Shown piece after piece: positions 1-64,000 of a stretch of DNA of 64,000 nucleotides. The DNA lies in contig JAHDXR010000015.1 of assembly GCA_023384105.1 (NCBI GenBank), forward strand, positions 1 to 64,000, in the 5' to 3' direction. The first letter of the stretch is position 1; every line of letters starts with the position of its first letter. The stretch comes from Hyphomonadaceae bacterium (GTDB lineage: Bacteria; Pseudomonadota; Alphaproteobacteria; Caulobacterales; Aquidulcibacteraceae). The notes under the pieces are model-generated. The model did no database searches. It worked only from the letters and a program-made list of their open reading frames with translations, and was not told the DNA's origin. The position numbers and the translations under genes are program-made.

Positions 1-151
1 CGGGCGGGGATAGCGGGGCGGGCTGTCCGCGCAAACTTCATCTTGAGACGGCGAGACGCGGAAACGCTGCTGGCCGGCCGGAAGCCGGCGGTCCGAAGCG
101 GGGCCGTTTCGCCCGTCCTGCAGAACGAGCCGCGACGATACCGCGAGCGGG

Positions 152-373
152 TTAGCCTGGACGATTGTCGCTGATGCGCGCGGTTGCCGGCTGGCGCGCT
201 TCGAGGCGGGCCCAGAGGCGGTCGTGGACGAGGAAGGCCACGGTCTGCACCGCCGGTTCGATGGAGCCGACGGCGAGGGCCGCGCGCCAGTCGTGGGTGA
301 TGGCGAAGGTGACGGCGATCGCCACCAGGAAGTGCATCACGGAGTACGAACCGGTCTTCAGGGCGAGGCGCAT
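152..373 (-). CDS. DUF2061 family small membrane protein
   Basis: A 73-residue protein with two hydrophobic stretches (about residues 10-27 and 32-50) separated by a short charged loop, HDWR. This length and pattern match the DUF2061 family of small inner-membrane proteins of unknown function. It lies back to back with guaA, 251 bases away, and belongs to the chromosomal backbone rather than to the inserted element. Family membership is recognised from the sequence; no biochemical role is known to me. Confidence 0.75.
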   Translation of the reverse strand: MRLALKTGSYSVMHFLVAIAVTFAITHDWRAALAVGSIEPAVQTVAFLVHDRLWARLEARQPATARISDNRPG

Positions 374-624
374 GGGTTCAGTCGCTATTGAGAACTATTT
401 GCATGTAGGCGAAAGCGAGCGGTGTCGCAAGGGGGCGAAGGCCAAGACGTTTGCGGATGGGGAAGGCGGCGCGCCGGGGGACCGTCGCGGCGGCCCGGCC
501 TGGGGCTCGCCGCCCCTGGGACGGCGCGTCCGGCCCGGGCCCGGAATGACGGATAGCGCGGCGGGCGCATCGGCTCCGCATCCGGCGCAATTGACGGTTT
601 TCGCGGCGCACTCCATTTCAGGCC

Positions 625-2217
625 ATGGCCCAGCACGCGACGCAATCCGCAAGCCCCAGCGCTCAGGTCCACGAGCGCGTTCTCATCATCGATTTCGGCT
701 CCCAGGTGACGCAGCTGATCGCGCGGCGGGTGCGCGAGAACGGCGTCTATTGCGAGATCCACCCCTACAACAAGGTCGATGGCGCGTTCCTCAAGAGCTA
801 TGCGCCGAAGGCGATCATCTTCTCGGGCGGACCCTCGAGCGTGCTGGACGATCCGAGCCCGCGCGCGCCGGACGAGGCGTTCAGGCTCGGCGTGCCGATC
901 CTGGCCATCTGTTACGGCCAGCAGACCATGCAGGTGCAGCTCGGCGGCGCGGTCGAAGGCGGACATGCGCGCGAGTTCGGCCGCGCCGATGTCGAGATCA
1001 AGAAAGCATCGCCGCTGTTCGAAGGGGTCTGGAGCGTCGGCGGCAGCTATCCGGTGTGGATGAGCCACGGCGACCGGGTGACGAAACTGGCCGACGGCTT
1101 TGAAGTGATCGCAACCAGCGAGAACGCGCCGTTCGCGATCGCGGTCGACGAGAAGCGGCGCTTCTATACGACGATGTTCCACCCCGAAGTCGTGCACACG
1201 CCCGACGGCGGCAAGCTGCTGAAGAACTTTACTCATCGCATCGCCGGGATGAAGGGCGATTGGACGATGAAGACGTTCAAGGAAGAGGCGATCGCGCGCA
1301 TCCGGGCGCAGGTCGGCGACGGCGTGGTGATCTGCGGACTGTCCGGCGGCGTCGATTCAAGCGTGGCGGCGGTGCTGATCCACGAAGCGATCGGCGAGCG
1401 GCTGCATTGCGTGTTCGTCGACCATGGGCTGATGCGCAAGGACGAGGCGCGCCAGGTCGTCTCGCTGTTCCGCGACCACTACCATATCCCGTTGATCCAC
1501 GCCGACGAGAGCGCGCGTTTTCTCGGCGCATTGGCCGGCGTCAGCGATCCGGAAGTGAAGCGCAAGACCATCGGCAAGCTGTTCATCGACGTGTTCGAAC
1601 AGCACGCGCACGAGGTCGGCGGGGCCGAATTCCTGGCGCAGGGCACGCTCTATCCGGACGTGATCGAGAGCGTGTCGGCGATCGGCGGGCCGTCGGTGAC
1701 GATCAAGTCGCACCACAATGTCGGCGGCCTGCCGGAGCGGATGAACATGAAGCTGGTCGAGCCGCTGCGCGACCTGTTCAAGGACGAGGTGCGCGCGCTG
1801 GGGCGCGAACTCGCGCTGCCGGAGACGTTCGTCGGGCGCCATCCGTTTCCGGGGCCGGGGCTTGCGATCCGCGTGCCGGGCGAGATCACGCGCGAGAAGC
1901 TCGATATTCTGCGCGAGGCCGATGCGATCTATCTCGACGAAATCCGCAAGGCGGGTCTCTACGATGCGATCTGGCAGGCGTTCGCGGTGCTGCTGCCGGT
2001 GCGCACGGTGGGCGTGATGGGCGACGGGCGCACGTACGAATATGTCTGCGCGCTGCGCGCCGTGACCTCGACCGACGGCATGACGGCCGACTTCTTCCCG
2101 TACTCGATGGACTTCCTCGGCCGCACCGCCACGCGCATCATCAACGAAGTGCGCGGCGTGAACCGGGTCGTGTACGACGTCACCAGCAAGCCGCCCGGCA
2201 CGATCGAGTGGGAATGA
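625..2217 (+). CDS. guaA: GMP synthase (glutamine-hydrolysing)
   Basis: Converts XMP to GMP with ATP and glutamine in cytosolic purine synthesis. The 530 residues have the usual full length. The class I glutamine amidotransferase domain comes first, with nucleophile Cys96 in AICYGQQ and the His186/Glu188 pair in FHPEV. The ATP pyrophosphatase domain follows, with the PP-loop SGGVDSS starting near residue 240, and the conserved C-terminus ends PGTIEWE. The start gives MAQHATQ about 30 residues before the amidotransferase core, which is acceptable. The coding end is intact. An integrase gene follows 316 bases later, and guaA 3' ends are a known target of integrative elements, so this is the likely chromosomal attachment gene. 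Confidence 0.98.
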
Positions 2218-2333
2218 TTCAGGAGGGTTCGGCGTCCTTCGCCGACATTCGCTGAATGGCCGATAAACCGCTTAAAATCAACGAAATAATGTCTGGTGTC
2301 GATCGGCAAGGATCGGCTCCAAGCGGAAACACG

Positions 2334-2487
2334 TGACGGTGTTTCTGACGGTATCGCTCCGAGCGCTAACCCTGTGATTTGCCCATACCGTCAGCCTCAA
2401 AAGTTCAAGCATGTCACTAGAGCGTGGTCTAAGTAACTGAAAAAAGTCCATAAAAGGCAAAACTTGACGGTGTTTTTGCTGACGGTA
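2334..2487. repeat. TGACGGT repeats, probable integrase arm sites (attL)
   Basis: Five copies of TGACGGT lie between guaA and the integrase: direct copies at 2334, 2346, 2465 and 2480, and an inverted copy (TACCGTCA) at 2386-2393. The direct copies form two tandem pairs, each TGACGGTGTTT followed by a second TGACGGTA. Clustered short repeats beside a P4-type integrase gene are typical of arm-type binding sites. The 2218-2533 gap contains no convincing gene. A small hairpin (TCGGCG/CGCCGA, 2229-2245) just after guaA might be its terminator. Confidence 0.55.
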
Positions 2488-2533
2488 AAAATGAGCATCA
2501 GAATTCAAAAAACTACGCCACAAGAGGCCGCCC

Positions 2534-3796
2534 GTGCTGACCGACCTTGCTCTCAAGAAGATGAAACCAAAAGAGAAAATCTATAAGGTCGGGGACCGTG
2601 ACGGTATGTACGCGCTGGTGGCCACTTCGGGGCTCATCACGTTCCGGTACGACTATCGGTTCAACGGCCGGCGCGAGACGCTCACCATCGGCAAGTACGC
2701 GCCGGACGCTGGCGGGCTCTCGTTGTCGGAGGCCAGAGGCAAGTGCGCGGAAGCGCGCCAGCTTCTGAGTGCCGGCCAGTCGCCGGCCATCAAGAAGCAA
2801 AAGGAAAAGCGCAAGCTCGTCGACGCCGACAGGTTCGGCGAAATCGGTCTGCGCTACTTCAAGGAAGCGCGCATGGCTGAGAGCACGCGCGCCATGCGCC
2901 GCGCGATCTATGACCGCGACATCCACCCCGAATGGAAGAACCGCCTCTTGGCGGAGATTGGCCCGGACGATCTTCGCGTGCTCTGCGCGCGCGTGAAGGA
3001 TCGCGGCGCCCCGGCCACCGCGATCCATGTGCGCGACATCGTCAAGCAGATCTACGGCTTCGCCATTCTGCACGGTGAGAAGGTCGCCAACCCCGCCGAT
3101 GAGGTGGGTCCAGCGTCGATCGCTCAGTTCGAAGTGCGCGACCGCGCACTGTCGCCGGGCGAAATCCGGATCATGCTGTCCTTGCTTGAGCGGATCGCCA
3201 CGCTCCCAACGATCCGCCTCGGATTGAAGCTGATCCTGCTCACCATGGTTCGCAAAAGCGAGCTTCAAGACGCCGTCTGGCCCGAGGTCGAGTTCGAGAA
3301 TGCGGTCTGGTCGATCACCAAGGAGCGGATGAAGCGCAAGAAGCCGCACAATGTGTATCTGTCGCGGCAGTCGCTCGACATCATGGTCGCCCTCAAGACC
3401 TGCGCCGGCAATTCGCGTTATCTCTTGCCGTCGCGCTACGAGGCCAATGAGCCGATGTCTCGGGCGACGTTCAATCGCGTCACGACGGCGATTGTCGAAC
3501 TCGCCAAAAAGGAAAATCTTCCGCTGGCGCCGTTCACGGTTCACGATCTGCGGCGGACCGGCTCAACACTTCTGAACGAGGCGGGCTTCAACAGCGACTG
3601 GATCGAGAAGTGCCTGGCGCACGAGGACAACCGCTCCTCGCGCGGCGTGTACAACAAGGCCGAATACGAGCCGCATCGCCGGCACATGCTGCAGGAGTGG
3701 GCGAATATGGTCGATGCCTGGACGCGGGGCGAGAAGTACACGCCAACTCTGACCCCGCCGACATCGACCCTCGCGATCCACGACCCTAACGTCTGA
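2534..3796 (+). CDS. P4-type tyrosine integrase
   Basis: Site-specific recombinase that would insert and excise the element. The 420 residues have an N-terminal DUF4102-like arm-binding region (LTDLALKKMKPKEKIYKVGD start), a central core-binding region, and a C-terminal catalytic domain with Arg240 in MVRKSEL, the HDLRR box (His337, Arg340), His363 in LAHEDNRSS and the nucleophile Tyr373 in GVYNKAEY. The start is GTG, chosen because the arm domain begins at once after it. Its position directly after guaA and next to the TGACGGT repeats supports guaA as attachment gene. Its 3' end overlaps the convergent AlpA-like gene by 11 bases. Confidence 0.95.
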   Translation: MLTDLALKKMKPKEKIYKVGDRDGMYALVATSGLITFRYDYRFNGRRETLTIGKYAPDAGGLSLSEARGKCAEARQLLSAGQSPAIKKQKEKRKLVDADRFGEIGLRYFKEARMAESTRAMRRAIYDRDIHPEWKNRLLAEIGPDDLRVLCARVKDRGAPATAIHVRDIVKQIYGFAILHGEKVANPADEVGPASIAQFEVRDRALSPGEIRIMLSLLERIATLPTIRLGLKLILLTMVRKSELQDAVWPEVEFENAVWSITKERMKRKKPHNVYLSRQSLDIMVALKTCAGNSRYLLPSRYEANEPMSRATFNRVTTAIVELAKKENLPLAPFTVHDLRRTGSTLLNEAGFNSDWIEKCLAHEDNRSSRGVYNKAEYEPHRRHMLQEWANMVDAWTRGEKYTPTLTPPTSTLAIHDPNV

Positions 3797-4085
3797 CCGG
3801 CCTCGTGCGCCGGCGCCCCACATCCGGCGCAGGCGCACGCTTCACGCGGCCTTCCTCGGAAGCCTGCATGCGCGCGGCGAGCCAGTCCTGCACCTCCTGA
3901 AAGTCCCATGCGACGCAGCGCGACGTAAGAAAGAAGCGGCGTGGAAATTCGTTGCGCTGCTCCATCTCCCAGATCGTGGTGTCGCCCAGCGGCACGATCT
4001 CGCGCAATTGCGGGCGCGTGATCGCTTGCCGGAGCGGTGAAGGCTGCTTGCGAACTTGAGTAGGCATTTCTGCAACGTCTGACAT
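3786..4085 (-). CDS. AlpA-like helix-turn-helix regulator
   Basis: About 99 residues with an excisionase/AlpA-type winged-helix segment: RPQLREIVPLGDTTIWEM, then a hydrophobic wing (RRFFLTSRCVAWDF) and a helix (EVQDWLAARM), with a basic tail. Proteins of this kind regulate integrase genes or act as excisionases in integrated elements. The ATG at 4085 was chosen because GGAG precedes it by nine bases. Longer in-frame starts exist up to 4298 but lack a ribosome site and add low-complexity sequence. It converges on the integrase gene. Whether it acts as excisionase or as transcription factor is not visible. Confidence 0.7.
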   Translation of the reverse strand: MSDVAEMPTQVRKQPSPLRQAITRPQLREIVPLGDTTIWEMEQRNEFPRRFFLTSRCVAWDFQEVQDWLAARMQASEEGRVKRAPAPDVGRRRTRPVRR

Positions 4086-4200
4086 GGTGTTCTCCATGGC
4101 TCGGCCAATATCGGCCTTGGCCGCCATCTTTCGCGTCGTGATTCGCCCGGAGATGGCGGGAAACGCCGGGAAATGGCGGGAAACGGTCTGGAAGCGCCGT

Positions 4201-4500
4201 TCAATGACGCGCGTGGTCGCGTCGGTGCTGGCGTAGCCATTCGTCGCGTCCGTGCGCATTCCACTCAAGCCACGACGCAAAGGCGTTTGCCTGCTCAATC
4301 AGGATTGCGAACAGAAACGCAATTATGGCTTCGCCCCATTCGCCGACCCATAGGCGCGCCACGGCGTAGAGCAGGAGGAGTGGGCCGCCCCAGCGGAGCA
4401 GAACCCAAAGAGCAACAAGCGCCGCGGTCACGACGAGGACGTGCTGCGGGACAATTGCAAAAAGCTGGAGCTGGGACGGATCAAAGAGGTCAGAATGCAT
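4201..4500 (-). CDS. Small hydrophobic membrane protein, unknown function
   Basis: A 99-residue protein with two or three membrane-spanning stretches (about residues 17-33, 37-48 and 55-66) and a polar C-terminus rich in His and Arg. An AGGA motif nine bases before the ATG at 4500 supports this start. It sits between the AlpA-like gene and the relaxase on the same strand, in the mobilisation end of the element. I do not recognise a family. A role in transfer or entry exclusion is possible, but nothing in the sequence shows it. Confidence 0.5.
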   Translation of the reverse strand: MHSDLFDPSQLQLFAIVPQHVLVVTAALVALWVLLRWGGPLLLLYAVARLWVGEWGEAIIAFLFAILIEQANAFASWLEWNAHGRDEWLRQHRRDHARH

Positions 4501-4675
4501 GGCGCCGTTTCCTGAAAAGGGAATGAGGCGCTGCCGTTCGACCGGGTGGGCTCCCGGATTCTTTCTTTGGTCGTCCTTCTTGCGCACTGCGTAACAGTGA
4601 TCGCTGGCTGGACGCCGATCCTCGGTGCTCCGATGCGAGCACAAGCGCACGCACGGCGCAAGCGTGATGTCCGCC

Positions 4676-5887
4676 TTAGCGATCCAATCCGGGCGGCAGT
4701 TTCAACGCTTTCGACATTTGCCGCGCCGGGTCAGCGACGCCGCGACCAAGATCCTGCGTACGCGAGCGCACCAGCGCCTTGCGGATGTCGAGATGGAGCT
4801 CCATCGCCTTGAGGCGGCCCTGCCATTCTGGGGCGAACTGAAAGATGTTGCGTTCAACTTCCGTAGCGAGGCCAAGGCGTTTGAGTTCCTGCGCCCGCGC
4901 TTTCAGCGCATCGGTCATTTCCGGCGACCGGTCCGGCGCCTGCAGGTGGGCAAGGCGGATGCGGCCATACTCATCAAGCTGGCCTTCGATCATGCGGTCG
5001 AGCCGGCTTGGACGATGCGCGCGCGCTTCCCGCTCCAGCGCAAGGCGGGCGTCGTCTCTGCCGCGGGGACCAAGGCGTTCGGTGGCGATGTCCTGAGCGG
5101 CCGAGCGGAAGCCATGGCTCACATACTCGCGCGGGATGACAAGATCGCGTCCATCCTCGTGCCGGCCGCGCAGAATGATGTGCGTGTGCGGGTTGTCCGT
5201 GTCCCAATGATCGACCGCGATCCAGGTCAGCCGGGTTCCGAGTGCGATTTCCGCCCGCCGCATCACTTCGCGGGTGTAGCTCCTGAGATCGCCGAGCCTG
5301 CCGCCGTTCTCCGCCGAGAGGATGATCCGGAAGTGGCGCCGGTCCTCGCGCGCCCAGGCGCCAGCACGCGCGCCGCCGTCCACGCTGTTATCCAACGCAT
5401 CGTAGAAGACGGATCGTTCAGCGCCGCGCTGAAGGTAGCGCGCATGCGCATTCGCTGGCGCCTCGGCCTCGCGCTCGCGGTTGACCGGCGTGTCCTCGCC
5501 CGGCAACGGCGCTGACGGCGCTTTGGCTGCTGCGTCGCGCGCCACATAGCGGGCGTGGGCGCCGAGCGCTGCGCCGCCGCCTCCACCGTGGCCGAAATAA
5601 TGGACCTTCACGATCGCGCGTTGCCGCGGATCGAACTTGAACTTGCCCGCTTTGCCAAAGCCCTTGGCGGCTTTGCGCGATGAGCCGATGCGCTGCTGCA
5701 GTTGAGAAGACAGCGCCGGCGTAGCGCCTCCGCGACCGCGTCCTTCGTGGCGGCCGGTGAGACTTTCCGCATCGATGGGTCGCGCGATGCGTAAGCGCGA
5801 GCCTGGCGAGAACGTCTCACCGCGCATGGCGTCGCGCAGCAATTTACTGAAACGAAAGGCGGGTGCGGTGATTGTTGTCGAGGTCAT
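4676..5887 (-). CDS. VirD2-type relaxase (MOBP-like), short form
   Basis: DNA nickase that would start conjugative transfer at oriT. The protein (403 residues from ATG 5887; GTG 5908 is an alternative) has an N-terminal region with KVHYFGHGGGG and GAHARYVARD, then the metal-binding motif HTHIILRG (His234, His236) preceded by DHWDTDNP, typical of VirD2/DUF3363-type relaxases. These usually continue for another 200 residues or more. Here the reading frame ends soon after the LDIRKAL segment, so the C-terminal DUF3363 part is short or missing. An inverted repeat lies directly upstream and may be its target. Confidence 0.85.
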   Translation of the reverse strand: MTSTTITAPAFRFSKLLRDAMRGETFSPGSRLRIARPIDAESLTGRHEGRGRGGATPALSSQLQQRIGSSRKAAKGFGKAGKFKFDPRQRAIVKVHYFGHGGGGGAALGAHARYVARDAAAKAPSAPLPGEDTPVNREREAEAPANAHARYLQRGAERSVFYDALDNSVDGGARAGAWAREDRRHFRIILSAENGGRLGDLRSYTREVMRRAEIALGTRLTWIAVDHWDTDNPHTHIILRGRHEDGRDLVIPREYVSHGFRSAAQDIATERLGPRGRDDARLALEREARAHRPSRLDRMIEGQLDEYGRIRLAHLQAPDRSPEMTDALKARAQELKRLGLATEVERNIFQFAPEWQGRLKAMELHLDIRKALVRSRTQDLGRGVADPARQMSKALKLPPGLDR

Positions 5888-5904
5888 CGGTGCGATGTTC
5901 GCCA

Positions 5905-5963
5905 GCACTGTGCGCGCACCGTGCGGCGCACTGTGCGATTGTGCTCTGCACGGTGCGTTTGCG
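5905..5963. other. Inverted and direct repeats upstream of relaxase, oriT candidate
   Basis: CGCACCGTGC (5915-5924) and GCACGGTGCG (5948-5957) are perfect 10-base inverted arms around a 23-base centre. GCACTGTGCG occurs twice as a direct repeat (5905-5914 and 5928-5937). The segment lies between the relaxase start and the next gene, where oriT often sits. The 16-base stretch GCACGGTGCGTTTGCG (5948-5963) recurs with one change at 22147-22162, upstream of traG. The function is inferred from position and structure only. Confidence 0.45.
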
Positions 5964-6077
5964 CCAACGCATTCAACCGCTTGGCGTGCGACACGACTCT
6001 CTCTTTATCTAGCCTTCCACCGCATTTCTTTTTGCAGTGCCCATTCCTACAAGTAGGGTGCGCTCAGTCGGTGAAGT

Positions 6078-6566
6078 TCAAAGTCTCTTCCAGACGCCTT
6101 CGATGGCGCCTTCGCGAACGATGCCGAAATATCGGCTGTCAAAACTGTCCGGCGTCTCACCCATCAGGAAGAGTTCGCCAGCCTGTAAGACATGGCAGCC
6201 TTCCCACGTCGGCAGCGCACGCCCTGCGCTGTCGCGCCTCGCCCTGGTGAGGATCTCCAATCCCACGCTCACGCGCTCACCTTCAGCGCACACCCGGTCG
6301 CCTTCGCGTGCTGCAACGCGCTTGATGAAGCGATCTCCGGTGTCGGTGAACTGACGGACGGCGGCATAGTCTCCCGCCACATCCGCCGCCCGCACCGTCA
6401 CGAATGCGCCCTCGTGAACCAGTGCATCGGATCGCACATAGAAGCCGGCCGGGACTGAGGGCGTGGCATTGTACAAAACGACATCGCGCCGGTTGAGTTC
6501 GCTTGCCGCCAGCAGTGCAACCGCGCCGGCGCAGACAGCAAGAGCGATCAGGGAATGGCGCTTCAT
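6078..6566 (-). CDS. traF: TraF-type S26 family signal peptidase
   Basis: Membrane-anchored serine peptidase of the kind that matures the conjugative pilin in P-type transfer systems. It has 162 residues, an N-terminal membrane segment (about residues 5-22), the catalytic serine box TPSVPAGFY (Ser37) and the lysine box DRFIKRVAAREGD (Lys82), then a conserved LMGETPDSFDSRYFG segment. The Ser/Lys dyad is intact. It lies 169 bases upstream of the relaxase start, on the same strand; the oriT-like repeats are between them. Its likely substrate is the TrbC pilin encoded at 25787. Confidence 0.88.
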   Translation of the reverse strand: MKRHSLIALAVCAGAVALLAASELNRRDVVLYNATPSVPAGFYVRSDALVHEGAFVTVRAADVAGDYAAVRQFTDTGDRFIKRVAAREGDRVCAEGERVSVGLEILTRARRDSAGRALPTWEGCHVLQAGELFLMGETPDSFDSRYFGIVREGAIEGVWKRL

Positions 6567-6887
6567 GGGCCGGTAGGTTCTGTCTCCGTGTTCGCCGGTT
6601 CAAGCGCTCACGCCTCTGACGGTCTCCGACAGGCCAATGGGGCGGGTGGGCGGGGTCTTGCGACAGGGATGGAAGCCGGATGGCCGAGACCCGCGGAGCG
6701 AGGCTCGGTGGCGTAGCCACGACAGCCCGGCCGGCGGCGGAGCCGGCGGGTCGCCCAAACTCATCCACAACTTATCCACAGCCTGCTGGCGCGTGATCTC
6801 CCGCACGGGCCAGCGGACCGCAAGCGACCCATGGCGCGCGCGTCAGGGCGGGTGGGTGGGTTTCTCTTGCCGCAGGATTCTCAGGCG
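6567..6887. other. Non-coding, GC-rich stretch with hairpins and DnaA-box-like sites
   Basis: No gene is supported here. The stretch contains a perfect hairpin GTGGC-GTA-GCCAC (6708-6720), a second GC-rich stem (CCGGC/GCCGG, about 6730-6746) and two DnaA-box-like nonamers, TCATCCACA (6761-6769) and TTATCCACA (6772-6780); the second matches the consensus exactly. This could be a replication or control region of the circular form of the element. Confidence 0.4.
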
Positions 6888-6935
6888 TAGAATACATATA
6901 TTCTATTGAAACGAACTGTAAAGAATATATATGTT
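6888..6935 (+). promoter_or_regulatory. Palindromic operator and promoter of the mobile mystery A/B pair
   Basis: A perfect inverted repeat TAGAATA-CATA-TATTCTA (6888-6905) is followed at once by a possible -35 (TTGAAA, 6906-6911) and an AT-rich -10 region (TATATG at 6928 or TATGTT at 6930). A related AGAA...TTCT element follows up to 6941. This AT-rich island in GC-rich DNA sits 27 bases before the HTH gene, so autoregulation by that protein is likely. Confidence 0.5.
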
Positions 6936-6961
6936 ATGTTCTGTCTCAGGACTTAGAACAT

Positions 6962-7435
6962 ATGCCTTCTACCGTTTCCGCCGAGAGCCTCGCTCGCAAA
7001 CAGCTTGAGCGCCGTCTTGCCCCTTTGCGCAAGGCGCCTGAGTTCGCGCGCCCGGCGCGCGGCTGGATCAAGGCTGTCCGTGAGGCCCTGGGCATGACTG
7101 CCGCCCAACTCGGGGCGCGGATCGGCGTCTCCCAATCCCGCATCGCTCGCATCGAAAAGGATGAGGCCGAAGACGCCCTCACGCTCGCCACACTCCGGCG
7201 CGTGGCGGAGGGGCTCGATTGCACTCTCGTTTATGCGCTCGTCCCGAACGAGCCGCTGGATGAGATGCTGAAGGCGCGCGCACGCGCCCAGGCCGACGCG
7301 CAACTCAAGCGCACGCATCATTCCATGCGGCTGGAGAACCAGGCGCTGGACAAAAGTGACCTTGAAGCCGAGCGCGAACGGCTCGCCTTGGACATCCTCG
7401 CCGACGATCCGCGCCGGCTGTGGGATGCGCCATGA
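6962..7435 (+). CDS. Mobile mystery protein A, HTH regulator
   Basis: A 157-residue DNA-binding protein with an XRE-type helix-turn-helix at about residues 36-65 (REALGMTAAQLGARIGVSQS) followed by RVAEGLDCTLVYALVP. This matches the mobile mystery protein A family, which is nearly always paired with a Fic-domain partner on mobile elements. The start codon overlaps the AT-rich operator region, and the stop overlaps the start of the Fic gene (ATGA). It probably represses its own promoter and may neutralise the Fic protein, as an antitoxin would. The latter is inference. Confidence 0.82.
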   Translation: MPSTVSAESLARKQLERRLAPLRKAPEFARPARGWIKAVREALGMTAAQLGARIGVSQSRIARIEKDEAEDALTLATLRRVAEGLDCTLVYALVPNEPLDEMLKARARAQADAQLKRTHHSMRLENQALDKSDLEAERERLALDILADDPRRLWDAP

Positions 7436-8031
7436 GCGATGACCCGCTGTTCGACGGCGATGACGACGCCAATACGCCCTTGGCTCCAGAGGAGCGTGAT
7501 GGGCTCATTCCGAGCTACATCACGCTCCGGCGCGAATTGAACGAAGCCGAGCAGGTCAATATCGACCAGGGCGACCGCTGGGCCTTTAACCCGCGTGCGC
7601 GCCATGACGTGCTCAGCGAGGATTTCATCAAAGCGCTGCACAAGCGCATGTATGGCGACGTCTGGCGCTGGGCAGGGGAGTTCCGCACCACGGCGCGCAA
7701 TATCGGCGTCGACGCCTGGAAGATCGCGCCCGATCTCCGCACGCTGCTCGACGACGCCAAATACTGGATCGAACACCAATCCTATCCGCCCGACGAGATC
7801 GCAATCCGGTTCCACCACCGGCTGGTGGCGATCCACCCGTTTCCGAATGGCAATGGCCGCTGCTCACGCCTCGCCGCCGATCTGCTCGCCCAGAAGCTCG
7901 GCCAGCCCCGCTTCACCTGGGGCAGCGCCAATCTCGTCGCCATCGCCGAAACCCGCCGCGCCTATGTCGCCGCGTTGCAAGCAGGCGATCGCGGCGACAT
8001 TGGGCCGCTGATGGTGTTCGCGCGGAGCTGA
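7432..8031 (+). CDS. Mobile mystery protein B, Fic-domain protein
   Basis: A 199-residue protein of the Fic/DOC fold. The Fic motif is HPFPNGNGRCSR (His135), with Asn in place of the usual Asp/Glu before GNGR, which is typical of mobile mystery protein B. Upstream lie KALHKRMYGDVWRWAGEFR and a helix with RNIGVDAWKI. Fic proteins usually transfer AMP or another nucleotide part to a protein; the substrate here is unknown. ATG 7432 is chosen because it overlaps the stop of the HTH gene, so the two are translationally coupled. The pair may work as a toxin-antitoxin stabilising module. Confidence 0.85.
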   Translation: MSDDPLFDGDDDANTPLAPEERDGLIPSYITLRRELNEAEQVNIDQGDRWAFNPRARHDVLSEDFIKALHKRMYGDVWRWAGEFRTTARNIGVDAWKIAPDLRTLLDDAKYWIEHQSYPPDEIAIRFHHRLVAIHPFPNGNGRCSRLAADLLAQKLGQPRFTWGSANLVAIAETRRAYVAALQAGDRGDIGPLMVFARS

Positions 8032-8083
8032 GCCTCCGGCGCGGCCGCACCGACATATTCACAGCGCCCAAGGGATCGCTTCG

Positions 8084-11000
8084 GTGCCGAAAGGGTGGAG
8101 GGGGTGGGAAAGGCCCGTTACACAGTTTGTAGCGGCGACAGATTCGCGGGGGGTGGCTGCTTTGGGCAGGACATTGCGAGATCTGCTCATTTCGTATCGA
8201 GAACGAGCAAGTTCCGAGCGCGAGAAGGGCGACTATTTCGAGCGGCTGGTCCGCATCTGGCTGCAGCATGCGCCAACCCAGCAGGGTCAGTTTCTGCGGG
8301 TTCTGTCCTATGCAGACTGGGCCGCCGCGAACCGCATTTCACAGCAGGACACCGGCATCGATCTGGTGGCGCAGCTCGCCGACGCTCCCGACGATTGGTG
8401 CGCCGTGCAGTGCAAGTTCTACGCATCCGGCCATCGCATCCAAAAAGCGGACATCGACAGCTTCTTTACGGCGTCGGGTAAACGTCCTTTCACGCGTCGA
8501 CTGATCGTCGACAGCACTGGCGCGTCTTGGAGTGAGCACGCCGCTGAAGCGCTGGTTGGTCAAACCATTCCCTGCAACCGCATCGGCCTTGCCGACTTGG
8601 AAGAGAGCGGCATCGATTGGGACGCCTTCGCGCAGAGCGGCGAAGTCCACGTCACTAAGAAAGCGCCGAGACAACACCAACTTGAGGCTCTGAAGGCTGT
8701 CCAAGAGGGTTTGAGCGAAGCCGATCGCGGCAAGCTCATCATGGCGTGCGGCACAGGCAAGACCTACACCGCGCTTCAGATCGCGCAGGCCATGGCAGGA
8801 CGCGGCGGGCGCGTGCTCTTCCTGGTGCCGTCGCTTTCGCTGATGTCGCAATCGATCCGCGAATGGTCCGTCGACACAGCGATCAACCTTCGCTCCTTTG
8901 CGGTGTGTTCCGACGTGCAGGTCGGCGTGCGCAAGGCCAAGCAAGACGATCTTGCGGACATCAGCGCCACCGATCTCGAAATCCCGGCGACCACGCTTGC
9001 CAACGTGCTCGCCGCGAAGGCCAGCAAGCCCGATCCGGAGCGCATGACGGTCGTGTTCTCGACCTATCATTCGATTCAGGCGGTGGCGGATGCGCAGACG
9101 AAGTTCGGCTTGCCCGAATTCGATCTCATCATTTGCGACGAGGCGCACCGCACGACAGGCGCCACGCTCGCGGGCGAGGAGGAGAGCGCTTTCGTCAAGG
9201 TCCACGACTCCAATTTCATAAAGGGCAAGAAGCGCCTCTATATGACAGCGACGCCGCGCATCTTCGGTGAAGCGGTGCAGCAGGTGGCTGACGAGAAGGG
9301 CGCCACGCTCGCGTCCATGGACGACGAGGGCCTCTACGGCCAGGAACTCTTCACCCGCAATTTCTCATGGGCGGTCCAGAACGGCCTGCTGACGGACTAT
9401 AAGGTCATCGTGCTGGCGGTGGACGAGGCGTCGCCCGATGTGCAGCGCCTTCTCCGCGACGGTGGGAACGAACTCAAGCTCGACGACGCCACGCGCATTG
9501 TTGGTTGCTACAAGGCGCTGACGAAAACTGATCTCAAGCCCGACACCGACGCTGATCCAGCGCCGATGCGCCGTGCGCTGGCCTTCTGCAGAACGATCAA
9601 GGCTTCGCAGCTCTTCGAGGAACAGTTTGCGCATGTCTCGGAAGAATGGCGCGCAGGCCTAGAACCCGACCGTGAGGCGGCGCTTCCGCCGCTTATACCG
9701 CATGTGCGTCACGTCGATGGGAGCTTCAGCGCCAATATGCGCAATGAGCGCCTAGGCTGGCTGAAGGCAGACGCGGGCGCGGATCAGTGCCGCATTCTCA
9801 CCAATGCGCGTTGTCTGTCGGAAGGCGTGGACGTTCCGGCGCTCGACGCCATCCTCTTCCTGCATCCGCGCAAATCGCAGATCGATGTCGTCCAGTCGGT
9901 CGGTCGCGTCATGCGCCGCGCCGAAGGCAAGAAGATGGGCTATGTCATCTTGCCAATCGGCGTGCCTGCCGGCATGGCGCCCGAGCAGGCGCTGAATGAC
10001 AATGAGCGTTACAAGGTCGTGTGGCAGATCCTGAACGCGCTGCGCGCGCATGACGATCGGCTCGACGCAACCATCAATAAGATCGATCTTGGCGTCGATC
10101 CCGGCGACCGCATTGAGATCATCGCCGTTTCCAATGACTTCCCAATCCGTGCCAAGGCCACGAAGGCCAATCTCGACATTGGCGGCGGGACCGCTGTTGA
10201 TGGCGACGACTTCTCGACGTCAACGCCACGCGCGCCGGGCGAGCCAACACAGCTTGGCTTCGACTTTCCGGAATACGCCAAGGCGATCATGGCGAAGATC
10301 GTCAAGAAGTGCGGCTCTCGGACTTATTGGGAAAATTGGGCAGGCGATGTCGCTCGCATTGCCGAAATTCACATCACGCGCATCAAGGCAGCGGTAGAAT
10401 GCTCTGGCTCGGAAGAGAAGGCGGCGTTCGACGCATTTCTGGAAGAAATCAGGGACGATCTGAACGATTCCATCACTGCCGACGAAGCCATTGAGATGTT
10501 GGCGCAGCATCTCATCACCAAGCCCGTGTTCGATGCGCTGTTCGAAGGCTACGCTTTCGCCGCCAACAATCCAGTCAGCCGCGCTCTCGACCAAGTGCTC
10601 TCGGTGCTCGAGCGTCAGAACCTGGAGAAGGAAACCGAGAGCCTCGAAAAGTTTTACAACAGCGTCCGTATGCGCGCGGCGGGCATCGCCAGCGCAACGG
10701 CCAAGCAGAAGATCGTCGTCGAGCTCTATGACACGTTTTTCAAGACGGCGTTCCCGCGGCTCGCCCAGCGCCTCGGCATTGTTTACACGCCGGTCGAAGT
10801 CGTCGACTTCATCATCAAGTCGGTGGACGAGGTGCTGCGCGAGGAGTTCGGGCAGAGCCTTTCATCCGAAGGCGTCCACATCATCGATCCGTTTGTCGGC
10901 ACGGGCACGTTCATCACGCGGCTGCTGCAATCGGGCCTAATCAAACCAGAGGATCTGCCGCGAAAGTTCTCATCTGAAATCCACGCCAACGAGATCGTGC

Positions 11001-13060
11001 TGCTCGCCTATTACATCGCGGCGATCAACATCGAGGCGACCTATCACGAGCTCACTGGCGAATACGCGCCGTTCCCTGGCATCTGCCTCACCGACACCTT
11101 CCAGCTTTATGAGAAGGAAGATCTCATCTCCGGCATGATGGCGGACAATTCTAGCCGGCGGAAACGCCAGAGGGCGCTTCCGATAAAAGTCATTTTTGGA
11201 AACCCGCCCTATTCAGTCGGGCAGGGAGACGCGAACGCCAACAATCAGAATGTGGTGTATCCGGGTCTCCACGCGCGCATCGCTGAAACTTATGCGAGGC
11301 GTTCCTCCGCGACCAACAAGAACGCCCTTTATGACAGCTACATCCGCGCGATCCGTTGGGGTTCGGATCGCTTGAAGGATACCGGCGGTGTGCTTGCCTT
11401 TGTGACCAATGGCGGTTGGGTTGATGCAATTACAGCCGATGGTATGCGCAAGTGCCTTGCCGAGGAATGCTCGACCATCGATGTGTTTCATTTGCGCGGA
11501 AATCAGCGCACGCAAGGTGAGCAGTCGCGGCGCGAGGGCGGAAAAATCTTTGGGCAGGGCAGTAGAGCGCCCGTCGCAATCACCGTGCTTACTATCAACA
11601 GCGCCAAACCCGGCCCGGCGCATATTCGATTTCACGATATTGGGGATTTCCTCACGCGAGAGCAAAAGCTCGCAAAGGTTACGTCGTTTGGCTCAATGAG
11701 CGGCATTACCGCTAATCGGGGTTGGACCGTGATCGCTCCGGATGAGCACGGGGACTGGCTCGCGCAACGGGACAAGAGTTTTGAGGAGTTCGTTGCTATT
11801 GGCGACGAAGGCTCCGCGCTCTTCGGCAATTATTCTATGGGCATCAAAACTCAGAGGGACGCATGGTGCGTAAACTCATCTCGAGGTGAGCTGCTGCATA
11901 ACGTCGGATTGCTCGTGAGAACCTATGAGCAAGAACGCGAGCGCTTCGCGGCACTGGGCAAGACCTTCACGACAGCGGCGGCTCGTGATGAGTTCGTGGA
12001 CGATTTTGTGATCTCGAACCCAACACAAATCAGTTGGACCCACGCTCTTAAGGGGGATGTGGCGGCATGCAAGCCTTTGGCGTTGGTGCCGGAGAAGGCG
12101 ATGCCCGCAATGTATCGGCCATTCAATCGGGCGTGGCTCTATTACGATCGTCGGCTGAACGAGCGCGTGTATCAGATGCCGCGCATCTTCCCTTCAGGCT
12201 CGCATGAAAATCTAGTGATAGGGCTGACTGGGGCTTCGAACAGGGGTGAGTTCACCACGCTAATGACCTCAGCGCTACCGAGTCTACACATGGCCGACTC
12301 CAACGGGGCGCAATACTTTCCGCGCTATCTCTACGAAGACGTCGCGGCTGGGGCAGGGTTGTTCGCGAGTGACGAAGCACGGCAGGAACGCCGTGACGCC
12401 ATCACCGACATCGGGCTGAAGCACTTCACAGACGCCTACCCAGGTGAGACCATAGCCAAAGACGATCTCTTCTATTTCGTCTATGGAATCCTCCATTCGC
12501 CCGACTATCGTGTACGCTACGCTGATAATCTCCGTCGCCAGCTTCCGCGCATGCCGATCCTGAAGCGCGCGGAGGATTTCTGGGCCTTCGTTGATGCCGG
12601 CCGCAAGCTCGGCGATCTTCACGTCAGCTATGAAGCGGTCGAGCCTTATCCGGTGGCTATCAGGGAAGGCGACCTGCGCCTCGCCAATATCGACGATCCG
12701 GTCTCGTATTTCCGCGTCGAGAAGATGAAGTTCGCAGGCAAGCGCCCGAAGCTCGACAAGACCACCGTGATCTACAATCACCGGATCACGATCACGAACA
12801 TTCCGCTCGCCGCGTATGAGTATGTCGTCAACGGCAAGCCAGCGCTTGAATGGGTGATGGAGCGGCAATGTGTCTCCACCGATCCCGCCAGCGGCATTGT
12901 CAACGACGCTAACGCCTACGCCAACGAAACCGTCGGCGACCCACGATACCCGTTCGATCTCTTCTGCCGGATCATCAACGTCAGCCTTGAGACAATGAAG
13001 ATCGTCAAAGCGCTGCCGACGCTGGATATTCGCGAGAATGCCGAGGCGACGCCAGCTTAG
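8084..13060 (+). CDS. Type ISP restriction-modification enzyme, single chain
   Basis: One protein of up to 1658 residues that should both methylate and cut DNA. In order: a PD-(D/E)XK nuclease (Asp93 in GIDLVA, Gln109-Cys-Lys in VQCKFY); an SF2 helicase/translocase with Walker A ACGTGKT (near 222), DEAH box CDEAH (Asp352), YMTATPR, and motif VI SVGRVMRR; an N6-adenine methyltransferase with DPFVGTGTF (Asp935) and NPPY (Asn1040); and a C-terminal target recognition region. This is the LlaGI/LlaBIII architecture. The GTG at 8084 follows AAGGGA, but residues 1-30 look unlike the family, so a start near 8152 is possible. Its stop overlaps that of the convergent DUF6527 gene by four bases. Confidence 0.92.
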   Translation: MPKGWRGWERPVTQFVAATDSRGVAALGRTLRDLLISYRERASSEREKGDYFERLVRIWLQHAPTQQGQFLRVLSYADWAAANRISQQDTGIDLVAQLADAPDDWCAVQCKFYASGHRIQKADIDSFFTASGKRPFTRRLIVDSTGASWSEHAAEALVGQTIPCNRIGLADLEESGIDWDAFAQSGEVHVTKKAPRQHQLEALKAVQEGLSEADRGKLIMACGTGKTYTALQIAQAMAGRGGRVLFLVPSLSLMSQSIREWSVDTAINLRSFAVCSDVQVGVRKAKQDDLADISATDLEIPATTLANVLAAKASKPDPERMTVVFSTYHSIQAVADAQTKFGLPEFDLIICDEAHRTTGATLAGEEESAFVKVHDSNFIKGKKRLYMTATPRIFGEAVQQVADEKGATLASMDDEGLYGQELFTRNFSWAVQNGLLTDYKVIVLAVDEASPDVQRLLRDGGNELKLDDATRIVGCYKALTKTDLKPDTDADPAPMRRALAFCRTIKASQLFEEQFAHVSEEWRAGLEPDREAALPPLIPHVRHVDGSFSANMRNERLGWLKADAGADQCRILTNARCLSEGVDVPALDAILFLHPRKSQIDVVQSVGRVMRRAEGKKMGYVILPIGVPAGMAPEQALNDNERYKVVWQILNALRAHDDRLDATINKIDLGVDPGDRIEIIAVSNDFPIRAKATKANLDIGGGTAVDGDDFSTSTPRAPGEPTQLGFDFPEYAKAIMAKIVKKCGSRTYWENWAGDVARIAEIHITRIKAAVECSGSEEKAAFDAFLEEIRDDLNDSITADEAIEMLAQHLITKPVFDALFEGYAFAANNPVSRALDQVLSVLERQNLEKETESLEKFYNSVRMRAAGIASATAKQKIVVELYDTFFKTAFPRLAQRLGIVYTPVEVVDFIIKSVDEVLREEFGQSLSSEGVHIIDPFVGTGTFITRLLQSGLIKPEDLPRKFSSEIHANEIVLLAYYIAAINIEATYHELTGEYAPFPGICLTDTFQLYEKEDLISGMMADNSSRRKRQRALPIKVIFGNPPYSVGQGDANANNQNVVYPGLHARIAETYARRSSATNKNALYDSYIRAIRWGSDRLKDTGGVLAFVTNGGWVDAITADGMRKCLAEECSTIDVFHLRGNQRTQGEQSRREGGKIFGQGSRAPVAITVLTINSAKPGPAHIRFHDIGDFLTREQKLAKVTSFGSMSGITANRGWTVIAPDEHGDWLAQRDKSFEEFVAIGDEGSALFGNYSMGIKTQRDAWCVNSSRGELLHNVGLLVRTYEQERERFAALGKTFTTAAARDEFVDDFVISNPTQISWTHALKGDVAACKPLALVPEKAMPAMYRPFNRAWLYYDRRLNERVYQMPRIFPSGSHENLVIGLTGASNRGEFTTLMTSALPSLHMADSNGAQYFPRYLYEDVAAGAGLFASDEARQERRDAITDIGLKHFTDAYPGETIAKDDLFYFVYGILHSPDYRVRYADNLRRQLPRMPILKRAEDFWAFVDAGRKLGDLHVSYEAVEPYPVAIREGDLRLANIDDPVSYFRVEKMKFAGKRPKLDKTTVIYNHRITITNIPLAAYEYVVNGKPALEWVMERQCVSTDPASGIVNDANAYANETVGDPRYPFDLFCRIINVSLETMKIVKALPTLDIRENAEATPA

Positions 13061-13458
13061 CCGCCGAAGACCTTGCGAAGCCAATTCCAGAGGCGGCGCC
13101 AGAAACCGCGCTCGCGCTCTTGCGCGGCGTAGTGGTCACGGCGGCGCTGCTCCTCCGCGTTGCGCCCGGCGAGGACTTGGGCCTCGGACCACCCTTTGGC
13201 CCAATGAATCTGGCCGTCACTGATCACATAGTGCGACCGGCAGGGCAGTTGCCAATTGCCGATAGAAGGGCGGAGGCTCGGGCGTCCGCCGCGCTCTGTG
13301 AAGCTCCATTCGGCTGGACCAAGCGGGGTGACGACTTTTGCGCCGCATCCGCACGCGCACAGATGCGCTGCGACGGCATATTCCAGTGAGACGTAGAGAA
13401 CGCCCGGTGCAAGATCGCGCGGGACGTAGGTGACATGTTGGAGCTTCAGTTCGTTCAC
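13057..13458 (-). CDS. DUF6527 family protein of a ubiquitin-like operon
   Basis: A 133-residue protein with a Cys-rich knot HLCACGCGAKVV (about residues 32-43), then PSIGNW and CRSHY, which suggests zinc binding, and a basic, tryptophan-rich tail. DUF6527 proteins occur with multiubiquitin-type Ubl proteins and ThiF/E1 enzymes in bacterial ubiquitin-like operons. A role in processing the Ubl tail has been suggested for such proteins, but I cannot confirm it here. It overlaps the E1 gene by four bases and is the last gene of the operon. Its stop codon overlaps that of the restriction enzyme on the other strand. Confidence 0.78.
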   Translation of the reverse strand: MNELKLQHVTYVPRDLAPGVLYVSLEYAVAAHLCACGCGAKVVTPLGPAEWSFTERGGRPSLRPSIGNWQLPCRSHYVISDGQIHWAKGWSEAQVLAGRNAEEQRRRDHYAAQERERGFWRRLWNWLRKVFGG

Positions 13459-14627
13459 TCGAAAGCCTCTGTGAACAGCTTCAGGCCGCCAAGTTCAAAG
13501 AGCATGTGATGCGCCCCGTTGTCATTGGCATAGAAGCCGCGAATTTGTTTGTAGCGAATGACCGCCAGGGTCGCGTTCAAAGCGTTCAGTTCGGCGATTT
13601 GGATGTTCTGACGATAGACGTCGTTCGGATCATCCGACATTTCCGCAAGGCCCATTTGTTGGACCTTTCGGCCGTCGGCTGTCGAGTAGTAGGTGGCGCG
13701 CATCATGCCGGTGAGGGCGCCCGCATTGCGGGTAAGGCCCATCCCGACATCGATGAACGGAATGCCCAGGCCCAGCAGAAGCTCGAATATTTCGGCGCGT
13801 GCCGAGCCTTTGTCCACGCACACGAACGCGAACGTCACGCCCTCGAAATCGGCGGCGCAGGAGCGGTCAATGTACTTGCGGACGAGGTGTACGCCTTCGC
13901 GAAAGTTCTCATAGCGCGACCTGTAAACGTCTGCTTTCCCCTGGCTCAGCTCTTTCTCTTCGAGCCGTCCTGGAGATCGATAGGCATTGTGGACATGATA
14001 GGCGTCGCCGTCGAACCCGCGGATCTGCTTGACGGGCGTTTTGACGAAAAAATCTAGGACGTAGGCGCCAGTTCCGCCGAGGCCGATGATCGCGACGACT
14101 TCGTTCTTAAAACGCGCGGCCAAATCTCCAATCTCGGCCCGGCTGGTCAGCGTGTCATGAAACTTGAAGACCGAGCCTTTCACCGCTTCTGTGTCGACGC
14201 GGAAGGTTAGCGGATTGGCGCCGTGGAGCTCGATCGCAGGGCCGGAAATCATGCCGACGTAATGTTCAATCTTATCGAAGAAGTCTGTGAACCCGCTGCT
14301 GGGCTTGTTGGAAAATGTGCGCTGCACGACCACGTCCGAGTGGGCGAGGGTTAGGCTCGTCGGGCCTCCGGCCAGATTAGGGATCGGCTGACCGTTCAGC
14401 CCATAGGGCGGTGAGCCGGCGAAGAACACTTGATGGTCTTGCTGCTTGACGCGGACCTTGTCGATGAATTCGAGCTTCGTCACGAAGGCGCCGATCTGCA
14501 GAGCTTTCTGGCTGTCGAGATAGGGAATGTCGCGCACGACGAGATGCGCGCTGTCGAACCGCAGCGCGTATCCCTTTTCCATCAGCCGACGGATGTCGTC
14601 GTTATGATTGGCCAGTTCGATTAACAC
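13455..14627 (-). CDS. ThiF/E1-like Ubl-activating enzyme with DUF6791-like N-terminus
   Basis: A 390-residue E1 homologue that would adenylate the C-terminus of the Ubl encoded upstream. The first 170 residues form a separate domain (DUF6791-like; includes FFAGSPPYGLNGQPIP). The Rossmann adenylation domain begins at IIGLGGTGAYVLD (Gly182), with GFDGDAYHVHNAYRSPG supplying the Asp, Asn and Arg expected around ATP. Only two cysteines are seen (in RSCAADF and FVCVDKG), neither in the usual catalytic position, so the transfer chemistry may not use a classical E1 thioester. The GTG start lies 26 bases inside the Ubl gene, so the two are coupled. No separate E2 gene is present. Confidence 0.85.
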   Translation of the reverse strand: MLIELANHNDDIRRLMEKGYALRFDSAHLVVRDIPYLDSQKALQIGAFVTKLEFIDKVRVKQQDHQVFFAGSPPYGLNGQPIPNLAGGPTSLTLAHSDVVVQRTFSNKPSSGFTDFFDKIEHYVGMISGPAIELHGANPLTFRVDTEAVKGSVFKFHDTLTSRAEIGDLAARFKNEVVAIIGLGGTGAYVLDFFVKTPVKQIRGFDGDAYHVHNAYRSPGRLEEKELSQGKADVYRSRYENFREGVHLVRKYIDRSCAADFEGVTFAFVCVDKGSARAEIFELLLGLGIPFIDVGMGLTRNAGALTGMMRATYYSTADGRKVQQMGLAEMSDDPNDVYRQNIQIAELNALNATLAVIRYKQIRGFYANDNGAHHMLFELGGLKLFTEAFE

Positions 14628-14865
14628 GGAAGACCATTCCCTCTTTTGCTTTGACCGTGCCGCCAGGCGCCAAAATGCCTTCCGGCTTGTCGCCGTGGCC
14701 GCGCGTGAAAGTGACCGAGTAGGTGATTTCCGGGTGCTGCGCGTAATCGGGATAGGCCAGCATCACGACTTCCGCGTAGGTCAGAATTTCCTTCTTCGGA
14801 ACCTCGTGGGGCGTGCCGTCGACGATGATGGTTATGGTCTTGTCCTTGTCTTCCTGCTTGCTCAT
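14602..14865 (-). CDS. Multiubiquitin-family Ubl, single beta-grasp domain
   Basis: An 87-residue ubiquitin-like protein: a charged N-terminus (SKQEDKDK), then a beta-grasp pattern with strands ITIIVDGTPHEV and YSVTFTRG, the helix KKEILTYAEVVMLAYP, and the final strand MVFRVNRTGQS. It matches the multiubiquitin domain family but has one copy only. The tail ends Thr-Gly-Gln-Ser, without the Gly-Gly of ubiquitin; removal of Gln-Ser would leave a terminal glycine. GGAGG precedes the ATG by seven bases. It lies between the Cas2-like gene and the E1 gene, and should be the modifier that the E1 activates. Confidence 0.82.
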   Translation of the reverse strand: MSKQEDKDKTITIIVDGTPHEVPKKEILTYAEVVMLAYPDYAQHPEITYSVTFTRGHGDKPEGILAPGGTVKAKEGMVFRVNRTGQS

Positions 14866-14899
14866 GCGAGCCTCCGTTTAGGTTTGCTTGGGCGGGCCG

Positions 14900-15178
14900 T
14901 TAGGCGGCCATCTTCACTTGGCGCGCGTTGATCCACTCCCAGGCCTTTTGCGGAAGCCAGCCTTGGTATTCGCGCGTCACGCCGATCACGAGGACGAAGT
15001 CGCCGGTATCGACGTGCGGGGCCAGGCGCGCCCAGACCCCATTGGCGTCTAAAGACGAATCAACCAACCAGGTTGATCCGAGAAAATGCCACCACGAGCC
15101 GCAGCTCTTGATGGCCTCATAAAGTCCCTCGTAGTTTTGGCCGGGGCGCTTCAGGTCGTAGTTGATCGCGTAGATCAA
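14900..15178 (-). CDS. SinR-family Cas2-fold protein
   Basis: A 92-residue protein, from a TTG at 15178, that begins LIYAINYDLKRPGQNY and contains YEAIKSCGSWWHFLGSTW and DFVLVIGVTREYQGWLPQ. This is the pattern of the so-called SinR-family proteins, which have the ferredoxin-like fold of Cas2 and VapD. The TTG was chosen because homologues start right at this beta strand; the longer frame upstream would run through the promoter and across the divergent gene. It is the first gene of the ubiquitin-like operon, 34 bases before the Ubl. No nuclease activity is proven for the family; Cas2-like RNA or DNA binding is a guess. Confidence 0.72.
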   Translation of the reverse strand: MIYAINYDLKRPGQNYEGLYEAIKSCGSWWHFLGSTWLVDSSLDANGVWARLAPHVDTGDFVLVIGVTREYQGWLPQKAWEWINARQVKMAA

Positions 15179-15215
15179 TGTCGGTCTCCCGTCCGGCCAA
15201 CGAGGCCGATACCTA

Positions 15216-15245
15216 CCTATGCGGACGAGGTGTCGGCTGCGGACA
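15216..15245 (-). promoter_or_regulatory. Bipartite promoter-like element of the ubiquitin-like operon
   Basis: Read on the minus strand this is TGTCCGC (15245-15239), 13 bases, TCCGCATAGG (15225-15216). The last block ends 37 bases before the TTG start of the Cas2-like gene. The same two blocks with the same spacing occur in mirror image at 15257-15286 in front of the sigma-factor gene. Two blocks with fixed spacing fit the -35 and -10 elements of an alternative sigma factor. Confidence 0.65.
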
Positions 15246-15256
15246 ATGGCGGCCCA

Positions 15257-15286
15257 TGTCCGCGGTTCACGATCCTTCCGCATAGG
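15257..15286 (+). promoter_or_regulatory. Bipartite promoter-like element of the sigma-ImmA operon
   Basis: TGTCCGC (15257-15263), 13 bases, TCCGCATAGG (15277-15286), reading toward the sigma-factor gene whose GTG is at 15306. All 17 block bases equal those of the element facing the ubiquitin-like operon, while the 13-base spacers differ, as expected for a selected promoter and not for a simple duplication. Autoregulation by the sigma factor is the simplest reading; a dyad-binding repressor is the alternative. Confidence 0.65.
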
Positions 15287-15305
15287 AGTCCGAGGAGATG
15301 ACCGT

Positions 15306-15890
15306 GTGAGTTTGAGCCAGGCCGCCACCACACGCAGCCGGGATGAGGTCGCCGCCGCGATCCGCGCTTTCACGCCTGCCGATTGGGCCAGGTTGAAGCG
15401 CGTCGCGGCGAAGTATGCGTTTGCGCGACCTATTAGCCCCGAGGATCTGATCCAGGAGGCGTTTATGCGGGCGCTCGATACGCGCGTCTGCCCCTCCGAC
15501 GTAGACGTGGTGAAATTCCTGGCGGAGATCATCCGCAGCGTAGCCGATGGCGAGGCCGAGAAGGTTGAGCACAAGGCGAAGCTCGTGCCGATCGCCAATA
15601 CCGGTGGCGCTGATGACTTGGTCTATGACATCGCCGATGAGGCGGCCAATGCGGAGGCGCGTCTGATCGAGGCGGAGCATACCGAGCGCTACGTCGCTGC
15701 TCATGCCGGTCTCGTTGCGCTCTTCGATGATGATCCGACAGCTCAACTCATCTTGGAAGGAATGATGGACGATATGGCGGGCGAGGAACTGCGCGAGCTG
15801 ACGGGCCTGGACAAGATGGCGTATGACAGCAAACGCAAAGCCATCCGCCGCAAAATTGCCAAGCACTATCCCAATGGATGGAAGCCATGA
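15306..15890 (+). CDS. Sigma-70 family (ECF-like) RNA polymerase sigma factor
   Basis: A 194-residue protein with a sigma region 2-like segment (WARLKRVAAKYAFARP, then SPEDLIQEAFMRAL) and a C-terminal region 4-like helix-turn-helix (DDMAGEELRELTGLDKMAY, then SKRKAIRRKIAKHYP). The linker between them is unusually acidic. GTG 15306 is chosen because GAGGAG (15292-15297) precedes it by eight bases and it fits the domain start. It is the first of three tightly packed genes ending with an ImmA/IrrE protease. The mirrored bipartite elements in front of it and the ubiquitin-like operon suggest that it transcribes both. Confidence 0.78.
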   Translation: MSLSQAATTRSRDEVAAAIRAFTPADWARLKRVAAKYAFARPISPEDLIQEAFMRALDTRVCPSDVDVVKFLAEIIRSVADGEAEKVEHKAKLVPIANTGGADDLVYDIADEAANAEARLIEAEHTERYVAAHAGLVALFDDDPTAQLILEGMMDDMAGEELRELTGLDKMAYDSKRKAIRRKIAKHYPNGWKP

Positions 15891-16327
15891 CCGGGAAAGG
15901 CGACAAAGAGCGCATTGCACTGAGCCGATTGGCGAACGCTCTTACAGACGACATCTTGAGTGCGTCGGATGATGACATTCTGGCTGATCTGAGAGAGACG
16001 GGAGAAGATCCCGCCAAGAATGCCGACGACATGAGGGCATTGTTCGAGAAGACGGTCTTGATCGCCAATAAGAAGCGATTGAGCGCAGCGAAGGCTGGCG
16101 CGGCAGCCGTGCGGGAAGTGTTTGCGGCGCCAGTTTCGCCCGCAGTGGATATTGGCGTCGCGAGAGCGCGTCTTCGACAGATCATTGAGGCCCCCGGCAG
16201 AACGCAAAAAGTTACTTTAGCCGCGCGCAAAGAAAGTGAGATGTCTGACTCCGACGTGCTGGGGATGCTCGATGATTTGGTCGAACTCGGCATTCTGTCG
16301 CGACCGAACGACGCCGATAGCGACTGA
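15887..16327 (+). CDS. Hypothetical protein, possible anti-sigma partner
   Basis: A 146-residue, mostly helical, charged, soluble protein with an acidic N-terminal part (DDILSASDDDILADLRETGEDP) and a C-terminal part ending LDDLVELGILSRPNDADSD. I do not recognise a family. ATG 15887 overlaps the sigma-factor stop (ATGA); ATG 15878 is an alternative in the same frame. It is sandwiched between the sigma factor and an ImmA/IrrE metalloprotease, six bases from the latter. By analogy with ImmA/ImmR pairs it could be the protein whose cleavage frees the sigma factor. That is inference. Confidence 0.6.
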   Translation: MTGKGDKERIALSRLANALTDDILSASDDDILADLRETGEDPAKNADDMRALFEKTVLIANKKRLSAAKAGAAAVREVFAAPVSPAVDIGVARARLRQIIEAPGRTQKVTLAARKESEMSDSDVLGMLDDLVELGILSRPNDADSD

Positions 16328-16332
16328 TCGCG

Positions 16333-17088
16333 ATGTCACCTGCGGAGCGATTGCTGCAAGAATTGGGCGTAACCGACCCCAAGGAAATCGACTTGGAGGC
16401 GATAGCATTCCACGTCAAAGCGCGGGTCCGCTACCGCATGTTAGAAGGGTGCGAGGCGCGTATTGTCGGCAACGATCGCGAGGCGATCATCACAGTGAAC
16501 TCCACCAGCTCGGCGCGGCGCCAGAGATTTTCCATCGCACACGAATTGGGCCATTGGCACCATGACCGAGGGAAGTGTCTTGCGTGTCGCTTGGAGGATT
16601 ACCGTCCGAGTGAAACGCGCTCGCCGGAGCGGGTCGCTGACGGCTACGCCGCCGACTTATTGATGCCGTACTATCTCTTCCGGCCGCTTGCTCGCGAGAT
16701 CGGCAAGCCGAATTTCAAAACAGTGGCGGCGTTGGCTGAGACGTTCAAAACAAGCAAGGTCGCTACAGCCATTCGGTTGGTGGAGAGCAATCAGGCGCCT
16801 ACGATCCTCGTTTGTCACGGGCCAAATGGTCGGAAGTGGTTCACGCGCGCGCAGAGCGTGCCGAAGAAGTGGTTTCCGCAGGATGGTTTGAATAGCGACA
16901 GTTACGCCTTCGGGATTCAGTTTGGAAGCGGCTCGGATGATGCGACGCCGCACAAAATCGGCGCTGATGCGTGGTTTGATCGCCGCGATGCAGAGCGGTT
17001 TGAGGTGTTCGAGCAAACAATACGAATGAGCACCAACGAGACGTTGACCCTGCTGCAGATTAGCGATGCAAAGATGCTCGAAGACTGA
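16333..17088 (+). CDS. ImmA/IrrE family metallo-endopeptidase
   Basis: A 251-residue zinc peptidase. The HEXXH motif is HELGH (His70, Glu71, His74) in SIAHELGHWHHDRG, followed by a cluster (KCLACRLEDY) and ADGYAADLLMPYYLFRP, which supplies the third ligand region. The C-terminal half is a separate domain of about 110 residues that may sense a signal. Family members cleave repressors in mobile elements (ImmA) or in the DNA-damage response (IrrE/PprI). It is the last gene of the sigma operon, so its target is probably a neighbour in that operon. Confidence 0.87.
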   Translation: MSPAERLLQELGVTDPKEIDLEAIAFHVKARVRYRMLEGCEARIVGNDREAIITVNSTSSARRQRFSIAHELGHWHHDRGKCLACRLEDYRPSETRSPERVADGYAADLLMPYYLFRPLAREIGKPNFKTVAALAETFKTSKVATAIRLVESNQAPTILVCHGPNGRKWFTRAQSVPKKWFPQDGLNSDSYAFGIQFGSGSDDATPHKIGADAWFDRRDAERFEVFEQTIRMSTNETLTLLQISDAKMLED

Positions 17089-17106
17089 ACAGCGGCCGCA
17101 GCTACG

Positions 17107-17376
17107 CTAGCGTGGATGCGGGCACGCGCGCGGGCTCAAGAGAGATCCCTCTGCTACAAGAACATAGTCTCGCTTGTTCGTGTCAAAGACTCTTCCGCCT
17201 GCCGTGTTGGGGTTGGAACGACGAGTGCCGTATACGCGAAGGCGTGATCGGCAGTTTTGGCAATATGCCGTCTTATCATCCAGCACGCCATTCCAGCGGC
17301 CGATAGCGTGCCCTTTGGCGGTCAAAACGGATTCATATCGCTTGCGCAGCGCCAAATGTTCGGGAAATTTCGCCAT
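17107..17376 (-). CDS. Small protein with CxxC motif, unknown
   Basis: An 89-residue basic protein with KGHAIGRWNGVL, then YCQNCRSRLRVYG, a single CxxC that could bind zinc with the later C and H of the tail (SPRACPHPR). No family is recognised. The ATG at 17376 lies seven bases after the stop of the preceding small gene on the same strand, so the two form a short pair. It lies tail to tail with the ImmA gene. Whether it belongs to the defence block is unknown. Confidence 0.45.
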   Translation of the reverse strand: MAKFPEHLALRKRYESVLTAKGHAIGRWNGVLDDKTAYCQNCRSRLRVYGTRRSNPNTAGGRVFDTNKRDYVLVAEGSLLSPRACPHPR

Positions 17377-17383
17377 TGGCGCC

Positions 17384-17572
17384 TTAGCGGACGCCGCTCT
17401 TGCGCAGTTCCCAGCCGCGGTAAGCGACAAACACGTCGTCCGCGCGGATCGCGCATGGCGTCGGCGTCAAACCAGTTTCGCTAAGAAAGGCTGCCCACAA
17501 ATCGCTCTCCAGGAAGGCACCATCCGCGCCGCCTTTGTCGATCATCTGGTCCACAAGATCGAGCGCTGTCAT
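17384..17572 (-). CDS. Small acidic protein, unknown
   Basis: A 62-residue protein starting MTALDLVDQMIDKGGADGAF, with the central segment LWAAFLSETGLTPTPCAIRADDVFVAYRGWE. ATG 17572 is preferred over GTG 17581 because AGAGG lies eight bases before it. It directly precedes the CxxC-motif gene on the same strand. No family is recognised; the strand organisation and ribosome site support a real gene, but only moderately. Confidence 0.4.
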   Translation of the reverse strand: MTALDLVDQMIDKGGADGAFLESDLWAAFLSETGLTPTPCAIRADDVFVAYRGWELRKSGVR

Positions 17573-17691
17573 GAGAGCCACCTCTGAGTCGATAAGTGCT
17601 CAGCATTGATTAACAGTGCGTAAACGGCGTCGAGCGAGAACGTCGTAGCGAGGGATGCTGGCACCGCCGAAGCGACGCCAGCTCTCACGCC

Positions 17692-18033
17692 TCACGCCGC
17701 CTCAGCGGTTTCGGCCATGCCCTTGGAACGGACGTGGCCTTCGCCGGGATCAACGGCGACGAAGACCTTGCCGGTCCATTTGCCGGAAGCCTTGTCCTTC
17801 CAGCGGTCGTGACGAAGCTGGCCTGAGATGTCGGCGATGACGCCGGCGCGCATTGCCTTGGCCGCTGCGGCGGCCTTGGGGCAGTTGATCTCGACGGTGA
17901 AACGGTCGGCGCGTTCGCCGCTTGCCGCTTCGATCCAGAGCGAGACGATTTCGATGGAGCCATTGCGCACTTCGATGGTGCGGATCTTCGGTGCATCGAC
18001 GAGTTTGCCGAGAAGGGTGACGCGGTTGGTCAT
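17692..18033 (-). CDS. ssb: Single-stranded DNA-binding protein (element-encoded)
   Basis: A 113-residue OB-fold protein beginning MTNRVTLLGKLVDAPKIRTIE, with SLWIEAASGERADRFTVEI and GQLRHDRWKD, the usual SSB core strands. It lacks the long glycine-rich linker and acidic tail of the main bacterial SSB, as is common for plasmid and ICE copies. It would coat the transferred strand in the recipient. It is the last of three minus-strand genes (ParB, ArdC-like, SSB) that look like an establishment and maintenance set. Confidence 0.85.
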   Translation of the reverse strand: MTNRVTLLGKLVDAPKIRTIEVRNGSIEIVSLWIEAASGERADRFTVEINCPKAAAAAKAMRAGVIADISGQLRHDRWKDKASGKWTGKVFVAVDPGEGHVRSKGMAETAEAA

Positions 18034-18297
18034 GAGAAGAACTCCTGTGAGCGTTCCCGGTTGGTCCGGGGCCGCGGGGCTCGCCCGCGACGGCGCTTAA
18101 AGCGCCCGGCCATTGAGGCGGGACGCGCAAGGTGAAAATGGTGGGGCCCGCGTCCGCGCGGCACGCGCGGACCGAAGCCCGTGACCACGGGGCGGGGAGA
18201 CGATTTTCTCCTTGCGCGTCTCGCCGGCCGGGCGGTCATGGCGACGGCGTGGGCGAGCTTTGCGGCGCTGGCTGTCGGAGTGAGCGGAGTTAGCTGC
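18034..18297. other. Leader region with GC-rich hairpin
   Basis: No gene is supported. A perfect hairpin GTCCGCGC-GGCAC-GCGCGGAC lies at 18152-18172, between the ArdC-like gene and ssb, with no T-run after it. It could be an attenuator, a weak terminator of the upstream gene, or a structured leader of ssb. Confidence 0.35.
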
Positions 18298-19242
18298 TCA
18301 AGCCGAGCATGCCAGATTGTCGGCTTCGTTGTCCTGATGAGACGTTCTGCTCACAGGTGCGCCAGCTTTGTCCAAGAGCCAATCGACTGCGGTCTGTGCC
18401 TGTGCGGCCGCTGACAGGAATGCGCGCTTGTCGTCCTTAAGCAGCTTCATCCAATGGCCGACGTAGGAGGCGTGATCGCTGAGGTGGTCTGGCGGCAAGC
18501 CAAGATGCGCGCCAAGGATTGATGCGCCAATCTCGGCGACAAGTTCTTCCGCCGCGAGCGCATGCGCGCTGAAGCGCTTGGACATATCGCGTCCGACGCG
18601 ATGGTCTGCGCCGGTGGCATGCACGGCTTCATGATTCAAAGTAGCGGCGTAATGGTCCGCTGAATCGAACGCGGCCAGCGGCGGCATACCGATCACATCC
18701 TTGGACGGAATGTAACAGGCGATGTCCTGGGTCAGGATGCGTTTGATGTCGAGCTTTGCGAACCAGGCTTCATGCTCGGCGATTGGAAGAATGTCAGCCG
18801 CGGAGGGCGCTGGGAAAAACCGCTCTGGCAATCCTTCAATTTGCTCTGCGTTGAACGCAGTGAAGAACTTCAAGAACCGGAAGCTATCCTCCACCTTCTC
18901 GCCGGCGCCGTTATCGCGCGTCTTCTTGGCCTGGCCGTAAAACACCACCATTTCGCCGCGCTCGCCCTTGCGAACATGAGCGCCGATCTGGTTCGCCTGG
19001 CGCAGCGTGATCCAATAGGGCGAGGCGTAACCCTGCGCGACGGCGGCGCTCCACAACATGATGACGTTCACGCCGCGATAATTTTCCCCGGTTGCGCGGC
19101 GTGGCAACGCCAAGCCCGTGCGCGCGCCATCCCAAGGTTTGCGCCATGGCATGACGCCGCGCTCCAGTTCGGCGAGGATCTTCGTGGTGATTTCCAATGC
19201 GATGTCCCGGCGTTGACCGGCGACGTTTGTATGAAGTGTCAT
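18298..19242 (-). CDS. ArdC-like antirestriction protein with zincin domain
   Basis: A 314-residue protein. The N-terminal ssDNA-binding part starts MTLHTNVAGQRRDIALEITT and has LERGVMPWRKPWDG and NYRGVNVIMLW; the C-terminal zincin-like domain has LNHEAVHATGADHR, with HExxH zinc ligands, followed by EELVAEIGASILGAHLG. This is the ArdC/TraC-primase-like pattern found in conjugative elements, where it protects incoming ssDNA from host restriction. ATG 19242 was chosen because it fits the family start; a longer frame upstream would run into the ParB region. It forms a cluster with ParB and SSB. Confidence 0.87.
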   Translation of the reverse strand: MTLHTNVAGQRRDIALEITTKILAELERGVMPWRKPWDGARTGLALPRRATGENYRGVNVIMLWSAAVAQGYASPYWITLRQANQIGAHVRKGERGEMVVFYGQAKKTRDNGAGEKVEDSFRFLKFFTAFNAEQIEGLPERFFPAPSAADILPIAEHEAWFAKLDIKRILTQDIACYIPSKDVIGMPPLAAFDSADHYAATLNHEAVHATGADHRVGRDMSKRFSAHALAAEELVAEIGASILGAHLGLPPDHLSDHASYVGHWMKLLKDDKRAFLSAAAQAQTAVDWLLDKAGAPVSRTSHQDNEADNLACSA

Positions 19243-19315
19243 GAGTTGCGTGCTCCGAAAACAAAAGCGCCGCCGGTGGTCCGGCGGCGCAGAGGATTGA
19301 GAGAGGCGGTGGGGA

Positions 19316-21238
19316 TCAGGCGGCGTCGGCTTCGGCGAGCGCCTTTTTCCCGGCTGACGTGACGACCAACGCACCGGAGCGCGGCGGCGTGATCAGAACA
19401 TCTGGCAGCCAGTCTTTGAGTTGGCGAAGCGCCACGCGGGCGAGGTCGGCGCGTTTCATCTTGGTGAACGCGGCGATCTTGGGCTTGCGCGCTCGCTCCG
19501 AGAGCTTGGCCATGGCCGGCGCGGTTGAAAGCGCTTCAAGTGTGTATGCTTTGGGCGCCTTCTCCCAAAACTCGCTGGACGCCTCCCAATAGCGGCTCAT
19601 GTTGAGATCAAGCACGGCCGCGAGCTCGTCCGCGATCGTTTGCGTGCGGTCCGCTGCAGGCGAAGCGCCATCATGCGTGACATCGACGGCCTCTGCGATG
19701 AAGAGGGCGAGCAGTTCGATTAGCTTTTCGGCTGGCTCGCTTGCAAGCTGGGCGAGGTCCGCGTCCGCATAAGCGGTGGATGCTTCCGCGCGCGCTTGTT
19801 CGAAGCGATCCTCGTCATCGAAGCCGACAGGCGAGATTGCGATCGCCAGCCCCGGCACATCGGTGCGCGCCGTGCTGCGTCGGATGAGAGCCCGCACCGA
19901 CAATGCGAGTGCGACATGCGGCCGGGCGGAGAGTTCAGCGCGCAGCGCGCGGGTACGGGCCGTGGTCAGTTTTTCTACCAGCGATTTCGGCAAGGCCGGC
20001 GATTTCGTGTCTGTTTCAATCGAGGAATCGCTTGCGTTGGCCGCAACGTCGGACTCGACGGAGCGCAGCTTGCGGATTGCCTTGAGATCGCCGCGTCTGA
20101 TGAGGCCGCGGGTGATGATGGGTTCGCCATTGCGGTCGATGGTGACGACAGCGCCGGCGTGCGCCATTTCGGCCTTGTCCCAGCTCTGGTGCGATGCTCG
20201 CAACGCATCGAGCCGCGTCTCCGCCGCGTCGCGCGTCGTCCACAGCACCTCATTGTCGGAATCGGATTCAAGCTCATTGTCGAGCGTTTCGATTTCGGTT
20301 TCGAGGTCAGCGATCGCCTCGCTCTCTTCTTGCGTCAGCGGACGCGTGCGCGGGCGCACGCGCTCGCTCGCGCAGCCCTCGAATTGCCCGTGATGCAATT
20401 GCGCCTCGACCCACGCCCAGCCTTCGGCGGCTAAAGTTTCGCGCATCTCTTCGATGCGCTCGGCCGCCAGACGCTGCAAGAGTTCGCCATCTTCAAGGAA
20501 GGCGACCTCATCCTCAAACAGGTCGCGAACGATGCGGCCACCGGCTGCTTCATAAGCCTCCAGACCAACAAACCGGGCCAGCCGGTCAGTTGCAGGCGCG
20601 CGCCCGCCTGAAAGCGCGTTGCGGATGCTTGGCGCGTGCGTGATCGGCTTCGGGACTTGCTTGAATAGCCGCTCCTGGGCGCCGTGATCGTCGGTGAGGC
20701 AGAACGCGCGCGCGACATCGAGCGTGAGCTCGCCCTTGCGATAGGCGGTGCGGATCTTTGGTGAAAGGCGTCCCAGAGCAAGGCGCTGTTCGACGTGTCG
20801 CACGCTGGCGCCGAAACGCTCGGCAATGGATTCGACACTCATGCCGTCATCGACGAGGCGTGCGAAGGCTTCCATTTCGTCCATGGCGTTCATGGCGACG
20901 CGCTGGACGTTTTCGGCGAGCGATGCCTCAGCGCTCAGTTCGGGTTCGATGATGGTGCAGGGTACGGAAAAATCGCGCGCCAGCCTGCCTTGCTTGATGA
21001 GAAGCCGGAGCGCCGCCAGACGGCGCGATCCCGCGACGACGGCGTAGCGGCCATCTTCCGCACGCACCACCGAGAGATTTTGGAGAAGGCCATGCGCGGC
21101 GATCGAAGCGGCGAGCGCCTCGATGTCCGCGCGCTTGTCGGTGCGGCGCACATTATCTTCATGCACGACGAGTTTGCTGACCGGGACGAAACAGGCGCGT
21201 TGCGTCTCCGTGCTGGTGTCGAGAGTTTCGGTTGTCAT
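19316..21238 (-). CDS. Large ParB/RepB/Spo0J family protein
   Basis: A 640-residue ParB-family protein. The N-terminal CTPase/DNA-binding part is clear: VSKLVVHEDNVRRTDK, then GLLQNLSVVR, AGSRRLAALR and ENVQRVAM, followed by a helix-turn-helix (MSVESIAERFGASVRHVEQRL). The long C-terminal region is acidic and helical, with a coiled-coil-like segment near 305-335 rich in Glu and Asp. No ParA gene is seen next to it. Such large ParB-like proteins are common in this ICE type and may help to stabilise or regulate it rather than to partition it. Confidence 0.88.
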   Translation of the reverse strand: MTTETLDTSTETQRACFVPVSKLVVHEDNVRRTDKRADIEALAASIAAHGLLQNLSVVRAEDGRYAVVAGSRRLAALRLLIKQGRLARDFSVPCTIIEPELSAEASLAENVQRVAMNAMDEMEAFARLVDDGMSVESIAERFGASVRHVEQRLALGRLSPKIRTAYRKGELTLDVARAFCLTDDHGAQERLFKQVPKPITHAPSIRNALSGGRAPATDRLARFVGLEAYEAAGGRIVRDLFEDEVAFLEDGELLQRLAAERIEEMRETLAAEGWAWVEAQLHHGQFEGCASERVRPRTRPLTQEESEAIADLETEIETLDNELESDSDNEVLWTTRDAAETRLDALRASHQSWDKAEMAHAGAVVTIDRNGEPIITRGLIRRGDLKAIRKLRSVESDVAANASDSSIETDTKSPALPKSLVEKLTTARTRALRAELSARPHVALALSVRALIRRSTARTDVPGLAIAISPVGFDDEDRFEQARAEASTAYADADLAQLASEPAEKLIELLALFIAEAVDVTHDGASPAADRTQTIADELAAVLDLNMSRYWEASSEFWEKAPKAYTLEALSTAPAMAKLSERARKPKIAAFTKMKRADLARVALRQLKDWLPDVLITPPRSGALVVTSAGKKALAEADAA

Positions 21239-21538
21239 GGGATCGCTCCAGAAGGTGAGCGGCGGACGCCACGGTCCGCCGGGGCCGCGCGTCGCGACCT
21301 CTTCCTCTTGGCCCGCGCCTGAAGCCGGCCGGGTCGAGGGCTTCAGAGCGTCAGCGTCCCTCGACGCGGGCGGCTGCGCGGGCGATGTGCGTTGGTCGCG
21401 GCGCGTGGCCCCGGCTGATTCGGGTCAGGGCCTCAGCAGCGAGCGGGTGGCCCTCACCCAAGACTCAACCGAAAGTGGGCGCCGTGGGGACGTGATGATG
21501 GCGTGCGCGCTGACCGAACACTTGGGCAGGGTAGAAGC
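21239..21538. other. Intergenic region between divergent parB-like and Lrp-type genes
   Basis: About 300 bases of very GC-rich DNA. It should contain the promoters of the two divergent genes. I see no clear -35/-10 pair, no long inverted repeat and no convincing short gene. Confidence 0.35.
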
Positions 21539-22066
21539 GTGAGCGGGCGGCGGTCGCATACGCCGCCGCTGTACGCGCCGAACGGGGCGCGCCTTGATGA
21601 TGTCGATTTGGAGCTGCTCCGCCGCTTGAAGGCGGACGCACGCATACAGAATCAAACGCTCGCACGCGCGTTGGGTTTGTCGCCAAGCGGATGCTTGAAG
21701 CGCGTCCGCCGCCTGGAGGAGGCCGGCGCGATCAAGGCTTACGTCGCGATCGCGGAAGAGAGCATGTTTGCTTCGTGGTCGATGCTGTGGGTAAGCGTCA
21801 AATTACGCCGCCGGGCGCACAAGCGGCGCGAGGACTTCGAAGCGGTGTTGTGCGGGACGCCGGAAGTGATTGAGGCGCACAGCGTCGCTGGCCGCTTCGA
21901 CTATATCCTGAAGGCGGCCTTGCCGTCGGTATCGGGCTGGGATGCGTTGCGCCAGCGTCTCGATCCCGAGAACGCGTTCATTAAATCCGTCGACGTCGTT
22001 CCCGGATTGCGGACCGCGAAGGCGAAAAGCCCGCATCCGCTGCTCCGTTTAAGCGAACGAACCTAG
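21539..22066 (+). CDS. Lrp/AsnC family transcriptional regulator
   Basis: A 175-residue regulator. The N-terminal winged helix-turn-helix has LDDVDLELLRRLKADARIQN, TLARALGLSPSGCLKRVRRLEEAG, and the C-terminal RAM-type domain has SWSMLWVSVKLRRR and GRFDYILKAALPSVSGW. GTG 21539 is used; an ATG at 21503 in the same frame is an alternative with a less family-like extension. It stands 330 bases before traG on the same strand, so it is a good candidate to control transfer genes in response to a small molecule. Confidence 0.83.
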   Translation: MSGRRSHTPPLYAPNGARLDDVDLELLRRLKADARIQNQTLARALGLSPSGCLKRVRRLEEAGAIKAYVAIAEESMFASWSMLWVSVKLRRRAHKRREDFEAVLCGTPEVIEAHSVAGRFDYILKAALPSVSGWDALRQRLDPENAFIKSVDVVPGLRTAKAKSPHPLLRLSERT

Positions 22067-22395
22067 CGCGGTTCGGTCTCCCGGTCGTGAGCGCGCCGCC
22101 GAGCGCGTCCGCGCAACTCACCACACGCGCTTATTCCACACGATGCGCACCGTGCGTTTGCGGCTGCGCCGAGACGCCGCAGTGGAGAACGGCGATGCGC
22201 ATCGGTGCATCCCTGTGTGCATTGAATGCGCATTCCGCCGTCAGTGCGTGAACCAGATGCACCCCTTATGCTCTGTCATAGCTTTGGCTGCATGCACGCA
22301 ATGCGCGCATCGGATTCACGCGGCCGCGATGTCAGCATGACCCTTCCTCTACTGGCGCGGGAAAGGCTTGCGCTGTCGGTCGAGGCCTTTCGCTC
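22067..22395. other. Non-coding region upstream of traG with relaxase-region repeat
   Basis: No gene is supported in these 329 bases. GCACCGTGCGTTTGCG (22147-22162) matches, with one change, the right arm of the inverted repeat in front of the relaxase (5948-5963). Further TGCGCA/GTGCATT-type words follow up to about 22260. The region probably contains the traG/trb promoter and a shared binding site. Confidence 0.4.
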
Positions 22396-24396
22396 ATGCG
22401 GCGGATTTGGTTCGCATTGCTGGGTTCGGCGCTGATCGCGCTCACCGGGCTTTGGCTCGCCACCGCCTTCATTGCCGATGTGTTCTCGCATCAGCGCGCG
22501 CTTGGCGCGCCGCTTCTGATGCTCGGCGAAACGCCACTCTATGCGCCCTGGGCAATTCTAGCCTGGACCAGCGCGCATGCGGAGGACTTTCCGAAGCCCT
22601 TCTCGGTGGCGCGCTTTATCGTGTTCGGCGCCTTCGTGCTCGCGCTCTTGCCGGTGGTTGTCGCCGCGCGTGGCAAGCTCGGCGTCAAGCCGTTCGGCGC
22701 CAAAGCGTGGGGCCTGTCCGACGATGTGAAGGCCGCCGGGCTCTTTGCCGATACCGGCACGGTGCTCGGAAAGTTCGGGCGCGAGATTCTTTGCTTCGAT
22801 GGGCCTGAGCATCAGCTTCTCATAGGCGCGTCTCGCTCCGGCAAGGGCAGAGGCCAGGTCGTGCCCACACTTCTGGCGTGGCCGCATTCCGCACTCGTGC
22901 TCGATGTCAAAGGCGAACTCGCCGACGGCGATGCGCGCCATCGCTTTCCGGGTACGGCGGGCTTTCGCGAAAGCCTGGGGCCGGTGCTGCGCCTCGCGCC
23001 CACGCGGTTGGATTCAGCCTCGTTCAATCCGCTTCACGAAGTGCGCAAGGGGCCGAACGAAGTCCGTGACGTCCAGAACATTGTTGAGATCCTCGTCGAT
23101 CCGCAGGGCGATGGCCGACATCAGGATTTCTGGGACCGTTCAGCCAAGACGATCCTCGTCGGCGTCATTCTGCATGTGCTCTATGCCGAACCGCCGGAGC
23201 GCAAGACGCTGGCCGTGGTGCGCGAGAAGTTACGCGACCTCGATGCGACCGCGCAGCAGATGAAATCGACCCTGCATCGGCTCAATTCCACGACTAACCA
23301 ACCTGAAGTGCATCCCGAAGTGTTGCACGCGGCGGAATCGTTTCTAGCCGGCGAGGAGCGTCTGCAGAGCGGGGTGAAGGCGACGGCGGAGAGTTTCTTC
23401 GGCCTGTTCGCCGATGAAATCGTCGCACGCAACACAGCGACCTCCGACTTTCGCATCGGCGACCTGATGTGCGGACCGAAGCCGGTCACACTTTATTTGC
23501 AGCCGCCGCCATCGGACGCGCTGCGGCTCATGCCGTTCCTGCGCCTTGTCATCAATCAGTTTGCCCGCGCGCTGATGGAGCATCAGGAGCAGGACGCGCA
23601 AGGGCGCGCCAAGCGCCACCGCCTCATCTTGGTGCTCGACGAGTTTCCCATGCTCGGCCGCATGCCCTTCTTCGAAACGATGATGGGCGCGATGGCGGGC
23701 TATGGCCTGAAGGCCTTCTTGGTCACGCAAAGCCTCAACCATCTGACCAAGGCTTATGGCCGTGAGAATGTCATTCTCGACAACGTCCATGTCGTCACCG
23801 CGTTTTCCGCCGCCGACAACGACACCGCCAAGCGCATTGCAGAGATGGCCGGTGAAGTCTGGGAATTGCGTGAGAGCGAGACGCACACGCGGCCGAGATC
23901 AATCCTCGGATGGCGCAAGGGGTCGACGACGATCCGCGAGGAGCGCCGGCCGCTGCTTCTGCCTGCCGATGTCCGGTCATTGCCGCGCGATGAAGAACTT
24001 ATCTTCGTCGCCGGCGCCAAACCGATCCGCGCGAAGAAGCTCAAATTCGACCAGGAGGGCGTCTTTGTGGAGCGCCTTCGTCCCGCATCGAACCAGCGTC
24101 CAACGCTTACGACGACACACGATTGGGCAAGTGTGCGTCCGCTGGGGATCATTCCGCAGGTGATCAAAGCGCCGAAGGCCAAGCCCGCCATGTCGCAGCC
24201 GCTCGCGGCGCAACCCGATCTCTTTGCGCAGGCCGCCACGCGGCAAACCAAAATCTCCGACGCCGCCATGGCCGCATTTCGTGACGCGGACGGAGTGGCG
24301 TTGCCGCATCCGGCGAGCGTCGCGCCGCCGCCTGCGGCGGCCGAGGCGCCTCCCGCCGAAACGCCGCGGCGTCGGCGACAGGCCAAGGGGATCTGA
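22396..24396 (+). CDS. traG: VirD4/TraG-type coupling protein
   Basis: A 666-residue inner-membrane ATPase that links the relaxosome to the secretion channel. Two N-terminal membrane segments (about residues 5-27 and 75-92) are followed by Walker A IGASRSGKGRGQ (near 141), FWDRSAKTILVG, and Walker B LVLDEFPMLGRM. The C-terminal 80 residues are Pro/Ala-rich and end in a basic tail, likely a substrate-contact or disordered region. It opens the run traG-copG-trbBCDEJLFGI, all on + with gaps of a few bases, typical of P-type conjugative islands. Confidence 0.95.
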   Translation: MRRIWFALLGSALIALTGLWLATAFIADVFSHQRALGAPLLMLGETPLYAPWAILAWTSAHAEDFPKPFSVARFIVFGAFVLALLPVVVAARGKLGVKPFGAKAWGLSDDVKAAGLFADTGTVLGKFGREILCFDGPEHQLLIGASRSGKGRGQVVPTLLAWPHSALVLDVKGELADGDARHRFPGTAGFRESLGPVLRLAPTRLDSASFNPLHEVRKGPNEVRDVQNIVEILVDPQGDGRHQDFWDRSAKTILVGVILHVLYAEPPERKTLAVVREKLRDLDATAQQMKSTLHRLNSTTNQPEVHPEVLHAAESFLAGEERLQSGVKATAESFFGLFADEIVARNTATSDFRIGDLMCGPKPVTLYLQPPPSDALRLMPFLRLVINQFARALMEHQEQDAQGRAKRHRLILVLDEFPMLGRMPFFETMMGAMAGYGLKAFLVTQSLNHLTKAYGRENVILDNVHVVTAFSAADNDTAKRIAEMAGEVWELRESETHTRPRSILGWRKGSTTIREERRPLLLPADVRSLPRDEELIFVAGAKPIRAKKLKFDQEGVFVERLRPASNQRPTLTTTHDWASVRPLGIIPQVIKAPKAKPAMSQPLAAQPDLFAQAATRQTKISDAAMAAFRDADGVALPHPASVAPPPAAAEAPPAETPRRRRQAKGI

Positions 24397-24399
24397 GCG

Positions 24400-24852
24400 A
24401 TGGCCGCGCGCAAGCTCACTGTCTATCTGCCGCCAAACCTCGACGCCAAGGTGCGTAAGGTGGCGCGCGACCAGCACCGCTCGGAATCGAGCATCGTTCT
24501 TGAGGCGCTGAAAGCGCGGCTTGAGCGCGGCGAGACCACCAACGCCGTCATCGAGGAAAGCGCGCGCCGTCAGCTCTCCCGCGTCGATGCGCGGCTGGAG
24601 AAAGTGATCGGCGAAGGTCTCATTCTCAAGGAAATCGTTCTGCTCTTTGTTCGTGTCTGGCTGGAGCACAACCCGCCGATTGACGAGCATCTTGAAGAAG
24701 ACGCCGCCGCCAGCGCCGAGGCGCGCTTCGAACGCTTCCTCGATTTCGTTGCGCAGGCGTTGGCGCCTGGAAAATCACTCGGCGCGGCGTTTTCGCTGGA
24801 GTCCGCAGAGGCTGTAGCCGTCGTTGACCACAATGGGGAGGCGAGGGCGTGA
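24400..24852 (+). CDS. CopG-type ribbon-helix-helix protein of the trb operon
   Basis: A 150-residue protein whose first 45 residues form a ribbon-helix-helix (ARKLTVYLPPNLDAKVRKVA, then SESSIVLEALKARLERG). The rest is helical and acidic with a hydrophobic stretch (LILKEIVLLFVRVWL). A gene of this type regularly stands between traG and trbB in trb-type ICEs, where it probably regulates the operon or assists the coupling protein. Its stop overlaps the GTG start of trbB. Confidence 0.82.
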   Translation: MAARKLTVYLPPNLDAKVRKVARDQHRSESSIVLEALKARLERGETTNAVIEESARRQLSRVDARLEKVIGEGLILKEIVLLFVRVWLEHNPPIDEHLEEDAAASAEARFERFLDFVAQALAPGKSLGAAFSLESAEAVAVVDHNGEARA

Positions 24853-25790
24853 GCGCTGGCGCCATTCCGCTTGTCACGGCGCGCCGCCGGTCGGCGCTAA
24901 CGCGTGCGCTCGGGCCAGCGATCGCCGAAGCGCTTGACGCGCCGGATGTGGTGGAAGCGCTGATCAATGCGGATGGGCGCCTATGGCTGGACCGGATTGG
25001 CGTGGGTCTCATCGCAACGCCGCACACGCTTTCGCCGAAAGACCGTGAAGCTGCGATCCGTCTGCTCGCGCATGAGGCCGGTGAGATTGTCGGCGAGGCG
25101 CATCCGTCCTTGCAGACGATCCTGCCTGACAGCGCCGCGCGCGTGCAGGCGCTGTTGCCGCCGCTGGTGGACGCGCCCGTGCTTGCGATCCGAAAGCGCC
25201 CGCGCGCTGTCTATACGCTCGCCGATTATGTTGAGGGCGGCATCGCAACGCCTGCTCAAGCGGCAATGCTCGCGAAGGCGGTTGCTGCCAAGCGCAACAT
25301 CATCGTCGCGGGCGGCACCGGCTCGGGCAAGACGACGCTTCTAAATGCGCTTTTGGCGGAAGCGCCGTTTCTGACATCCCGCGTCGTCATCCTCGAAGAC
25401 ACCGCCGAACTGCAATGCGGAAGCCCCAATGCGGTTCAGCTTCTGACCAAGCGCACCGATCCGCCGATCAGCATGCGCGATCTGGTGCAGATGACGCTCC
25501 GGCTCCGCCCGGATCGCATCGTCGTCGGCGAAGTGCGCGACGGCGCAGCGCTTGAAGTCCTCAAAGCGTGGAACACGGGGCATCCGGGCGGGCTGCTGAC
25601 GCTGCATGCCAATTCCGCGACGGATGCGCTGATGCGTCTGGAAGATTTGTGCATGGAAGCGCGCGCAACGCCGCCGAAGCGCCTCATCGCCAGCGCCGTC
25701 GACATCATCGTCTTTATCGCCCGCCGTGAAGGCGGGCGCGTCATCACTGAAATTCTGGAGGCGGACGAGGTCCGGGGAGAGGAAGCATGA
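24849..25790 (+). CDS. trbB: TrbB, VirB11-type secretion ATPase
   Basis: A 313-residue hexameric ATPase that powers pilus assembly on the cytoplasmic face. Walker A is GGTGSGKTTLLNA (about residue 156), then EDTAELQC, the RPDRIVVGEVRDGAALE box and GHPGGLLTLHANS with its His box. The GTG start overlaps the stop of the CopG-type gene and the end overlaps trbC, so translation is coupled. All signature residues look intact. Confidence 0.95.
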   Translation: MSAGAIPLVTARRRSALTRALGPAIAEALDAPDVVEALINADGRLWLDRIGVGLIATPHTLSPKDREAAIRLLAHEAGEIVGEAHPSLQTILPDSAARVQALLPPLVDAPVLAIRKRPRAVYTLADYVEGGIATPAQAAMLAKAVAAKRNIIVAGGTGSGKTTLLNALLAEAPFLTSRVVILEDTAELQCGSPNAVQLLTKRTDPPISMRDLVQMTLRLRPDRIVVGEVRDGAALEVLKAWNTGHPGGLLTLHANSATDALMRLEDLCMEARATPPKRLIASAVDIIVFIARREGGRVITEILEADEVRGEEA

Positions 25791-26101
25791 AGTCGGTACG
25801 TCTTAAACGCATCGCGGTAATCGCTGTTGCAATGCTCGCGCTGGCCGCGCCGGCCTATGCCGCCGGCTCAGGCATGCCCTGGGAAGGGCCGCTCGAACAG
25901 ATCGTCGATTCCATCACCGGCCCTGTGGCGCGCGCCGCCGCGGTCATCGCTATCGTCATCGCCGGCGTCACCATCATCTTTTCCGAAGGCGGGGGTGGGG
26001 TCAGGAAGCTCGCCTTCGTGGGCCTTGGCATCGCGATCATGTTCGCGGCGGTGTCGTTCTTCCTCGATTTCTTTGGCTTTGCCGGCGGCGCGGTGATTTG
26101 A
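25787..26101 (+). CDS. trbC: TrbC, pilin subunit (VirB2-like)
   Basis: A 104-residue prepilin. It has a signal peptide ending near ALAAPAYA, a short loop (GSGMPWEGPLEQI), and two hydrophobic helices (ARAAAVIAIVIAGVTIIF and KLAFVGLGIAIMFAAVSFF). This is the VirB2/TrbC pattern. The TraF-type peptidase at 6078 is the likely maturation enzyme. It is coupled to trbB by overlap. Confidence 0.92.
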   Translation: MKSVRLKRIAVIAVAMLALAAPAYAAGSGMPWEGPLEQIVDSITGPVARAAAVIAIVIAGVTIIFSEGGGGVRKLAFVGLGIAIMFAAVSFFLDFFGFAGGAVI

Positions 26102-26106
26102 ACCCC

Positions 26107-26382
26107 ATGTCGCTGCTCGCCGATTCAGAGCCCGAGGGCTATCGCATCCCGCTTCGGACATCGCTCACGCGCCCGATCCTGATGGGCGGCGTGCCGCGCA
26201 ACTTCGCCATCCTCAACGCAACGGTGGGCGCCGCGATCGGCTTTGGTCTGCAACAGCCGTTCATCGCATTTCCGCTATGGGCTGTGCTTCAGGGCGCCGC
26301 CGCCTGGGCTGCCGCGCGCGATCCCTGGTTTCTCGACACCTGGCCGCGCCACATGGCCAAGCCCCACTATTTCGGATCGTGA
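26107..26382 (+). CDS. trbD: TrbD, VirB3-like membrane protein
   Basis: A 91-residue inner-membrane protein with EGYRIPLRTSLTRPILMGG, then one long hydrophobic region (NFAILNATVGAAIGFGL, then AFPLWAVLQGAAAW) and the tail HMAKPHYF, matching TrbD/VirB3. ATG 26107 is chosen; a TTG at 26098 overlaps the trbC stop and is possible. It works with the TrbE ATPase in early pilus assembly. Confidence 0.9.
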   Translation: MSLLADSEPEGYRIPLRTSLTRPILMGGVPRNFAILNATVGAAIGFGLQQPFIAFPLWAVLQGAAAWAAARDPWFLDTWPRHMAKPHYFGS

Positions 26383-26394
26383 GGGCGCGTTACG

Positions 26395-28887
26395 ATGATG
26401 GACCTTCGCCCTTACAAGAAGTCCGGAACGCAACTCAGCGATTTCCTGCCTTGGGCTGCGTTGATCGCGCCGGGCATTGTCCTCAACAAGGACGGCGCCT
26501 TCCAGCGCACGATGGCGTTTCGCGGTCCCGATCTCGATTCCTCAACGGCCTCCGAATTGATGGGCGCGTCCGCGCGGCTCAACAATGCGTTCCGCAGATT
26601 GGGTTCTGGCTGGTGTCTTCATGTCGAAGCGCGCCGCTCGCCCGCGCCTGGCTATCCGGACGCGGCATGGCCGGACGCCTTGTCGTGGCTCATTGATGAA
26701 GAGCGCCGCGCCGTGTTCGAGGCCGCGGGCGCGCGTTTCGAGAGTGCCTATTTCTTCACGCTGACCTGGCTTCCGCCGGCTGAGCGTCAGACCCGACTGG
26801 AGAGCTTTCTGTTCGAGGGCGCTCAGGATGGGCAGGGCGCACCTGCATCCTCTATCGACTATCGTCAACATCTCGTCCGTTTCACCAACGAGACAGATCA
26901 GATCCTTGCTTTGATGGAGACGCTGGCGCCGGAAGCGCGCTGGCTCGATGACGAGGAGACGCTGACCTATCTGCACGATTGTGTGTCCGATCGTGCCCAT
27001 CGCGTAGCAAAGCCCGACACGCCCTTTCATCTCGACGCGCTCTTGACCGATGCGCCGCTCGTTGGCGGTCTCGCTCCGCGCCTGGGGCGCCATCATCTGC
27101 GCGTCATCTCGGTGCGCAGCTTTGTGACCGAGACCGAGCCGGGATTTCTTGATGCACTCAATCGGCTGGCGATCTCCTATCGCTGGGTGAGCCGCTTCAT
27201 TCCGCTCGATCGGGAGGAGGCGCGCCGCGAACTGGAGAAGACGCGCAAGCGCTGGTTCTCCAAGCGCAAAGGTCTTCTGACATTGCTGCGCGAAGCGCTT
27301 TTCAGAGAAGAAGCGCTGCTTGTCGACAATGACGCCGCCAACCAGGCCGCCGACGCTGACACCGCGCTGCAGGAACTCGGCGCCGATGCCGTGAGCGCGG
27401 GCTTTGCGACGCTCACCATCACCGTGGCCGATGCAAGCGAAGACATGGCTGACGATGCGGTGCGCCAGATTCAACAGATCGCCGATGGATTGGGCTTCGT
27501 CACACAGGTGGAATCCGTCAACGCCGTCGAAGCCTGGCTGGGTTCATTGCCTGGGCAGGCTTATGCCGATGCGCGCCGGCCCATCCTGTTGTCGCCAAGC
27601 CTTGCGCATTTGCTTCCGCTCAGCGCCGTCTGGGCTGGTCCGCATCGCAATGCGCATCTGAACGGTCCGCCGCTCATGCTCACCGCGACAGACGGCGCAA
27701 CGCCGTTCCGGCTCGACCTGCATGTCGGCGATGTTGGTCACACCATGATCGTGGGACCGACCGGCGCGGGCAAATCGGTGCTGCTGGCGACGCTCGCGGC
27801 GCAATGGCTGCGCTACGCCTCGTGTCATCCCGCCGGCGCGCAAGTTTATCTGTTCGACAAGGGACGTTCGTGTCGCGCGACCATTCTTGGTCTCGGCGGC
27901 GACTTCTTCGATCTCGGCGATGCCGATGCGCTGGGATTGCAGCCGCTTGAGCATGTGCATGAGCCAGATGAGCGCGCCTGGGCGCAGGAATGGCTCGTTG
28001 GTCTCATCGCATCGGCGAACGTGACCGTGACGCCGGAGGTGCGCACTGAGGTGTGGCGCGTTCTGGAATTGCTTGCTGAACGGCCGGTCGAGGACAGGAC
28101 GGTGACTTTGTTTGTGGCTTTGATGCAGAGCCAGGAAGTCCGCGCTGCGCTTCATCCCTTCACCCAGGCTGGCGCGCATGGCCGCCTCATCGATCATGAT
28201 CGATCGACCTTGGGCTATGGGGCGGTCCAGGCGTTCGAGATGGATGATGTGCTGCGCCGTCCTGAAGCTGCCGGCGCCGTCCTCGGCGTGCTGTTTCGAG
28301 CATTGGAGAAGCGGTTTGACGGGCGCCCGACCATGCTCGTGCTCGATGAAGCCTGGCTCTTCCTCAAGGACGCATTCTTTTCGGCGCAGATACAGGACTG
28401 GCTGAAGACGCTGAGAAAGAAAAACGTCGCGGTGGTGTTCGCAAGCCAGGAACTGGCTGATGTCGAACACTCGGCCATTGCGTCCACCATCATCGAAGCG
28501 TGCGCGACGCGGATTTACCTTCCAAACGACCGCGCGCGCGAACCGCATTCACGCGCCTTCTATGCCGCCTTGGGCCTGAACGGCCGTCAGATTGATCTCA
28601 TCACATCCGCGATGCCCAAGCGCGACTATTACCTCGTCAGCCGCGATGGCTGCCGGTTGTTTGAATTGGGCCTCGGCCCCGCGGCGCTCGCTTTTGTCGC
28701 CGCGTCGCGCCCGGAAGATCACACCTTGATGGATCGCGTGCTGGCCGAAGAGGGCGCCGGCGCCTTCGCGGAAGCGTGGCTCGACCTGCGCGGACAGCGC
28801 GAAGCCGCCGACGCGGTGCGGCGCTTCAAGGCGCGCACGTCTTCGCGTGTCGCTGATGAACCCAAGGTCCGGGTCGCTGCAGAATAG
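26395..28887 (+). CDS. trbE: TrbE, VirB4-type secretion ATPase
   Basis: An 830-residue ATPase, the largest energiser of the Trb channel. Walker A is VGPTGAGKSVLLATLA (near residue 455); Walker B is MLVLDEAWLFLKD (about 645), with a later FASQELADVEHSAI box and a region that reads out the RYLPN/DRARE loop. The N-terminal half has the CagE/TrbE/VirB pattern (LRPYKKSGTQLSDFLPWAAL). GAGGG precedes the ATG by about nine bases. The gene is complete. Confidence 0.95.
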   Translation: MMDLRPYKKSGTQLSDFLPWAALIAPGIVLNKDGAFQRTMAFRGPDLDSSTASELMGASARLNNAFRRLGSGWCLHVEARRSPAPGYPDAAWPDALSWLIDEERRAVFEAAGARFESAYFFTLTWLPPAERQTRLESFLFEGAQDGQGAPASSIDYRQHLVRFTNETDQILALMETLAPEARWLDDEETLTYLHDCVSDRAHRVAKPDTPFHLDALLTDAPLVGGLAPRLGRHHLRVISVRSFVTETEPGFLDALNRLAISYRWVSRFIPLDREEARRELEKTRKRWFSKRKGLLTLLREALFREEALLVDNDAANQAADADTALQELGADAVSAGFATLTITVADASEDMADDAVRQIQQIADGLGFVTQVESVNAVEAWLGSLPGQAYADARRPILLSPSLAHLLPLSAVWAGPHRNAHLNGPPLMLTATDGATPFRLDLHVGDVGHTMIVGPTGAGKSVLLATLAAQWLRYASCHPAGAQVYLFDKGRSCRATILGLGGDFFDLGDADALGLQPLEHVHEPDERAWAQEWLVGLIASANVTVTPEVRTEVWRVLELLAERPVEDRTVTLFVALMQSQEVRAALHPFTQAGAHGRLIDHDRSTLGYGAVQAFEMDDVLRRPEAAGAVLGVLFRALEKRFDGRPTMLVLDEAWLFLKDAFFSAQIQDWLKTLRKKNVAVVFASQELADVEHSAIASTIIEACATRIYLPNDRAREPHSRAFYAALGLNGRQIDLITSAMPKRDYYLVSRDGCRLFELGLGPAALAFVAASRPEDHTLMDRVLAEEGAGAFAEAWLDLRGQREAADAVRRFKARTSSRVADEPKVRVAAE

Positions 28888-28896
28888 GAGGGGCGT

Positions 28897-29616
28897 ATGA
28901 GACGGAGAACGCGAACCGGAATGGCCGCCTTGGCGCTGTGCCTCATGCTTGGCGTGCAGCAGACGCCGCCTGCAGCAGCGCAAATCCCGGTCATTGATCC
29001 CGCAAATCTTGCGCAGTCGATCACGCAGGTGACGCACATGGTGCAGCAATTGCGCAACCAAGTGCAGCAGATCGAGCAAGCCAGCGCCATGCTGCGTCAA
29101 AATCCGCTGCAGCTCTCGCCCGAGCTTTCTGCATCGATCTCCGAGGCGCGGGCGCTGTTCAACAGCGTCCAAGGCGTCGCTTTCGAGGCGCGCCAGCTCG
29201 GCGAGGATTTGCGCACGCTCTATCCGGAGACCTGGGAGAACTTCAATCTCGATGAGGTTCTAGGTCAGTCGGACCGGTGGATGGCGGAAAGTCGCCGCAG
29301 TCTTGAGCGTGCGATGGCGGCCGAAGCGCGCGCCGCAGCTTCGATCGAACGCACGCAAGGCGCCATCGATCGGGCGATGCAGTCATCAAGCGGCGCCGAA
29401 GGCCAGACCGGCGCCATCCAGGCCGGCAACCAGCTCTTGGGCATACAGGCCTCGCAGCTTGCCGAGATTCACGCATTGCTGATTGCGCAGGGCCGCGCGC
29501 TCGAAACGGAGCGCCTGGAGCGGATCGCCCGCGAAGAGCGCGCCGGCGAGATTCGGCGCCGCGCGTTCCCGACCGAGACGTCCGGCGATTTGACGCCCGC
29601 GCGCACGGCGTTCTGA
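28897..29616 (+). CDS. trbJ: TrbJ, VirB5-like minor pilin
   Basis: A 239-residue exported protein. The signal peptide ends near PPAAAQIPV and is followed by a long helical body with Gln-rich heptads (TQVTHMVQQLRNQVQQIEQA) typical of TrbJ/VirB5. It probably sits at the pilus tip. It begins nine bases after trbE. The usual entry-exclusion gene trbK is not found between trbJ and trbL. Confidence 0.9.
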   Translation: MRRRTRTGMAALALCLMLGVQQTPPAAAQIPVIDPANLAQSITQVTHMVQQLRNQVQQIEQASAMLRQNPLQLSPELSASISEARALFNSVQGVAFEARQLGEDLRTLYPETWENFNLDEVLGQSDRWMAESRRSLERAMAAEARAAASIERTQGAIDRAMQSSSGAEGQTGAIQAGNQLLGIQASQLAEIHALLIAQGRALETERLERIAREERAGEIRRRAFPTETSGDLTPARTAF

Positions 29617-29632
29617 GCGAGGGCGCCGCGCG

Positions 29633-30670
29633 ATGGATCCGTCATCGGTCAATTCCTTCCTCGATCAGTTTCTGGCCGTCGCCAATTCCGGCTTCGGACT
29701 GATCCAGGGCGATGTGACCTATGTCTTGAATGCGCTGATCGTCATTTCGATCGTGCTGGCTGGCGCCCAATGGGCATTGGCGCAGGAGGCGCCGCTCGCG
29801 CCGTTCTTCCGCAAGGTGCTGTTCGTTTCCTTCTTTGCCTTCCTCATCAACAACTGGAACTATCTCGCCACCGCCATCAATCAGTCGGGCGCCATGCTTG
29901 GCCTGCGCGCTGGCGGTGGCGGGCTCACCATGGCTGAGCTGCACAATCCCGGCCGCGTCGGCCAGATCGGCGTTGAACTTTTCGGTCGCACCGCAGCGCT
30001 GGCTGAAGGCATGAACATCCTCACCGATTTCTTCGCGATGATGACGATCTTCCTCGCGGCGTTCTTTGTCATGATCGGCTTCTTCGTGCTGGCGCTGCAG
30101 CTCTTCGTGGTGCTGATCGCGTTCAAGCTGGGCAGTCTGGTCGCGTTCGTGGCGTTGCCCTGGGGTGTGTTCAACGGCACGGCCTGGGTGGCGGAGCGGC
30201 CGCTTGGCTGGGTTGTGGGCTCGGCCATGCGCCTCTTCGTGCTGGCCTTCGTTGCTTCCGTCTCCATCACCTTCGTCAACACGTTGCCCGCCACGTTTAC
30301 GCTCGACGCTGGCGGCGTGCTCAATGTGCTGCTGTTCGGCGCAACCGTACTGGCGCTCTCCTGGTTCGCGCCCATTCTCGCGAGCGAGGTCGTCCAGGGA
30401 CAGCCGCATCTGGCGGGACCGGCTGTCGCCGGCGCCGCCGCGGTCACCACCGTGCTTGGCGTCGCCGGTACGACAGCCTTCGTTTCCAACGCCACGAAAC
30501 TCGCTGTTGGCGGTGCAAGAATGATTGGCGGCGCGGCGAAATCGGCGGGCCGCCGCTTCTCAAGCGGCGGCGGGCCTCAAGGCGGCGCGCGGCCCGCTAT
30601 TGACTATGCCGGCATGAAGCCGCCGCCACCGCCGCCGCCTGCAACGCCTTCTGGAGGAAGTAGTACATGA
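29633..30670 (+). CDS. trbL: TrbL, VirB6-like polytopic channel protein
   Basis: A 345-residue inner-membrane protein with several membrane helices (for example LNALIVISIVLAGAQWAL, FFAMMTIFLAAFFVMIGFF and FVLALQLFVVLIAFKLG), and a proline-rich tail with a run of Pro (MKPPPPPPPATPSGG). This is the TrbL/VirB6 layout. It overlaps trbF by four bases. Confidence 0.93.
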   Translation: MDPSSVNSFLDQFLAVANSGFGLIQGDVTYVLNALIVISIVLAGAQWALAQEAPLAPFFRKVLFVSFFAFLINNWNYLATAINQSGAMLGLRAGGGGLTMAELHNPGRVGQIGVELFGRTAALAEGMNILTDFFAMMTIFLAAFFVMIGFFVLALQLFVVLIAFKLGSLVAFVALPWGVFNGTAWVAERPLGWVVGSAMRLFVLAFVASVSITFVNTLPATFTLDAGGVLNVLLFGATVLALSWFAPILASEVVQGQPHLAGPAVAGAAAVTTVLGVAGTTAFVSNATKLAVGGARMIGGAAKSAGRRFSSGGGPQGGARPAIDYAGMKPPPPPPPATPSGGSST

Positions 30671-31350
30671 GGACGCCGTTCACGGCGCCGGCGCAGTCTT
30701 TTGCCGGCGACGAACCCGACACGCCATATAAGCGCGCGCGCCAGGAATGGGACCGGCGCATGGGCGCGGCCGTCATTTCGGCGCGCGCCTGGCGGCTGAT
30801 GGCGATGGCGGGACTTGCACTTTCCGCAGGCCTTGCGCTCGCGCTAACAATCGTCGCGCTGCAGAGCCGCACGTTTGTTCATGTCGTCGAGGTTTCGCCC
30901 GAAGGGCAGGTGCTGAACGTGCGCGCTGCGAGCGGCGAGTGGCGCGCGAATGAGGCGCAGACCGCTTATCATCTTGGCCGCTTCGTGCGTCTGGTGCGCG
31001 CACTGCCGACCGATGGCGTGGTGCTGCGTGAGAATTGGCTGGAGGCGTACAAATTCCTGACGCCGCCAGCGGCGGCGCAATTGACGGAGATCGCGCGCGC
31101 GGACGATCCGTTTCTCAGTCTTGGGCGCGTCGGGCGCACCGTGCATATCCGCTCCATCATCCAGCGCTCAGATCGCTCTTGGGAAGTGTCGTGGATTGAG
31201 CGCGAAACCAATGCGACTGGCTCGCCCGATGGCGAGGCCTATAGCGGCGTCTTCACCGTCACGACGCGCCGCCCGCGCACCGCCGACGAGATCGCCAGCA
31301 ATCCGTTGGGGCTTCTGATCTCTGATTTCAGTTGGAGCCGGGTGCGATGA
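30667..31350 (+). CDS. trbF: TrbF, VirB8-like inner-membrane protein
   Basis: A 227-residue bitopic protein with a cytoplasmic N-terminus (PYKRARQEWDRRMG), one membrane segment (AWRLMAMAGLALSAGLALAL) and a periplasmic NTF2-like domain (VRALPTDGVVLRENWLEAYKFL, WEVSWIERET). This is the TrbF/VirB8 pattern, which nucleates the core complex. It is overlap-coupled to both neighbours. Confidence 0.94.
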   Translation: MRTPFTAPAQSFAGDEPDTPYKRARQEWDRRMGAAVISARAWRLMAMAGLALSAGLALALTIVALQSRTFVHVVEVSPEGQVLNVRAASGEWRANEAQTAYHLGRFVRLVRALPTDGVVLRENWLEAYKFLTPPAAAQLTEIARADDPFLSLGRVGRTVHIRSIIQRSDRSWEVSWIERETNATGSPDGEAYSGVFTVTTRRPRTADEIASNPLGLLISDFSWSRVR

Positions 31351-32231
31351 TGCGTTTCATACTCGCGGGGCTTTCTGTGGCGTTGATGCTGTCGCCGCCA
31401 ACCGCCATGGCGCAGAACGCTGTCGCCGATCAATGTCCCGCCTTAAGCGCCGCCGCATTGGAGGCGCCGCGGCGAGGCCGGCGGGAACCCACGCCGGCCG
31501 AATTGCTCGCGCGCGCGAATGAAGCAGCGCGCCAGCGGCCCGAGACGATGAGTTTCACCCAGGCCCGGCACATCTACACCTACGCGCCCGGCGCCATTTA
31601 TGAACTCTATACGAGCCCCAGCTTCATCTCCGCCATTTTGCTCGAACCCGGCGAGAGCCTGGGGGACGTTGCCGCCGGCGACACGGCGCGCTGGATGGTG
31701 CAGGAGACCAATGCGGAAGCCGAAATAGACGGCCGCACCATCGTGCTGGTGAAGCCGCAGACGACGGGACTTCGCACCAATATCGTCCTCGTCACCGATC
31801 GGCGCACCTACACAATTGAAGCAATCGCACAGGCGGGCTCGGCGTATTCCGCACAGATCGCTTGGTGTTATCCTGCCGAAGAAGAAGCGCGGATGGCGAG
31901 CGTCGATCAACTAAACTTCAGTTATCGCGTTCGCACCACGCGCGGCGGCAGGCCGAACTGGATGCCGACGCGGGTGTTCGACGACGGCCGGCGCACATGG
32001 ATAGAGATGCCGGAAGCCGTGGCATCAAGCGATCTGCCGCCGCTCTTCGTCATCACCGGAGAGGGCGCCGAACTCGTAAATTATCGCGTGCAGGGCCAGC
32101 GCTACATGGTCGACCGCGTGTTCGATGTCGCTGAACTGCGACTTGGCACGCGCGCCCCCACAATCGTGCGCATCGAACGCGAAGCCGCCTTGCCGCAACG
32201 CCGCCCCGCGCGCCTCGGAGGACGGCCGTGA
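31347..32231 (+). CDS. trbG: TrbG, VirB9-like core component
   Basis: A 294-residue periplasmic/outer-membrane core protein. A signal peptide ends at PPTAMAQ, then VRYTYAPGAIYELYTS-like segments (HIYTYAPGAIYELY, LEPGESLGDVAAGDTARW) and the C-terminal domain with PTRVFDDGRRTWIEMP, typical of TrbG/VirB9. ATG 31347 overlaps the trbF stop; the in-frame ATG at 31332 is less likely because it spoils the signal peptide. Confidence 0.94.
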   Translation: MMRFILAGLSVALMLSPPTAMAQNAVADQCPALSAAALEAPRRGRREPTPAELLARANEAARQRPETMSFTQARHIYTYAPGAIYELYTSPSFISAILLEPGESLGDVAAGDTARWMVQETNAEAEIDGRTIVLVKPQTTGLRTNIVLVTDRRTYTIEAIAQAGSAYSAQIAWCYPAEEEARMASVDQLNFSYRVRTTRGGRPNWMPTRVFDDGRRTWIEMPEAVASSDLPPLFVITGEGAELVNYRVQGQRYMVDRVFDVAELRLGTRAPTIVRIEREAALPQRRPARLGGRP

Positions 32232-33331
32232 CCGCAGTCTACGAGACACAACCGCCAGAAGTCGCGCCCGATCTCTCGATCCGCGCGCGTCCGCCCAGTC
32301 CGCGCCGTCTGTCGCGCAAGGTGCTGATGGCAGGCGCTGTGATCGCTGCTTCCATCGTGACGCTCGCGCTCTTCATTGGTCTGAGCGAACGGCCTGAGCG
32401 CGAGGCGCGCCAGTCTGAAGCGCAGGCGGCGGCGGGCGGTCCGCCGGAATCGATCCGCAATGCGTCTGGTCAGTATGCAGCTGGCGATCTGCCGCGCGCC
32501 GAACTCGATGCGCCGCGCGATATGCTCTGGGGCGAGAACGGTCCGCCGCAAGCCGCCGCGCTTCAGCCGCCGGAGGAAGAGGCATGGTCAGGTCCGCCCC
32601 GCGGCGCCGCTGTAAGCACGCGTGAGGCGCCGCCCGATCCGCAAGCGTTGGCGCGGGCTTCGCCGATCATCTTTGACGGTCAAGATCGCACGACGGCGTC
32701 GGCGGTCGCCGATGAAGGTGAAGCGCGTCTCGATGCGCGCCTTATGCCGCCGCGCTCACGCTATGAGTTGATGGCGGGCGCGGTGATCCCGGCCGCGCTC
32801 ATCACCGAACTCAATTCCGAACAGCCGGGCCGCGCGATCGCGCAGGTAACGGCCAATGTCTATGACAGCGTTAGCGGCGCGCATTTGCTGATCCCGCAGG
32901 GCGCGCGGCTTATCGGGACTTATGACGCCGATACGTCCTACGGCGAACGCCGGCTTGTCCTCGTCTGGAACCGGCTCATCTTTCCCAATGGCTGGAGCAT
33001 TTCCTTGCGCGGCATGGAAGGGACCGATCCGACAGGCGCTGCGGGTCTCCGCGACCGCGTCGATAATCATCTGGGTCGCCTCGCCGGCGCCATAGGGCTT
33101 TCCGCCATTATCAGCGTGATCGCCGACAACGCCGAGGACGATGACGAAAACTCCTTTGCTCAGAGTGTTGGCGATGCGGCGGCGTCGGAGGCGGCGCGCA
33201 CGGGCGGCCGCATCGTCGATCGCGAATTGAGCGTCAGACCCACTTTGCGCGTTCGCGCTGGCGGCTCTGTGCGTTTGTTGGTGACGCGCGATATTGAGCT
33301 TCGCCCCTACCGGGAAGATCGGCGCCGATGA
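32228..33331 (+). CDS. trbI: TrbI, VirB10-like core component
   Basis: A 367-residue protein with a cytoplasmic Pro-rich start, one membrane segment (LMAGAVIAASIVTLALFIGL), a Pro/Ala/Glu-rich linker and the C-terminal TrbI barrel domain: YELMAGAVIPAALITELNSE, GAHLLIPQGARLIGTYD and LVWNRLIFPNGWSI. The GTG start overlaps the trbG stop. It is the last pore gene of the trb operon; no TrbH-like lipoprotein is seen. Confidence 0.94.
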   Translation: MTAVYETQPPEVAPDLSIRARPPSPRRLSRKVLMAGAVIAASIVTLALFIGLSERPEREARQSEAQAAAGGPPESIRNASGQYAAGDLPRAELDAPRDMLWGENGPPQAAALQPPEEEAWSGPPRGAAVSTREAPPDPQALARASPIIFDGQDRTTASAVADEGEARLDARLMPPRSRYELMAGAVIPAALITELNSEQPGRAIAQVTANVYDSVSGAHLLIPQGARLIGTYDADTSYGERRLVLVWNRLIFPNGWSISLRGMEGTDPTGAAGLRDRVDNHLGRLAGAIGLSAIISVIADNAEDDDENSFAQSVGDAAASEAARTGGRIVDRELSVRPTLRVRAGGSVRLLVTRDIELRPYREDRRR

Positions 33332-33639
33332 AGGTTCCGCCTGATCTCGTCCCGCAGAAAGTCGTGGCGGACGATTTGTGCGTGAGCCTCGCCACGCTCT
33401 GGCGCGCACGGCGCAGCAACCTTCCAGGCTTTCCCGCGCCGGTCATCGTCCGCAACATGGTGTTCTGGCGGAAGGCCGATCTCGGAAAGCTTGAGGACGC
33501 GCTCATGCAATTCCAGGGGCGCGGCAAGTTCGAGCAGGAGCGGCAACGCACCAAACGCATCGCCGCAATGGCGAAGACACAGCCCAAACGCATCAAACGC
33601 GCGCGCCGTCCGGACGAGCGACAGCGCGACTTATTCTAG
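33328..33639 (+). CDS. AlpA-like DNA-binding protein at the end of the trb operon
   Basis: A 103-residue basic protein with an AlpA/MerR-type helix-turn-helix (VADDLCVSLATLWRARRSN, then a wing FPAPVIVRNMVFWRKADLGK) and a highly basic tail (KRIKRARRPDERQRDLF). It overlaps trbI by four bases, so it is co-translated with the mating-pore genes. It may regulate the operon or the excision genes. It marks the border between the transfer module and the metal cargo. Confidence 0.7.
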   Translation: MKVPPDLVPQKVVADDLCVSLATLWRARRSNLPGFPAPVIVRNMVFWRKADLGKLEDALMQFQGRGKFEQERQRTKRIAAMAKTQPKRIKRARRPDERQRDLF

Positions 33640-33692
33640 TATCGCTTGGGTCCGACGGCGATGCTGCGCTACTGGGCGATGAGCCGGGACAG

Positions 33693-34412
33693 CTATGATC
33701 GGCTCTCACCCACGCGCGGTCGCAGCTTGCGAAAGCGGATGCGGTAAGGAATGAGCACAATACCGGCGATCACCGACAAGAGCGTTATCGCGGTTACGGC
33801 GATGATGAGTGGGTGATTGAAGTTCTCGTGGTCGCGCCAGTCCATGATGTGCAGCGCCCAAAGTGAATCGTAGAGGCGCCAAAGGTCGGATCGGCGCGCC
33901 GTGACGGCGCCGGTATTGGCGGCGACATAGATGCTGAGGCCGCCCTCTGCGAATTGCACCCGCCACGCGGGAAGCGGACCGCGATATTCTGCGCTTTCGC
34001 TGGAAACGAGCGTGGCGGACGTGGCGTCGCTCGTCAGCGTGACGTGCTCACGAGCGATACGCACAGCCGCGTCCCGGTCGAGCGGCGAAAGCGGGCGCAG
34101 CGTTTCGGCGTCAAACAAGACCGGGCCGCCATCTGCGAATTCCGCGATGGCGACAGCTCCGTTCGTGCGCTGCTCCAAAGTCAGCTTGATGGGCGCGCGG
34201 TTCTGCGCGTCGCGGATTAGACCGAGATTGCCGATCGCAGCAGCGTCGATGGCGTTCGCTACTTGCGGCTGGCGCACCAAATGCTCGCTGCGAATCTGTT
34301 CGATGGGAAAGAGGGTGAAGAAGAAGCCGCTTACGACCCAGAAGACGATCTGGACGCCGACCAGGAGCGCCAGCCATTTGTGGACGAACGATGCAAGTCT
34401 CGCGAGTTGCAC
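33693..34412 (-). CDS. PepSY-associated membrane protein of copper operon
   Basis: A 239-residue protein with an N-terminal membrane segment (FVHKWLALLVGVQIVFWVVSG), a periplasmic PepSY-like part (AAVRIAREHVTL, LPAWRVQFAEGGLSIYV) and a C-terminal membrane segment (PLIIAVTAITLLSVIAGIVLIP). PepSY/TM proteins occur beside iron and copper reduction or oxidation systems. It is the last gene of the minus-strand cop operon, 21 bases after copD. The exact role is unknown; electron or metal transfer across the membrane is possible. Confidence 0.75.
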   Translation of the reverse strand: MQLARLASFVHKWLALLVGVQIVFWVVSGFFFTLFPIEQIRSEHLVRQPQVANAIDAAAIGNLGLIRDAQNRAPIKLTLEQRTNGAVAIAEFADGGPVLFDAETLRPLSPLDRDAAVRIAREHVTLTSDATSATLVSSESAEYRGPLPAWRVQFAEGGLSIYVAANTGAVTARRSDLWRLYDSLWALHIMDWRDHENFNHPLIIAVTAITLLSVIAGIVLIPYRIRFRKLRPRVGESRS

Positions 34413-34433
34413 TGGGCTCCCCCTGGGTTTTCT

Positions 34434-35291
34434 CTAATGCGTCGGCGGGCCAGTAAACGTGGTCGCTATGCCGACGAGAATGAGCGCACTGGCGAATAGG
34501 AAGGCGTCGAAGGTCAACGTGGTGTGGAGTGCGCGGCGTCCTTCTGTTGGCGCGTCGCGTAGCTTTCGCGTCACGATCTGCTTGTTGTAGGCGCCCAGCG
34601 CAAGAGCAGCGCCCGCAACGGCGAGTTTTGCCGCCAGCAATTGTCCGTAGGCGCTGGTGAGAAGGGCGTTGACGCCTCCAGCCAGGAGCACGGCCAGCCA
34701 GAGGCCAATTACGAACAGGAGCGGGATGATGAAGAGCGCGAGGCGCGAGAAGCGTTCTGAACGCGCAAGAACGATTTGATCTGACAGAGATGCATGCGGC
34801 CAAAGCGTGATAGGTGCGGCGATCCAGAAAGCGGCGATCAGAACATGCAGCCCGGCCGCCCACGGCGCCAGACCAGGTTGCTCAAGCGCCTGCGTGTGCC
34901 CCGTCAGCGCAAAGCCAGCCGCGAGCGCAATCGATGCGAACCCCGCGAGGGCGGATCTCTGGAATAGCCACGCTATGAAGAGGAGGCCGGCGCCAAGCGC
35001 GAAGGCAACCGAACTCGGCGCCAGCGCCGGCCACGTCCAGGACAGCGTGGCAGGATCGAAGATGCTGTTGAGCGAGCCGCCGAGCTGAACATTGGCGATC
35101 GGCAGGCGAAGCATCGCGAAGACGAGCGCCGCGCCGCCAAACCACGCGGCCGAGCGCAAGGCGCGCGCGCGATCGCCACGTTCGACGATTTGCATGCTCG
35201 CATGCAGGCCAAGGCCTGCGGCCAGCAAGGCCGATACATAGAGGCCGAGCTTGACCGCAAGCAGCGCTGGCGCCAGCGGATCGGCTTCCAT
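34434..35291 (-). CDS. copD: CopD-family copper resistance membrane protein
   Basis: A 285-residue inner-membrane protein with about eight hydrophobic helices (for example LALAPALLAVKLGLYVSALL-like start, AFALGAGLLFIAWLF, LHVLIAAFWIAAPITLW). It matches CopD/PcoD, which works with the periplasmic CopC in copper uptake or handling. The gene shares one base with copC (stop/start), a common copC-copD arrangement. It is part of the CueR-controlled operon that starts with the multicopper oxidase at 38700. Confidence 0.85.
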   Translation of the reverse strand: MEADPLAPALLAVKLGLYVSALLAAGLGLHASMQIVERGDRARALRSAAWFGGAALVFAMLRLPIANVQLGGSLNSIFDPATLSWTWPALAPSSVAFALGAGLLFIAWLFQRSALAGFASIALAAGFALTGHTQALEQPGLAPWAAGLHVLIAAFWIAAPITLWPHASLSDQIVLARSERFSRLALFIIPLLFVIGLWLAVLLAGGVNALLTSAYGQLLAAKLAVAGAALALGAYNKQIVTRKLRDAPTEGRRALHTTLTFDAFLFASALILVGIATTFTGPPTH

Positions 35292-35644
35292 CAGCCAGAA
35301 ATCGTAAAATGGACTGCGCCGGGCATGGCGTGTCCGTCATGCGCGATGGTGCGCCAGGCGAGCGTGTAGGCGCCGGGCGCCAGGGATGGCAGAGGAATTG
35401 CGAACGAAGACGCCATTGCGCGCGGGGGCGTGTAGTTGAGCGCCACGGCGCGCCCGGCGGAATCGGTCAAAGTGACGTTTGCGAGTCCGGTGGCGCCTGA
35501 GAACACGATCGTGAAGTTCGCTGGCGCTCGCACGAGCGTGGCGTTTTCAGCGATGTTGGTTTCGCGAACGCTCGTGTGTGCAAGCGCGGGCGTTGCGACC
35601 GCCATCATGGCGGCGGTTACGATCGCCATAGCGAGACGTTTCAT
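35291..35644 (-). CDS. copC: CopC-type periplasmic copper-binding protein
   Basis: A 117-residue protein. Signal cleavage after TPALA would expose an N-terminal His (HTSVRET), and a C-terminal IAHDGHAMPG segment gives Asp and His. N-terminal His plus Asp-Gly-His is the Cu(II) site of CopC. The rest is a beta-sandwich pattern (ANFTIVFSGA, AGAYTLAWRT-like). It is directly joined to copD and 27 bases downstream of a second CopC-like gene. Confidence 0.87.
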   Translation of the reverse strand: MKRLAMAIVTAAMMAVATPALAHTSVRETNIAENATLVRAPANFTIVFSGATGLANVTLTDSAGRAVALNYTPPRAMASSFAIPLPSLAPGAYTLAWRTIAHDGHAMPGAVHFTISG

Positions 35645-35671
35645 TGGTTTCTCCTCGTTTGAGAGCAGTCG

Positions 35672-36046
35672 TTAGTGGACCATGTAGCGGACGCGGCCGG
35701 TCATGGTGTGGTTGTCCGCGCCACTGGCGGTCCAGGCGATGGTGTAATTGCCAGGCGCGAGGCGCGGCAGGGCGGCGGAAACAGTCGTCCCGGCGGTGGC
35801 GCCTGAGAGATCAACAGACGAAGGATCGCCGCCCTGTGGCGTGACGACGAGGCTCGTCAAGCGCATTGCATGCGCAAAGGTGGCGCTGAAGCGTTCCGGG
35901 GTCGCGCCCATCGTGCCATCTCCAGGCGTAGTTTGCACGGTGGTCGCGGCGCCATGCGCGCCGTGATCGTGGTTCTGTGCAAGTGCGAGCGGCGCCTGCA
36001 GAGCCAGAGCCAAGCCGGCTGCAAGTGCGAGAAAGGCTTTACGCAT
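35672..36046 (-). CDS. Second CopC-like periplasmic protein
   Basis: A 124-residue exported protein: a signal peptide ending LALAQ, a His-rich mature N-terminus (NHDHGAHGA), and a CopC-type beta-sandwich (ERFSATFAHAMRLTSLVV, LAPGNYTIAWTASGADNHTM). The mature protein does not begin with His, and the end has ADNH instead of Asp-Gly-His, so copper would be bound differently from the neighbour, perhaps through the N-terminal His cluster. It lies between copB and copC in the cop operon. Confidence 0.78.
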   Translation of the reverse strand: MRKAFLALAAGLALALQAPLALAQNHDHGAHGAATTVQTTPGDGTMGATPERFSATFAHAMRLTSLVVTPQGGDPSSVDLSGATAGTTVSAALPRLAPGNYTIAWTASGADNHTMTGRVRYMVH

Positions 36047-36064
36047 GAGAATTCTCCTCTTGTG

Positions 36065-36973
36065 TTAGAACAAGGCGCGCACGCCGAGCACGACGCGGGT
36101 TGCGTCGGGATCGTCGCCGTTCGCCTTGATGAGATCGCGCGTGTCGCCGACCGCGCCGCTCCATTCGACGCCGACATAGGGAGCGAAACTCCGGGTGATT
36201 TCGTAACGGAGCCGCGCGCCAGCCAGGACATTTGAGACGCCTGCGCCCATTGCGAACTCTGGTATCTCTTCCGCGGACAGCGAAACCTCGGCGCGCGGCT
36301 GCAGAATGAGGCGCTGCGTCAGCCGCAGGTCGTATTCCGCTTGCGCACGCGCGGTGACTTCACCCTCGTTCGAGATAAAGAGCGCGCCATCGACCTCGAA
36401 CCAATAGGGGGCGAGGCCCTGAACGCCGAGCACAAGGTCTGTGCGATCGCCTTCCGGGCGATAGGTTTGACGCACCCCGCCCTGCAGATCGAAATAGGGC
36501 GTGATCGCGCGGCTGTAGAGTAGTTGAAGCTCGGCGTGTTCGACATCGCCGTCGAACGCGCCTTCGCCTTCCGACTTCCACCAGAAGCGATTGATGTCGC
36601 CGCCATACCAGCCTTGTACGTCCCAGGCATAGCCTTCGTCGCCGTCATCAAAGGTCGCTTCAAGACGATCCAGGATGACAGCGTGCGTGATGACTTCGCC
36701 GTTCTCCACGCGCAATTGCTCTCTGGCGCGCGCCATTACTGCGGGGTCGAAGTAGCGGTCGGCCGCATCGGCGGGACCACGCCCCGGAGAAGCGGAGACG
36801 GACGGCGTCTGCATGTCAGTCGGCATCTGCATGTCGTGCCCGGCGTGCGGATCGGGCGTTTGAGCCGGCGTGACTTGTGCCGGCGGCGTTTGGGTATGCG
36901 CGGAATGATCCTGCGCGGCGGCCGGCGCTATGGTGAGCAGGATCGGCGCGAGGGCTGTAGCGATGACTCTCAC
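36065..36973 (-). CDS. copB: Copper resistance protein B (outer membrane)
   Basis: A 302-residue CopB/PcoB protein: signal peptide (LLTIAPAAAQ), a Met/His-rich linker (HSAHTQTPP, HAGHDMQMPTDMQ), and a C-terminal beta-barrel domain with repeated amphipathic strands and a final Phe (VVLGVRALF) needed for outer-membrane insertion. Its start overlaps the end of copA by four bases. CopB works with the CopA oxidase in periplasmic copper resistance. Confidence 0.92.
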   Translation of the reverse strand: MRVIATALAPILLTIAPAAAQDHSAHTQTPPAQVTPAQTPDPHAGHDMQMPTDMQTPSVSASPGRGPADAADRYFDPAVMARAREQLRVENGEVITHAVILDRLEATFDDGDEGYAWDVQGWYGGDINRFWWKSEGEGAFDGDVEHAELQLLYSRAITPYFDLQGGVRQTYRPEGDRTDLVLGVQGLAPYWFEVDGALFISNEGEVTARAQAEYDLRLTQRLILQPRAEVSLSAEEIPEFAMGAGVSNVLAGARLRYEITRSFAPYVGVEWSGAVGDTRDLIKANGDDPDATRVVLGVRALF

Positions 36974-38700
36974 GATGCGGCCTCATCGAGCGGACGGACC
37001 GTGACAACATTGAACATGCCAGCATGCATGTGCATGAGCATGTGGCAGTGGAAGGCCCAGTCTCCTGGATTGTCGGCGGTGAGGTCGAACGAGACGCGCC
37101 CGCCCGGCGCGACATTGACGGTGTGCTTCAAGGGTTGGTGACCTGGATGGCCATTCACGAGCTCAAAAAAGTGGCCGTGCAGGTGAATGGGGTGGGACAT
37201 CATCGTGTCGTTGATCAATGTCACGCGCACACGTTCGTTGCGCGCAAAGCGTATTGGCTCCACGAGTTCGCTGAAGCGGCGGCCATCGAAGCCCCACATG
37301 AAGCGTTCCATGTTGCCGGTGAGATGAATTTGCATGGTGCGTGACGGCGCGCGTGTATCGCGATTGGGAGTGAGCGCGACGAGATCGGTGTAAACGAGAA
37401 CGCGATGATCGACCGTCTCAAGCCCTGTCGGTCGTTCGGACAGGCGATTTTCTGGCATTGGCGAAATCGTCTGAACACCGACGCCAACGGCCATATTGGG
37501 CGGCGCTAGAGATGGGTCGCGCATGTTCATGCCGCCCGAACCATGATCCATGCCGCCATGGTCCATGCCGCTCATGCCCGCCATCGACCCCATATCCATG
37601 CCCATGTCGCGCATGGTGAGGTTGGGGATCTGGCGCAGCGGCGGAACCTCGGCGCTCATGCCGAGGCGCGGCGCAAGCGTAGCGCGGCCCATGCCGGAGC
37701 GATCCATTGCTTCGGCGACTATGGTGAAGGCGCGATCCTCTGTCGGCTGCACGATCACGTCATAGGTTTCAGCGATGGATATCTGGAATTCGTCCGTTTC
37801 GACCGGACGCACGTTCTCACCGTCTGCCTGCACGATCGTCATCGGCAGACCGGGAATGCGGACATTGAAGATGGTCATCGCCGCTGCATTGATGATGCGC
37901 AGGCGCACGCGCTCGCCGGGCCGGAAAAGGCCCGTCCAATTCTCGGCGGGACCATGTCCGTTGACGAGATAGGTGTAGGTCGATCCACTCACATCGAGAA
38001 TGTCGCGCGGGTCCATCCGCATCCCGGCCCACATGCGCCGCTCCTCGGCGCTCATGCGGTCTTCGCCGGAGAGCAGGCCGGCGACGGTCGTGCGTTGCTG
38101 GTTGAAATAACCGGGGCTCGCCTTCAGGCGGCGCAGGATTTCGTGCGGATGCAGGAAGCTCCAATCGGAGAGGATGAGAACATGCTCGCGATCATAGGCG
38201 ACGGGATCGGGCGTCGCTGGATCGATGATGATGGGGCCGTAGTGGCCCATCGCTTCCTGAAGACCCGAATGGCTGTGATACCAAAACGTGCCGGCCTGCC
38301 GGACCGGGAACTCATAGACAAATGTCTCGCGCGGGCGAATGCCTGGAAAGCTCACGCCCGGTACGCCGTCCATCTGGAACGGAAGCAGGAGGCCGTGCCA
38401 GTGAATGGACGTGTCTTCGTCTAGTGTGTTGGTCACGGAGAGACGCGCAGGCTGACCTTCTCGAAGACGCAGAAGCGGCGCCGGCAATGTGCCATTGACG
38501 GTGACGGCGTGCCCCGTCCGTCCGCCGACGCTGAAGGGCGTGTGGCCTACGCTGAGCGCGATGTCGGCGCCCGAAAGCGTAGGCAGTGTAGGCGCAATGC
38601 CTGCCGAGCCGCTTTGCGCCCAGGCGGGCAGCAAGGACGAAAGGCTGGCGAGACCTGCGCCGCCTGCGGCCTGCAGCAATGTTCGGCGGTCGAGTTTCAA
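36970..38700 (-). CDS. copA: CopA-type multicopper oxidase
   Basis: A 576-residue periplasmic oxidase that should oxidise Cu(I) to Cu(II). The twin-arginine signal is DRRTLLQAAGGAG. Copper ligands are in HWHG (IHWHGLLLPF), WYHSHSG, HPIHLHGHFF and HCHMLMHMHAGM. A Met/His-rich insert near residues 365-390 (MGSMAGMSGMDHGGMDHG) is typical of CopA/PcoA. It is the first gene of the cop operon, behind a CueR-type promoter at 38726-38756. Not to be confused with the P-type ATPase also called CopA. Confidence 0.95.
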   Translation of the reverse strand: MKLDRRTLLQAAGGAGLASLSSLLPAWAQSGSAGIAPTLPTLSGADIALSVGHTPFSVGGRTGHAVTVNGTLPAPLLRLREGQPARLSVTNTLDEDTSIHWHGLLLPFQMDGVPGVSFPGIRPRETFVYEFPVRQAGTFWYHSHSGLQEAMGHYGPIIIDPATPDPVAYDREHVLILSDWSFLHPHEILRRLKASPGYFNQQRTTVAGLLSGEDRMSAEERRMWAGMRMDPRDILDVSGSTYTYLVNGHGPAENWTGLFRPGERVRLRIINAAAMTIFNVRIPGLPMTIVQADGENVRPVETDEFQISIAETYDVIVQPTEDRAFTIVAEAMDRSGMGRATLAPRLGMSAEVPPLRQIPNLTMRDMGMDMGSMAGMSGMDHGGMDHGSGGMNMRDPSLAPPNMAVGVGVQTISPMPENRLSERPTGLETVDHRVLVYTDLVALTPNRDTRAPSRTMQIHLTGNMERFMWGFDGRRFSELVEPIRFARNERVRVTLINDTMMSHPIHLHGHFFELVNGHPGHQPLKHTVNVAPGGRVSFDLTADNPGDWAFHCHMLMHMHAGMFNVVTVRPLDEAAS

Positions 38701-38725
38701 ACGCGCTTCTCCTCAAGTCTTGAAG

Positions 38726-38756
38726 AGCCTGCACTTTCCCATCGTGGGAAGGTCAA
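38726..38756 (-). promoter_or_regulatory. CueR-type promoter of the copA-copB operon
   Basis: On the minus strand: -35 TTGACC (38756-38751), a 19-base spacer containing the dyad TTCCCA-CGA-TGGGAA, and -10 CAGGCT (38731-38726). A 19-base spacer with a central dyad is the mark of MerR-family activated promoters. The same layout recurs at the cueR/Cu-ATPase locus, so the CueR at 41626 very likely controls this operon. Confidence 0.85.
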
Positions 38757-38814
38757 GAGGCAGGATCATGGGCGCAGAGAGCAGCGCTCATGAACGAATA
38801 CGCGCGCGCTGGTC

Positions 38815-39396
38815 TTATCCCTCATCGCCGGCGGGCGGCAGGCCAAGCCCCGATGCGAGCTGCGCGCGGGCGCGGTAAATGCGCATCTCCACGGCCTTGG
38901 GCGAGATGTTGAGAATTTGCGCTGCTTCCTTGTGCGACAGTCCTTCAAACTGCGTCAGCAGCAGAGGTTCCTTCAGGCCCGCCGGGAGATTGGCGATCTG
39001 GCGGTCAAGATCAGCGAGGCGGCGCTCTTGTTCGGGGTCAGTCTCCGAAGCAGGGATGGCCACCCTATGGGCGTTGTTGTCGATCGGTGCGGCCGCGAAG
39101 AAGAAACGCCGCACTGAGCGCCGTCGGCTCCAGTCCCGGCACTTGTTCAGCGCGATGCGCCGCAACCAGGCGCGCATCGGCCTTGCAGAATCGAAGCCCG
39201 GCAGTGCCGACCACGCAGCGAGAAAAGTGTCCTGGAGCAGATCGTAAGCTTCGTCCGCATCGCCGACATAGCGGCGGATGAAGCGATAGAGCGCCTCCTT
39301 GTGGCGGCGCATGAGTTCGGTGAAAGCGCGGCTGTCGCCAGCGATGACGGCAGCCGAAAGCGCTGCGTCGTCCCGCGCGCCAGGCGGCGTGGTCAT
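38815..39396 (-). CDS. ECF sigma factor, CnrH-like
   Basis: A 193-residue ECF sigma factor: region 2 (ELMRRHKEALYRFIRRYVGD, AYDLLQDTFLAAWSAL) and region 4 (LPAGLKEPLLLTQFEGLSHKEAAQILNISPKAVEMRIYRAR). It is the third gene of a three-gene operon (small membrane protein, CnrX-like sensor, sigma) with overlapping ends, the order of cnrYXH. Mirrored GAGGG-N13-GTGCGTA elements in front of this operon and of the divergent DUF411 gene are probable target promoters. Confidence 0.9.
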   Translation of the reverse strand: MTTPPGARDDAALSAAVIAGDSRAFTELMRRHKEALYRFIRRYVGDADEAYDLLQDTFLAAWSALPGFDSARPMRAWLRRIALNKCRDWSRRRSVRRFFFAAAPIDNNAHRVAIPASETDPEQERRLADLDRQIANLPAGLKEPLLLTQFEGLSHKEAAQILNISPKAVEMRIYRARAQLASGLGLPPAGDEG

Positions 39397-39833
39397 TGCT
39401 GCTCTGTGGTCAGCGCCGACACGACGGTGTTGTCGAAGACCTGTTTTTGCTCCGGCGTCAGCACTTCGCGCATGGCGAAGACATGCCGGATGGTTTCGGT
39501 CTGCAATTGCCCCATTGCGTGATGGAAGCGTTCGACAGCGCCGGTGACGCGCGGCCCGTAGCCATGCTCTTCGCGAATGGCGGAGGCGAGTTCGGCATTG
39601 GCGGCGCGCATCTCCAATTCAAGGGCGCGCTTGCGGGCAGCGAAGTCTGCTTCGAGGGTCTCGATCCGCTGTGTCTGATCGGTCGTCAGTTGAAGTTCGT
39701 TGTGAATGACCTCATGCAGCGAGGGCTGGCGATGCGTGCGGTCGAAAGCGAGCTTGCCGAGTCCGACGCCAGCAAAGCCGGCTGCAAGCGCGACAAGCGC
39801 GGTGATGAGAAGGCCGCGCAGACGAGGCGTCAC
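39393..39833 (-). CDS. CnrX-like periplasmic metal sensor
   Basis: A 146-residue membrane-anchored periplasmic helical protein. The anchor is at about residues 7-27. His40 and His44 (HEVIH), Glu61, His117 and Met121 (RHVFAM) reproduce the spacing of the CnrX metal ligands, each shifted by two. It would sense Ni, Co or, in this copper context, Cu and signal to the sigma factor through the small partner upstream. It overlaps both neighbours by four bases. Confidence 0.83.
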   Translation of the reverse strand: MTPRLRGLLITALVALAAGFAGVGLGKLAFDRTHRQPSLHEVIHNELQLTTDQTQRIETLEADFAARKRALELEMRAANAELASAIREEHGYGPRVTGAVERFHHAMGQLQTETIRHVFAMREVLTPEQKQVFDNTVVSALTTEQQ

Positions 39834-40108
39834 TGGCCACCCTCAAGCAGCGTGGAGGGAGCAAGCGAGGAATGGATCGCGAAGGGCGAACTGTCCTCCG
39901 ATTGGGCTGCTGCGACGCCGCTGGCGAACGCGCCGGTTGTCAGCATCATGGCCGCCAGCGCCGCGCGCCAGCCCCATACGGCGCCGCGCGGCGCCTGACG
40001 GCGCGCGTCATCAATCCGCGCCCAGACGGCAGGCTCGAATTGATCCAGACGCCGATCGGAGGGCGCGTCGCGAAGGCGGGACAGGAGCTGTTCAAGACGG
40101 TCGGTCAT
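39830..40108 (-). CDS. Small membrane protein, probable CnrY-like anti-sigma factor
   Basis: A 92-residue protein with a charged cytoplasmic N-terminus (RLEQLLSRLRDAPSDRRLDQFEPAVWARI), one membrane segment (GWRAALAAMMLTTGAFASGVA) and a short periplasmic tail. Size, topology and position before a CnrX-like sensor and an ECF sigma match CnrY anti-sigma factors. Sequence identity with CnrY is not obvious, so the call rests on context. It is the first gene of the operon, 28 bases after the promoter element. Confidence 0.68.
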   Translation of the reverse strand: MTDRLEQLLSRLRDAPSDRRLDQFEPAVWARIDDARRQAPRGAVWGWRAALAAMMLTTGAFASGVAAAQSEDSSPFAIHSSLAPSTLLEGGQ

Positions 40109-40136
40109 GCGCGATCCATGAGTTGTCGCTATTTAT

Positions 40137-40161
40137 TACGCACGGAGCTGGACATTCCCTC
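40137..40161 (-). promoter_or_regulatory. ECF-type promoter element of the CnrYXH-like operon
   Basis: On the minus strand: GAGGG (40161-40157), 13 bases, GTGCGTA (40143-40137). From GAGGG to the CGT of the second block there are 16 bases (15 or 16 by how the block is cut), a normal ECF -35/-10 distance. The same blocks and spacing recur in mirror image at 40175-40199. Confidence 0.6.
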
Positions 40162-40174
40162 AAGGCCATTCGGC

Positions 40175-40199
40175 GAGGGTTTTTGCGGGAGCGTGCGTA
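40175..40199 (+). promoter_or_regulatory. ECF-type promoter element of the DUF411 operon
   Basis: GAGGG (40175-40179), 13 bases, GTGCGTA (40193-40199), reading toward the DUF411 gene at 40233. It is the mirror partner of the element facing the sigma operon. Spacer sequences differ, so conservation is limited to the two blocks. Confidence 0.6.
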
Positions 40200-40232
40200 G
40201 CTCTAAGAAACGGACAATGGAGCGCGGGACGA

Positions 40233-40727
40233 ATGACCTGGGTTGTGGAGCGGCTCGCCAGCCGGCGCGGCGTGCTTCGTGGCGCCGCGCTGGGCGCCTT
40301 AGTCCTTGCCGCCTCGTGCGCGGCGGCGGAGCCGGTGCAGGCGCTGGTCGTGCATCGTGATCCGGGGTGCGGGTGTTGCCATGTGTGGGTGGCGCACATG
40401 CAGCAGACGGCGCGGTTTGAAGCGTCGGTGCGTGACGAAGCCGATATGCCCGCTCTGAAGCGACGCCTCGGCGTGCCAGCGGACTTGGCCTCGTGCCATA
40501 CGGCCGAAGTCGCCGGTTTCATCATCGAAGGGCATGTGCCCGCGGCGGACGTTCAGCGCCTTCTGCGCGAGCGCCCGCGAGGCGTGGTCGGTTTGGCGAC
40601 ACCCGGCATGCCGCTTGGTTCACCCGGCATGGAGCAGGCCGACGGGACAAGCGAAGCGTTCGACGTATTTGCATTTCGCGCTGACGGATCGCGTGAGGTT
40701 TTCACACATCACGTCGCGCGCGCTTGA
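40233..40727 (+). CDS. DUF411 metal-binding protein
   Basis: A 164-residue exported protein with an arginine-containing lipoprotein-like leader (SRRGVLRGAALGALVLAASC), then the DUF411 core: HRDPGCGCCHVWVAHM (CGCC metal site), LASCHTAEVAGFIIEGHVP, and GLATPGMPLGSPGME. DUF411 proteins occur widely in copper-resistance clusters and are thought to bind copper in the periplasm. It stands first in a + strand set of small metal proteins and has an ECF-type promoter element. Confidence 0.85.
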   Translation: MTWVVERLASRRGVLRGAALGALVLAASCAAAEPVQALVVHRDPGCGCCHVWVAHMQQTARFEASVRDEADMPALKRRLGVPADLASCHTAEVAGFIIEGHVPAADVQRLLRERPRGVVGLATPGMPLGSPGMEQADGTSEAFDVFAFRADGSREVFTHHVARA

Positions 40728-40790
40728 GCGAGATCAAATCGCATTCTCACACAAGCGCGCAGCATGAACGGTGCGGATTGGAGACTGACG

Positions 40791-41063
40791 ATGCCCGATA
40801 GTGCAAGCCCTCGCGTTGGATTGTTTCACTTCGCCGCGACAGGCGCAGCGTCGGCAGCCGTGCTCTATGCCTTTTGCTGGGTTGGCGCAGCGCTTGGTTG
40901 GAGCGCGGCTTCACATCTTTTTCTCAGCCTGTTCTCGACGGGGCCGGCGACATCCTGGGCTGCGCTTCTGCAAGGTGTCTGCTTGTCGATCGGCTTCGGC
41001 GGTCTTGCGGGCGCTCTCATCGCCGCTTTCGCAAACCTGTTCGGATTTCTCGCGCCGCGTTGA
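40791..41063 (+). CDS. Small membrane protein in copper cluster, unknown
   Basis: A 90-residue protein with three hydrophobic segments (FAATGAASAAVLYAFCWVGAAL, HLFLSLFSTGPATSWAALL, LSIGFGGLAGALIAAFANLFGF). GGAG ends about ten bases before ATG 40791; ATG 40764 is in frame but has no ribosome site. It resembles DUF5676-type small membrane proteins of metal-resistance islands; that family name is a tentative match. Its stop overlaps the TTG start of the next gene. Confidence 0.6.
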   Translation: MPDSASPRVGLFHFAATGAASAAVLYAFCWVGAALGWSAASHLFLSLFSTGPATSWAALLQGVCLSIGFGGLAGALIAAFANLFGFLAPR

Positions 41064-41386
41064 CGACGCAATCATGGAGACTGCGTATCGCCTACGCAAT
41101 TCTGCCGCCGCTTCTGCTCCTCAGCGCCTGTGCGACGGCCGGCGCGGGGCCGCACGCGCAAGGCGCCCAAGATCAGGCAATGCAGAATTGTCCAATGATG
41201 TCCGCGTCCGCCGCCGGACAGCAGCAGGGCGCCATGATGGGCGATCATGCTGGGCAGATAATGGATCACAGTGGGATGCGGGGACAGGTGACGCCCGGCA
41301 TGCATCAAGGTGACATGGGCAATTGCCCGGTGGCTCAAGGCGCTTCACGGTCTACGCCGCCGCCTGCCGACCCGCATCAGCATTGA
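41060..41386 (+). CDS. Met/His-rich lipoprotein, probable copper binder
   Basis: A 108-residue protein with a lipoprotein signal ending LLLLSAC. The mature part is rich in Met, His and Gln (NCPMMSAS, AMMGDHAGQIMDHSGM, HQGDMGNCPV). Such low-complexity Met/His proteins bind Cu(I) or Ag(I) in the periplasm. The TTG start at 41060 overlaps the stop of the preceding gene, and it places the signal peptide correctly. No named family is recognised. Confidence 0.6.
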   Translation: MTTQSWRLRIAYAILPPLLLLSACATAGAGPHAQGAQDQAMQNCPMMSASAAGQQQGAMMGDHAGQIMDHSGMRGQVTPGMHQGDMGNCPVAQGASRSTPPPADPHQH

Positions 41387-41399
41387 AGGGGACTTCCGC

Positions 41400-41600
41400 A
41401 TGACGGCGCAGAATTTTGGTCGTGGGTTCCTGATCATGCTGGCGACGGCCATTGCGGCGGGCGTCGCGTTCTACATTTTGCGGGAGCATTGGGCGCATGC
41501 CCTGGGCCTGGCGCCTTATGTCTTGTTCCTTGCCTGTCCGCTCATGCATCTGTTCATGCATCGCGGCCACAAGCACCATGACGCAAAGGATCAGGATTAG
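41400..41600 (+). CDS. DUF2933-type small membrane protein
   Basis: A 66-residue protein with a membrane segment (GFLIMLATAIAAGVAFYIL), EHWAHALGLAPYVLFLACPLMHLFMH and a His-rich tail (HRGHKHHDAKD). This matches DUF2933 proteins of copper and mercury resistance loci; the CPLMHLFMH segment suggests metal contact in the membrane. It is the last gene of the DUF411 set, 13 bases after the lipoprotein. Confidence 0.78.
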   Translation: MTAQNFGRGFLIMLATAIAAGVAFYILREHWAHALGLAPYVLFLACPLMHLFMHRGHKHHDAKDQD

Positions 41601-41625
41601 CGCCGGCAGGATGTTGGCGCTGCCA

Positions 41626-42042
41626 TTAGCGCCTCTTGCTTCGGCGCGTCACGGGTGACGCGGCGAGGTCGTCCAGTATGGGACAGTCGGAGCGGTCATC
41701 GCCATGACAGTGCTGGGAAAGATCGCGCAGTGTGCGCAGCACGGCGCGCATTTCCTTCATGCGCCGTTCGAGGTCCGCGATGTGCGCTTCGGCGAGGCGT
41801 TTGACTTCGCGCGAAGGGCGCTTGCGGTCACGCCACAAGGCAAGCAGTGCGCCGACTTCCTCCAATGAAAAGCCGAGATCGCGCGTTCGGCGGATGAATT
41901 GGAGGATCGAGACGTCGTCGTCTCCATAGTCGCGGTAGCCATTGTCGCGACGGGCCGCTGGGCGAAGCAGGCTGATGCTCTCATAATAGCGGATCATCTT
42001 GGCCGACACGCCAGAGCGTTCCGAGGCGTCGCTGATGTTCAT
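41626..42042 (-). CDS. cueR: CueR, Cu(I)-responsive MerR-family regulator
   Basis: A 138-residue MerR-type activator: MNISDASERSGVSAKMIRYYE winged helix, dimerisation helix, and the metal loop CHGDDRSDC with Cys-x7-Cys as in CueR, specific for Cu+/Ag+. It is divergent from the Cu+-ATPase, and a 19-base-spacer promoter with the CueR dyad lies between them. A second copy of the operator stands before the CopA oxidase operon. Confidence 0.95.
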   Translation of the reverse strand: MNISDASERSGVSAKMIRYYESISLLRPAARRDNGYRDYGDDDVSILQFIRRTRDLGFSLEEVGALLALWRDRKRPSREVKRLAEAHIADLERRMKEMRAVLRTLRDLSQHCHGDDRSDCPILDDLAASPVTRRSKRR

Positions 42043-42072
42043 GAGTCTGTTTTCTCGCGGAACGTTTCGAGC

Positions 42073-42103
42073 TTGACCTTCCTATTGTGGGAAGGTGCAC
42101 GCT
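42073..42103 (+). promoter_or_regulatory. CueR-type promoter of the Cu+-ATPase
   Basis: -35 TTGACC (42073-42078), a 19-base spacer with the partly degenerate dyad TTCCTA-TTG-TGGGAA, and -10 CACGCT (42098-42103). It shares the first block, spacing and one dyad arm with the element at 38726-38756. The gene's ATG follows 47 bases downstream. Confidence 0.85.
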
Positions 42104-42149
42104 CTGTTTCAAGTCAAATCAGGAGCGCGGCGCGATCCGCGTAAGATCC

Positions 42150-44537
42150 ATGAATCAGTCCGATCATCACCACGAGCATGCCGCACACGCGGACCCCAAG
42201 CGCGACCCGGTTTGCGGCATGGTCCCAAAACCCGACACGCCGCACCGGCTGATGCATGACGGCGAAGAGGTGCTGTTCTGCAGCGCCGGATGCAAAGCCA
42301 AATTCACCGCCGATCCCGCGAAGTACGCCAAGCCCGCGCCGGACCATTCGAGCTGTTCTGCGGGCCAGCATGGCGCGCATGGACATGCACATCAGCATCC
42401 GTCACGGCCGCCGCCCGCGGACGCGCCGGCCGGCGCCAAGTGGACGTGCCCGATGCACCCCGAGATCGTGCGCGACGGACCCGGCTCATGCCCGATCTGC
42501 GGCATGGCGTTGGAGCCGATGACGCCAAGCGCGGATTCTGGCCCTAATCCAGAACTGGTGGACATGCGCCGGCGCTTCATCGTGAGCGCCGTCATCGCCG
42601 TTCCTGTGCTTGCTCTTGAAATGGGCCGCCATCTCTTTGGCGTTGATCGCATCGTGGCGCCGGCGCTCAATCCGTGGCTCCAATTCCTGCTGGCGACGCC
42701 TGTCGTGTTGTGGGGCGGCTGGCCGTTCTTCGAACGCGGTTATCAATCCCTCCAGACACGCCATCTCAATATGTTCACGCTGATCGCGCTCGGCACGGGC
42801 GTTGCGTGGATTTACAGCGTCGTTGCTCTCGTGGCGCCAAGCGTGTTTCCGCCGCAATTCCGCGATGCGCATGGGCTGGTGTCGGTCTATTTCGAGGCGG
42901 CCGCCGTCATCACCGTCCTCGTGCTGCTCGGGCAGGTTCTCGAATTGCAGGCGCGCGAGCGCACCAGCGGCGCCATCCGGGCATTGCTTGATCTCGCGCC
43001 CAAGACGGCGCGGCGCATCACGGATGGCGGCGAAGAGGAAGTATCTCTCGACGCCATTCAGGTGGGCGACCGTCTGCGCGTGCGTCCTGGTGAAAAGACG
43101 CCGGTGGATGGCGTCGTGTTGGATGGACGCTCCACGCTCGATGAATCCATGGTCACGGGAGAGTCCATGCCGGTGACGCGCGGTGTAGGCGAGACGGTGA
43201 TTGGCGGCACGCTCAACCAGACCGGCGCGCTGGTCATCGAAGCGCAGCGCGTCGGACGCGACACGATGCTGTCGCAGATTGTGCAGATGGTCGCCGACGC
43301 GCAGCGCTCGCGGGCGCCGATCCAGCGCATGGCCGACGCTGTGTCCGGTTGGTTTGTGCCGGCCGTGATCGGGATCGCCATCCTTGCTTTTATCGGCTGG
43401 GCGTTGGTCGGACCTGAACCGCGTCTCGCCTATGGGCTGATCGCCGCCGTGTCGGTTCTCATCATCGCCTGTCCGTGTGCGCTGGGGCTTGCGACGCCGA
43501 TGTCAATCATGGCCGGTGTCGGGCGCGGCGCGCGCGCGGGCGTGCTGATCAAGAGCGCCGAAGCGCTGGAGCATTTCGAGAAGGTCGACACGCTTGTGCT
43601 CGACAAGACAGGCACGCTGACAGAGGGCAAGCCCGCTGTGGTCGCCATCCAGACCAACGGCATGGAAGAACCGGAATTGCTGCGCCTCGCAGCGAGCCTC
43701 GAGAACCGCAGCGAGCATCCGTTGGCATTGGCAATTGTTGCGGCGGCAAAGGATCGAGGCGTCGCGCTGGTCGAACCGAGTGAATTCGATTCACCCACCG
43801 GCAAAGGCGTTATCGGCATCGTTGAAAGCAAGCGCCTGGTCCTCGGCGCAGAACGCTATCTTTCGGAACTGGGCATTGATGCGACGCCGCTCCACAATGC
43901 GGCCGAGACGATGCGATCCGATGGCGCCACTGCGATCTATGTCGCGGTGGACGGCGTCGTGCGCGGCGTTTTTGCGATTGCGGACCCGGTCAAGGCCAGC
44001 ACGCCGGCGGCGCTTGCGGCTCTGCGCGCAGAGGGCGTGAGGCTCGTCATGCTCACGGGCGATAATCGCACCACGGCGGAAGCTGTAGCGCGCAAGCTCG
44101 GGCTCGATGAGGTCGAGGCCGAAGTGCTGCCGCAGGACAAGTCACAGATCGTGGCCAAGCTGAAAGCGCAGGGCCGCGTCGTCGCCATGGCGGGCGACGG
44201 CGTCAATGACGCGCCGGCGCTGGCGGCGGCCGATGTCGGTATCGCGATGGGCACCGGCACGGATGTGGCGATGGAAAGTGCGGGCGTCACGCTACTGAAG
44301 GGCGATCTCGGCGGTATTGTGCGGGCGCGCGCGATTTCCAAGGCGACGATGAACAATATCCGCCAGAATCTGTTCTTCGCCTTCGCTTACAACGTCGCTG
44401 GCATTCCGATCGCCGCGGGCGTGCTCTACCCGCTCACCGGCGATCTACTATCGCCGATGATCGCGGCGGCAGCGATGGCGCTGTCGTCAGTTTCGGTGAT
44501 CGGCAACTCACTGCGGCTGGGCGCGGTGAAGATATGA
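42150..44537 (+). CDS. Cu+-translocating P-type ATPase (P1B-1)
   Basis: A 795-residue copper exporter. The His-rich start (HHHEHAAH) is followed by a YHS/TRASH domain (DPVCGM ... [11 protein letters not shown]) and a heavy-metal-binding domain ([20 protein letters not shown]), in place of the usual HMA domains. The ATPase core has TGES, the CPC motif in [24 protein letters not shown] (SEHPLALA) and [13 protein letters not shown] 42150 gives [10 protein letters not shown] and follows the CueR promoter. Its stop overlaps the methyltransferase start. Confidence 0.96.
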
Positions 44538-45205
44538 GCACGCCGAATGCATTGGAGGCGGGCCCTGCAGAGAAGCCCTACACGCCAGCATTGGGCCATA
44601 AAGCGCTTACGCCGTTCTACGATGCCGCCATCGCGCTGGCGACGCGTGAGAGCGTCTGGCGCGGTCGCATGATTGAAGCAATCGCGTTGAAGTCTGACGA
44701 GCGGCTACTCGATGTGGGTTGTGGCACGGGTTCGCTTCTTTCGGCGCTGGCGGGGAGAACGCCCAGCGCCGCGCTTGTCGGGCTTGATCCCGATCCGGAT
44801 GTGCTCGCACGCGCGAAGCGGCGCGCCGGGGCGCATATTGCCTTCGAGCAAGGGTTTCTGGACGAGGCGTTTGTTTCGGCGCACGCGCCCTTCGACGTGG
44901 TGGCAAGTTCGCTGGTGCTGCACCAAACGCCGCTTGAGACTAAGCGGCGCATTCTGCGGCACATGCGCGAGGCGCTCCGGCCCGGCGGGCGATTATGCAT
45001 CGCGGACTATGGACTGCAGTCGAACGGACTCATGCGGATGATGTTCAGGGTGACTGTGCAGGCGCTGGATGGCGTAGAGGATACCCAGCCGAACGCCGAG
45101 GGCGTCTTGCCGGCCTTAATGTCCGAGGCGGGGTTTATGGATATTGACGAGGTCGCCAACGTGCCTACCGCCACAGGCGCGATCTCGGTCTGGCGCGCGC
45201 GATAG
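44534..45205 (+). CDS. Class I SAM-dependent methyltransferase
   Basis: A 223-residue methyltransferase with motif [31 protein letters not shown], and [14 protein letters not shown], similar to UbiE/ArsM-like enzymes. The cysteines expected of ArsM arsenic methyltransferases are missing, so arsenic methylation is unlikely. It starts inside the last codons of the Cu+-ATPase gene (ATGA overlap), so the two are translationally coupled under CueR. The substrate is unknown. Confidence 0.83.
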
Positions 45206-45284
45206 TCGTTCTTCACTTGGCGGCGCCTTCAGATAATATAGCAGGCCGCGCGCGAACCTCGCCGAAGGGTAGTAGAGTGCCGAG

Positions 45285-46055
45285 ATGGAATTGCTGGCGC
45301 ACGCACGCATCGTCATGTGGGAGGGCGCCAGCCTCTGGGTGATCGATGCCACCAAGGTCATCGGCGATGAACCAAGGCGCACGGATTTCCACGCGCATCA
45401 TGCGATCCAGGTGACACTGGCCCTCGGCGGCTGGTTCAAACTCGACACGGCGGATCTGAGCGTGCGCGGCGAGGGCGTCGCCGTCGCCGCTGACACGGCG
45501 CACATCTATGAGGCCGAAGGTCTGGTCGCGATGATCTTCATTGAACCCGAGAGCCGGTTCGGACGAGCGGTCGCACGCGATCTATTCTCGGAAAGCAAAC
45601 TTGCCGCCGTCCCGCGCGATCGGCTGGAACATTTGTGCGCCGGCATCCGGGAGAATTATCGCGCCGCAAAGCGCGATGACGCGAGCCTCGTTGAGTTAGG
45701 GCGTGGCCTATTGGCGGCGTTGGCGGCAGGACGGGCGCAAGAGCCTGACGCACGGATTCGCCGCGTCATAGCGTGGGCTGCGGATCAGTTAGACGGCCGC
45801 GTTAGTCTTGACGACGCGATCGCGATGGCCGGTATCTCCGCGAGTCGTCTGCGCCACTTGTTCGTGGAGCAGACAGGGCTGCCATTCAAAACCTATCTGC
45901 TGTGGTTGCGCCTGACGCGGGCGGTCGAGCGCATTGCGGCGGGAGTGTCGATCACAGAAGCCGCGCACGATGCGGGATTTTCTGATTCCGCCCATCTCAG
46001 CCGAACCTTTCGCCGGATGTTTGGCGTCGCGCCGGCCGCGCTCAAAATGTCGTAG
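45285..46055 (+). CDS. AraC-family transcriptional regulator
   Basis: A 256-residue regulator. The N-terminal part is a cupin-like sensor domain (RTDFHAHHAIQVTLALGGWFKL), the C-terminal part has two helix-turn-helix units (VSLDDAIAMAGISASRLRHLF and VSITEAAHDAGFSDSAHLSR) ending with RRMFGVAP. It stands just before the metallothionein gene and is followed by a conserved 20-base box at its stop codon, which recurs after the hydrolase gene. It may bind that box. Confidence 0.88.
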   Translation: MELLAHARIVMWEGASLWVIDATKVIGDEPRRTDFHAHHAIQVTLALGGWFKLDTADLSVRGEGVAVAADTAHIYEAEGLVAMIFIEPESRFGRAVARDLFSESKLAAVPRDRLEHLCAGIRENYRAAKRDDASLVELGRGLLAALAAGRAQEPDARIRRVIAWAADQLDGRVSLDDAIAMAGISASRLRHLFVEQTGLPFKTYLLWLRLTRAVERIAAGVSITEAAHDAGFSDSAHLSRTFRRMFGVAPAALKMS

Positions 46056-46094
46056 CCGTTACGTTCAAGTCCTCCGCTCTGAGCGGTCCTAGAA
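46051..46094 (+). promoter_or_regulatory. Promoter box before the metallothionein gene
   Basis: CGTAGCCGTTACGTTCAAGT (46051-46070) is followed by a dyad CCGCTC-T-GAGCGG (46074-46086) and CTAGAA (46089-46094). TTCAAG to CTAGAA is 19 bases. The same 20-base box, with one change, and CTAG at the same distance recur at 47219-47262. It could be a target of the AraC regulator just upstream or a MerR-type promoter. Confidence 0.5.
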
Positions 46095-46130
46095 ACGGGT
46101 TGTCACCAACCAGACATCTAGGAGCTTCCA

Positions 46131-46280
46131 ATGACTGAACAAAAGACCAGCCAATCCTGCATCTGCGATCAAACGCGCAAAGCCGCCCAGACGCCTGCCA
46201 CGGCGTGCGCGTGCGGCCCCAATTGCAAGTGCGGAACGGCTTGCGTCTGCACGCCGCAAAAGAACTGCCAAGCCGCTTAA
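46131..46280 (+). CDS. Bacterial metallothionein-like protein, 49 residues
   Basis: A very short gene with AGGAG 8 bases before the ATG. The 49-residue product has nine cysteines, eight of them in four CxC pairs: CIC (10-12), CAC (26-28), CKC (32-34) and CVC (38-40), plus Cys46. The core ACACGPNCKCG resembles bacterial and plant metallothioneins. It has no histidine. It should bind Cu, Zn or Cd as a cytosolic thiolate cluster. It lies between the AraC regulator and a hydrolase gene, behind a conserved promoter box. Confidence 0.85.
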   Translation: MTEQKTSQSCICDQTRKAAQTPATACACGPNCKCGTACVCTPQKNCQAA

Positions 46281-46362
46281 TGGCCGACGCGTCGCATCGA
46301 GGCCGGTCATGCCGGCCTCGATGCTCGCGACACTAGAGGCATCAGAAAGGAGAAGGCCGGTG

Positions 46363-47223
46363 ATGCACTTATTCGCGCGCGCAAAAACAGGCGAGCGTGC
46401 CTCTCGTCACTGGACGTTTCGAGTCTTTCTGGCATTCGCGACGATGCTGACCGTCAGCGCGTGCGCAACGAAAACGAGCGACGATCAGGTCGCTATTATC
46501 GATGGACATCGCGTCGCCTACCAGGTGTTCGGCACGGGCAACCCTGTTGTCGTCATGATCTCGGGCATGGGCGATGGCCTGAGCTCATTTCAGAATGTCG
46601 CTCCCGAAATCGCTCAAGTCGCAACGGTTATCATCTACGATCGCGCCGGTTACGGCGCGAGCGATGCAGTGGCGGGACTACGCGATGCGCAAGCCGCTGA
46701 GCGTGAACTCTCCGGTCTGTTGGCGCAGATCGGCGTGAGCGGTCCCTACGTACTTGTCGGCCACTCAGTGGGCGGCCTGTTTGCGGAATACTATGCCGCG
46801 ATGCATCCCAGTGACGTAGCGGGGCTGATCCTGGAGGATTCGCGTCCCGCGGATTTCACACGCCGTTGCGAAGCCGCCGGCGTGGGGATGTGCATGGCGC
46901 CCGCATTGGCCGTTCGATTCATGCCGAATGGCGCCCGAGGCGAATTCGCCGCGCTTTCACAGACCATCGCCCAAGTGGAAGCGGCTGGTCCGGCGCCGGG
47001 ACGAGATGTGCTTGTCCTATCGCGTTCTGTCGAACCAAACGCGGCGGCGTTCGATCGAATCTGGTCAGTCGCGCAGAACGATTTGGCTTTGCGCTATCCC
47101 GGCTCCCGCCATTTGGTCGCCAGTCGGTCAGGACACTACGTTCATCAAGACCAGGCCGAGTGGTTCGTCTCATCGGTCGTCGCGTTCTTGGGAGATGTGA
47201 CCCGTGAGCGGGCCGCGCCGTAG
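46363..47223 (+). CDS. Alpha/beta hydrolase, exported lipoprotein-like
   Basis: A 286-residue hydrolase with a leader ending VSACATK (lipobox-like), the oxyanion region VVMISGMGDGLSSFQN, the nucleophile elbow GHSVGGLFA and a C-terminal SGHYVHQDQ with the catalytic His. AAGGAG precedes the start by ten bases; GTG 46360 is also possible. It lies 83 bases after the metallothionein gene. The substrate is unknown; why it sits in a metal locus is not clear. Confidence 0.82.
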   Translation: MHLFARAKTGERASRHWTFRVFLAFATMLTVSACATKTSDDQVAIIDGHRVAYQVFGTGNPVVVMISGMGDGLSSFQNVAPEIAQVATVIIYDRAGYGASDAVAGLRDAQAAERELSGLLAQIGVSGPYVLVGHSVGGLFAEYYAAMHPSDVAGLILEDSRPADFTRRCEAAGVGMCMAPALAVRFMPNGARGEFAALSQTIAQVEAAGPAPGRDVLVLSRSVEPNAAAFDRIWSVAQNDLALRYPGSRHLVASRSGHYVHQDQAEWFVSSVVAFLGDVTRERAAP

Positions 47224-47262
47224 CCGTTGCGTTCAAGTGCGCATGATCGGTGCGCGCTAGCG
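47219..47262 (+). promoter_or_regulatory. Second copy of the AraC-locus promoter box
   Basis: CGTAGCCGTTGCGTTCAAGT (47219-47238), one change from the box at 46051, and CTAGCG (47257-47262), with 19 bases between TTCAAG and CTAG as in the first copy. It lies 40 bases before the membrane-protein gene at 47303. The spacer is a different GC-rich sequence with a GCGCA/TGCGC half-dyad. Confidence 0.5.
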
Positions 47263-47302
47263 TTCAGCATCGCACACGCGCAATCCTGGAAGGACTTTCG
47301 TC

Positions 47303-48076
47303 ATGGAATACTTTGTTGGCGTCGCCGTGGCGCTGGGCGTCGGCATCTTCACGACCGTTGCCGGGTTGGATCGCGATCGTTCGCTTTACCCGGTGATCCT
47401 GATCGTGATCGCGTCCTACTACGATTTATTCGCAGTCATCGGCGGCGGCGCAGCATTAAGATCGGAAACTCTCGTCTTTGCCGCGTTCGCCCTCGCTGCA
47501 GTCATAGGCTTTAGAACGAATCTTTGGATCGTGGTCGTCGCTTTGGTGGGGCACGGCCTGTTTGACTGGTATCATGGCCAATTGATTGAAAACGCGGGCG
47601 TACCAGCCTGGTGGCCGATGTGGTGCCTGAGCTATGACGTAGCCGCCGGGGCGTACCTCGCTTGGCGGCTGCTTACCGAAAAGATCGACGCGACGAACGC
47701 TTCGAGCTTCGGCAGACGAATTCATTCTTATGTCGAGGCAGAGTTTGCGGCTGCCAAGGCCGCTGAGTTAGATGGTGATCCCGCCAGAGCCTTCCATCAT
47801 CTGGAGCGCGCTCATGTATTGGGTCAGCGATCCACGGTGCAGCATGTTCGCGCGCATGTGCGCATGCTGTTTTGGGGCATTCGCCACAACCATCCGCGCG
47901 AAGTCACTGGCCAGTTCTTGCGCGTGATCGGCGCGGTCGCCGGAACATGGGTCGGACTTGTGCCGGAGGGAAATACCGGAGGCGCCAATATCAGCGGGTT
48001 CAAGTCGTTGGCGATCCCTGATGATCTCGCCAACCAAATCGCGGCGGCGCGCACTTCGGTGGCAAACGCTCACTGA
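47303..48076 (+). CDS. Membrane protein, DUF3703-like C-terminal region, unknown
   Basis: A 257-residue protein. The first 125 residues hold four or five membrane segments (FVGVAVALGVGIFTTVAGL, ALAAVIGFRTNLWIVVVALVGHG, AAGAYLAWRLL). The remaining part is soluble with FAAAKAAELDGDPARAFHHLERAHVLGQRS and HVRMLFWGIRHNHPREVTGQFLR, similar to DUF3703 proteins of metal-resistance loci. It follows GGAAGGA and the second promoter box. The function is unknown. Confidence 0.68.
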   Translation: MEYFVGVAVALGVGIFTTVAGLDRDRSLYPVILIVIASYYDLFAVIGGGAALRSETLVFAAFALAAVIGFRTNLWIVVVALVGHGLFDWYHGQLIENAGVPAWWPMWCLSYDVAAGAYLAWRLLTEKIDATNASSFGRRIHSYVEAEFAAAKAAELDGDPARAFHHLERAHVLGQRSTVQHVRAHVRMLFWGIRHNHPREVTGQFLRVIGAVAGTWVGLVPEGNTGGANISGFKSLAIPDDLANQIAAARTSVANAH

Positions 48077-48394
48077 TTGGGTCCGCAACGAACCTCTGGT
48101 TCGCGTCCAGCCCTGTGTTCGGCCCGCGCCGGAGGCGCACGTTTCGCCGCTGAGCCAAGACAAAGCCCTGCGTCCCGACACCTACAGGACGCCATCGCGC
48201 GCAGGCGGCGTCAGGGTGAAAAGCGAAGCGCGCCTTGACGCCGCCGAGCACGATGGCTGAGCGAAAAGCACGAGTTAACAGAGATGAAGCTTCTTGCGCC
48301 TTCCAGGCGACGGCCCGCACAAGGCGGAGCGCAAGTCCCCCAGACGTTGCGCCGCGTTGACGATGTTTCGACCTTTGCGCACTATGGTGGTGTG
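48077..48394. other. No gene supported between membrane protein and small metal protein
   Basis: Open frames here have no ribosome site or recognisable product. A possible -35 (TTGACG near 48356) lies before the next gene, but no matching -10 with normal spacing is clear. Confidence 0.35.
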
Positions 48395-48742
48395 ATGCGC
48401 CGCTTCTGGCTCTCCCTGCTTATGGTTATCGCGCTCGCCTCCGGCGGCGTCGCGAACGCCATGGTCATGGCCGATTGTCCGATGCTGGCGCAGGCCCAGA
48501 TGGGTGCCGGCCACGATTGCTGCCCTGATGGCGCGCCTGCCGCGCCGGACGAGCAGCCGGCCAAGCAGATGGGCGATTGCGCTATGGCGCAGGCGTGCCG
48601 GGCAGGACCGGCAGTAACGCCGTCGGTTGAGCCTGTCTCCTTTATCGATTCCGCGATCGTCGTGCGCGAGCCGGTCATGTCCGATAAGAGCTTGATCTCG
48701 CGCGCGCCCGACGAGTTCTGGCGGCCTCCACGAACGATCTGA
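48395..48742 (+). CDS. Small Cys/Met-rich exported protein before CusC
   Basis: A 115-residue protein. ATG 48395 gives a good signal peptide (MRRFWLSLLMVIALASGGVANA), and the mature part has DCPMLAQAQMGAGHDCCPDG and MGDCAMAQAC, Cys and Met pairs that could hold copper or silver. The longer frame from 48284 would bury the signal peptide. It is 75 bases upstream of the CusC-like gene and probably co-transcribed with it. No named family. Confidence 0.62.
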   Translation: MRRFWLSLLMVIALASGGVANAMVMADCPMLAQAQMGAGHDCCPDGAPAAPDEQPAKQMGDCAMAQACRAGPAVTPSVEPVSFIDSAIVVREPVMSDKSLISRAPDEFWRPPRTI

Positions 48743-48817
48743 CACCGAGATAGGCGCTTTGCGCGCGCGTCCGCGCGCGCCTGCGCTTTGGTTCATCAGA
48801 TCATCTGGAGCACGCTC

Positions 48818-50047
48818 ATGCGCCTCGCATGGCTTGCATGTTGCGTCGTCGGCGTCGTCCCGATCGCACATGCGCAAGAATTGAGTTTTCAGGACGCTGT
48901 CACGCGCGCTGAGGATGGCCCAAGTGTCATCGCCAGGCGTGAGGCCGCGCGCGGCGCGCAACTCGCAGTGCGGCCCGCAGGGCAATTGCCCGATCCGCAA
49001 CTTGTGCTGGGCTTGCAAAACGTGCCGGTTGAAGGGCCAGACGCCTATCGGCTCGACCGCGACTTCATGACCATGCAGTCGATCGGGATCATGCAGGACA
49101 TGCCGAGCGGCGCCGAGCGCCGCGCGCGCCGCGCGATAGCTGAAGCGGAGGCGGGCCGCACAGAAGCAGATCTCGACCTTGCGCGCCTTGAAGCGCGGCT
49201 TGGCGCGGCGCGCGCCTGGATCGCCGCCTATTATGCAGGGCGCCGCGTCGAAGTGCTGGTTGGATTGGCGCGCGAGGCCCGCGCTTCCGCCGAAGCCGCG
49301 CGCGGTCGCTTGGCGGCTGGCGGCGGCAGTGTCAATGAAGCAATCGCTGCTGAAATCGAAGCGGCGCGCATGGAGGATCGAGGCGCCGACGCCGCCGCGG
49401 CCCTGATTGCGGCGCGCGCAGAACTGCGCCGCTGGATCGGCGAGGCCGCCAGTGACCCGCTCGCTGCTGAAGAACCGCAATTCACCGTCGACGCGGAGCA
49501 TCTTCGCGCGCATCTGCGCCGCCATCCGGCGCTGCTTGCGTTTCAAGCGGAAGCTCTGGCTGCCGATGCGGAACTTCGCATGGCGCGCGCCGAACGGATA
49601 CCCGACTGGTCGTGGACGGCGATGTACCAGCGGCGTGACGACGCCTTCGGGGACATGGCGTCTGTTGAAGTGCGGATTGGTTTGCCGCTCTTCCAGGCTT
49701 GGCGCCAAGGCCCTCTGGTGGAAGCGCGACGCGCCGATCAGAGGCGTGTTGCTGCAGAACGGGCCTCTGCCGAACGCGAACATCTCGCCGCGCTTCAATC
49801 GAGTTTGGCGGACTACGCAGCGACGCAGGCCAATCTCGTTCGTGCGCGCGACACGCGCTTGCCCCTCGCGCGCCAGCGCGCCGACGCTGCTGCCGGGGCC
49901 TTTGCGAGCGGGGCAATGAGTACCGACACAGTGATCGCCGCGCGGCGCGACGCGCTTGAAGCCGAGCTCGACGTGATCGCCCTGAGCGAGCGCCGCGCCA
50001 TGCTGGGCGCTGCGCTCACGCTGCAATATGCGGAGACCGCGCCATGA
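48818..50047 (+). CDS. CusC-like outer-membrane efflux protein
   Basis: A 409-residue TolC-family protein with signal peptide (LACCVVGVVPIAHAQ) and two helical repeats (LPDPQLVLGLQNVPVEG, AEIEAARMEDRGADAA, then ERIPDWSWTAMYQRRDD). It should form the outer-membrane duct of a three-part metal pump with the two genes that follow. GGAG stands nine bases before ATG 48818. It overlaps the adaptor gene by four bases. Confidence 0.88.
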   Translation: MRLAWLACCVVGVVPIAHAQELSFQDAVTRAEDGPSVIARREAARGAQLAVRPAGQLPDPQLVLGLQNVPVEGPDAYRLDRDFMTMQSIGIMQDMPSGAERRARRAIAEAEAGRTEADLDLARLEARLGAARAWIAAYYAGRRVEVLVGLAREARASAEAARGRLAAGGGSVNEAIAAEIEAARMEDRGADAAAALIAARAELRRWIGEAASDPLAAEEPQFTVDAEHLRAHLRRHPALLAFQAEALAADAELRMARAERIPDWSWTAMYQRRDDAFGDMASVEVRIGLPLFQAWRQGPLVEARRADQRRVAAERASAEREHLAALQSSLADYAATQANLVRARDTRLPLARQRADAAAGAFASGAMSTDTVIAARRDALEAELDVIALSERRAMLGAALTLQYAETAP

Positions 50048-51513
50048 CGGGAACGAAAGTGCAAATCCCGCGCATCGCAATCATTGCCACTGCACTGGCC
50101 ATCGGTGCGCTTGCGGCCGGCGCCGGCGGCTACTGGCTCGGTGCGAGCCGCGACGCGCCCGCCGCATCCGAAGACGGAAGGCGCGTGCTCTATTGGTACG
50201 ACCCGATGGTTCCCGATCAGCACTTCGAACAACCGGGCCGCTCACCCTTCATGGATATGGAGCTGGTCCCGCGTTACGCTGATGAGGGCCCTGCCGAAGC
50301 CGGCGTGCGCATCGACCCAGACGTTGTGCAAAATCTCGGCGTTCGGCTTGCCGTCGTTGAGAGCGCGCCGGTGTCGCGCACTGTGACTGCGGCTGGCGTC
50401 ATCGCCTTCAATGACCGTGCAGTCGCGATCGTGCAGGCGCGCGCCGCGGGATTTGTCGAACGCTCGTATGGGCGCGCGGTGGGCGATGTCGTTGCCGCCG
50501 GCGCGCCGATTGTCGATATTCGCGTGCCCGAATGGACGGCGGCGCAAGCCGAATATCTGGCGCTACGCGGCGGAGGCGGCGATCTCGCGGCGGCGGCGCG
50601 AAGGCGCCTTGAGATGCTCGGCATGCCAGCGTCGCTCATCGAACGTGTCGAGCGCAATGGTGCGCCGCGGCCGGTCATGACCGTGACTGCGCCGGTGGCC
50701 GGCGCCATCACGGCGCTCGACATCCGCAACGGCATGACGATTGTTCAGGGCGCGCCGCTCGCCACCATCAACGGCATATCGCCGGTCTGGCTCGCGGTGT
50801 CGCTCGCGCAAGCCGACGCCAGCATCGCGCGCCCCGGAGGCCGCGTCACGGCGCGCGTTCCGGCCTATCCAGGTGAGAGTTTCGCCGGTCGTATCGAAAG
50901 CATCCTGCCGGCGGCGGACGCAGCGACGCGGACAATCCAGGCGCGGATCGCACTGCCAAACCCTCAACGACGGTTGCGTCCGGGCATGACGGCGGAAGTC
51001 GATCTTGCTGAGGGCGATGCGCGTCCCGCGCTCCTCGTGCCCGCTGAAGCCGTGATCCGGACCGGGCGGCGCACCGTCGTCATCGTTGCGCTGGAGGGCG
51101 GACGCTTCGCGCCGATCGAAGTCGAGATCGCCCGACGATCCGGCGACCGTATCGAAGTGCGCCGCGGTCTCAGCGAAGGGCAGCGCGTCGTCGCTTCGGG
51201 GCAATTCCTCATCGATTCCGAAGCGAGCCTGACGGGCGCGCTGGCAAGTCTGGAGGCGTCGTCGGCGCCGCAGGCGGCCGCCGACGGGCATCAAGCCAGC
51301 GGCCGCGTCACGGCGATCAATAGCGTAAACATTACGATCGCGCATGGGCCTGTGCCAAGCCTGCAATGGCCAGGCATGACCATGGCGTTCGTGCTGGAGA
51401 ATGCGGCGTTGGGCCGTGGGATTGCCGTCGGCGACACCGTACAGTTCCGCTTCCGGCAAGATGGCTCGCGCTATGTCGTCAGCGAAATCCGCAAGACGGA
51501 GACGCCGCGATGA
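50044..51513 (+). CDS. CusB-like RND adaptor with C-terminal CusF domain
   Basis: A 489-residue membrane-fusion protein. After a membrane anchor comes a degenerate heavy-metal-binding domain ([29 protein letters not shown]) that lacks the usual Cys and His of YTCPMHP, then barrel-sandwich and beta-barrel domains ([32 protein letters not shown]). The last 80 residues are a CusF-like copper chaperone domain with [18 protein letters not shown], keeping His, Trp and two Met ligands. It would carry Cu+/Ag+ to the pump. It is coupled to both neighbours. Confidence 0.9.
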
Positions 51514-54500
51514 TCGCCGCGCTGATCCGCTGGTCGGTCGCCAATCGTCTGCTTGTCGTCTTGGCGACGCTTGCGCTTGCGGTTGCGGGCGCGCTGGCGA
51601 TCCGGTCGACGCCGGTTGATGCGATCCCGGACCTCTCGGATGTGCAGGTGGTCATCCGCACAAGTTATCCGGGCCAGGCGCCGCAGATCGTTGAAGATCA
51701 GGTCACGTATCCGCTGACCACCACAATGCTTTCCGTGCCGGGCGCGCGCACGGTTCGAGGCTATTCGTTCTTCGGCGACTCATTTGTCTATGTGATCTTC
51801 GAAGATGGAACCGATCTCTATTGGGCGCGCTCGCGCGTCCTGGAATATCTCAACCAGGTGCAGGGCCGCCTGCCGCCCGCAGCGCGCTCGTCGCTCGGCC
51901 CAGACGCCACAGGCGTCGGCTGGGTCTATCAATACGCGCTCGTCGATCGCAGCGGGCGGCATGATCTTAGCCAGTTGCGCGGCATCCAGGATTGGCTGCT
52001 CAGGTTTGAACTGAAGAGCGTGCCGGGCGTCGCCGAAGTCGCCTCGATCGGCGGCATGGTTCGGCAATATCAGATCGTACTCGATCCAGAGCGCATGGCC
52101 GCCTATGGCGTGTCCCAGCAACAGGTCGCGGACGCCGTGCGCGCGGCTAATGGCGAGACCGGCGGCGCCGTCATCGAGATGGGCGAAGCCGAGCATATGG
52201 TGCGCGCCTCGGGCTATCTGCGCACGCTGCAGGATTTCGACGCCATTCCGCTCGGCCTTGGCGCGAATGGCGTTCCGGTCAGGTTAGGCGACGTCGCCTG
52301 GGTGCAGATCGGTCCGGAGATGCGCCGCGGCATCGCTGAACTTAACGGAGAAGGCGAAGTCGCCGGTGGTGTTGTCATCATCCGCGCCGGCGAGAACGCC
52401 CGCGAAGTGATCGAAGCTGTGCGCACGCGGCTAGACGAGCTGAGACAAAGCCTGCCGGAAGGGGTCGAGGTCGTCACGACCTATGACCGCTCGTCGCTGA
52501 TCGACCGGGCCATCGAAAACCTGACGCACAAGCTCGCCGAGGAATTCATCGTCGTCGCGCTCGTGTGCGCGCTCTTTCTGTTTCACCTCCGCTCGGCGCT
52601 GGTCGCCATCGTGACCTTGCCGCTCGGCGTCATGGCTGCGTTCCTGGTGATGCGCCTTCAGGGCGTCGACGCCAACATCATGTCGCTTTCCGGCATCGCT
52701 ATCGCCATCGGCGCGATGGTGGACGCCGCCATCGTCATGATCGAGAACGCACACAAGCGGCTGGAGCGCTGGCGTGACGAGCATGATGGGGAGATGCCGA
52801 GAGGCGCAGACCATTGGCGCGTCATTACCGAATCATCGGTCGAAGTGGGGCCGGCGCTCTTTTTCAGCCTCCTCATCATCACGCTCTCGTTCCTGCCGGT
52901 GTTCACGCTGCAAGCGCAGGAGGGACGTCTCTTTGCGCCGCTGGCTTTCACCAAGACCTATGCGATGGCCGCGTCAGCGGCGTTGGCGGTGACGCTCATC
53001 CCCGTGCTCATGGGCTTCTGGATACGCGGGCGCATCCCGCACGAAGACGCAAATCTCATCAATCGCTGGCTGGCATGGCTCTATCGGCCTGCAATTGATT
53101 TTGCATTGGCGACGCCAAGAATAGTGCTGCTGATCGCGGCGCTGGTGCTTGCGACGACGGCTTGGCCCATTTCGCGTCTCGGCGGTGAATTCATGCCGAT
53201 GATGGATGAGGGCGATCTGTTGTACATGCCGACGGCGCTGCCTGGCCTGTCGGCGGCGCAGGCGTCGCAATTGTTGCAGCAAACCGACCGGCTCATTCGC
53301 ACGGTGCCCGAGGTCGAGAGCGTCTTCGGCAAAGCGGGTAGGGCTGAAACCGCGACCGATCCCGCGCCGCTCGAAATGTTCGAGACAACAATACGCTTGC
53401 GGCCGCGTTCCGAATGGCGGCCGGGCATGACGCCAGAGCGCATCGTCGAAGAACTTGACCGCGTCGTGCGCGTGCCGGGTCTGACCAATGTCTGGGTGCC
53501 GCCGATCCGAAACCGCATCGATATGCTTGCAACGGGCGTTAAAAGCCCGATCGGCGTCAAGGTGAGCGGACCTGACCTTGCGACCATTGACGCGGCGGCG
53601 CGCGCGATTGAACAGGCTGCGCGCGGCGTGCCTGGCGTTTCCTCCGCCGTCGCCGAGCGCATTTCCGGTGGACGCTACATCAATATCGATATCGATCGCT
53701 TTGCTGCCGCCCGCTACGGTCTCAACGTCGCCGATGTGCAAGCTGTCGTTGCGGGCGCCATCGGCGGCGAGAATATCGGCGAAGTCGTCGATGGACGGGC
53801 GCGCTATCCAATCAATCTGCGTTATCCGCGTGAGGTGCGCGACTCGCTCGACCGGCTCAATGCGCTGCCGATCGTCACGGAAGAGGGCCTGCGCCTCACG
53901 CTCGGCGAAGTGGCGCGCATCGCTGTCGCGGATGGGCCCGCCATGATCCGAAGCGAGAACGGCCGGCTCTCCGCCTTCGTCTATGTGGACGTGCGCGGAC
54001 GCGATTTGGCGTCGGTCGTGCGCGATCTGCAGCGCACGGTCGGCGCCGACGTGCAATTGCCGGCGGGCGTGAGCGTGGCTTACTCAGGACAGTTCGAATA
54101 TCTCGAACGCGCTTCCGCGCGGCTGTTGCTGGTCGGCCCGGCGACGATCGCCATCATCTTTTTGCTTCTCTATCTGACATTCCGCCGGTTCGATGAGGCG
54201 GCGATCGTGATGGCGAGCCTGCCCTTCGCGCTCACGGGCGGTGTGTGGCTCGTTTACTTCCTGGGATATGATTTCTCCGTGGCGGTGGCGGTTGGCTTTC
54301 TCGCGCTCGCCGGGCTTGCCGCCGAGTTCGGGGTCGTGATGCTGATCTACCTGAAGAACGCGCTTCAGGAGCGTCTTGATCGCGGCGTCGAGATAACGCC
54401 CGCCATTGTCGCGGAAGCCGTCCGTGAAGGCGCACTGCTTCGCCTTCGCCCCAAAGCGATGACCGTTGCCGTCATCCTCGCTGGTCTGCTGCCCATTCTC

Positions 54501-54692
54501 TTTACTGGCGGGGCAGGCGCGGAAGTCATGCGCCGCATTGCGGCGCCCCTTGTCGGCGGCATGCTCACCGCGCCGCTTTTGTCTTTGATTGTCATTCCCG
54601 CGGCCTATTTTATGATCCGGCGCCGCGGCATCGAGCGCGATGCGCTTGCACGCTCCAAAGACCGGATCGCCCTCGAAAAAGGAATTCAGTGA
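51510..54692 (+). CDS. CusA-like heavy-metal RND pump
   Basis: A 1060-residue inner-membrane proton antiporter of the HME-RND family: 12 membrane helices, start [20 protein letters not shown], the periplasmic segment [26 protein letters not shown]-like, and the [16 protein letters not shown] motif. The similarity to CusA/SilA and the company of CusF domains point to Cu+/Ag+. ATG 51510 is at the stop of the adaptor gene; a longer frame from 51366 lies inside that gene and is rejected. Confidence 0.93.
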
Positions 54693-55042
54693 TGCTCAAG
54701 GCGCTTATCGTTCCGATCGTTTTGTTGGCTGCCGCGTGCTCGCCGCCGGCGGCGCAGGATGCTGAAAAATCGGATGCAGGAATGGACATGGCCGAAAGCG
54801 CGGCGCCAGCGCAGACCGGTCCGATTGCTGGCGTCGGTACAGTGACCGCCGTGGATGCAGCGGCTGGTACGGTCTCACTCGATCATGAGGCCATCGCTGC
54901 GATCAGTTGGCCCGCCATGTCGATGCAGTTCAGGGTCGAAGACCCCGCCGCGCTTCAAGGCATCGCCGTCGGGGATCGCGTGTCGTTTGAATTGAAAAGC
55001 GCCACCGAGTCATCGGTTGTCACCGAGATTGCAAAGCAATAG
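54692..55042 (+). CDS. CusF-like periplasmic Cu/Ag chaperone (lipoprotein)
   Basis: A 116-residue protein with a lipoprotein leader (LIVPIVLLAAACSPP) and a CusF domain: VSLDHEAIAAISWPAMSMQF holds the His, Trp and two Met ligands of CusF. It follows cusA directly (GTG 54689 is an alternative start). Together with the C-terminal domain of the adaptor this gives two CusF modules in one operon. A strong hairpin follows the stop. Confidence 0.9.
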   Translation: MLKALIVPIVLLAAACSPPAAQDAEKSDAGMDMAESAAPAQTGPIAGVGTVTAVDAAAGTVSLDHEAIAAISWPAMSMQFRVEDPAALQGIAVGDRVSFELKSATESSVVTEIAKQ

Positions 55043-55048
55043 TCGCGT

Positions 55049-55078
55049 GTTGCGGGCGCTTTGAGCGGCGCCCGCAAC
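55049..55078. terminator. Bidirectional terminator between cus and P1B-4 ATPase genes
   Basis: Perfect 11-base stem GTTGCGGGCGC / GCGCCCGCAAC with an 8-base loop, in the 73-base gap between two convergent genes. There is no T-run, so release may need help, but position and stem strength support a shared terminator. Confidence 0.75.
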
Positions 55079-55115
55079 ATATGCATGCGAGCAGCGCCGC
55101 GGCTCCGGAGCGGTG

Positions 55116-57131
55116 TCATGCTTGTTTGGGGTCTGAAGCGGTAGGATCGCGATACGCGAGGAGCCGCAGAGCGTTGGCGACCACCAGCAGAGTTGAGCCC
55201 TCATGGAAAATGATGGCCGCTCCAATTTGGAGGCCGAACAGGGTCGACGGGATCAGAACGGCCACGACGCCTAGGCTCGCCCACAAGTTCTGCTTGATGA
55301 TGGCGCTGGTCTGACGACTAAGGCCGACCGCAAAGGGAAGATGCGCGAGATCGTCAGACATCAAAGCTACGTCCGCCGTTTCAAGCGCCACGTCCGAACC
55401 GGCGGCGCCCATAGCAATGCCAACCGTGGCATTGGCCATAGCGGGCGCGTCATTCACGCCATCGCCGACCATGGCGACTTTGCCCTCGGTACGGACAAGC
55501 TCCGCGATATAGGAGACTTTGTCTTCGGGCATGAGCGCGCCCTTGGCGTCGGTAAGGCCGACGTTCGATGCAATCGTGCTGGCGACGCTTTGATTGTCGC
55601 CGGTCAACATGATCATGCGGCGCACGCCAAGCTTCCGCAGCCTTGCTATGACGTTCGCCGCCGCCGGACGTTCCCTGTCCATGAGGCCCAGCAGGCCGAG
55701 ATACCTATCTCCGTGGCGCACGATCATCACGGTGCGGCCGTTTTCCTCTACAGACCGCGCTTGATCGAGAAGGGCGCCTGGCGGAGCAGCCCCGTTGCTT
55801 CCGTCGAAAAGACCAAGCTTGCCGATCCACGTCTCCAAGCCGGAGACGACGCCCTTTACTCCCTTGCCGGTGATGCTTTCCACATCCTGCGCGGCGGCAA
55901 TCGTCGCGCCGTTGAGCCGTTCGCGTCCATCGCGCGTCACGGCCGCTGCTAAGGGATGATCGCTGATTTCTTCAACGGCGATGGCGACGGTCAATAGCTC
56001 TTGTTCACTGACTCCATTTGCAGGGATCACGTCCGTAAGCTTAGGGCGCCCCTCGGTGAGCGTGCCGGTCTTGTCGAAGGCGACCGCCGTCAACGTGCCT
56101 AGATTTTCCAGCGGGGCGCCGCCTTTGATCAATACGCCGCCACGTCCCGCTCTCGCGATCCCGCTAAGGACGGCGCTTGGGACTGATATGGCGAGTGCGC
56201 ATGGGCTCGCTGCGACAAGGACAGCCATGGCGCGATAGAAGGAGGCTGAGAAGGGTTCGTCGATGACCACCCAGGCGAACATGAGGAGCGCAACGAGAGC
56301 GAGAACGGCGGGTACATAATAGCGCTCGAATCGCTGAGTGAATTGCTGTGTAGGCGAGCGCTGGGTTTCGGCCTCCGCGACCATGCGCACAACACGCGCC
56401 AGCGTTGTCTCGCCGGCGCGACGAGCAACATAAACTTCTAGCGCGCCTGCGCCATTGATCGTTCCCGCAAACACGCGATGCTCGGCCGGTGTCTTGGCGA
56501 AATCGGTGGTGCTGGTGATCGCGCTTTGCAGCGGCCGTTTATCGACCGGCACGCTCTCACCTGTGACCGGAGCCTGATTGACGCTGCTTTCGCCGACAAC
56601 GACATAGCCATCGGCCGGCAGACGCTCATTAGGCTTGATCAGAACCACATCGCCAATGGCGAGATCTTCAACCGCAACGTCTTGCGCATTGCCGTTTCGC
56701 CTTATCAGCGCGCGTTCGGGGGCTAGCTTTGCAAGCCCCTCAATGGCGCGTTTGGCTCTGCCCATCGCGTAGCCTTCCAGCGAGTGGCCGAGACTAAAGA
56801 GAAAAAGGAGAAGGGCGCCTTCCGACCAATGTCCCAACACCGCGGCGCCTGCGGCCGCGACGAGCATGAGGGTGTCGATCTGAAAGCGCCGGTGAAGGAC
56901 GTTCTCGAAAGCCTCTCGCAGTGTGAAGAAGCCACCGAAGAAATAGGCGGCAACATAGAAGACGAGCGGGAGGGCTTCAATTCCAGCGCGTTCACTCAAC
57001 CAACCGGCGGCCAAGGCGCATCCTGACAGAAGCGCGAAGGCAAGCTCGGTACGCTCGCCAAGAATGCCGCCGCCCTCGTGCGTATGTCCGCCTGGGTGAG
57101 ACTCTGCGCCTTTGTCGGGCGGCGTCATCAA
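55116..57131 (-). CDS. P1B-4-type heavy-metal ATPase (Co/Zn/Fe class)
   Basis: A 671-residue metal exporter without an N-terminal HMA domain; only a short His-rich start (HPGGHTHEGG). The membrane metal site is SPC (AASPCALAI) in place of CPC, and the late helix has HEGSTLLVV, the combination of the P1B-4 class (CoaT/CtpD-like). The ATPase core is intact: [17 protein letters not shown] and [10 protein letters not shown]. It follows ahpD by overlap and ends the Czc operon. Cobalt, zinc or ferrous iron are likely ions. Confidence 0.9.
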   Translation of the reverse strand: MMTPPDKGAESHPGGHTHEGGGILGERTELAFALLSGCALAAGWLSERAGIEALPLVFYVAAYFFGGFFTLREAFENVLHRRFQIDTLMLVAAAGAAVLGHWSEGALLLFLFSLGHSLEGYAMGRAKRAIEGLAKLAPERALIRRNGNAQDVAVEDLAIGDVVLIKPNERLPADGYVVVGESSVNQAPVTGESVPVDKRPLQSAITSTTDFAKTPAEHRVFAGTINGAGALEVYVARRAGETTLARVVRMVAEAETQRSPTQQFTQRFERYYVPAVLALVALLMFAWVVIDEPFSASFYRAMAVLVAASPCALAISVPSAVLSGIARAGRGGVLIKGGAPLENLGTLTAVAFDKTGTLTEGRPKLTDVIPANGVSEQELLTVAIAVEEISDHPLAAAVTRDGRERLNGATIAAAQDVESITGKGVKGVVSGLETWIGKLGLFDGSNGAAPPGALLDQARSVEENGRTVMIVRHGDRYLGLLGLMDRERPAAANVIARLRKLGVRRMIMLTGDNQSVASTIASNVGLTDAKGALMPEDKVSYIAELVRTEGKVAMVGDGVNDAPAMANATVGIAMGAAGSDVALETADVALMSDDLAHLPFAVGLSRQTSAIIKQNLWASLGVVAVLIPSTLFGLQIGAAIIFHEGSTLLVVANALRLLAYRDPTASDPKQA

Positions 57132-57661
57132 GCGGCCATGGCGGCTTCGCCGCGCAGCACAACGGCGATTGCGTTGACAGTCGCGGCGATTCGCAGCGCG
57201 GCTTGCACCCGCTCCAGTGTGACGCCGCGCTTGTGCAATTCGGCCTCGTGCGAGTTAAGGCAGGCTCCGCAATTCGACATCGCTGACACCGCCAAGGCCC
57301 ACAGCTCGAAATCGATCTTCTCGATGGGAGGATTGACGAGCGCAGCCATGGAAAGATTGACCGGGGCGCCGCGATAGTCGTGGTTTGCGAGCAGATTTAT
57401 CGAGCCATAGTAAACCGTGTTCATGCCCATGATCGCCGCCGCCGCCATTGCGCCGGATTTCGCTTCGGGCGTTAGACGCGGTTCGGTTTCGGCCCTGACG
57501 GCCTTTGCCACCGTAGGAACGCCCGAAGCAAAGGCGCAGGCCAAAAAACAACCCCACTTCTGCTGGTCGGAAAGCAATGTCTCTCGCGAGAGCTGGTCGA
57601 GGTTCTTTCGCAGGTCTCCCGCATATGTAGGCAATGCATTTTGGAGTGCAGTCAGCGACAT
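57128..57661 (-). CDS. AhpD/CMD-family alkylhydroperoxidase-like protein
   Basis: A 177-residue helical protein with the redox motif CGACLNSHE (Cys-Gly-Ala-Cys, His) of AhpD-like carboxymuconolactone decarboxylase-family proteins, and KSGAMAAAAIMGMNTVYYG before it. It should reduce peroxides with a thiol partner. It sits between the CzcA pump and the P1B-4 ATPase in one transcription unit, suggesting defence against oxidative damage caused by metals. Confidence 0.88.
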   Translation of the reverse strand: MSLTALQNALPTYAGDLRKNLDQLSRETLLSDQQKWGCFLACAFASGVPTVAKAVRAETEPRLTPEAKSGAMAAAAIMGMNTVYYGSINLLANHDYRGAPVNLSMAALVNPPIEKIDFELWALAVSAMSNCGACLNSHEAELHKRGVTLERVQAALRIAATVNAIAVVLRGEAAMAA

Positions 57662-57680
57662 TGTCTTGTCTCCTCCATTA

Positions 57681-60600
57681 TCATTCTGCTTGGACCGGCG
57701 CGCCTGCTGTGTAAGCGGTCGGCATCTCTCCTTCCGTGGTGCGGTGGCCCGTTCGCAGCATCAGCCGGCAGATTGCTGGCAGCACAAAAAGCGTGAGCAG
57801 TGTCGCTGTGATCAGGCCGCCGATGACGACCGTCGCGAGCGGCTTTTGCACTTCGGCGCCGGTCCCATGAGCGATGGCCATGGGCACGAACCCGATGGCT
57901 GGCACGATGCCGGTCATCAGAACCGCGCGAAATTTCTCGATCATGCCCTCGCGAATGGCGTCATCAACGGGCATGCCGAGGTCGAGGCGGCTGTTGATGC
58001 TGGTCATGACGACGAGGCCGTTTAAGACCGCGACGCCCGCCAAACAGATGAAGCCGACAGCAGCGGAGATCGAGAACGGCATGCCGGTAAGGAAGAGGGT
58101 GTAGACCCCGCCGGCGAGCGCCAGCGGCACAGCGGTGAAGACCGCCCCGGCGGCGCGGAGGGAGCCCAGTGCCATGTAGAGAATGCCGAAGATGAGAACG
58201 AAGCACGCGGGCACGATCAGCGACATGCGCTGAGAAGCCGATTGCAGGTTTTCAAACTGGCCGCCCCAAACGATGTAAGCGCCAGTGGGCAGAGTCACCT
58301 CGCTGACTCTCTGCTGCGCCTCGGTCACAAAGGAACCTAAGTCACGTCCGCGCACGTTGGCCTGAACGACGACGCGGCGGCTCCCGTTCTCTCGGCTGAC
58401 TTGATTGAGCCCTTCGGAAAACGTGAAAGTCGCCACCTCTCGCAGGGGGATGGAAGCGCGAGGGCCGCTTTCGGTTTCCGACAACATGACGGGGAGCGCG
58501 CCCACCGCGTCGAGATCATCGCGCACGGCTTCGGGCAAGCGCACGACGACGTCAAAGCGGCGATCGCCTTCAAACACGAGACCGGCCTCGCGACCGCCCA
58601 TCGCTGTAGCCACGGTGTCCGTCACGTCCTGCAAGGAGAGGCCGTAGCGAGCGATGGCGTCGCGGTCGAAGCGTACGTCGAGTGTTGGAAAGCCGCCGGT
58701 TTGTTCGACTTTCACATCCGCCGCGCCCTCGATCGATTGCAGCACGGCGGCAATACGGCCGGCGGCCTGGCTCATCTCGGTGAGATCTTCGCCATAGAGC
58801 TTGATCGCCACATCGCCGCGGACGCCGGCGATAAGCTCGTTGAAGCGCATCTGGATTGGCTGGGTGAATTCATAGGAATTGCCGATAAGCTGGGAGAGCC
58901 GCGCTTCCATGCGGGCGATCAGTTCTGCTTTAGGCTCGTTCGGATTAGGCCACTCCGAGCGCGGCTTCAGGACCACAAACGAGTCCGAGATATTCACCGG
59001 CATAGGATCGGACGCGACCTCCGCCGTGCCCGTCTTTGAAAAGACGAACGCGACTTCGGGGAATTCCGAGATCACTTGCTCCACACGCGCCTGCATCGCG
59101 GTCGATTGCTGCAACGACGTCGATGGGATGCGGACGGCCTGGACGGCGATGTCTTGCTCGTCGAGCTGCGGGATGAATTCGCGTCCCAGCGTGAAGAAGA
59201 GGGCGCCGGCGATCACAAAGATTGCGACGCCTACGGCAATAACCGTTCGCGGCTTGCGCAGTGAGTAGTCGAGACCGGGTTGGTAGCGATTGCGCGCCAC
59301 CTCTATGGCCTTGACTTCCTTCTCGGCGACCTTGCCGCGAATGAGCAGCGCGACCATCGCCGGAACGAATGTCAGCGACAGCACGAAGGCGGCAGCGAGC
59401 GCCAGCATCAGCGTGATCGCCATTGGCGAGAACATCTTGCCTTCGACGCCCGAGAATGTGAGCAGCGGGGCGAACACAAGGAAGATGATCATTTGACCGA
59501 AGATGGTCGGTTTGATCATCTCGCGTCCGGCTTCCAGCGTCTCGTGCAGGCGCTCCGGCAAAGTTAGAAGCCGGCCCTCGTGATGCTGGCGCTCGGACAA
59601 TCGTCTGAGACAATTCTCGATAATGATCACCGAACCATCGACGATCAGGCCGAAATCGAGCGCACCCAGGCTCATGAGATTGCCGGAGACGCCGAAGACA
59701 TTCATGCCGATAGAGGTCATGAGCATCGAGAGGGGAATGATGAGCGTGGCGATGATCGCCGCACGCACGTTGCCCAGCAGCAGGAAGAGCACCACCGCAA
59801 CCAGGAGCGCGCCTTCCGCAAGATTACGTTCCACCGTGGCGATGGTGGCGTTCACAAGTTTTGAGCGATCATAGACCACTTCAGCGATGATGCCGGGCGG
59901 CAAAGTTTGCCTAATCTGTTCAAGCCGTTCTGCTGCTGAGGCGGCGACCGTGCGGCTATTGCCGCCAGTGATCATGAGCACGGTGCCGACAACCACTTCG
60001 CGGCCCCCGGATGTGGCGGCGCCGGTTCGCAGATCGCCGCCCACGCTCACATTGGCGACATCTCGCACAGTAATCGGCACGCCGTCGCGGGTGGCGACGA
60101 CAGCTTCGGAAATCTCTTCAAGCGTTCGGATGCGTGCATCCGCGCGCACCAGGAACGATTCGCCGCCCTGTTGGATGAAGTTCGCGCCAACGGAGAGGTT
60201 GGCGCGCTCAAGCGCCTCGGCGAGCTCGGAAAATGAAATGCCATAGGCGGAGAGCGCGCCAGCGTCCGGTTCGACGACGTATTGCTTCTCGTAGCCGCCA
60301 ATCGAGTCAATACCCGCGACGCTCGGGACGGACCGCATTTGTGGCCGGATGATCCAATCCTGGATCGTGCGCAAATAGCCAGCCTGCGCCACCGTATCGG
60401 TGAGGCGTTCGCCCTCAACTGTGAGGTAGGCGCCGTCTGGCTGCCAGCCGGGCTGACCTGCTGCAACACGCACGCCCTCGGCGTTTGGATCGGCATAATG
60501 CACCGTCCACATCAGCACTTCGCCAAGTCCGGTGGAAATTGGGCCCATTTGCGGTTCGACGCCGTTGGGCAGGCTTTCGCGCGCTTGCGTCAGCCGTTCT

Positions 60601-60932
60601 GCGACTTGCTGGCGCGCGAAGTAGATATCGACATTGTCCTCGAAGACGACAGTGACCTGGCTGAACCCATTGCGAGAAATCGAGCGCGTGCTCTGCAGCC
60701 CAACGATGCCAGACATCGCCGTTTCGACAGGATAGGTGACAAGGCGTTCGACATCGAGCGGCCCGAAGGAGGGCGCGACCGTGTTGATCTGCACCTGGCG
60801 ATTTGTGATGTCCGGCACAGCGTCAATTGGCAGACGCATGATGTTGTAAACGCCGATGCCGGCGACGATGAGGACGATCGCCATGACAGCCCAGCGGGCT
60901 TTGACGGCGAGTTCAATGAGGCGGCTGATCAT
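57681..60932 (-). CDS. czcA: CzcA-like heavy-metal RND pump
   Basis: A 1083-residue HME-RND antiporter: start MISRLIELAVKARWAVMAIV, LPIDAVPDITNRQVQINT, and the membrane segment SLGALDFGLIVDGSVIIIEN with the acidic residues needed for proton flow (DFGLIVDGSVIIIENCLRR class, CzcA-type). These fit Co/Zn/Cd efflux. It lies 34 bases after the adaptor gene in the order czcC-czcB-czcA. The gene is complete. Confidence 0.93.
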   Translation of the reverse strand: MISRLIELAVKARWAVMAIVLIVAGIGVYNIMRLPIDAVPDITNRQVQINTVAPSFGPLDVERLVTYPVETAMSGIVGLQSTRSISRNGFSQVTVVFEDNVDIYFARQQVAERLTQARESLPNGVEPQMGPISTGLGEVLMWTVHYADPNAEGVRVAAGQPGWQPDGAYLTVEGERLTDTVAQAGYLRTIQDWIIRPQMRSVPSVAGIDSIGGYEKQYVVEPDAGALSAYGISFSELAEALERANLSVGANFIQQGGESFLVRADARIRTLEEISEAVVATRDGVPITVRDVANVSVGGDLRTGAATSGGREVVVGTVLMITGGNSRTVAASAAERLEQIRQTLPPGIIAEVVYDRSKLVNATIATVERNLAEGALLVAVVLFLLLGNVRAAIIATLIIPLSMLMTSIGMNVFGVSGNLMSLGALDFGLIVDGSVIIIENCLRRLSERQHHEGRLLTLPERLHETLEAGREMIKPTIFGQMIIFLVFAPLLTFSGVEGKMFSPMAITLMLALAAAFVLSLTFVPAMVALLIRGKVAEKEVKAIEVARNRYQPGLDYSLRKPRTVIAVGVAIFVIAGALFFTLGREFIPQLDEQDIAVQAVRIPSTSLQQSTAMQARVEQVISEFPEVAFVFSKTGTAEVASDPMPVNISDSFVVLKPRSEWPNPNEPKAELIARMEARLSQLIGNSYEFTQPIQMRFNELIAGVRGDVAIKLYGEDLTEMSQAAGRIAAVLQSIEGAADVKVEQTGGFPTLDVRFDRDAIARYGLSLQDVTDTVATAMGGREAGLVFEGDRRFDVVVRLPEAVRDDLDAVGALPVMLSETESGPRASIPLREVATFTFSEGLNQVSRENGSRRVVVQANVRGRDLGSFVTEAQQRVSEVTLPTGAYIVWGGQFENLQSASQRMSLIVPACFVLIFGILYMALGSLRAAGAVFTAVPLALAGGVYTLFLTGMPFSISAAVGFICLAGVAVLNGLVVMTSINSRLDLGMPVDDAIREGMIEKFRAVLMTGIVPAIGFVPMAIAHGTGAEVQKPLATVVIGGLITATLLTLFVLPAICRLMLRTGHRTTEGEMPTAYTAGAPVQAE

Positions 60933-60966
60933 GAAACGAGATCCGGTCGAAATTGATGAGTGACGC

Positions 60967-61962
60967 TCAGTGGTCGTGCGACGCTGAGCCTTTGCCGATT
61001 TCGGCCTTCACCAGGAAAGCGTTCTCGGAGACGTAAACCTCGCCGGCGGCGAGGCCCGTCAGGACTTCAACTTGCGTAGCGCCAGTTCGTCCGAGCGTGA
61101 CCGGCCGTGCTACATAGGTGTCTTCGGACACGCGCACGAAAACCACGGTTCTGCCTTCAAGCGTCTGCACGGCATCGCGCGGCACGGCGACAGCTGCCTG
61201 CTGAGCAGCGGTCACCACTGCGCCGCGCACGGCCATGCCGGGGCGGAGCGCGGAGCCTTGCGTTGTTGACAAAGGGGCGCGTGCAATCAGCGTTTGACTA
61301 TGGGCGTCCGCCGTCGGCAGCACGCTAGCGATCTGCGCCTCGATGCGTGTTGCGCCGTCGAGGCCTGCGATGATGACGCGCTGACCGGATGAGATGCGGC
61401 CAATGTCGCGGGTCGCGACGTTTAGTTCCGCCTGCAGACGCGCCAGATCGCCGACAACAAACAATGGCTGATCGCTCGTCACGTCGCCGATATTGGTTTG
61501 CCGGTCGAGCACGACGCCGGCGATCGGGGTAGAGATGGAATAGGTCTGAAGGCTTTCGGCGCTTTCGACCCGCGCAAGGGTTTCGCCGCGACGAACCGTG
61601 TCACCGACATTGCGCAGCACGGCCCGCACCGGACCCGGATAGGGCGCATGCACCTCTGCGCGTGCCGACGGCTGCAACATGATGCGGCCAGTGAGATTGA
61701 GCGTTTCCTCGATCGCCCCTGGTCCGGCCGCAACAACCACGATGTTTGATGCTTGTGCCGACGCAACGGGAATGGTTACGCGCTCGCTGCCTTCTTCCTC
61801 GGCGTGACCAGCTTCGCCTTCGGCATGCTCTTCGCCCTCCCCATGGCCGGTCTCGGCCTGAGCGGTTTCCGAGTTGGATGCGCCATTGCCGCAGGCTTGA
61901 AGGCCAAGCATCAGGACGAGCGCCAAAGGAACGGTCGCCAGCTTCATTCTGAAGGTATTCAT
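60967..61962 (-). CDS. czcB: CzcB-like RND adaptor
   Basis: A 331-residue membrane-fusion lipoprotein: leader LALVLMLGLQACGN, a His/Glu-rich N-terminus (HGEGEEHAEGEAGHAEEEG), then ARAEVHAPYPGPVRAVLRNV and PIAGVVLDRQTNIGDVTSDQ, the lipoyl-like halves, and a C-terminal His pair (ASHDH). It connects CzcA with CzcC; the His/Glu stretch may gather Zn or Co. It overlaps czcC by four bases. Confidence 0.92.
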   Translation of the reverse strand: MNTFRMKLATVPLALVLMLGLQACGNGASNSETAQAETGHGEGEEHAEGEAGHAEEEGSERVTIPVASAQASNIVVVAAGPGAIEETLNLTGRIMLQPSARAEVHAPYPGPVRAVLRNVGDTVRRGETLARVESAESLQTYSISTPIAGVVLDRQTNIGDVTSDQPLFVVGDLARLQAELNVATRDIGRISSGQRVIIAGLDGATRIEAQIASVLPTADAHSQTLIARAPLSTTQGSALRPGMAVRGAVVTAAQQAAVAVPRDAVQTLEGRTVVFVRVSEDTYVARPVTLGRTGATQVEVLTGLAAGEVYVSENAFLVKAEIGKGSASHDH

Positions 61963-63272
61963 TGGTGTTGCTCCTCGAAGGGCAGCACTTCGCCGAAGCG
62001 CGCCGTGAGACGATCGAGCGCCGCCTCGTTGGTATGAAAAGATTTCAGGGCTTCGACACGCGCCTGCCGCGCATCGGACAGCGCGCGCTGGGCTTCGAGC
62101 ACGTCGAGATAAGAGAAGGCGCCGCGATTGTAGCCGTCCTGCGCCAGCGACAGCGCGCGCTCGGCTTGCGGAATAACCGTGTCCTCGGTGGATTGAACGG
62201 CCGCGGCGTCTGTCGCGATCGCGCGCTCGAGAGCGGCGTATTCGCGACTGAGCGTGCGACGGCCGGCTTCGAGTTCGAGTTCAGCGCGACGCTGTTCGGC
62301 GCGGGCGCGCGCAACAGCGCCCTGGTTGCGGTCAAAGACGCCGAGTGGAATGGAGACACCCGCGACCAGCGCGCCTTCGCCATTCCTTTCCTCGAATCGT
62401 CGATAGCCAAAGCTCAAGGTCGGGTTCTGCCAAGCGATCGAGCGTTCCACATTCACGGCTGCGCCCGAAACATCACGTTGCGCCGCGAGGCGCGCGATGT
62501 CCGGGCTCGTATCGCCGAGGGCGGCGTGCTCGTGATCGCGCGCGCGTGGCAGAGCGAAGTCTGCCGGGATCAAACTGAATCCGTCGTCGCCGCCCAGGAA
62601 GGAGGAGAGCCTTGCGCGTGCTGTGGCAGCTTCCGCTTGCGCGCGGGTCAACGCGATGCGCGCTTCAGCCAGTCCCGCTTCAGCGCGCGCGCCCGCCATA
62701 AGCGGATCGCGTGCAGCCGCTACCCGGCGTGCGACCGAGGTGTTGAGAGCTTCGGCGGTGGCGACGCGTTCTTCGGCGATGCGCACGAGGTCTTGCGCCG
62801 CCAACGCATCGTAATAGGCGCCCTGGACGTCGCGGATCAGATCCAAGCCGCGCAGGGCGCGGTCGAGTTCAGCGCCGTGCAGTTCGCGATCGGCGAGCCG
62901 GATGCGCGCGCTCCGTTGGCCCCCGATTTCGACTTGCTGTGAGAGGGCGAAGGTCGTCTCTGCGCCGCTGAAGCCGCGTAGATCGCCGCGCCCGCCGAAG
63001 TTCTCGGCTTCAGCGGACAGCTCTGGATTGGGCCTGACGCGGGCCTGTCGCACGCCGCCGCGTGCAGCATCGACGCCAGCGGCCGCCGCGCGAATGCCCG
63101 GATCGGCTTCCACCGCGCGTTCAATCGCGGCATCAAGCGTGAGCGTTTGACGTTCCTGAGCAACGGCGACCGTTGCGATGAGAGGCGTCGCAAGGAGCGC
63201 GCCGATCGGCGCGGTGGCGAGATGGCGCAAAATGCGCGCCGATCGCCGTTTGGAACGGTAAGAATCGAGCAT
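61959..63272 (-). CDS. czcC: CzcC-like outer-membrane efflux protein
   Basis: A 437-residue TolC-family protein: long leader ending VAVAQ, LTLDAAIERAVEADPGIRAA, RPNPELSAEAENFGG, and in the second half WQNPTLSFGYRRFEER with GVSIPLGVFDRNQG, the CzcC type. It forms the outer duct of the Czc pump. It is followed by czcB and czcA on the same strand, with a small exported protein upstream. Confidence 0.9.
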   Translation of the reverse strand: MLDSYRSKRRSARILRHLATAPIGALLATPLIATVAVAQERQTLTLDAAIERAVEADPGIRAAAAGVDAARGGVRQARVRPNPELSAEAENFGGRGDLRGFSGAETTFALSQQVEIGGQRSARIRLADRELHGAELDRALRGLDLIRDVQGAYYDALAAQDLVRIAEERVATAEALNTSVARRVAAARDPLMAGARAEAGLAEARIALTRAQAEAATARARLSSFLGGDDGFSLIPADFALPRARDHEHAALGDTSPDIARLAAQRDVSGAAVNVERSIAWQNPTLSFGYRRFEERNGEGALVAGVSIPLGVFDRNQGAVARARAEQRRAELELEAGRRTLSREYAALERAIATDAAAVQSTEDTVIPQAERALSLAQDGYNRGAFSYLDVLEAQRALSDARQARVEALKSFHTNEAALDRLTARFGEVLPFEEQHQ

Positions 63273-63323
63273 GAAATGTCCGCGATGCGTGAAGGATCAC
63301 GCGCCGCGACAAATCACGGCGCG

Positions 63324-63686
63324 TCAGACGAGTGCAGAGACTCGGGGCGGTCGATCTTGACCGCCTTGTTCGCCATTAGGTGCGCGGCTTTCGCTGAGCG
63401 GCACGCTCAAGCGGATGGCGACCTGGTCGATGGCTTGGGTTTGATGGGCCGGCGGGAAAGCCGCTGGGTGCGCCGCGCAACAATGATGCTGCGATTGGGC
63501 TGGCGTAGATGGCGACCCGGGCTGCTCCTCGCTCGGCTCCGCCGCAACGCCAAGCGCTGCAATGTTATAAGATACGGGAGTCACGCTGTGGCAAGGATCG
63601 GTCGAGAACGATTGCTCGACGATGACGAAAGCGATGAGCGCAACGCAAAGCGTCGCGATCCAGCGCCTCCAATCGGTCCAAGCCAT
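63324..63686 (-). CDS. Small exported Cys/His-containing protein before czcC
   Basis: A 120-residue protein from ATG 63686 with a membrane or signal segment (WIATLCVALIAFVIVEQSFS), then DPCHSVTPVS and QHHCCAAHPAAFPPAH, a Cys/His cluster that may bind metal. Its position as first gene before czcC resembles CzcI/DUF-type small periplasmic proteins of czc operons, but similarity is only in layout. A start at 63755 is longer but disturbs the leader. Confidence 0.58.
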   Translation of the reverse strand: MAWTDWRRWIATLCVALIAFVIVEQSFSTDPCHSVTPVSYNIAALGVAAEPSEEQPGSPSTPAQSQHHCCAAHPAAFPPAHQTQAIDQVAIRLSVPLSESRAPNGEQGGQDRPPRVSALV

Positions 63687-63691
63687 TGCCT

Positions 63692-64000
63692 TCAAGTGCT
63701 CATTCCCGCGTGCGCAGTCACAGATTCGCGACGTGCTTGCATATATACGGCCCATGACCGGCTTACGAACAGTAAACTCATAATGACGCCAACGGCGAAA
63801 ACTGACCAGAGCGATGCTGTCGCAGCTGTGCTTCGGCTGGGATTATGACCAAATGTTGCCGAAGGCGGGGTGTCCCGAGCAAAGGCATCCGAGCGTAGCC
63901 GCGTCGCTGATCCGAAAGCGAAGTAACATTGTAACACCGCCAGAGTCTCCGCTTAAGCGAGCGCGCCGATGAACCATGGGTATGATCCGGCACTCGTTCG
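63692..64000. other. Upstream region of the Czc operon, coding content unclear
   Basis: A minus-strand frame ending at 63692 (up to 81 residues) has a membrane-like segment (LWSVFAVGVIMSLLFVSRSW) and stops five bases before the next gene, so a short gene is possible, but no family or ribosome site supports it. GTAAC-ATT-GTAAC (63922-63934, approximate) is a short direct repeat. The czc promoter should lie here. Confidence 0.25.

Follow-up and report, generated by a model that had tools for sequence, protein, structure and literature searches.

Mirrored promoter-like sites between a Bub-type operon and a predicted sigma factor module that also faces other immune-type genes

How costly immune operons stay silent and are then switched on fast is an open question, and a divergent gap of 127 bases in the 64-kb window (the whole stretch of DNA analysed here) bears on it. 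Its two bounding start codons are the TTG of a small gene (first base 15178) and the GTG of a sigma factor-like gene (15306). On one side, the divergent genes are, by their domain matches, a Bub-type operon: like other Bub operons, they include Multi_ubiq, E1 (DUF6791-ThiF) and DUF6527 genes, a ubiquitin-like protein and an E1 thus being found together, and neither an E2 nor a JAB protein was found among the three scanned genes. On the other side lies a trio of genes for the sigma factor, a middle protein and a CapP-like protease (Table 1). As the original prediction had stated, the motif TGTCCGC-N13-TCCGCATAGG is present exactly and in mirror image on both strands of this gap, once toward each operon, with all block bases equal (17/17), spacers that differ, and 11 bases (15246-15256) between the two copies. 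The GCATAG of the sigma-facing copy ends 20 bases 5' of the sigma GTG start. Do these blocks form a switch that is common to both operons, and if so, which protein reads them?

Table 1. Genes and sites on either side of the divergent gap
Feature	Position	Strand	Remarks
DUF6527 protein	13057..13458	-	Pfam E=1.6e-25
E1-like protein (DUF6791 + ThiF)	13455..14627	-	Domain matches
Ubiquitin-like protein (Multi_ubiq)	14602..14865	-	Pfam E=5.7e-16
Small 92-aa protein, first gene of the divergent operon	14900..15178	-	'Cas2-like' in the original prediction
Promoter-like site toward the ubiquitin-like operon	15216..15245	-	Blocks and spacing equal to the sigma-facing site
Promoter-like site toward the sigma gene	15257..15286	+	-35-like TGTCCG, 17-base spacer, -10-like GCATAG
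ECF-like sigma factor, 194 aa, GTG start	15306..15890	+	Region 2, low-confidence linker, region 4
Middle protein, predicted helical, proposed anti-sigma	15887..16327	+	Start overlaps the sigma stop codon; CapH-like C-terminal T-x-A-A-R tail
ImmA/IrrE-type (M78) protease, CapP-like	16333..17088	+	HELGH motif

The motif is rare in its surroundings. With up to three mismatches allowed, it has three matches in the 64-kb window; 100 shuffles averaged 0.31, and three were never reached (0/100). When the 185 bases that precede the sigma gene were dinucleotide-shuffled, 0/200 versions equalled the mirrored score of the window. Beyond the two copies, the 17-base form is absent from the 3.67-Mb genome at fewer than three mismatches. 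The shorter 13-base form, TGTCCG-N17-GCATAGG, occurs exactly only as these two copies, while three genomic sites are found at one mismatch and 93 at up to two; a reversed control gives 63 under the latter setting, and a few additional genuine sites in the genome are therefore possible.

The sigma gene product misses the curated cut-offs (Pfam Sigma70_r2, E=2.8e-4, 21 bits versus 24; TIGR02937, 15.7 versus 42.9) and is for this reason designated ECF-like. The profile of its family nonetheless matches ECF SigH in the PDB (3.8e-5), and its fold model (md4305b133160) has helices at 12-92 and 110-187 and a low-confidence linker at 90-113, which corresponds to the ECF layout of regions 2 and 4, with a linker between them and region 3 absent. 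When this model was compared with known folds, the best 50 rows were all sigma chains by title, with a top Z of 8.3 that the tool grades as middling; the best Foldseek E value was 0.011. Among the 29 family members, 11 match Sigma70 region 2 at E<=0.01 and none matches the region 4 models. The site with fixed -35/-10 spacing that lies 5' of the sigma gene is in addition a sequence feature expected of ECF factors, its activity being predicted. Of note, the gene was annotated as 'hypothetical protein' in 13 of 18 annotated plasmid loci, and as sigma-70 family in the other 5, which is why it is readily overlooked.

The protease is assigned more firmly, as an ImmA/IrrE-type zinc protease of the CapP kind (Pfam Peptidase_M78, 2.2e-17; PADLOC capP, 1.2e-63; CapP structure 7t5t in the PDB, 2.2e-4). 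The middle protein is perhaps an anti-sigma factor with a CapH-like tail; a T-T-A-F-R sequence is found at a similar place in the CapH proteins of loci L045, L054 and L055, and its R alone is kept in L056-L058. A solved fold for this protein was sought and no significant match obtained (best profile E 0.18, best Foldseek E 1.1, VIA-align Z 3.6); many of the weak Foldseek rows, at E>=1.8, are beta' chains of RNA polymerase. Kinship of its family with CapH, as judged by hhalign against six CapH proteins, is likewise unsupported (probability 1.8%).

The reading that we favour, and in which we have moderate confidence, is that the mirrored blocks are divergent promoters of the adjacent ECF-like sigma factor, that the middle protein restrains this factor, and that the CapP-like protease, once activated, cuts the middle protein so that both operons are turned on. 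One promoter would drive the sigma-middle-CapP operon itself, thereby creating positive feedback, and the other the immune operon, here the Bub-type ubiquitin-like one. In a resting cell, the middle protein would keep sigma inactive; the protease would be activated, probably by ssDNA produced when phages infect the cell or its DNA is damaged, as for CapP and PprI, and would then cut the middle protein, perhaps within its conserved A-[AF]-R tail, thereby freeing sigma to turn on both operons together. Sequence comparison shows the trio with its paired, co-varying sites, the spread of cargo and the conservation of the protease motif, while promoter activity, the anti-sigma role, cleavage, the ssDNA signal and an immune function of the Bub operon are predicted. 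We infer by analogy that the middle protein is the CapP target and that its cleavage frees sigma. According to the respective papers, ssDNA-activated CapP cleaves CapH (PMC13373217), PprI likewise cleaves DdrO, with an arginine of the cleavage loop being important (PMC13373217, PMC10904395), and the Calp protease cuts an anti-sigma factor, thereby releasing the sigma factor (PMC12751052).

Related loci were collected by tblastn of the sigma factor and the protease against plasmids, by one genome-contig scan and by one class survey, so that the trio set was retrieved by likeness to sigma or CapP; the loci retrieved span alpha-, beta- and gammaproteobacteria. From the plasmid records, 11 of 17 sigma matches were taken and ten of 61 CapP matches added (H114-H116, H119, H120, H123, H125-H128), the weaker ones from H129 downward being left out. 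The genome-contig scan gave at least 11 loci, of which 10 are in the final set, and four of the nine E1 relatives with >=57% identity were also taken. In the class survey, where up to ten candidates were scored per genome, the middle protein was found in 2 of 385 genomes, the window's own included. Profile matches to sigma, middle protein and CapP occur together in 33 loci, with the window's own copy (L031) excluded, L032 and its longer version L044 counted as one, and L019 and L033 left out for having no CapP; 28 remain after removal of near-duplicates (L022, L027, L030, L036 and L041). A sigma match never came without middle protein and CapP matches, except in L019 (which has sigma alone) and L033 (which lacks CapP). 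The latter is the sigma relative found in viral contigs, and it has a partial middle match and no site. In the 32 trio loci examined, the protease always keeps HEXXH (32/32), 31/32 middle proteins carry the A[AF]R tail, and the sigma and middle genes overlap by 4 bases in 29/32 and by 11-14 bases in 3/32, with starts set by profile position.

Paired -35/-10-like sites, one per direction, are found in 26 of the 28 non-redundant loci (25 with anchored sites, plus L034). The original prediction had named relatives without the paired blocks as evidence against it; a clean pair is absent in L039, where the agreement is chiefly in the -10 part (12/15), and in L043, where TGTCCA sites lie 102 bases apart (11/15). 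Site letters are not the same in every clade, yet within a locus both copies shift in step: TGTCCG/GCATAG is seen in the window and L009, TTCTGA/GCATAG on both sides of L014, TGTCCG/GCCTAA on both sides of L035, and TGTCGG with GCAGAC or GCAAAC on both sides of L037. When the window's own motif was scored in 13 trio loci, nine reached at least 10/12 on both sides, L034 and L036 did so on one side only, and L039 and L043 on neither (8-9). By comparison, seven control gaps that lack the sigma gene and carry CapH/CapP or other regulators reached 7-9/12 at best, which is the level of random 140-mers. Sites placed in pairs, facing outward and co-varying, with controls at chance level, support the original proposal that the adjacent sigma factor would recognise both.

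Across loci, a locus's own left and right parts match with a mean of 13.29 versus 11.33 (sd 0.20) between loci, a value attained in 0/20,000 permutations, and left-right similarity between loci drops with sigma divergence, from 15.5/23 letters at <50% protein distance to 11.4-11.6 at >65%. Anchored sites give 16.32 within versus 11.87 between loci, a contrast that tilts toward the pattern because these anchors were picked by eye from motif listings and the pair search imposes equal spacing; some of them, for example in L025 and L028, have loose -10 blocks. The shuffle and permutation tests are independent of the eye-read anchors, the permutation test using region lengths set by hand. In single-locus shuffles, the mirrored score of 22 of 33 loci was equalled by at most 7/200, and that of the other 11 was not above the shuffles (L012, L016, L017, L025, L027, L028, L029, L034, L036, L039 and L043), L034 and L036 having their left copies beyond the 185-base region. 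Mantel tests did not single out sigma, with rho values of 0.19 for the -35 versus sigma region 4 (31/1000), 0.10 for the -35 versus the whole sigma (217/1000), 0.39 for the -10 versus sigma and 0.41 for the -10 versus CapP. Both sides of L042 have sites, yet no annotated divergent gene lies near on the left.

A different explanation, which we regard as unlikely, is that the blocks form an operator dyad and that the middle protein, as a diverged CapH repressor, binds it, with CapP cleaving this repressor and the 'sigma' being secondary. Inverted paired sites are indeed frequent among repressors, CapP is the partner in both cases, and CapH/CapP pairs occupy the same position at sister loci, such as Rhizobium L045, where an HTH+ImmA pair (PADLOC capH, 8.6e-28; capP, 7.2e-62) adjoins a Bub operon. 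The middle family also bears a weak likeness to the capH profile (17/29 members at E<=0.01, best 5.8e-8), and since these PADLOC matches span the HTH part of that profile as well, a diverged repressor is possible. The window's own middle protein matches capH at 2e-4, versus 8.6e-28 for that of L045. However, it contains no Pfam domain, HTH included, whereas the L045 CapH matches HTH_3 at 6.6e-15. Moreover, the two copies lie anywhere from 6 to 30 bases apart in the loci with anchored sites (25) and 178 bases apart in L034, where both copies were found, while the direction of the sites and their -35/-10 spacing (16-18 bases in the anchored loci) are conserved. Finally, L019, a Microvirga plasmid whose sigma gene comes with no middle or CapP match, has one 12/12 site (6786-6815) toward sigma and none facing away from it. 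The variable distance and this single site would suit promoters better than one rigid operator. By eye, the frames that follow the L019 sigma gene are a short one overlapping its end and then a methyltransferase-like one.

Somewhat less probable again is that the sites are sigma promoters but that CapP acts on sigma itself, or that the middle protein acts as activator or chaperone, such that proteolysis would be the off signal. Overlapping genes are compatible with any kind of partner protein; the conserved A-[AF]-R tail, on the other hand, resembles that of some CapH proteins, CapH being the published CapP substrate (PMC13373217), and the CalpL/CalpT/CalpS analogy (PMC12751052) also argues against an off-switch. 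That the sites are promoters of host sigma factors and their pairing incidental is improbable, as their letters shift with the module, on both sides together, in alpha- and betaproteobacterial loci alike, the exact motif is confined to the module in its own genome, and no sigma-70-type site is found in window 15100-15400. Chance or a recent DNA duplication is hardly credible: an inverted duplication could yield two exact copies in one gap, but here the blocks agree while the spacers differ, the pattern repeats in distant loci, and the shuffle and permutation tests contradict it.

Sigma promoters with a protease-released sigma factor thus being the favoured reading, what they serve was examined through the genes that the trio faces. 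The original prediction had asked for trios beside ubiquitin-like operons in relatives, and Bub or E2-containing relatives are indeed faced in 9 of the 28 loci (the window, L016, L017, L025, L026, L029, L034, L037 and L039; L029 was called by eye and L039 from its E2 alone). The special link to ubiquitin-like systems that it proposed did not hold: the trio and its paired sites are not ubiquitin-specific and also face CBASS, Bil, TIR-effector and OLD-like genes. A CBASS cyclase is found in 5/28 loci (L010, L015, L021, L038 and L043) and Bil in 2/28 (L023, by BilC at 4e-15 and BilD at 3.8e-19; L044, by eye), while L014 has E1-E2-JAB genes and a patatin, L018 an E2 and a TIR effector, and L024 an OLD/GajA-like ATPase. 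Immune-type cargo thereby amounts to 19/28. One CBASS-linked trio is carried naturally by plasmid pDE of the laboratory strain Cereibacter sphaeroides 2.4.1, as DQL45_RS22335 (sigma), RS22330 (middle protein) and RS22325 (protease). The remaining nine loci (L009, L011, L012, L013, L020, L028, L035, L040 and L042) could not be called immune and face small DUF2188/DUF3892 genes, HNH_5, Beta_protein, genes outside any known family, or no annotated gene at all. DUF2188 genes recurrently adjoin ImmA-type regulators with or without sigma (L011, L013, L040, L041, L046 and L055), and their product may be an effector in immunity or stress that has gone unrecognised. In L028 (3918-4862; no Pfam or PADLOC match) and L030 (5976-6920), the trio faces the gene of a 314-aa protein, a candidate new immune gene.

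Conversely, the same cargo is found with other regulators. The four plasmid records taken from the nine closest E1 relatives have no sigma match, and unlike these close Bub relatives, which have HTH/ImmA pairs or other regulators, the Bub operon of the window is flanked by a sigma module. Besides L045, Neorhizobium L048 and Sagittula L046 have ImmA pairs of another type beside Bub (PADLOC PD-Lambda-2_B, 7.9e-109 and 1.5e-28), and Rhizobium L047 has a WYL gene there, with a nuclease gene intervening. At other loci, a CapH-type HTH gene followed by ImmA faces DUF2188, patatin, DUF3892 or multiubiquitin genes, or in one case a hypothetical gene. The cargo of CapH/CapP therefore overlaps that of the sigma trio, and the two kinds of regulators seem interchangeable on this comparison.

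In the window's clade, the module seems to include the small 92-aa protein that opens the divergent operon. It has no match in Pfam or the PDB, and its identity is 62-71% to the copies of six further trio loci and 28% to that of a seventh (L025); the six carry differing cargo (CBASS, DUF2188, genes of no known family), so that it seems to go with the regulatory trio whatever is faced. The whole module appears to lie within an integrated conjugative element adjoining guaA (window 625-33331). From their translations, we take 2534-3796 to be an integrase, 4676-5908 a relaxase-like gene and 22396-33331 Trb-type transfer genes, presumably followed by copper-resistance-like genes; the identities of the SSB, ArdC, ParB and AsnC-type genes were checked by search. 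Directly past the Bub operon, and facing it, lies a large type IIG restriction-methylation enzyme (PADLOC REase_MTase_IIG, 8084-13060).

Several described systems resemble this module in part. Like CapH+CapP, it has a HEXXH CapP-like protease, a divergent position, overlapping kinds of cargo and a weakly shared C-terminal tail; in contrast to CapH+CapP, it adds a sigma factor, its middle protein has no Pfam HTH, and its paired sites look like sigma promoters. The order proposed here, from signal to protease, anti-sigma, sigma and transcription, is that of CalpL/CalpT/CalpS in type III CRISPR, but the Calp protease is reportedly a cA4-activated Lon-SAVED protein and that of the trio is of M78/ImmA type, so that the resemblance is at most one of working. 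CapK+CapS and CapW, two DNA-damage regulators that are similarly swappable beside Bub, CBASS and other systems, differ in being a kinase with a STAS-wHTH repressor and a WYL repressor, respectively (PMC13373217). According to the same paper, CapW or CapH+CapP adjoins 219/544 Bub operons, and part of this published count may be the sigma trio. The original prediction knew of no ubiquitin-like system with its own sigma factor and ImmA protease. Its protease half was anticipated by the CapH+CapP and CapW regulators reported beside Bub (PMC13373217); its sigma half stands, in that no paper among the literature matches listed links a sigma factor to CapP/ImmA control of CBASS, Bub or Bil, an earlier mention being possible. 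The apparent novelty lies in the output through a sigma factor, where a plain CapH repressor is replaced by a middle protein whose gene overlaps that of sigma.

The trio is probably a damage-triggered on-switch for immunity that is common to different defence systems. A more detailed picture, to which we give an even chance, is that of a domain-swapped switch that combines the CapP-cleavable tail of CapH with an anti-sigma domain, so that an ssDNA-sensing protease would free a self-amplifying sigma factor instead of lifting repression. CBASS, Bub, Bil and further operons carried by mobile elements would be served by this portable 'immunity sigma', whose specificity would drift together with that of both promoters, each module thereby staying private to its locus. 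If true, this would be a switch that amplifies itself through a sigma factor and paired promoters of its own, and it would differ from the repressors known to date. Immune operons could also be located by way of the trio and its mirrored promoter, and orthogonal switches could be built from several of the co-evolved sigma/promoter pairs.
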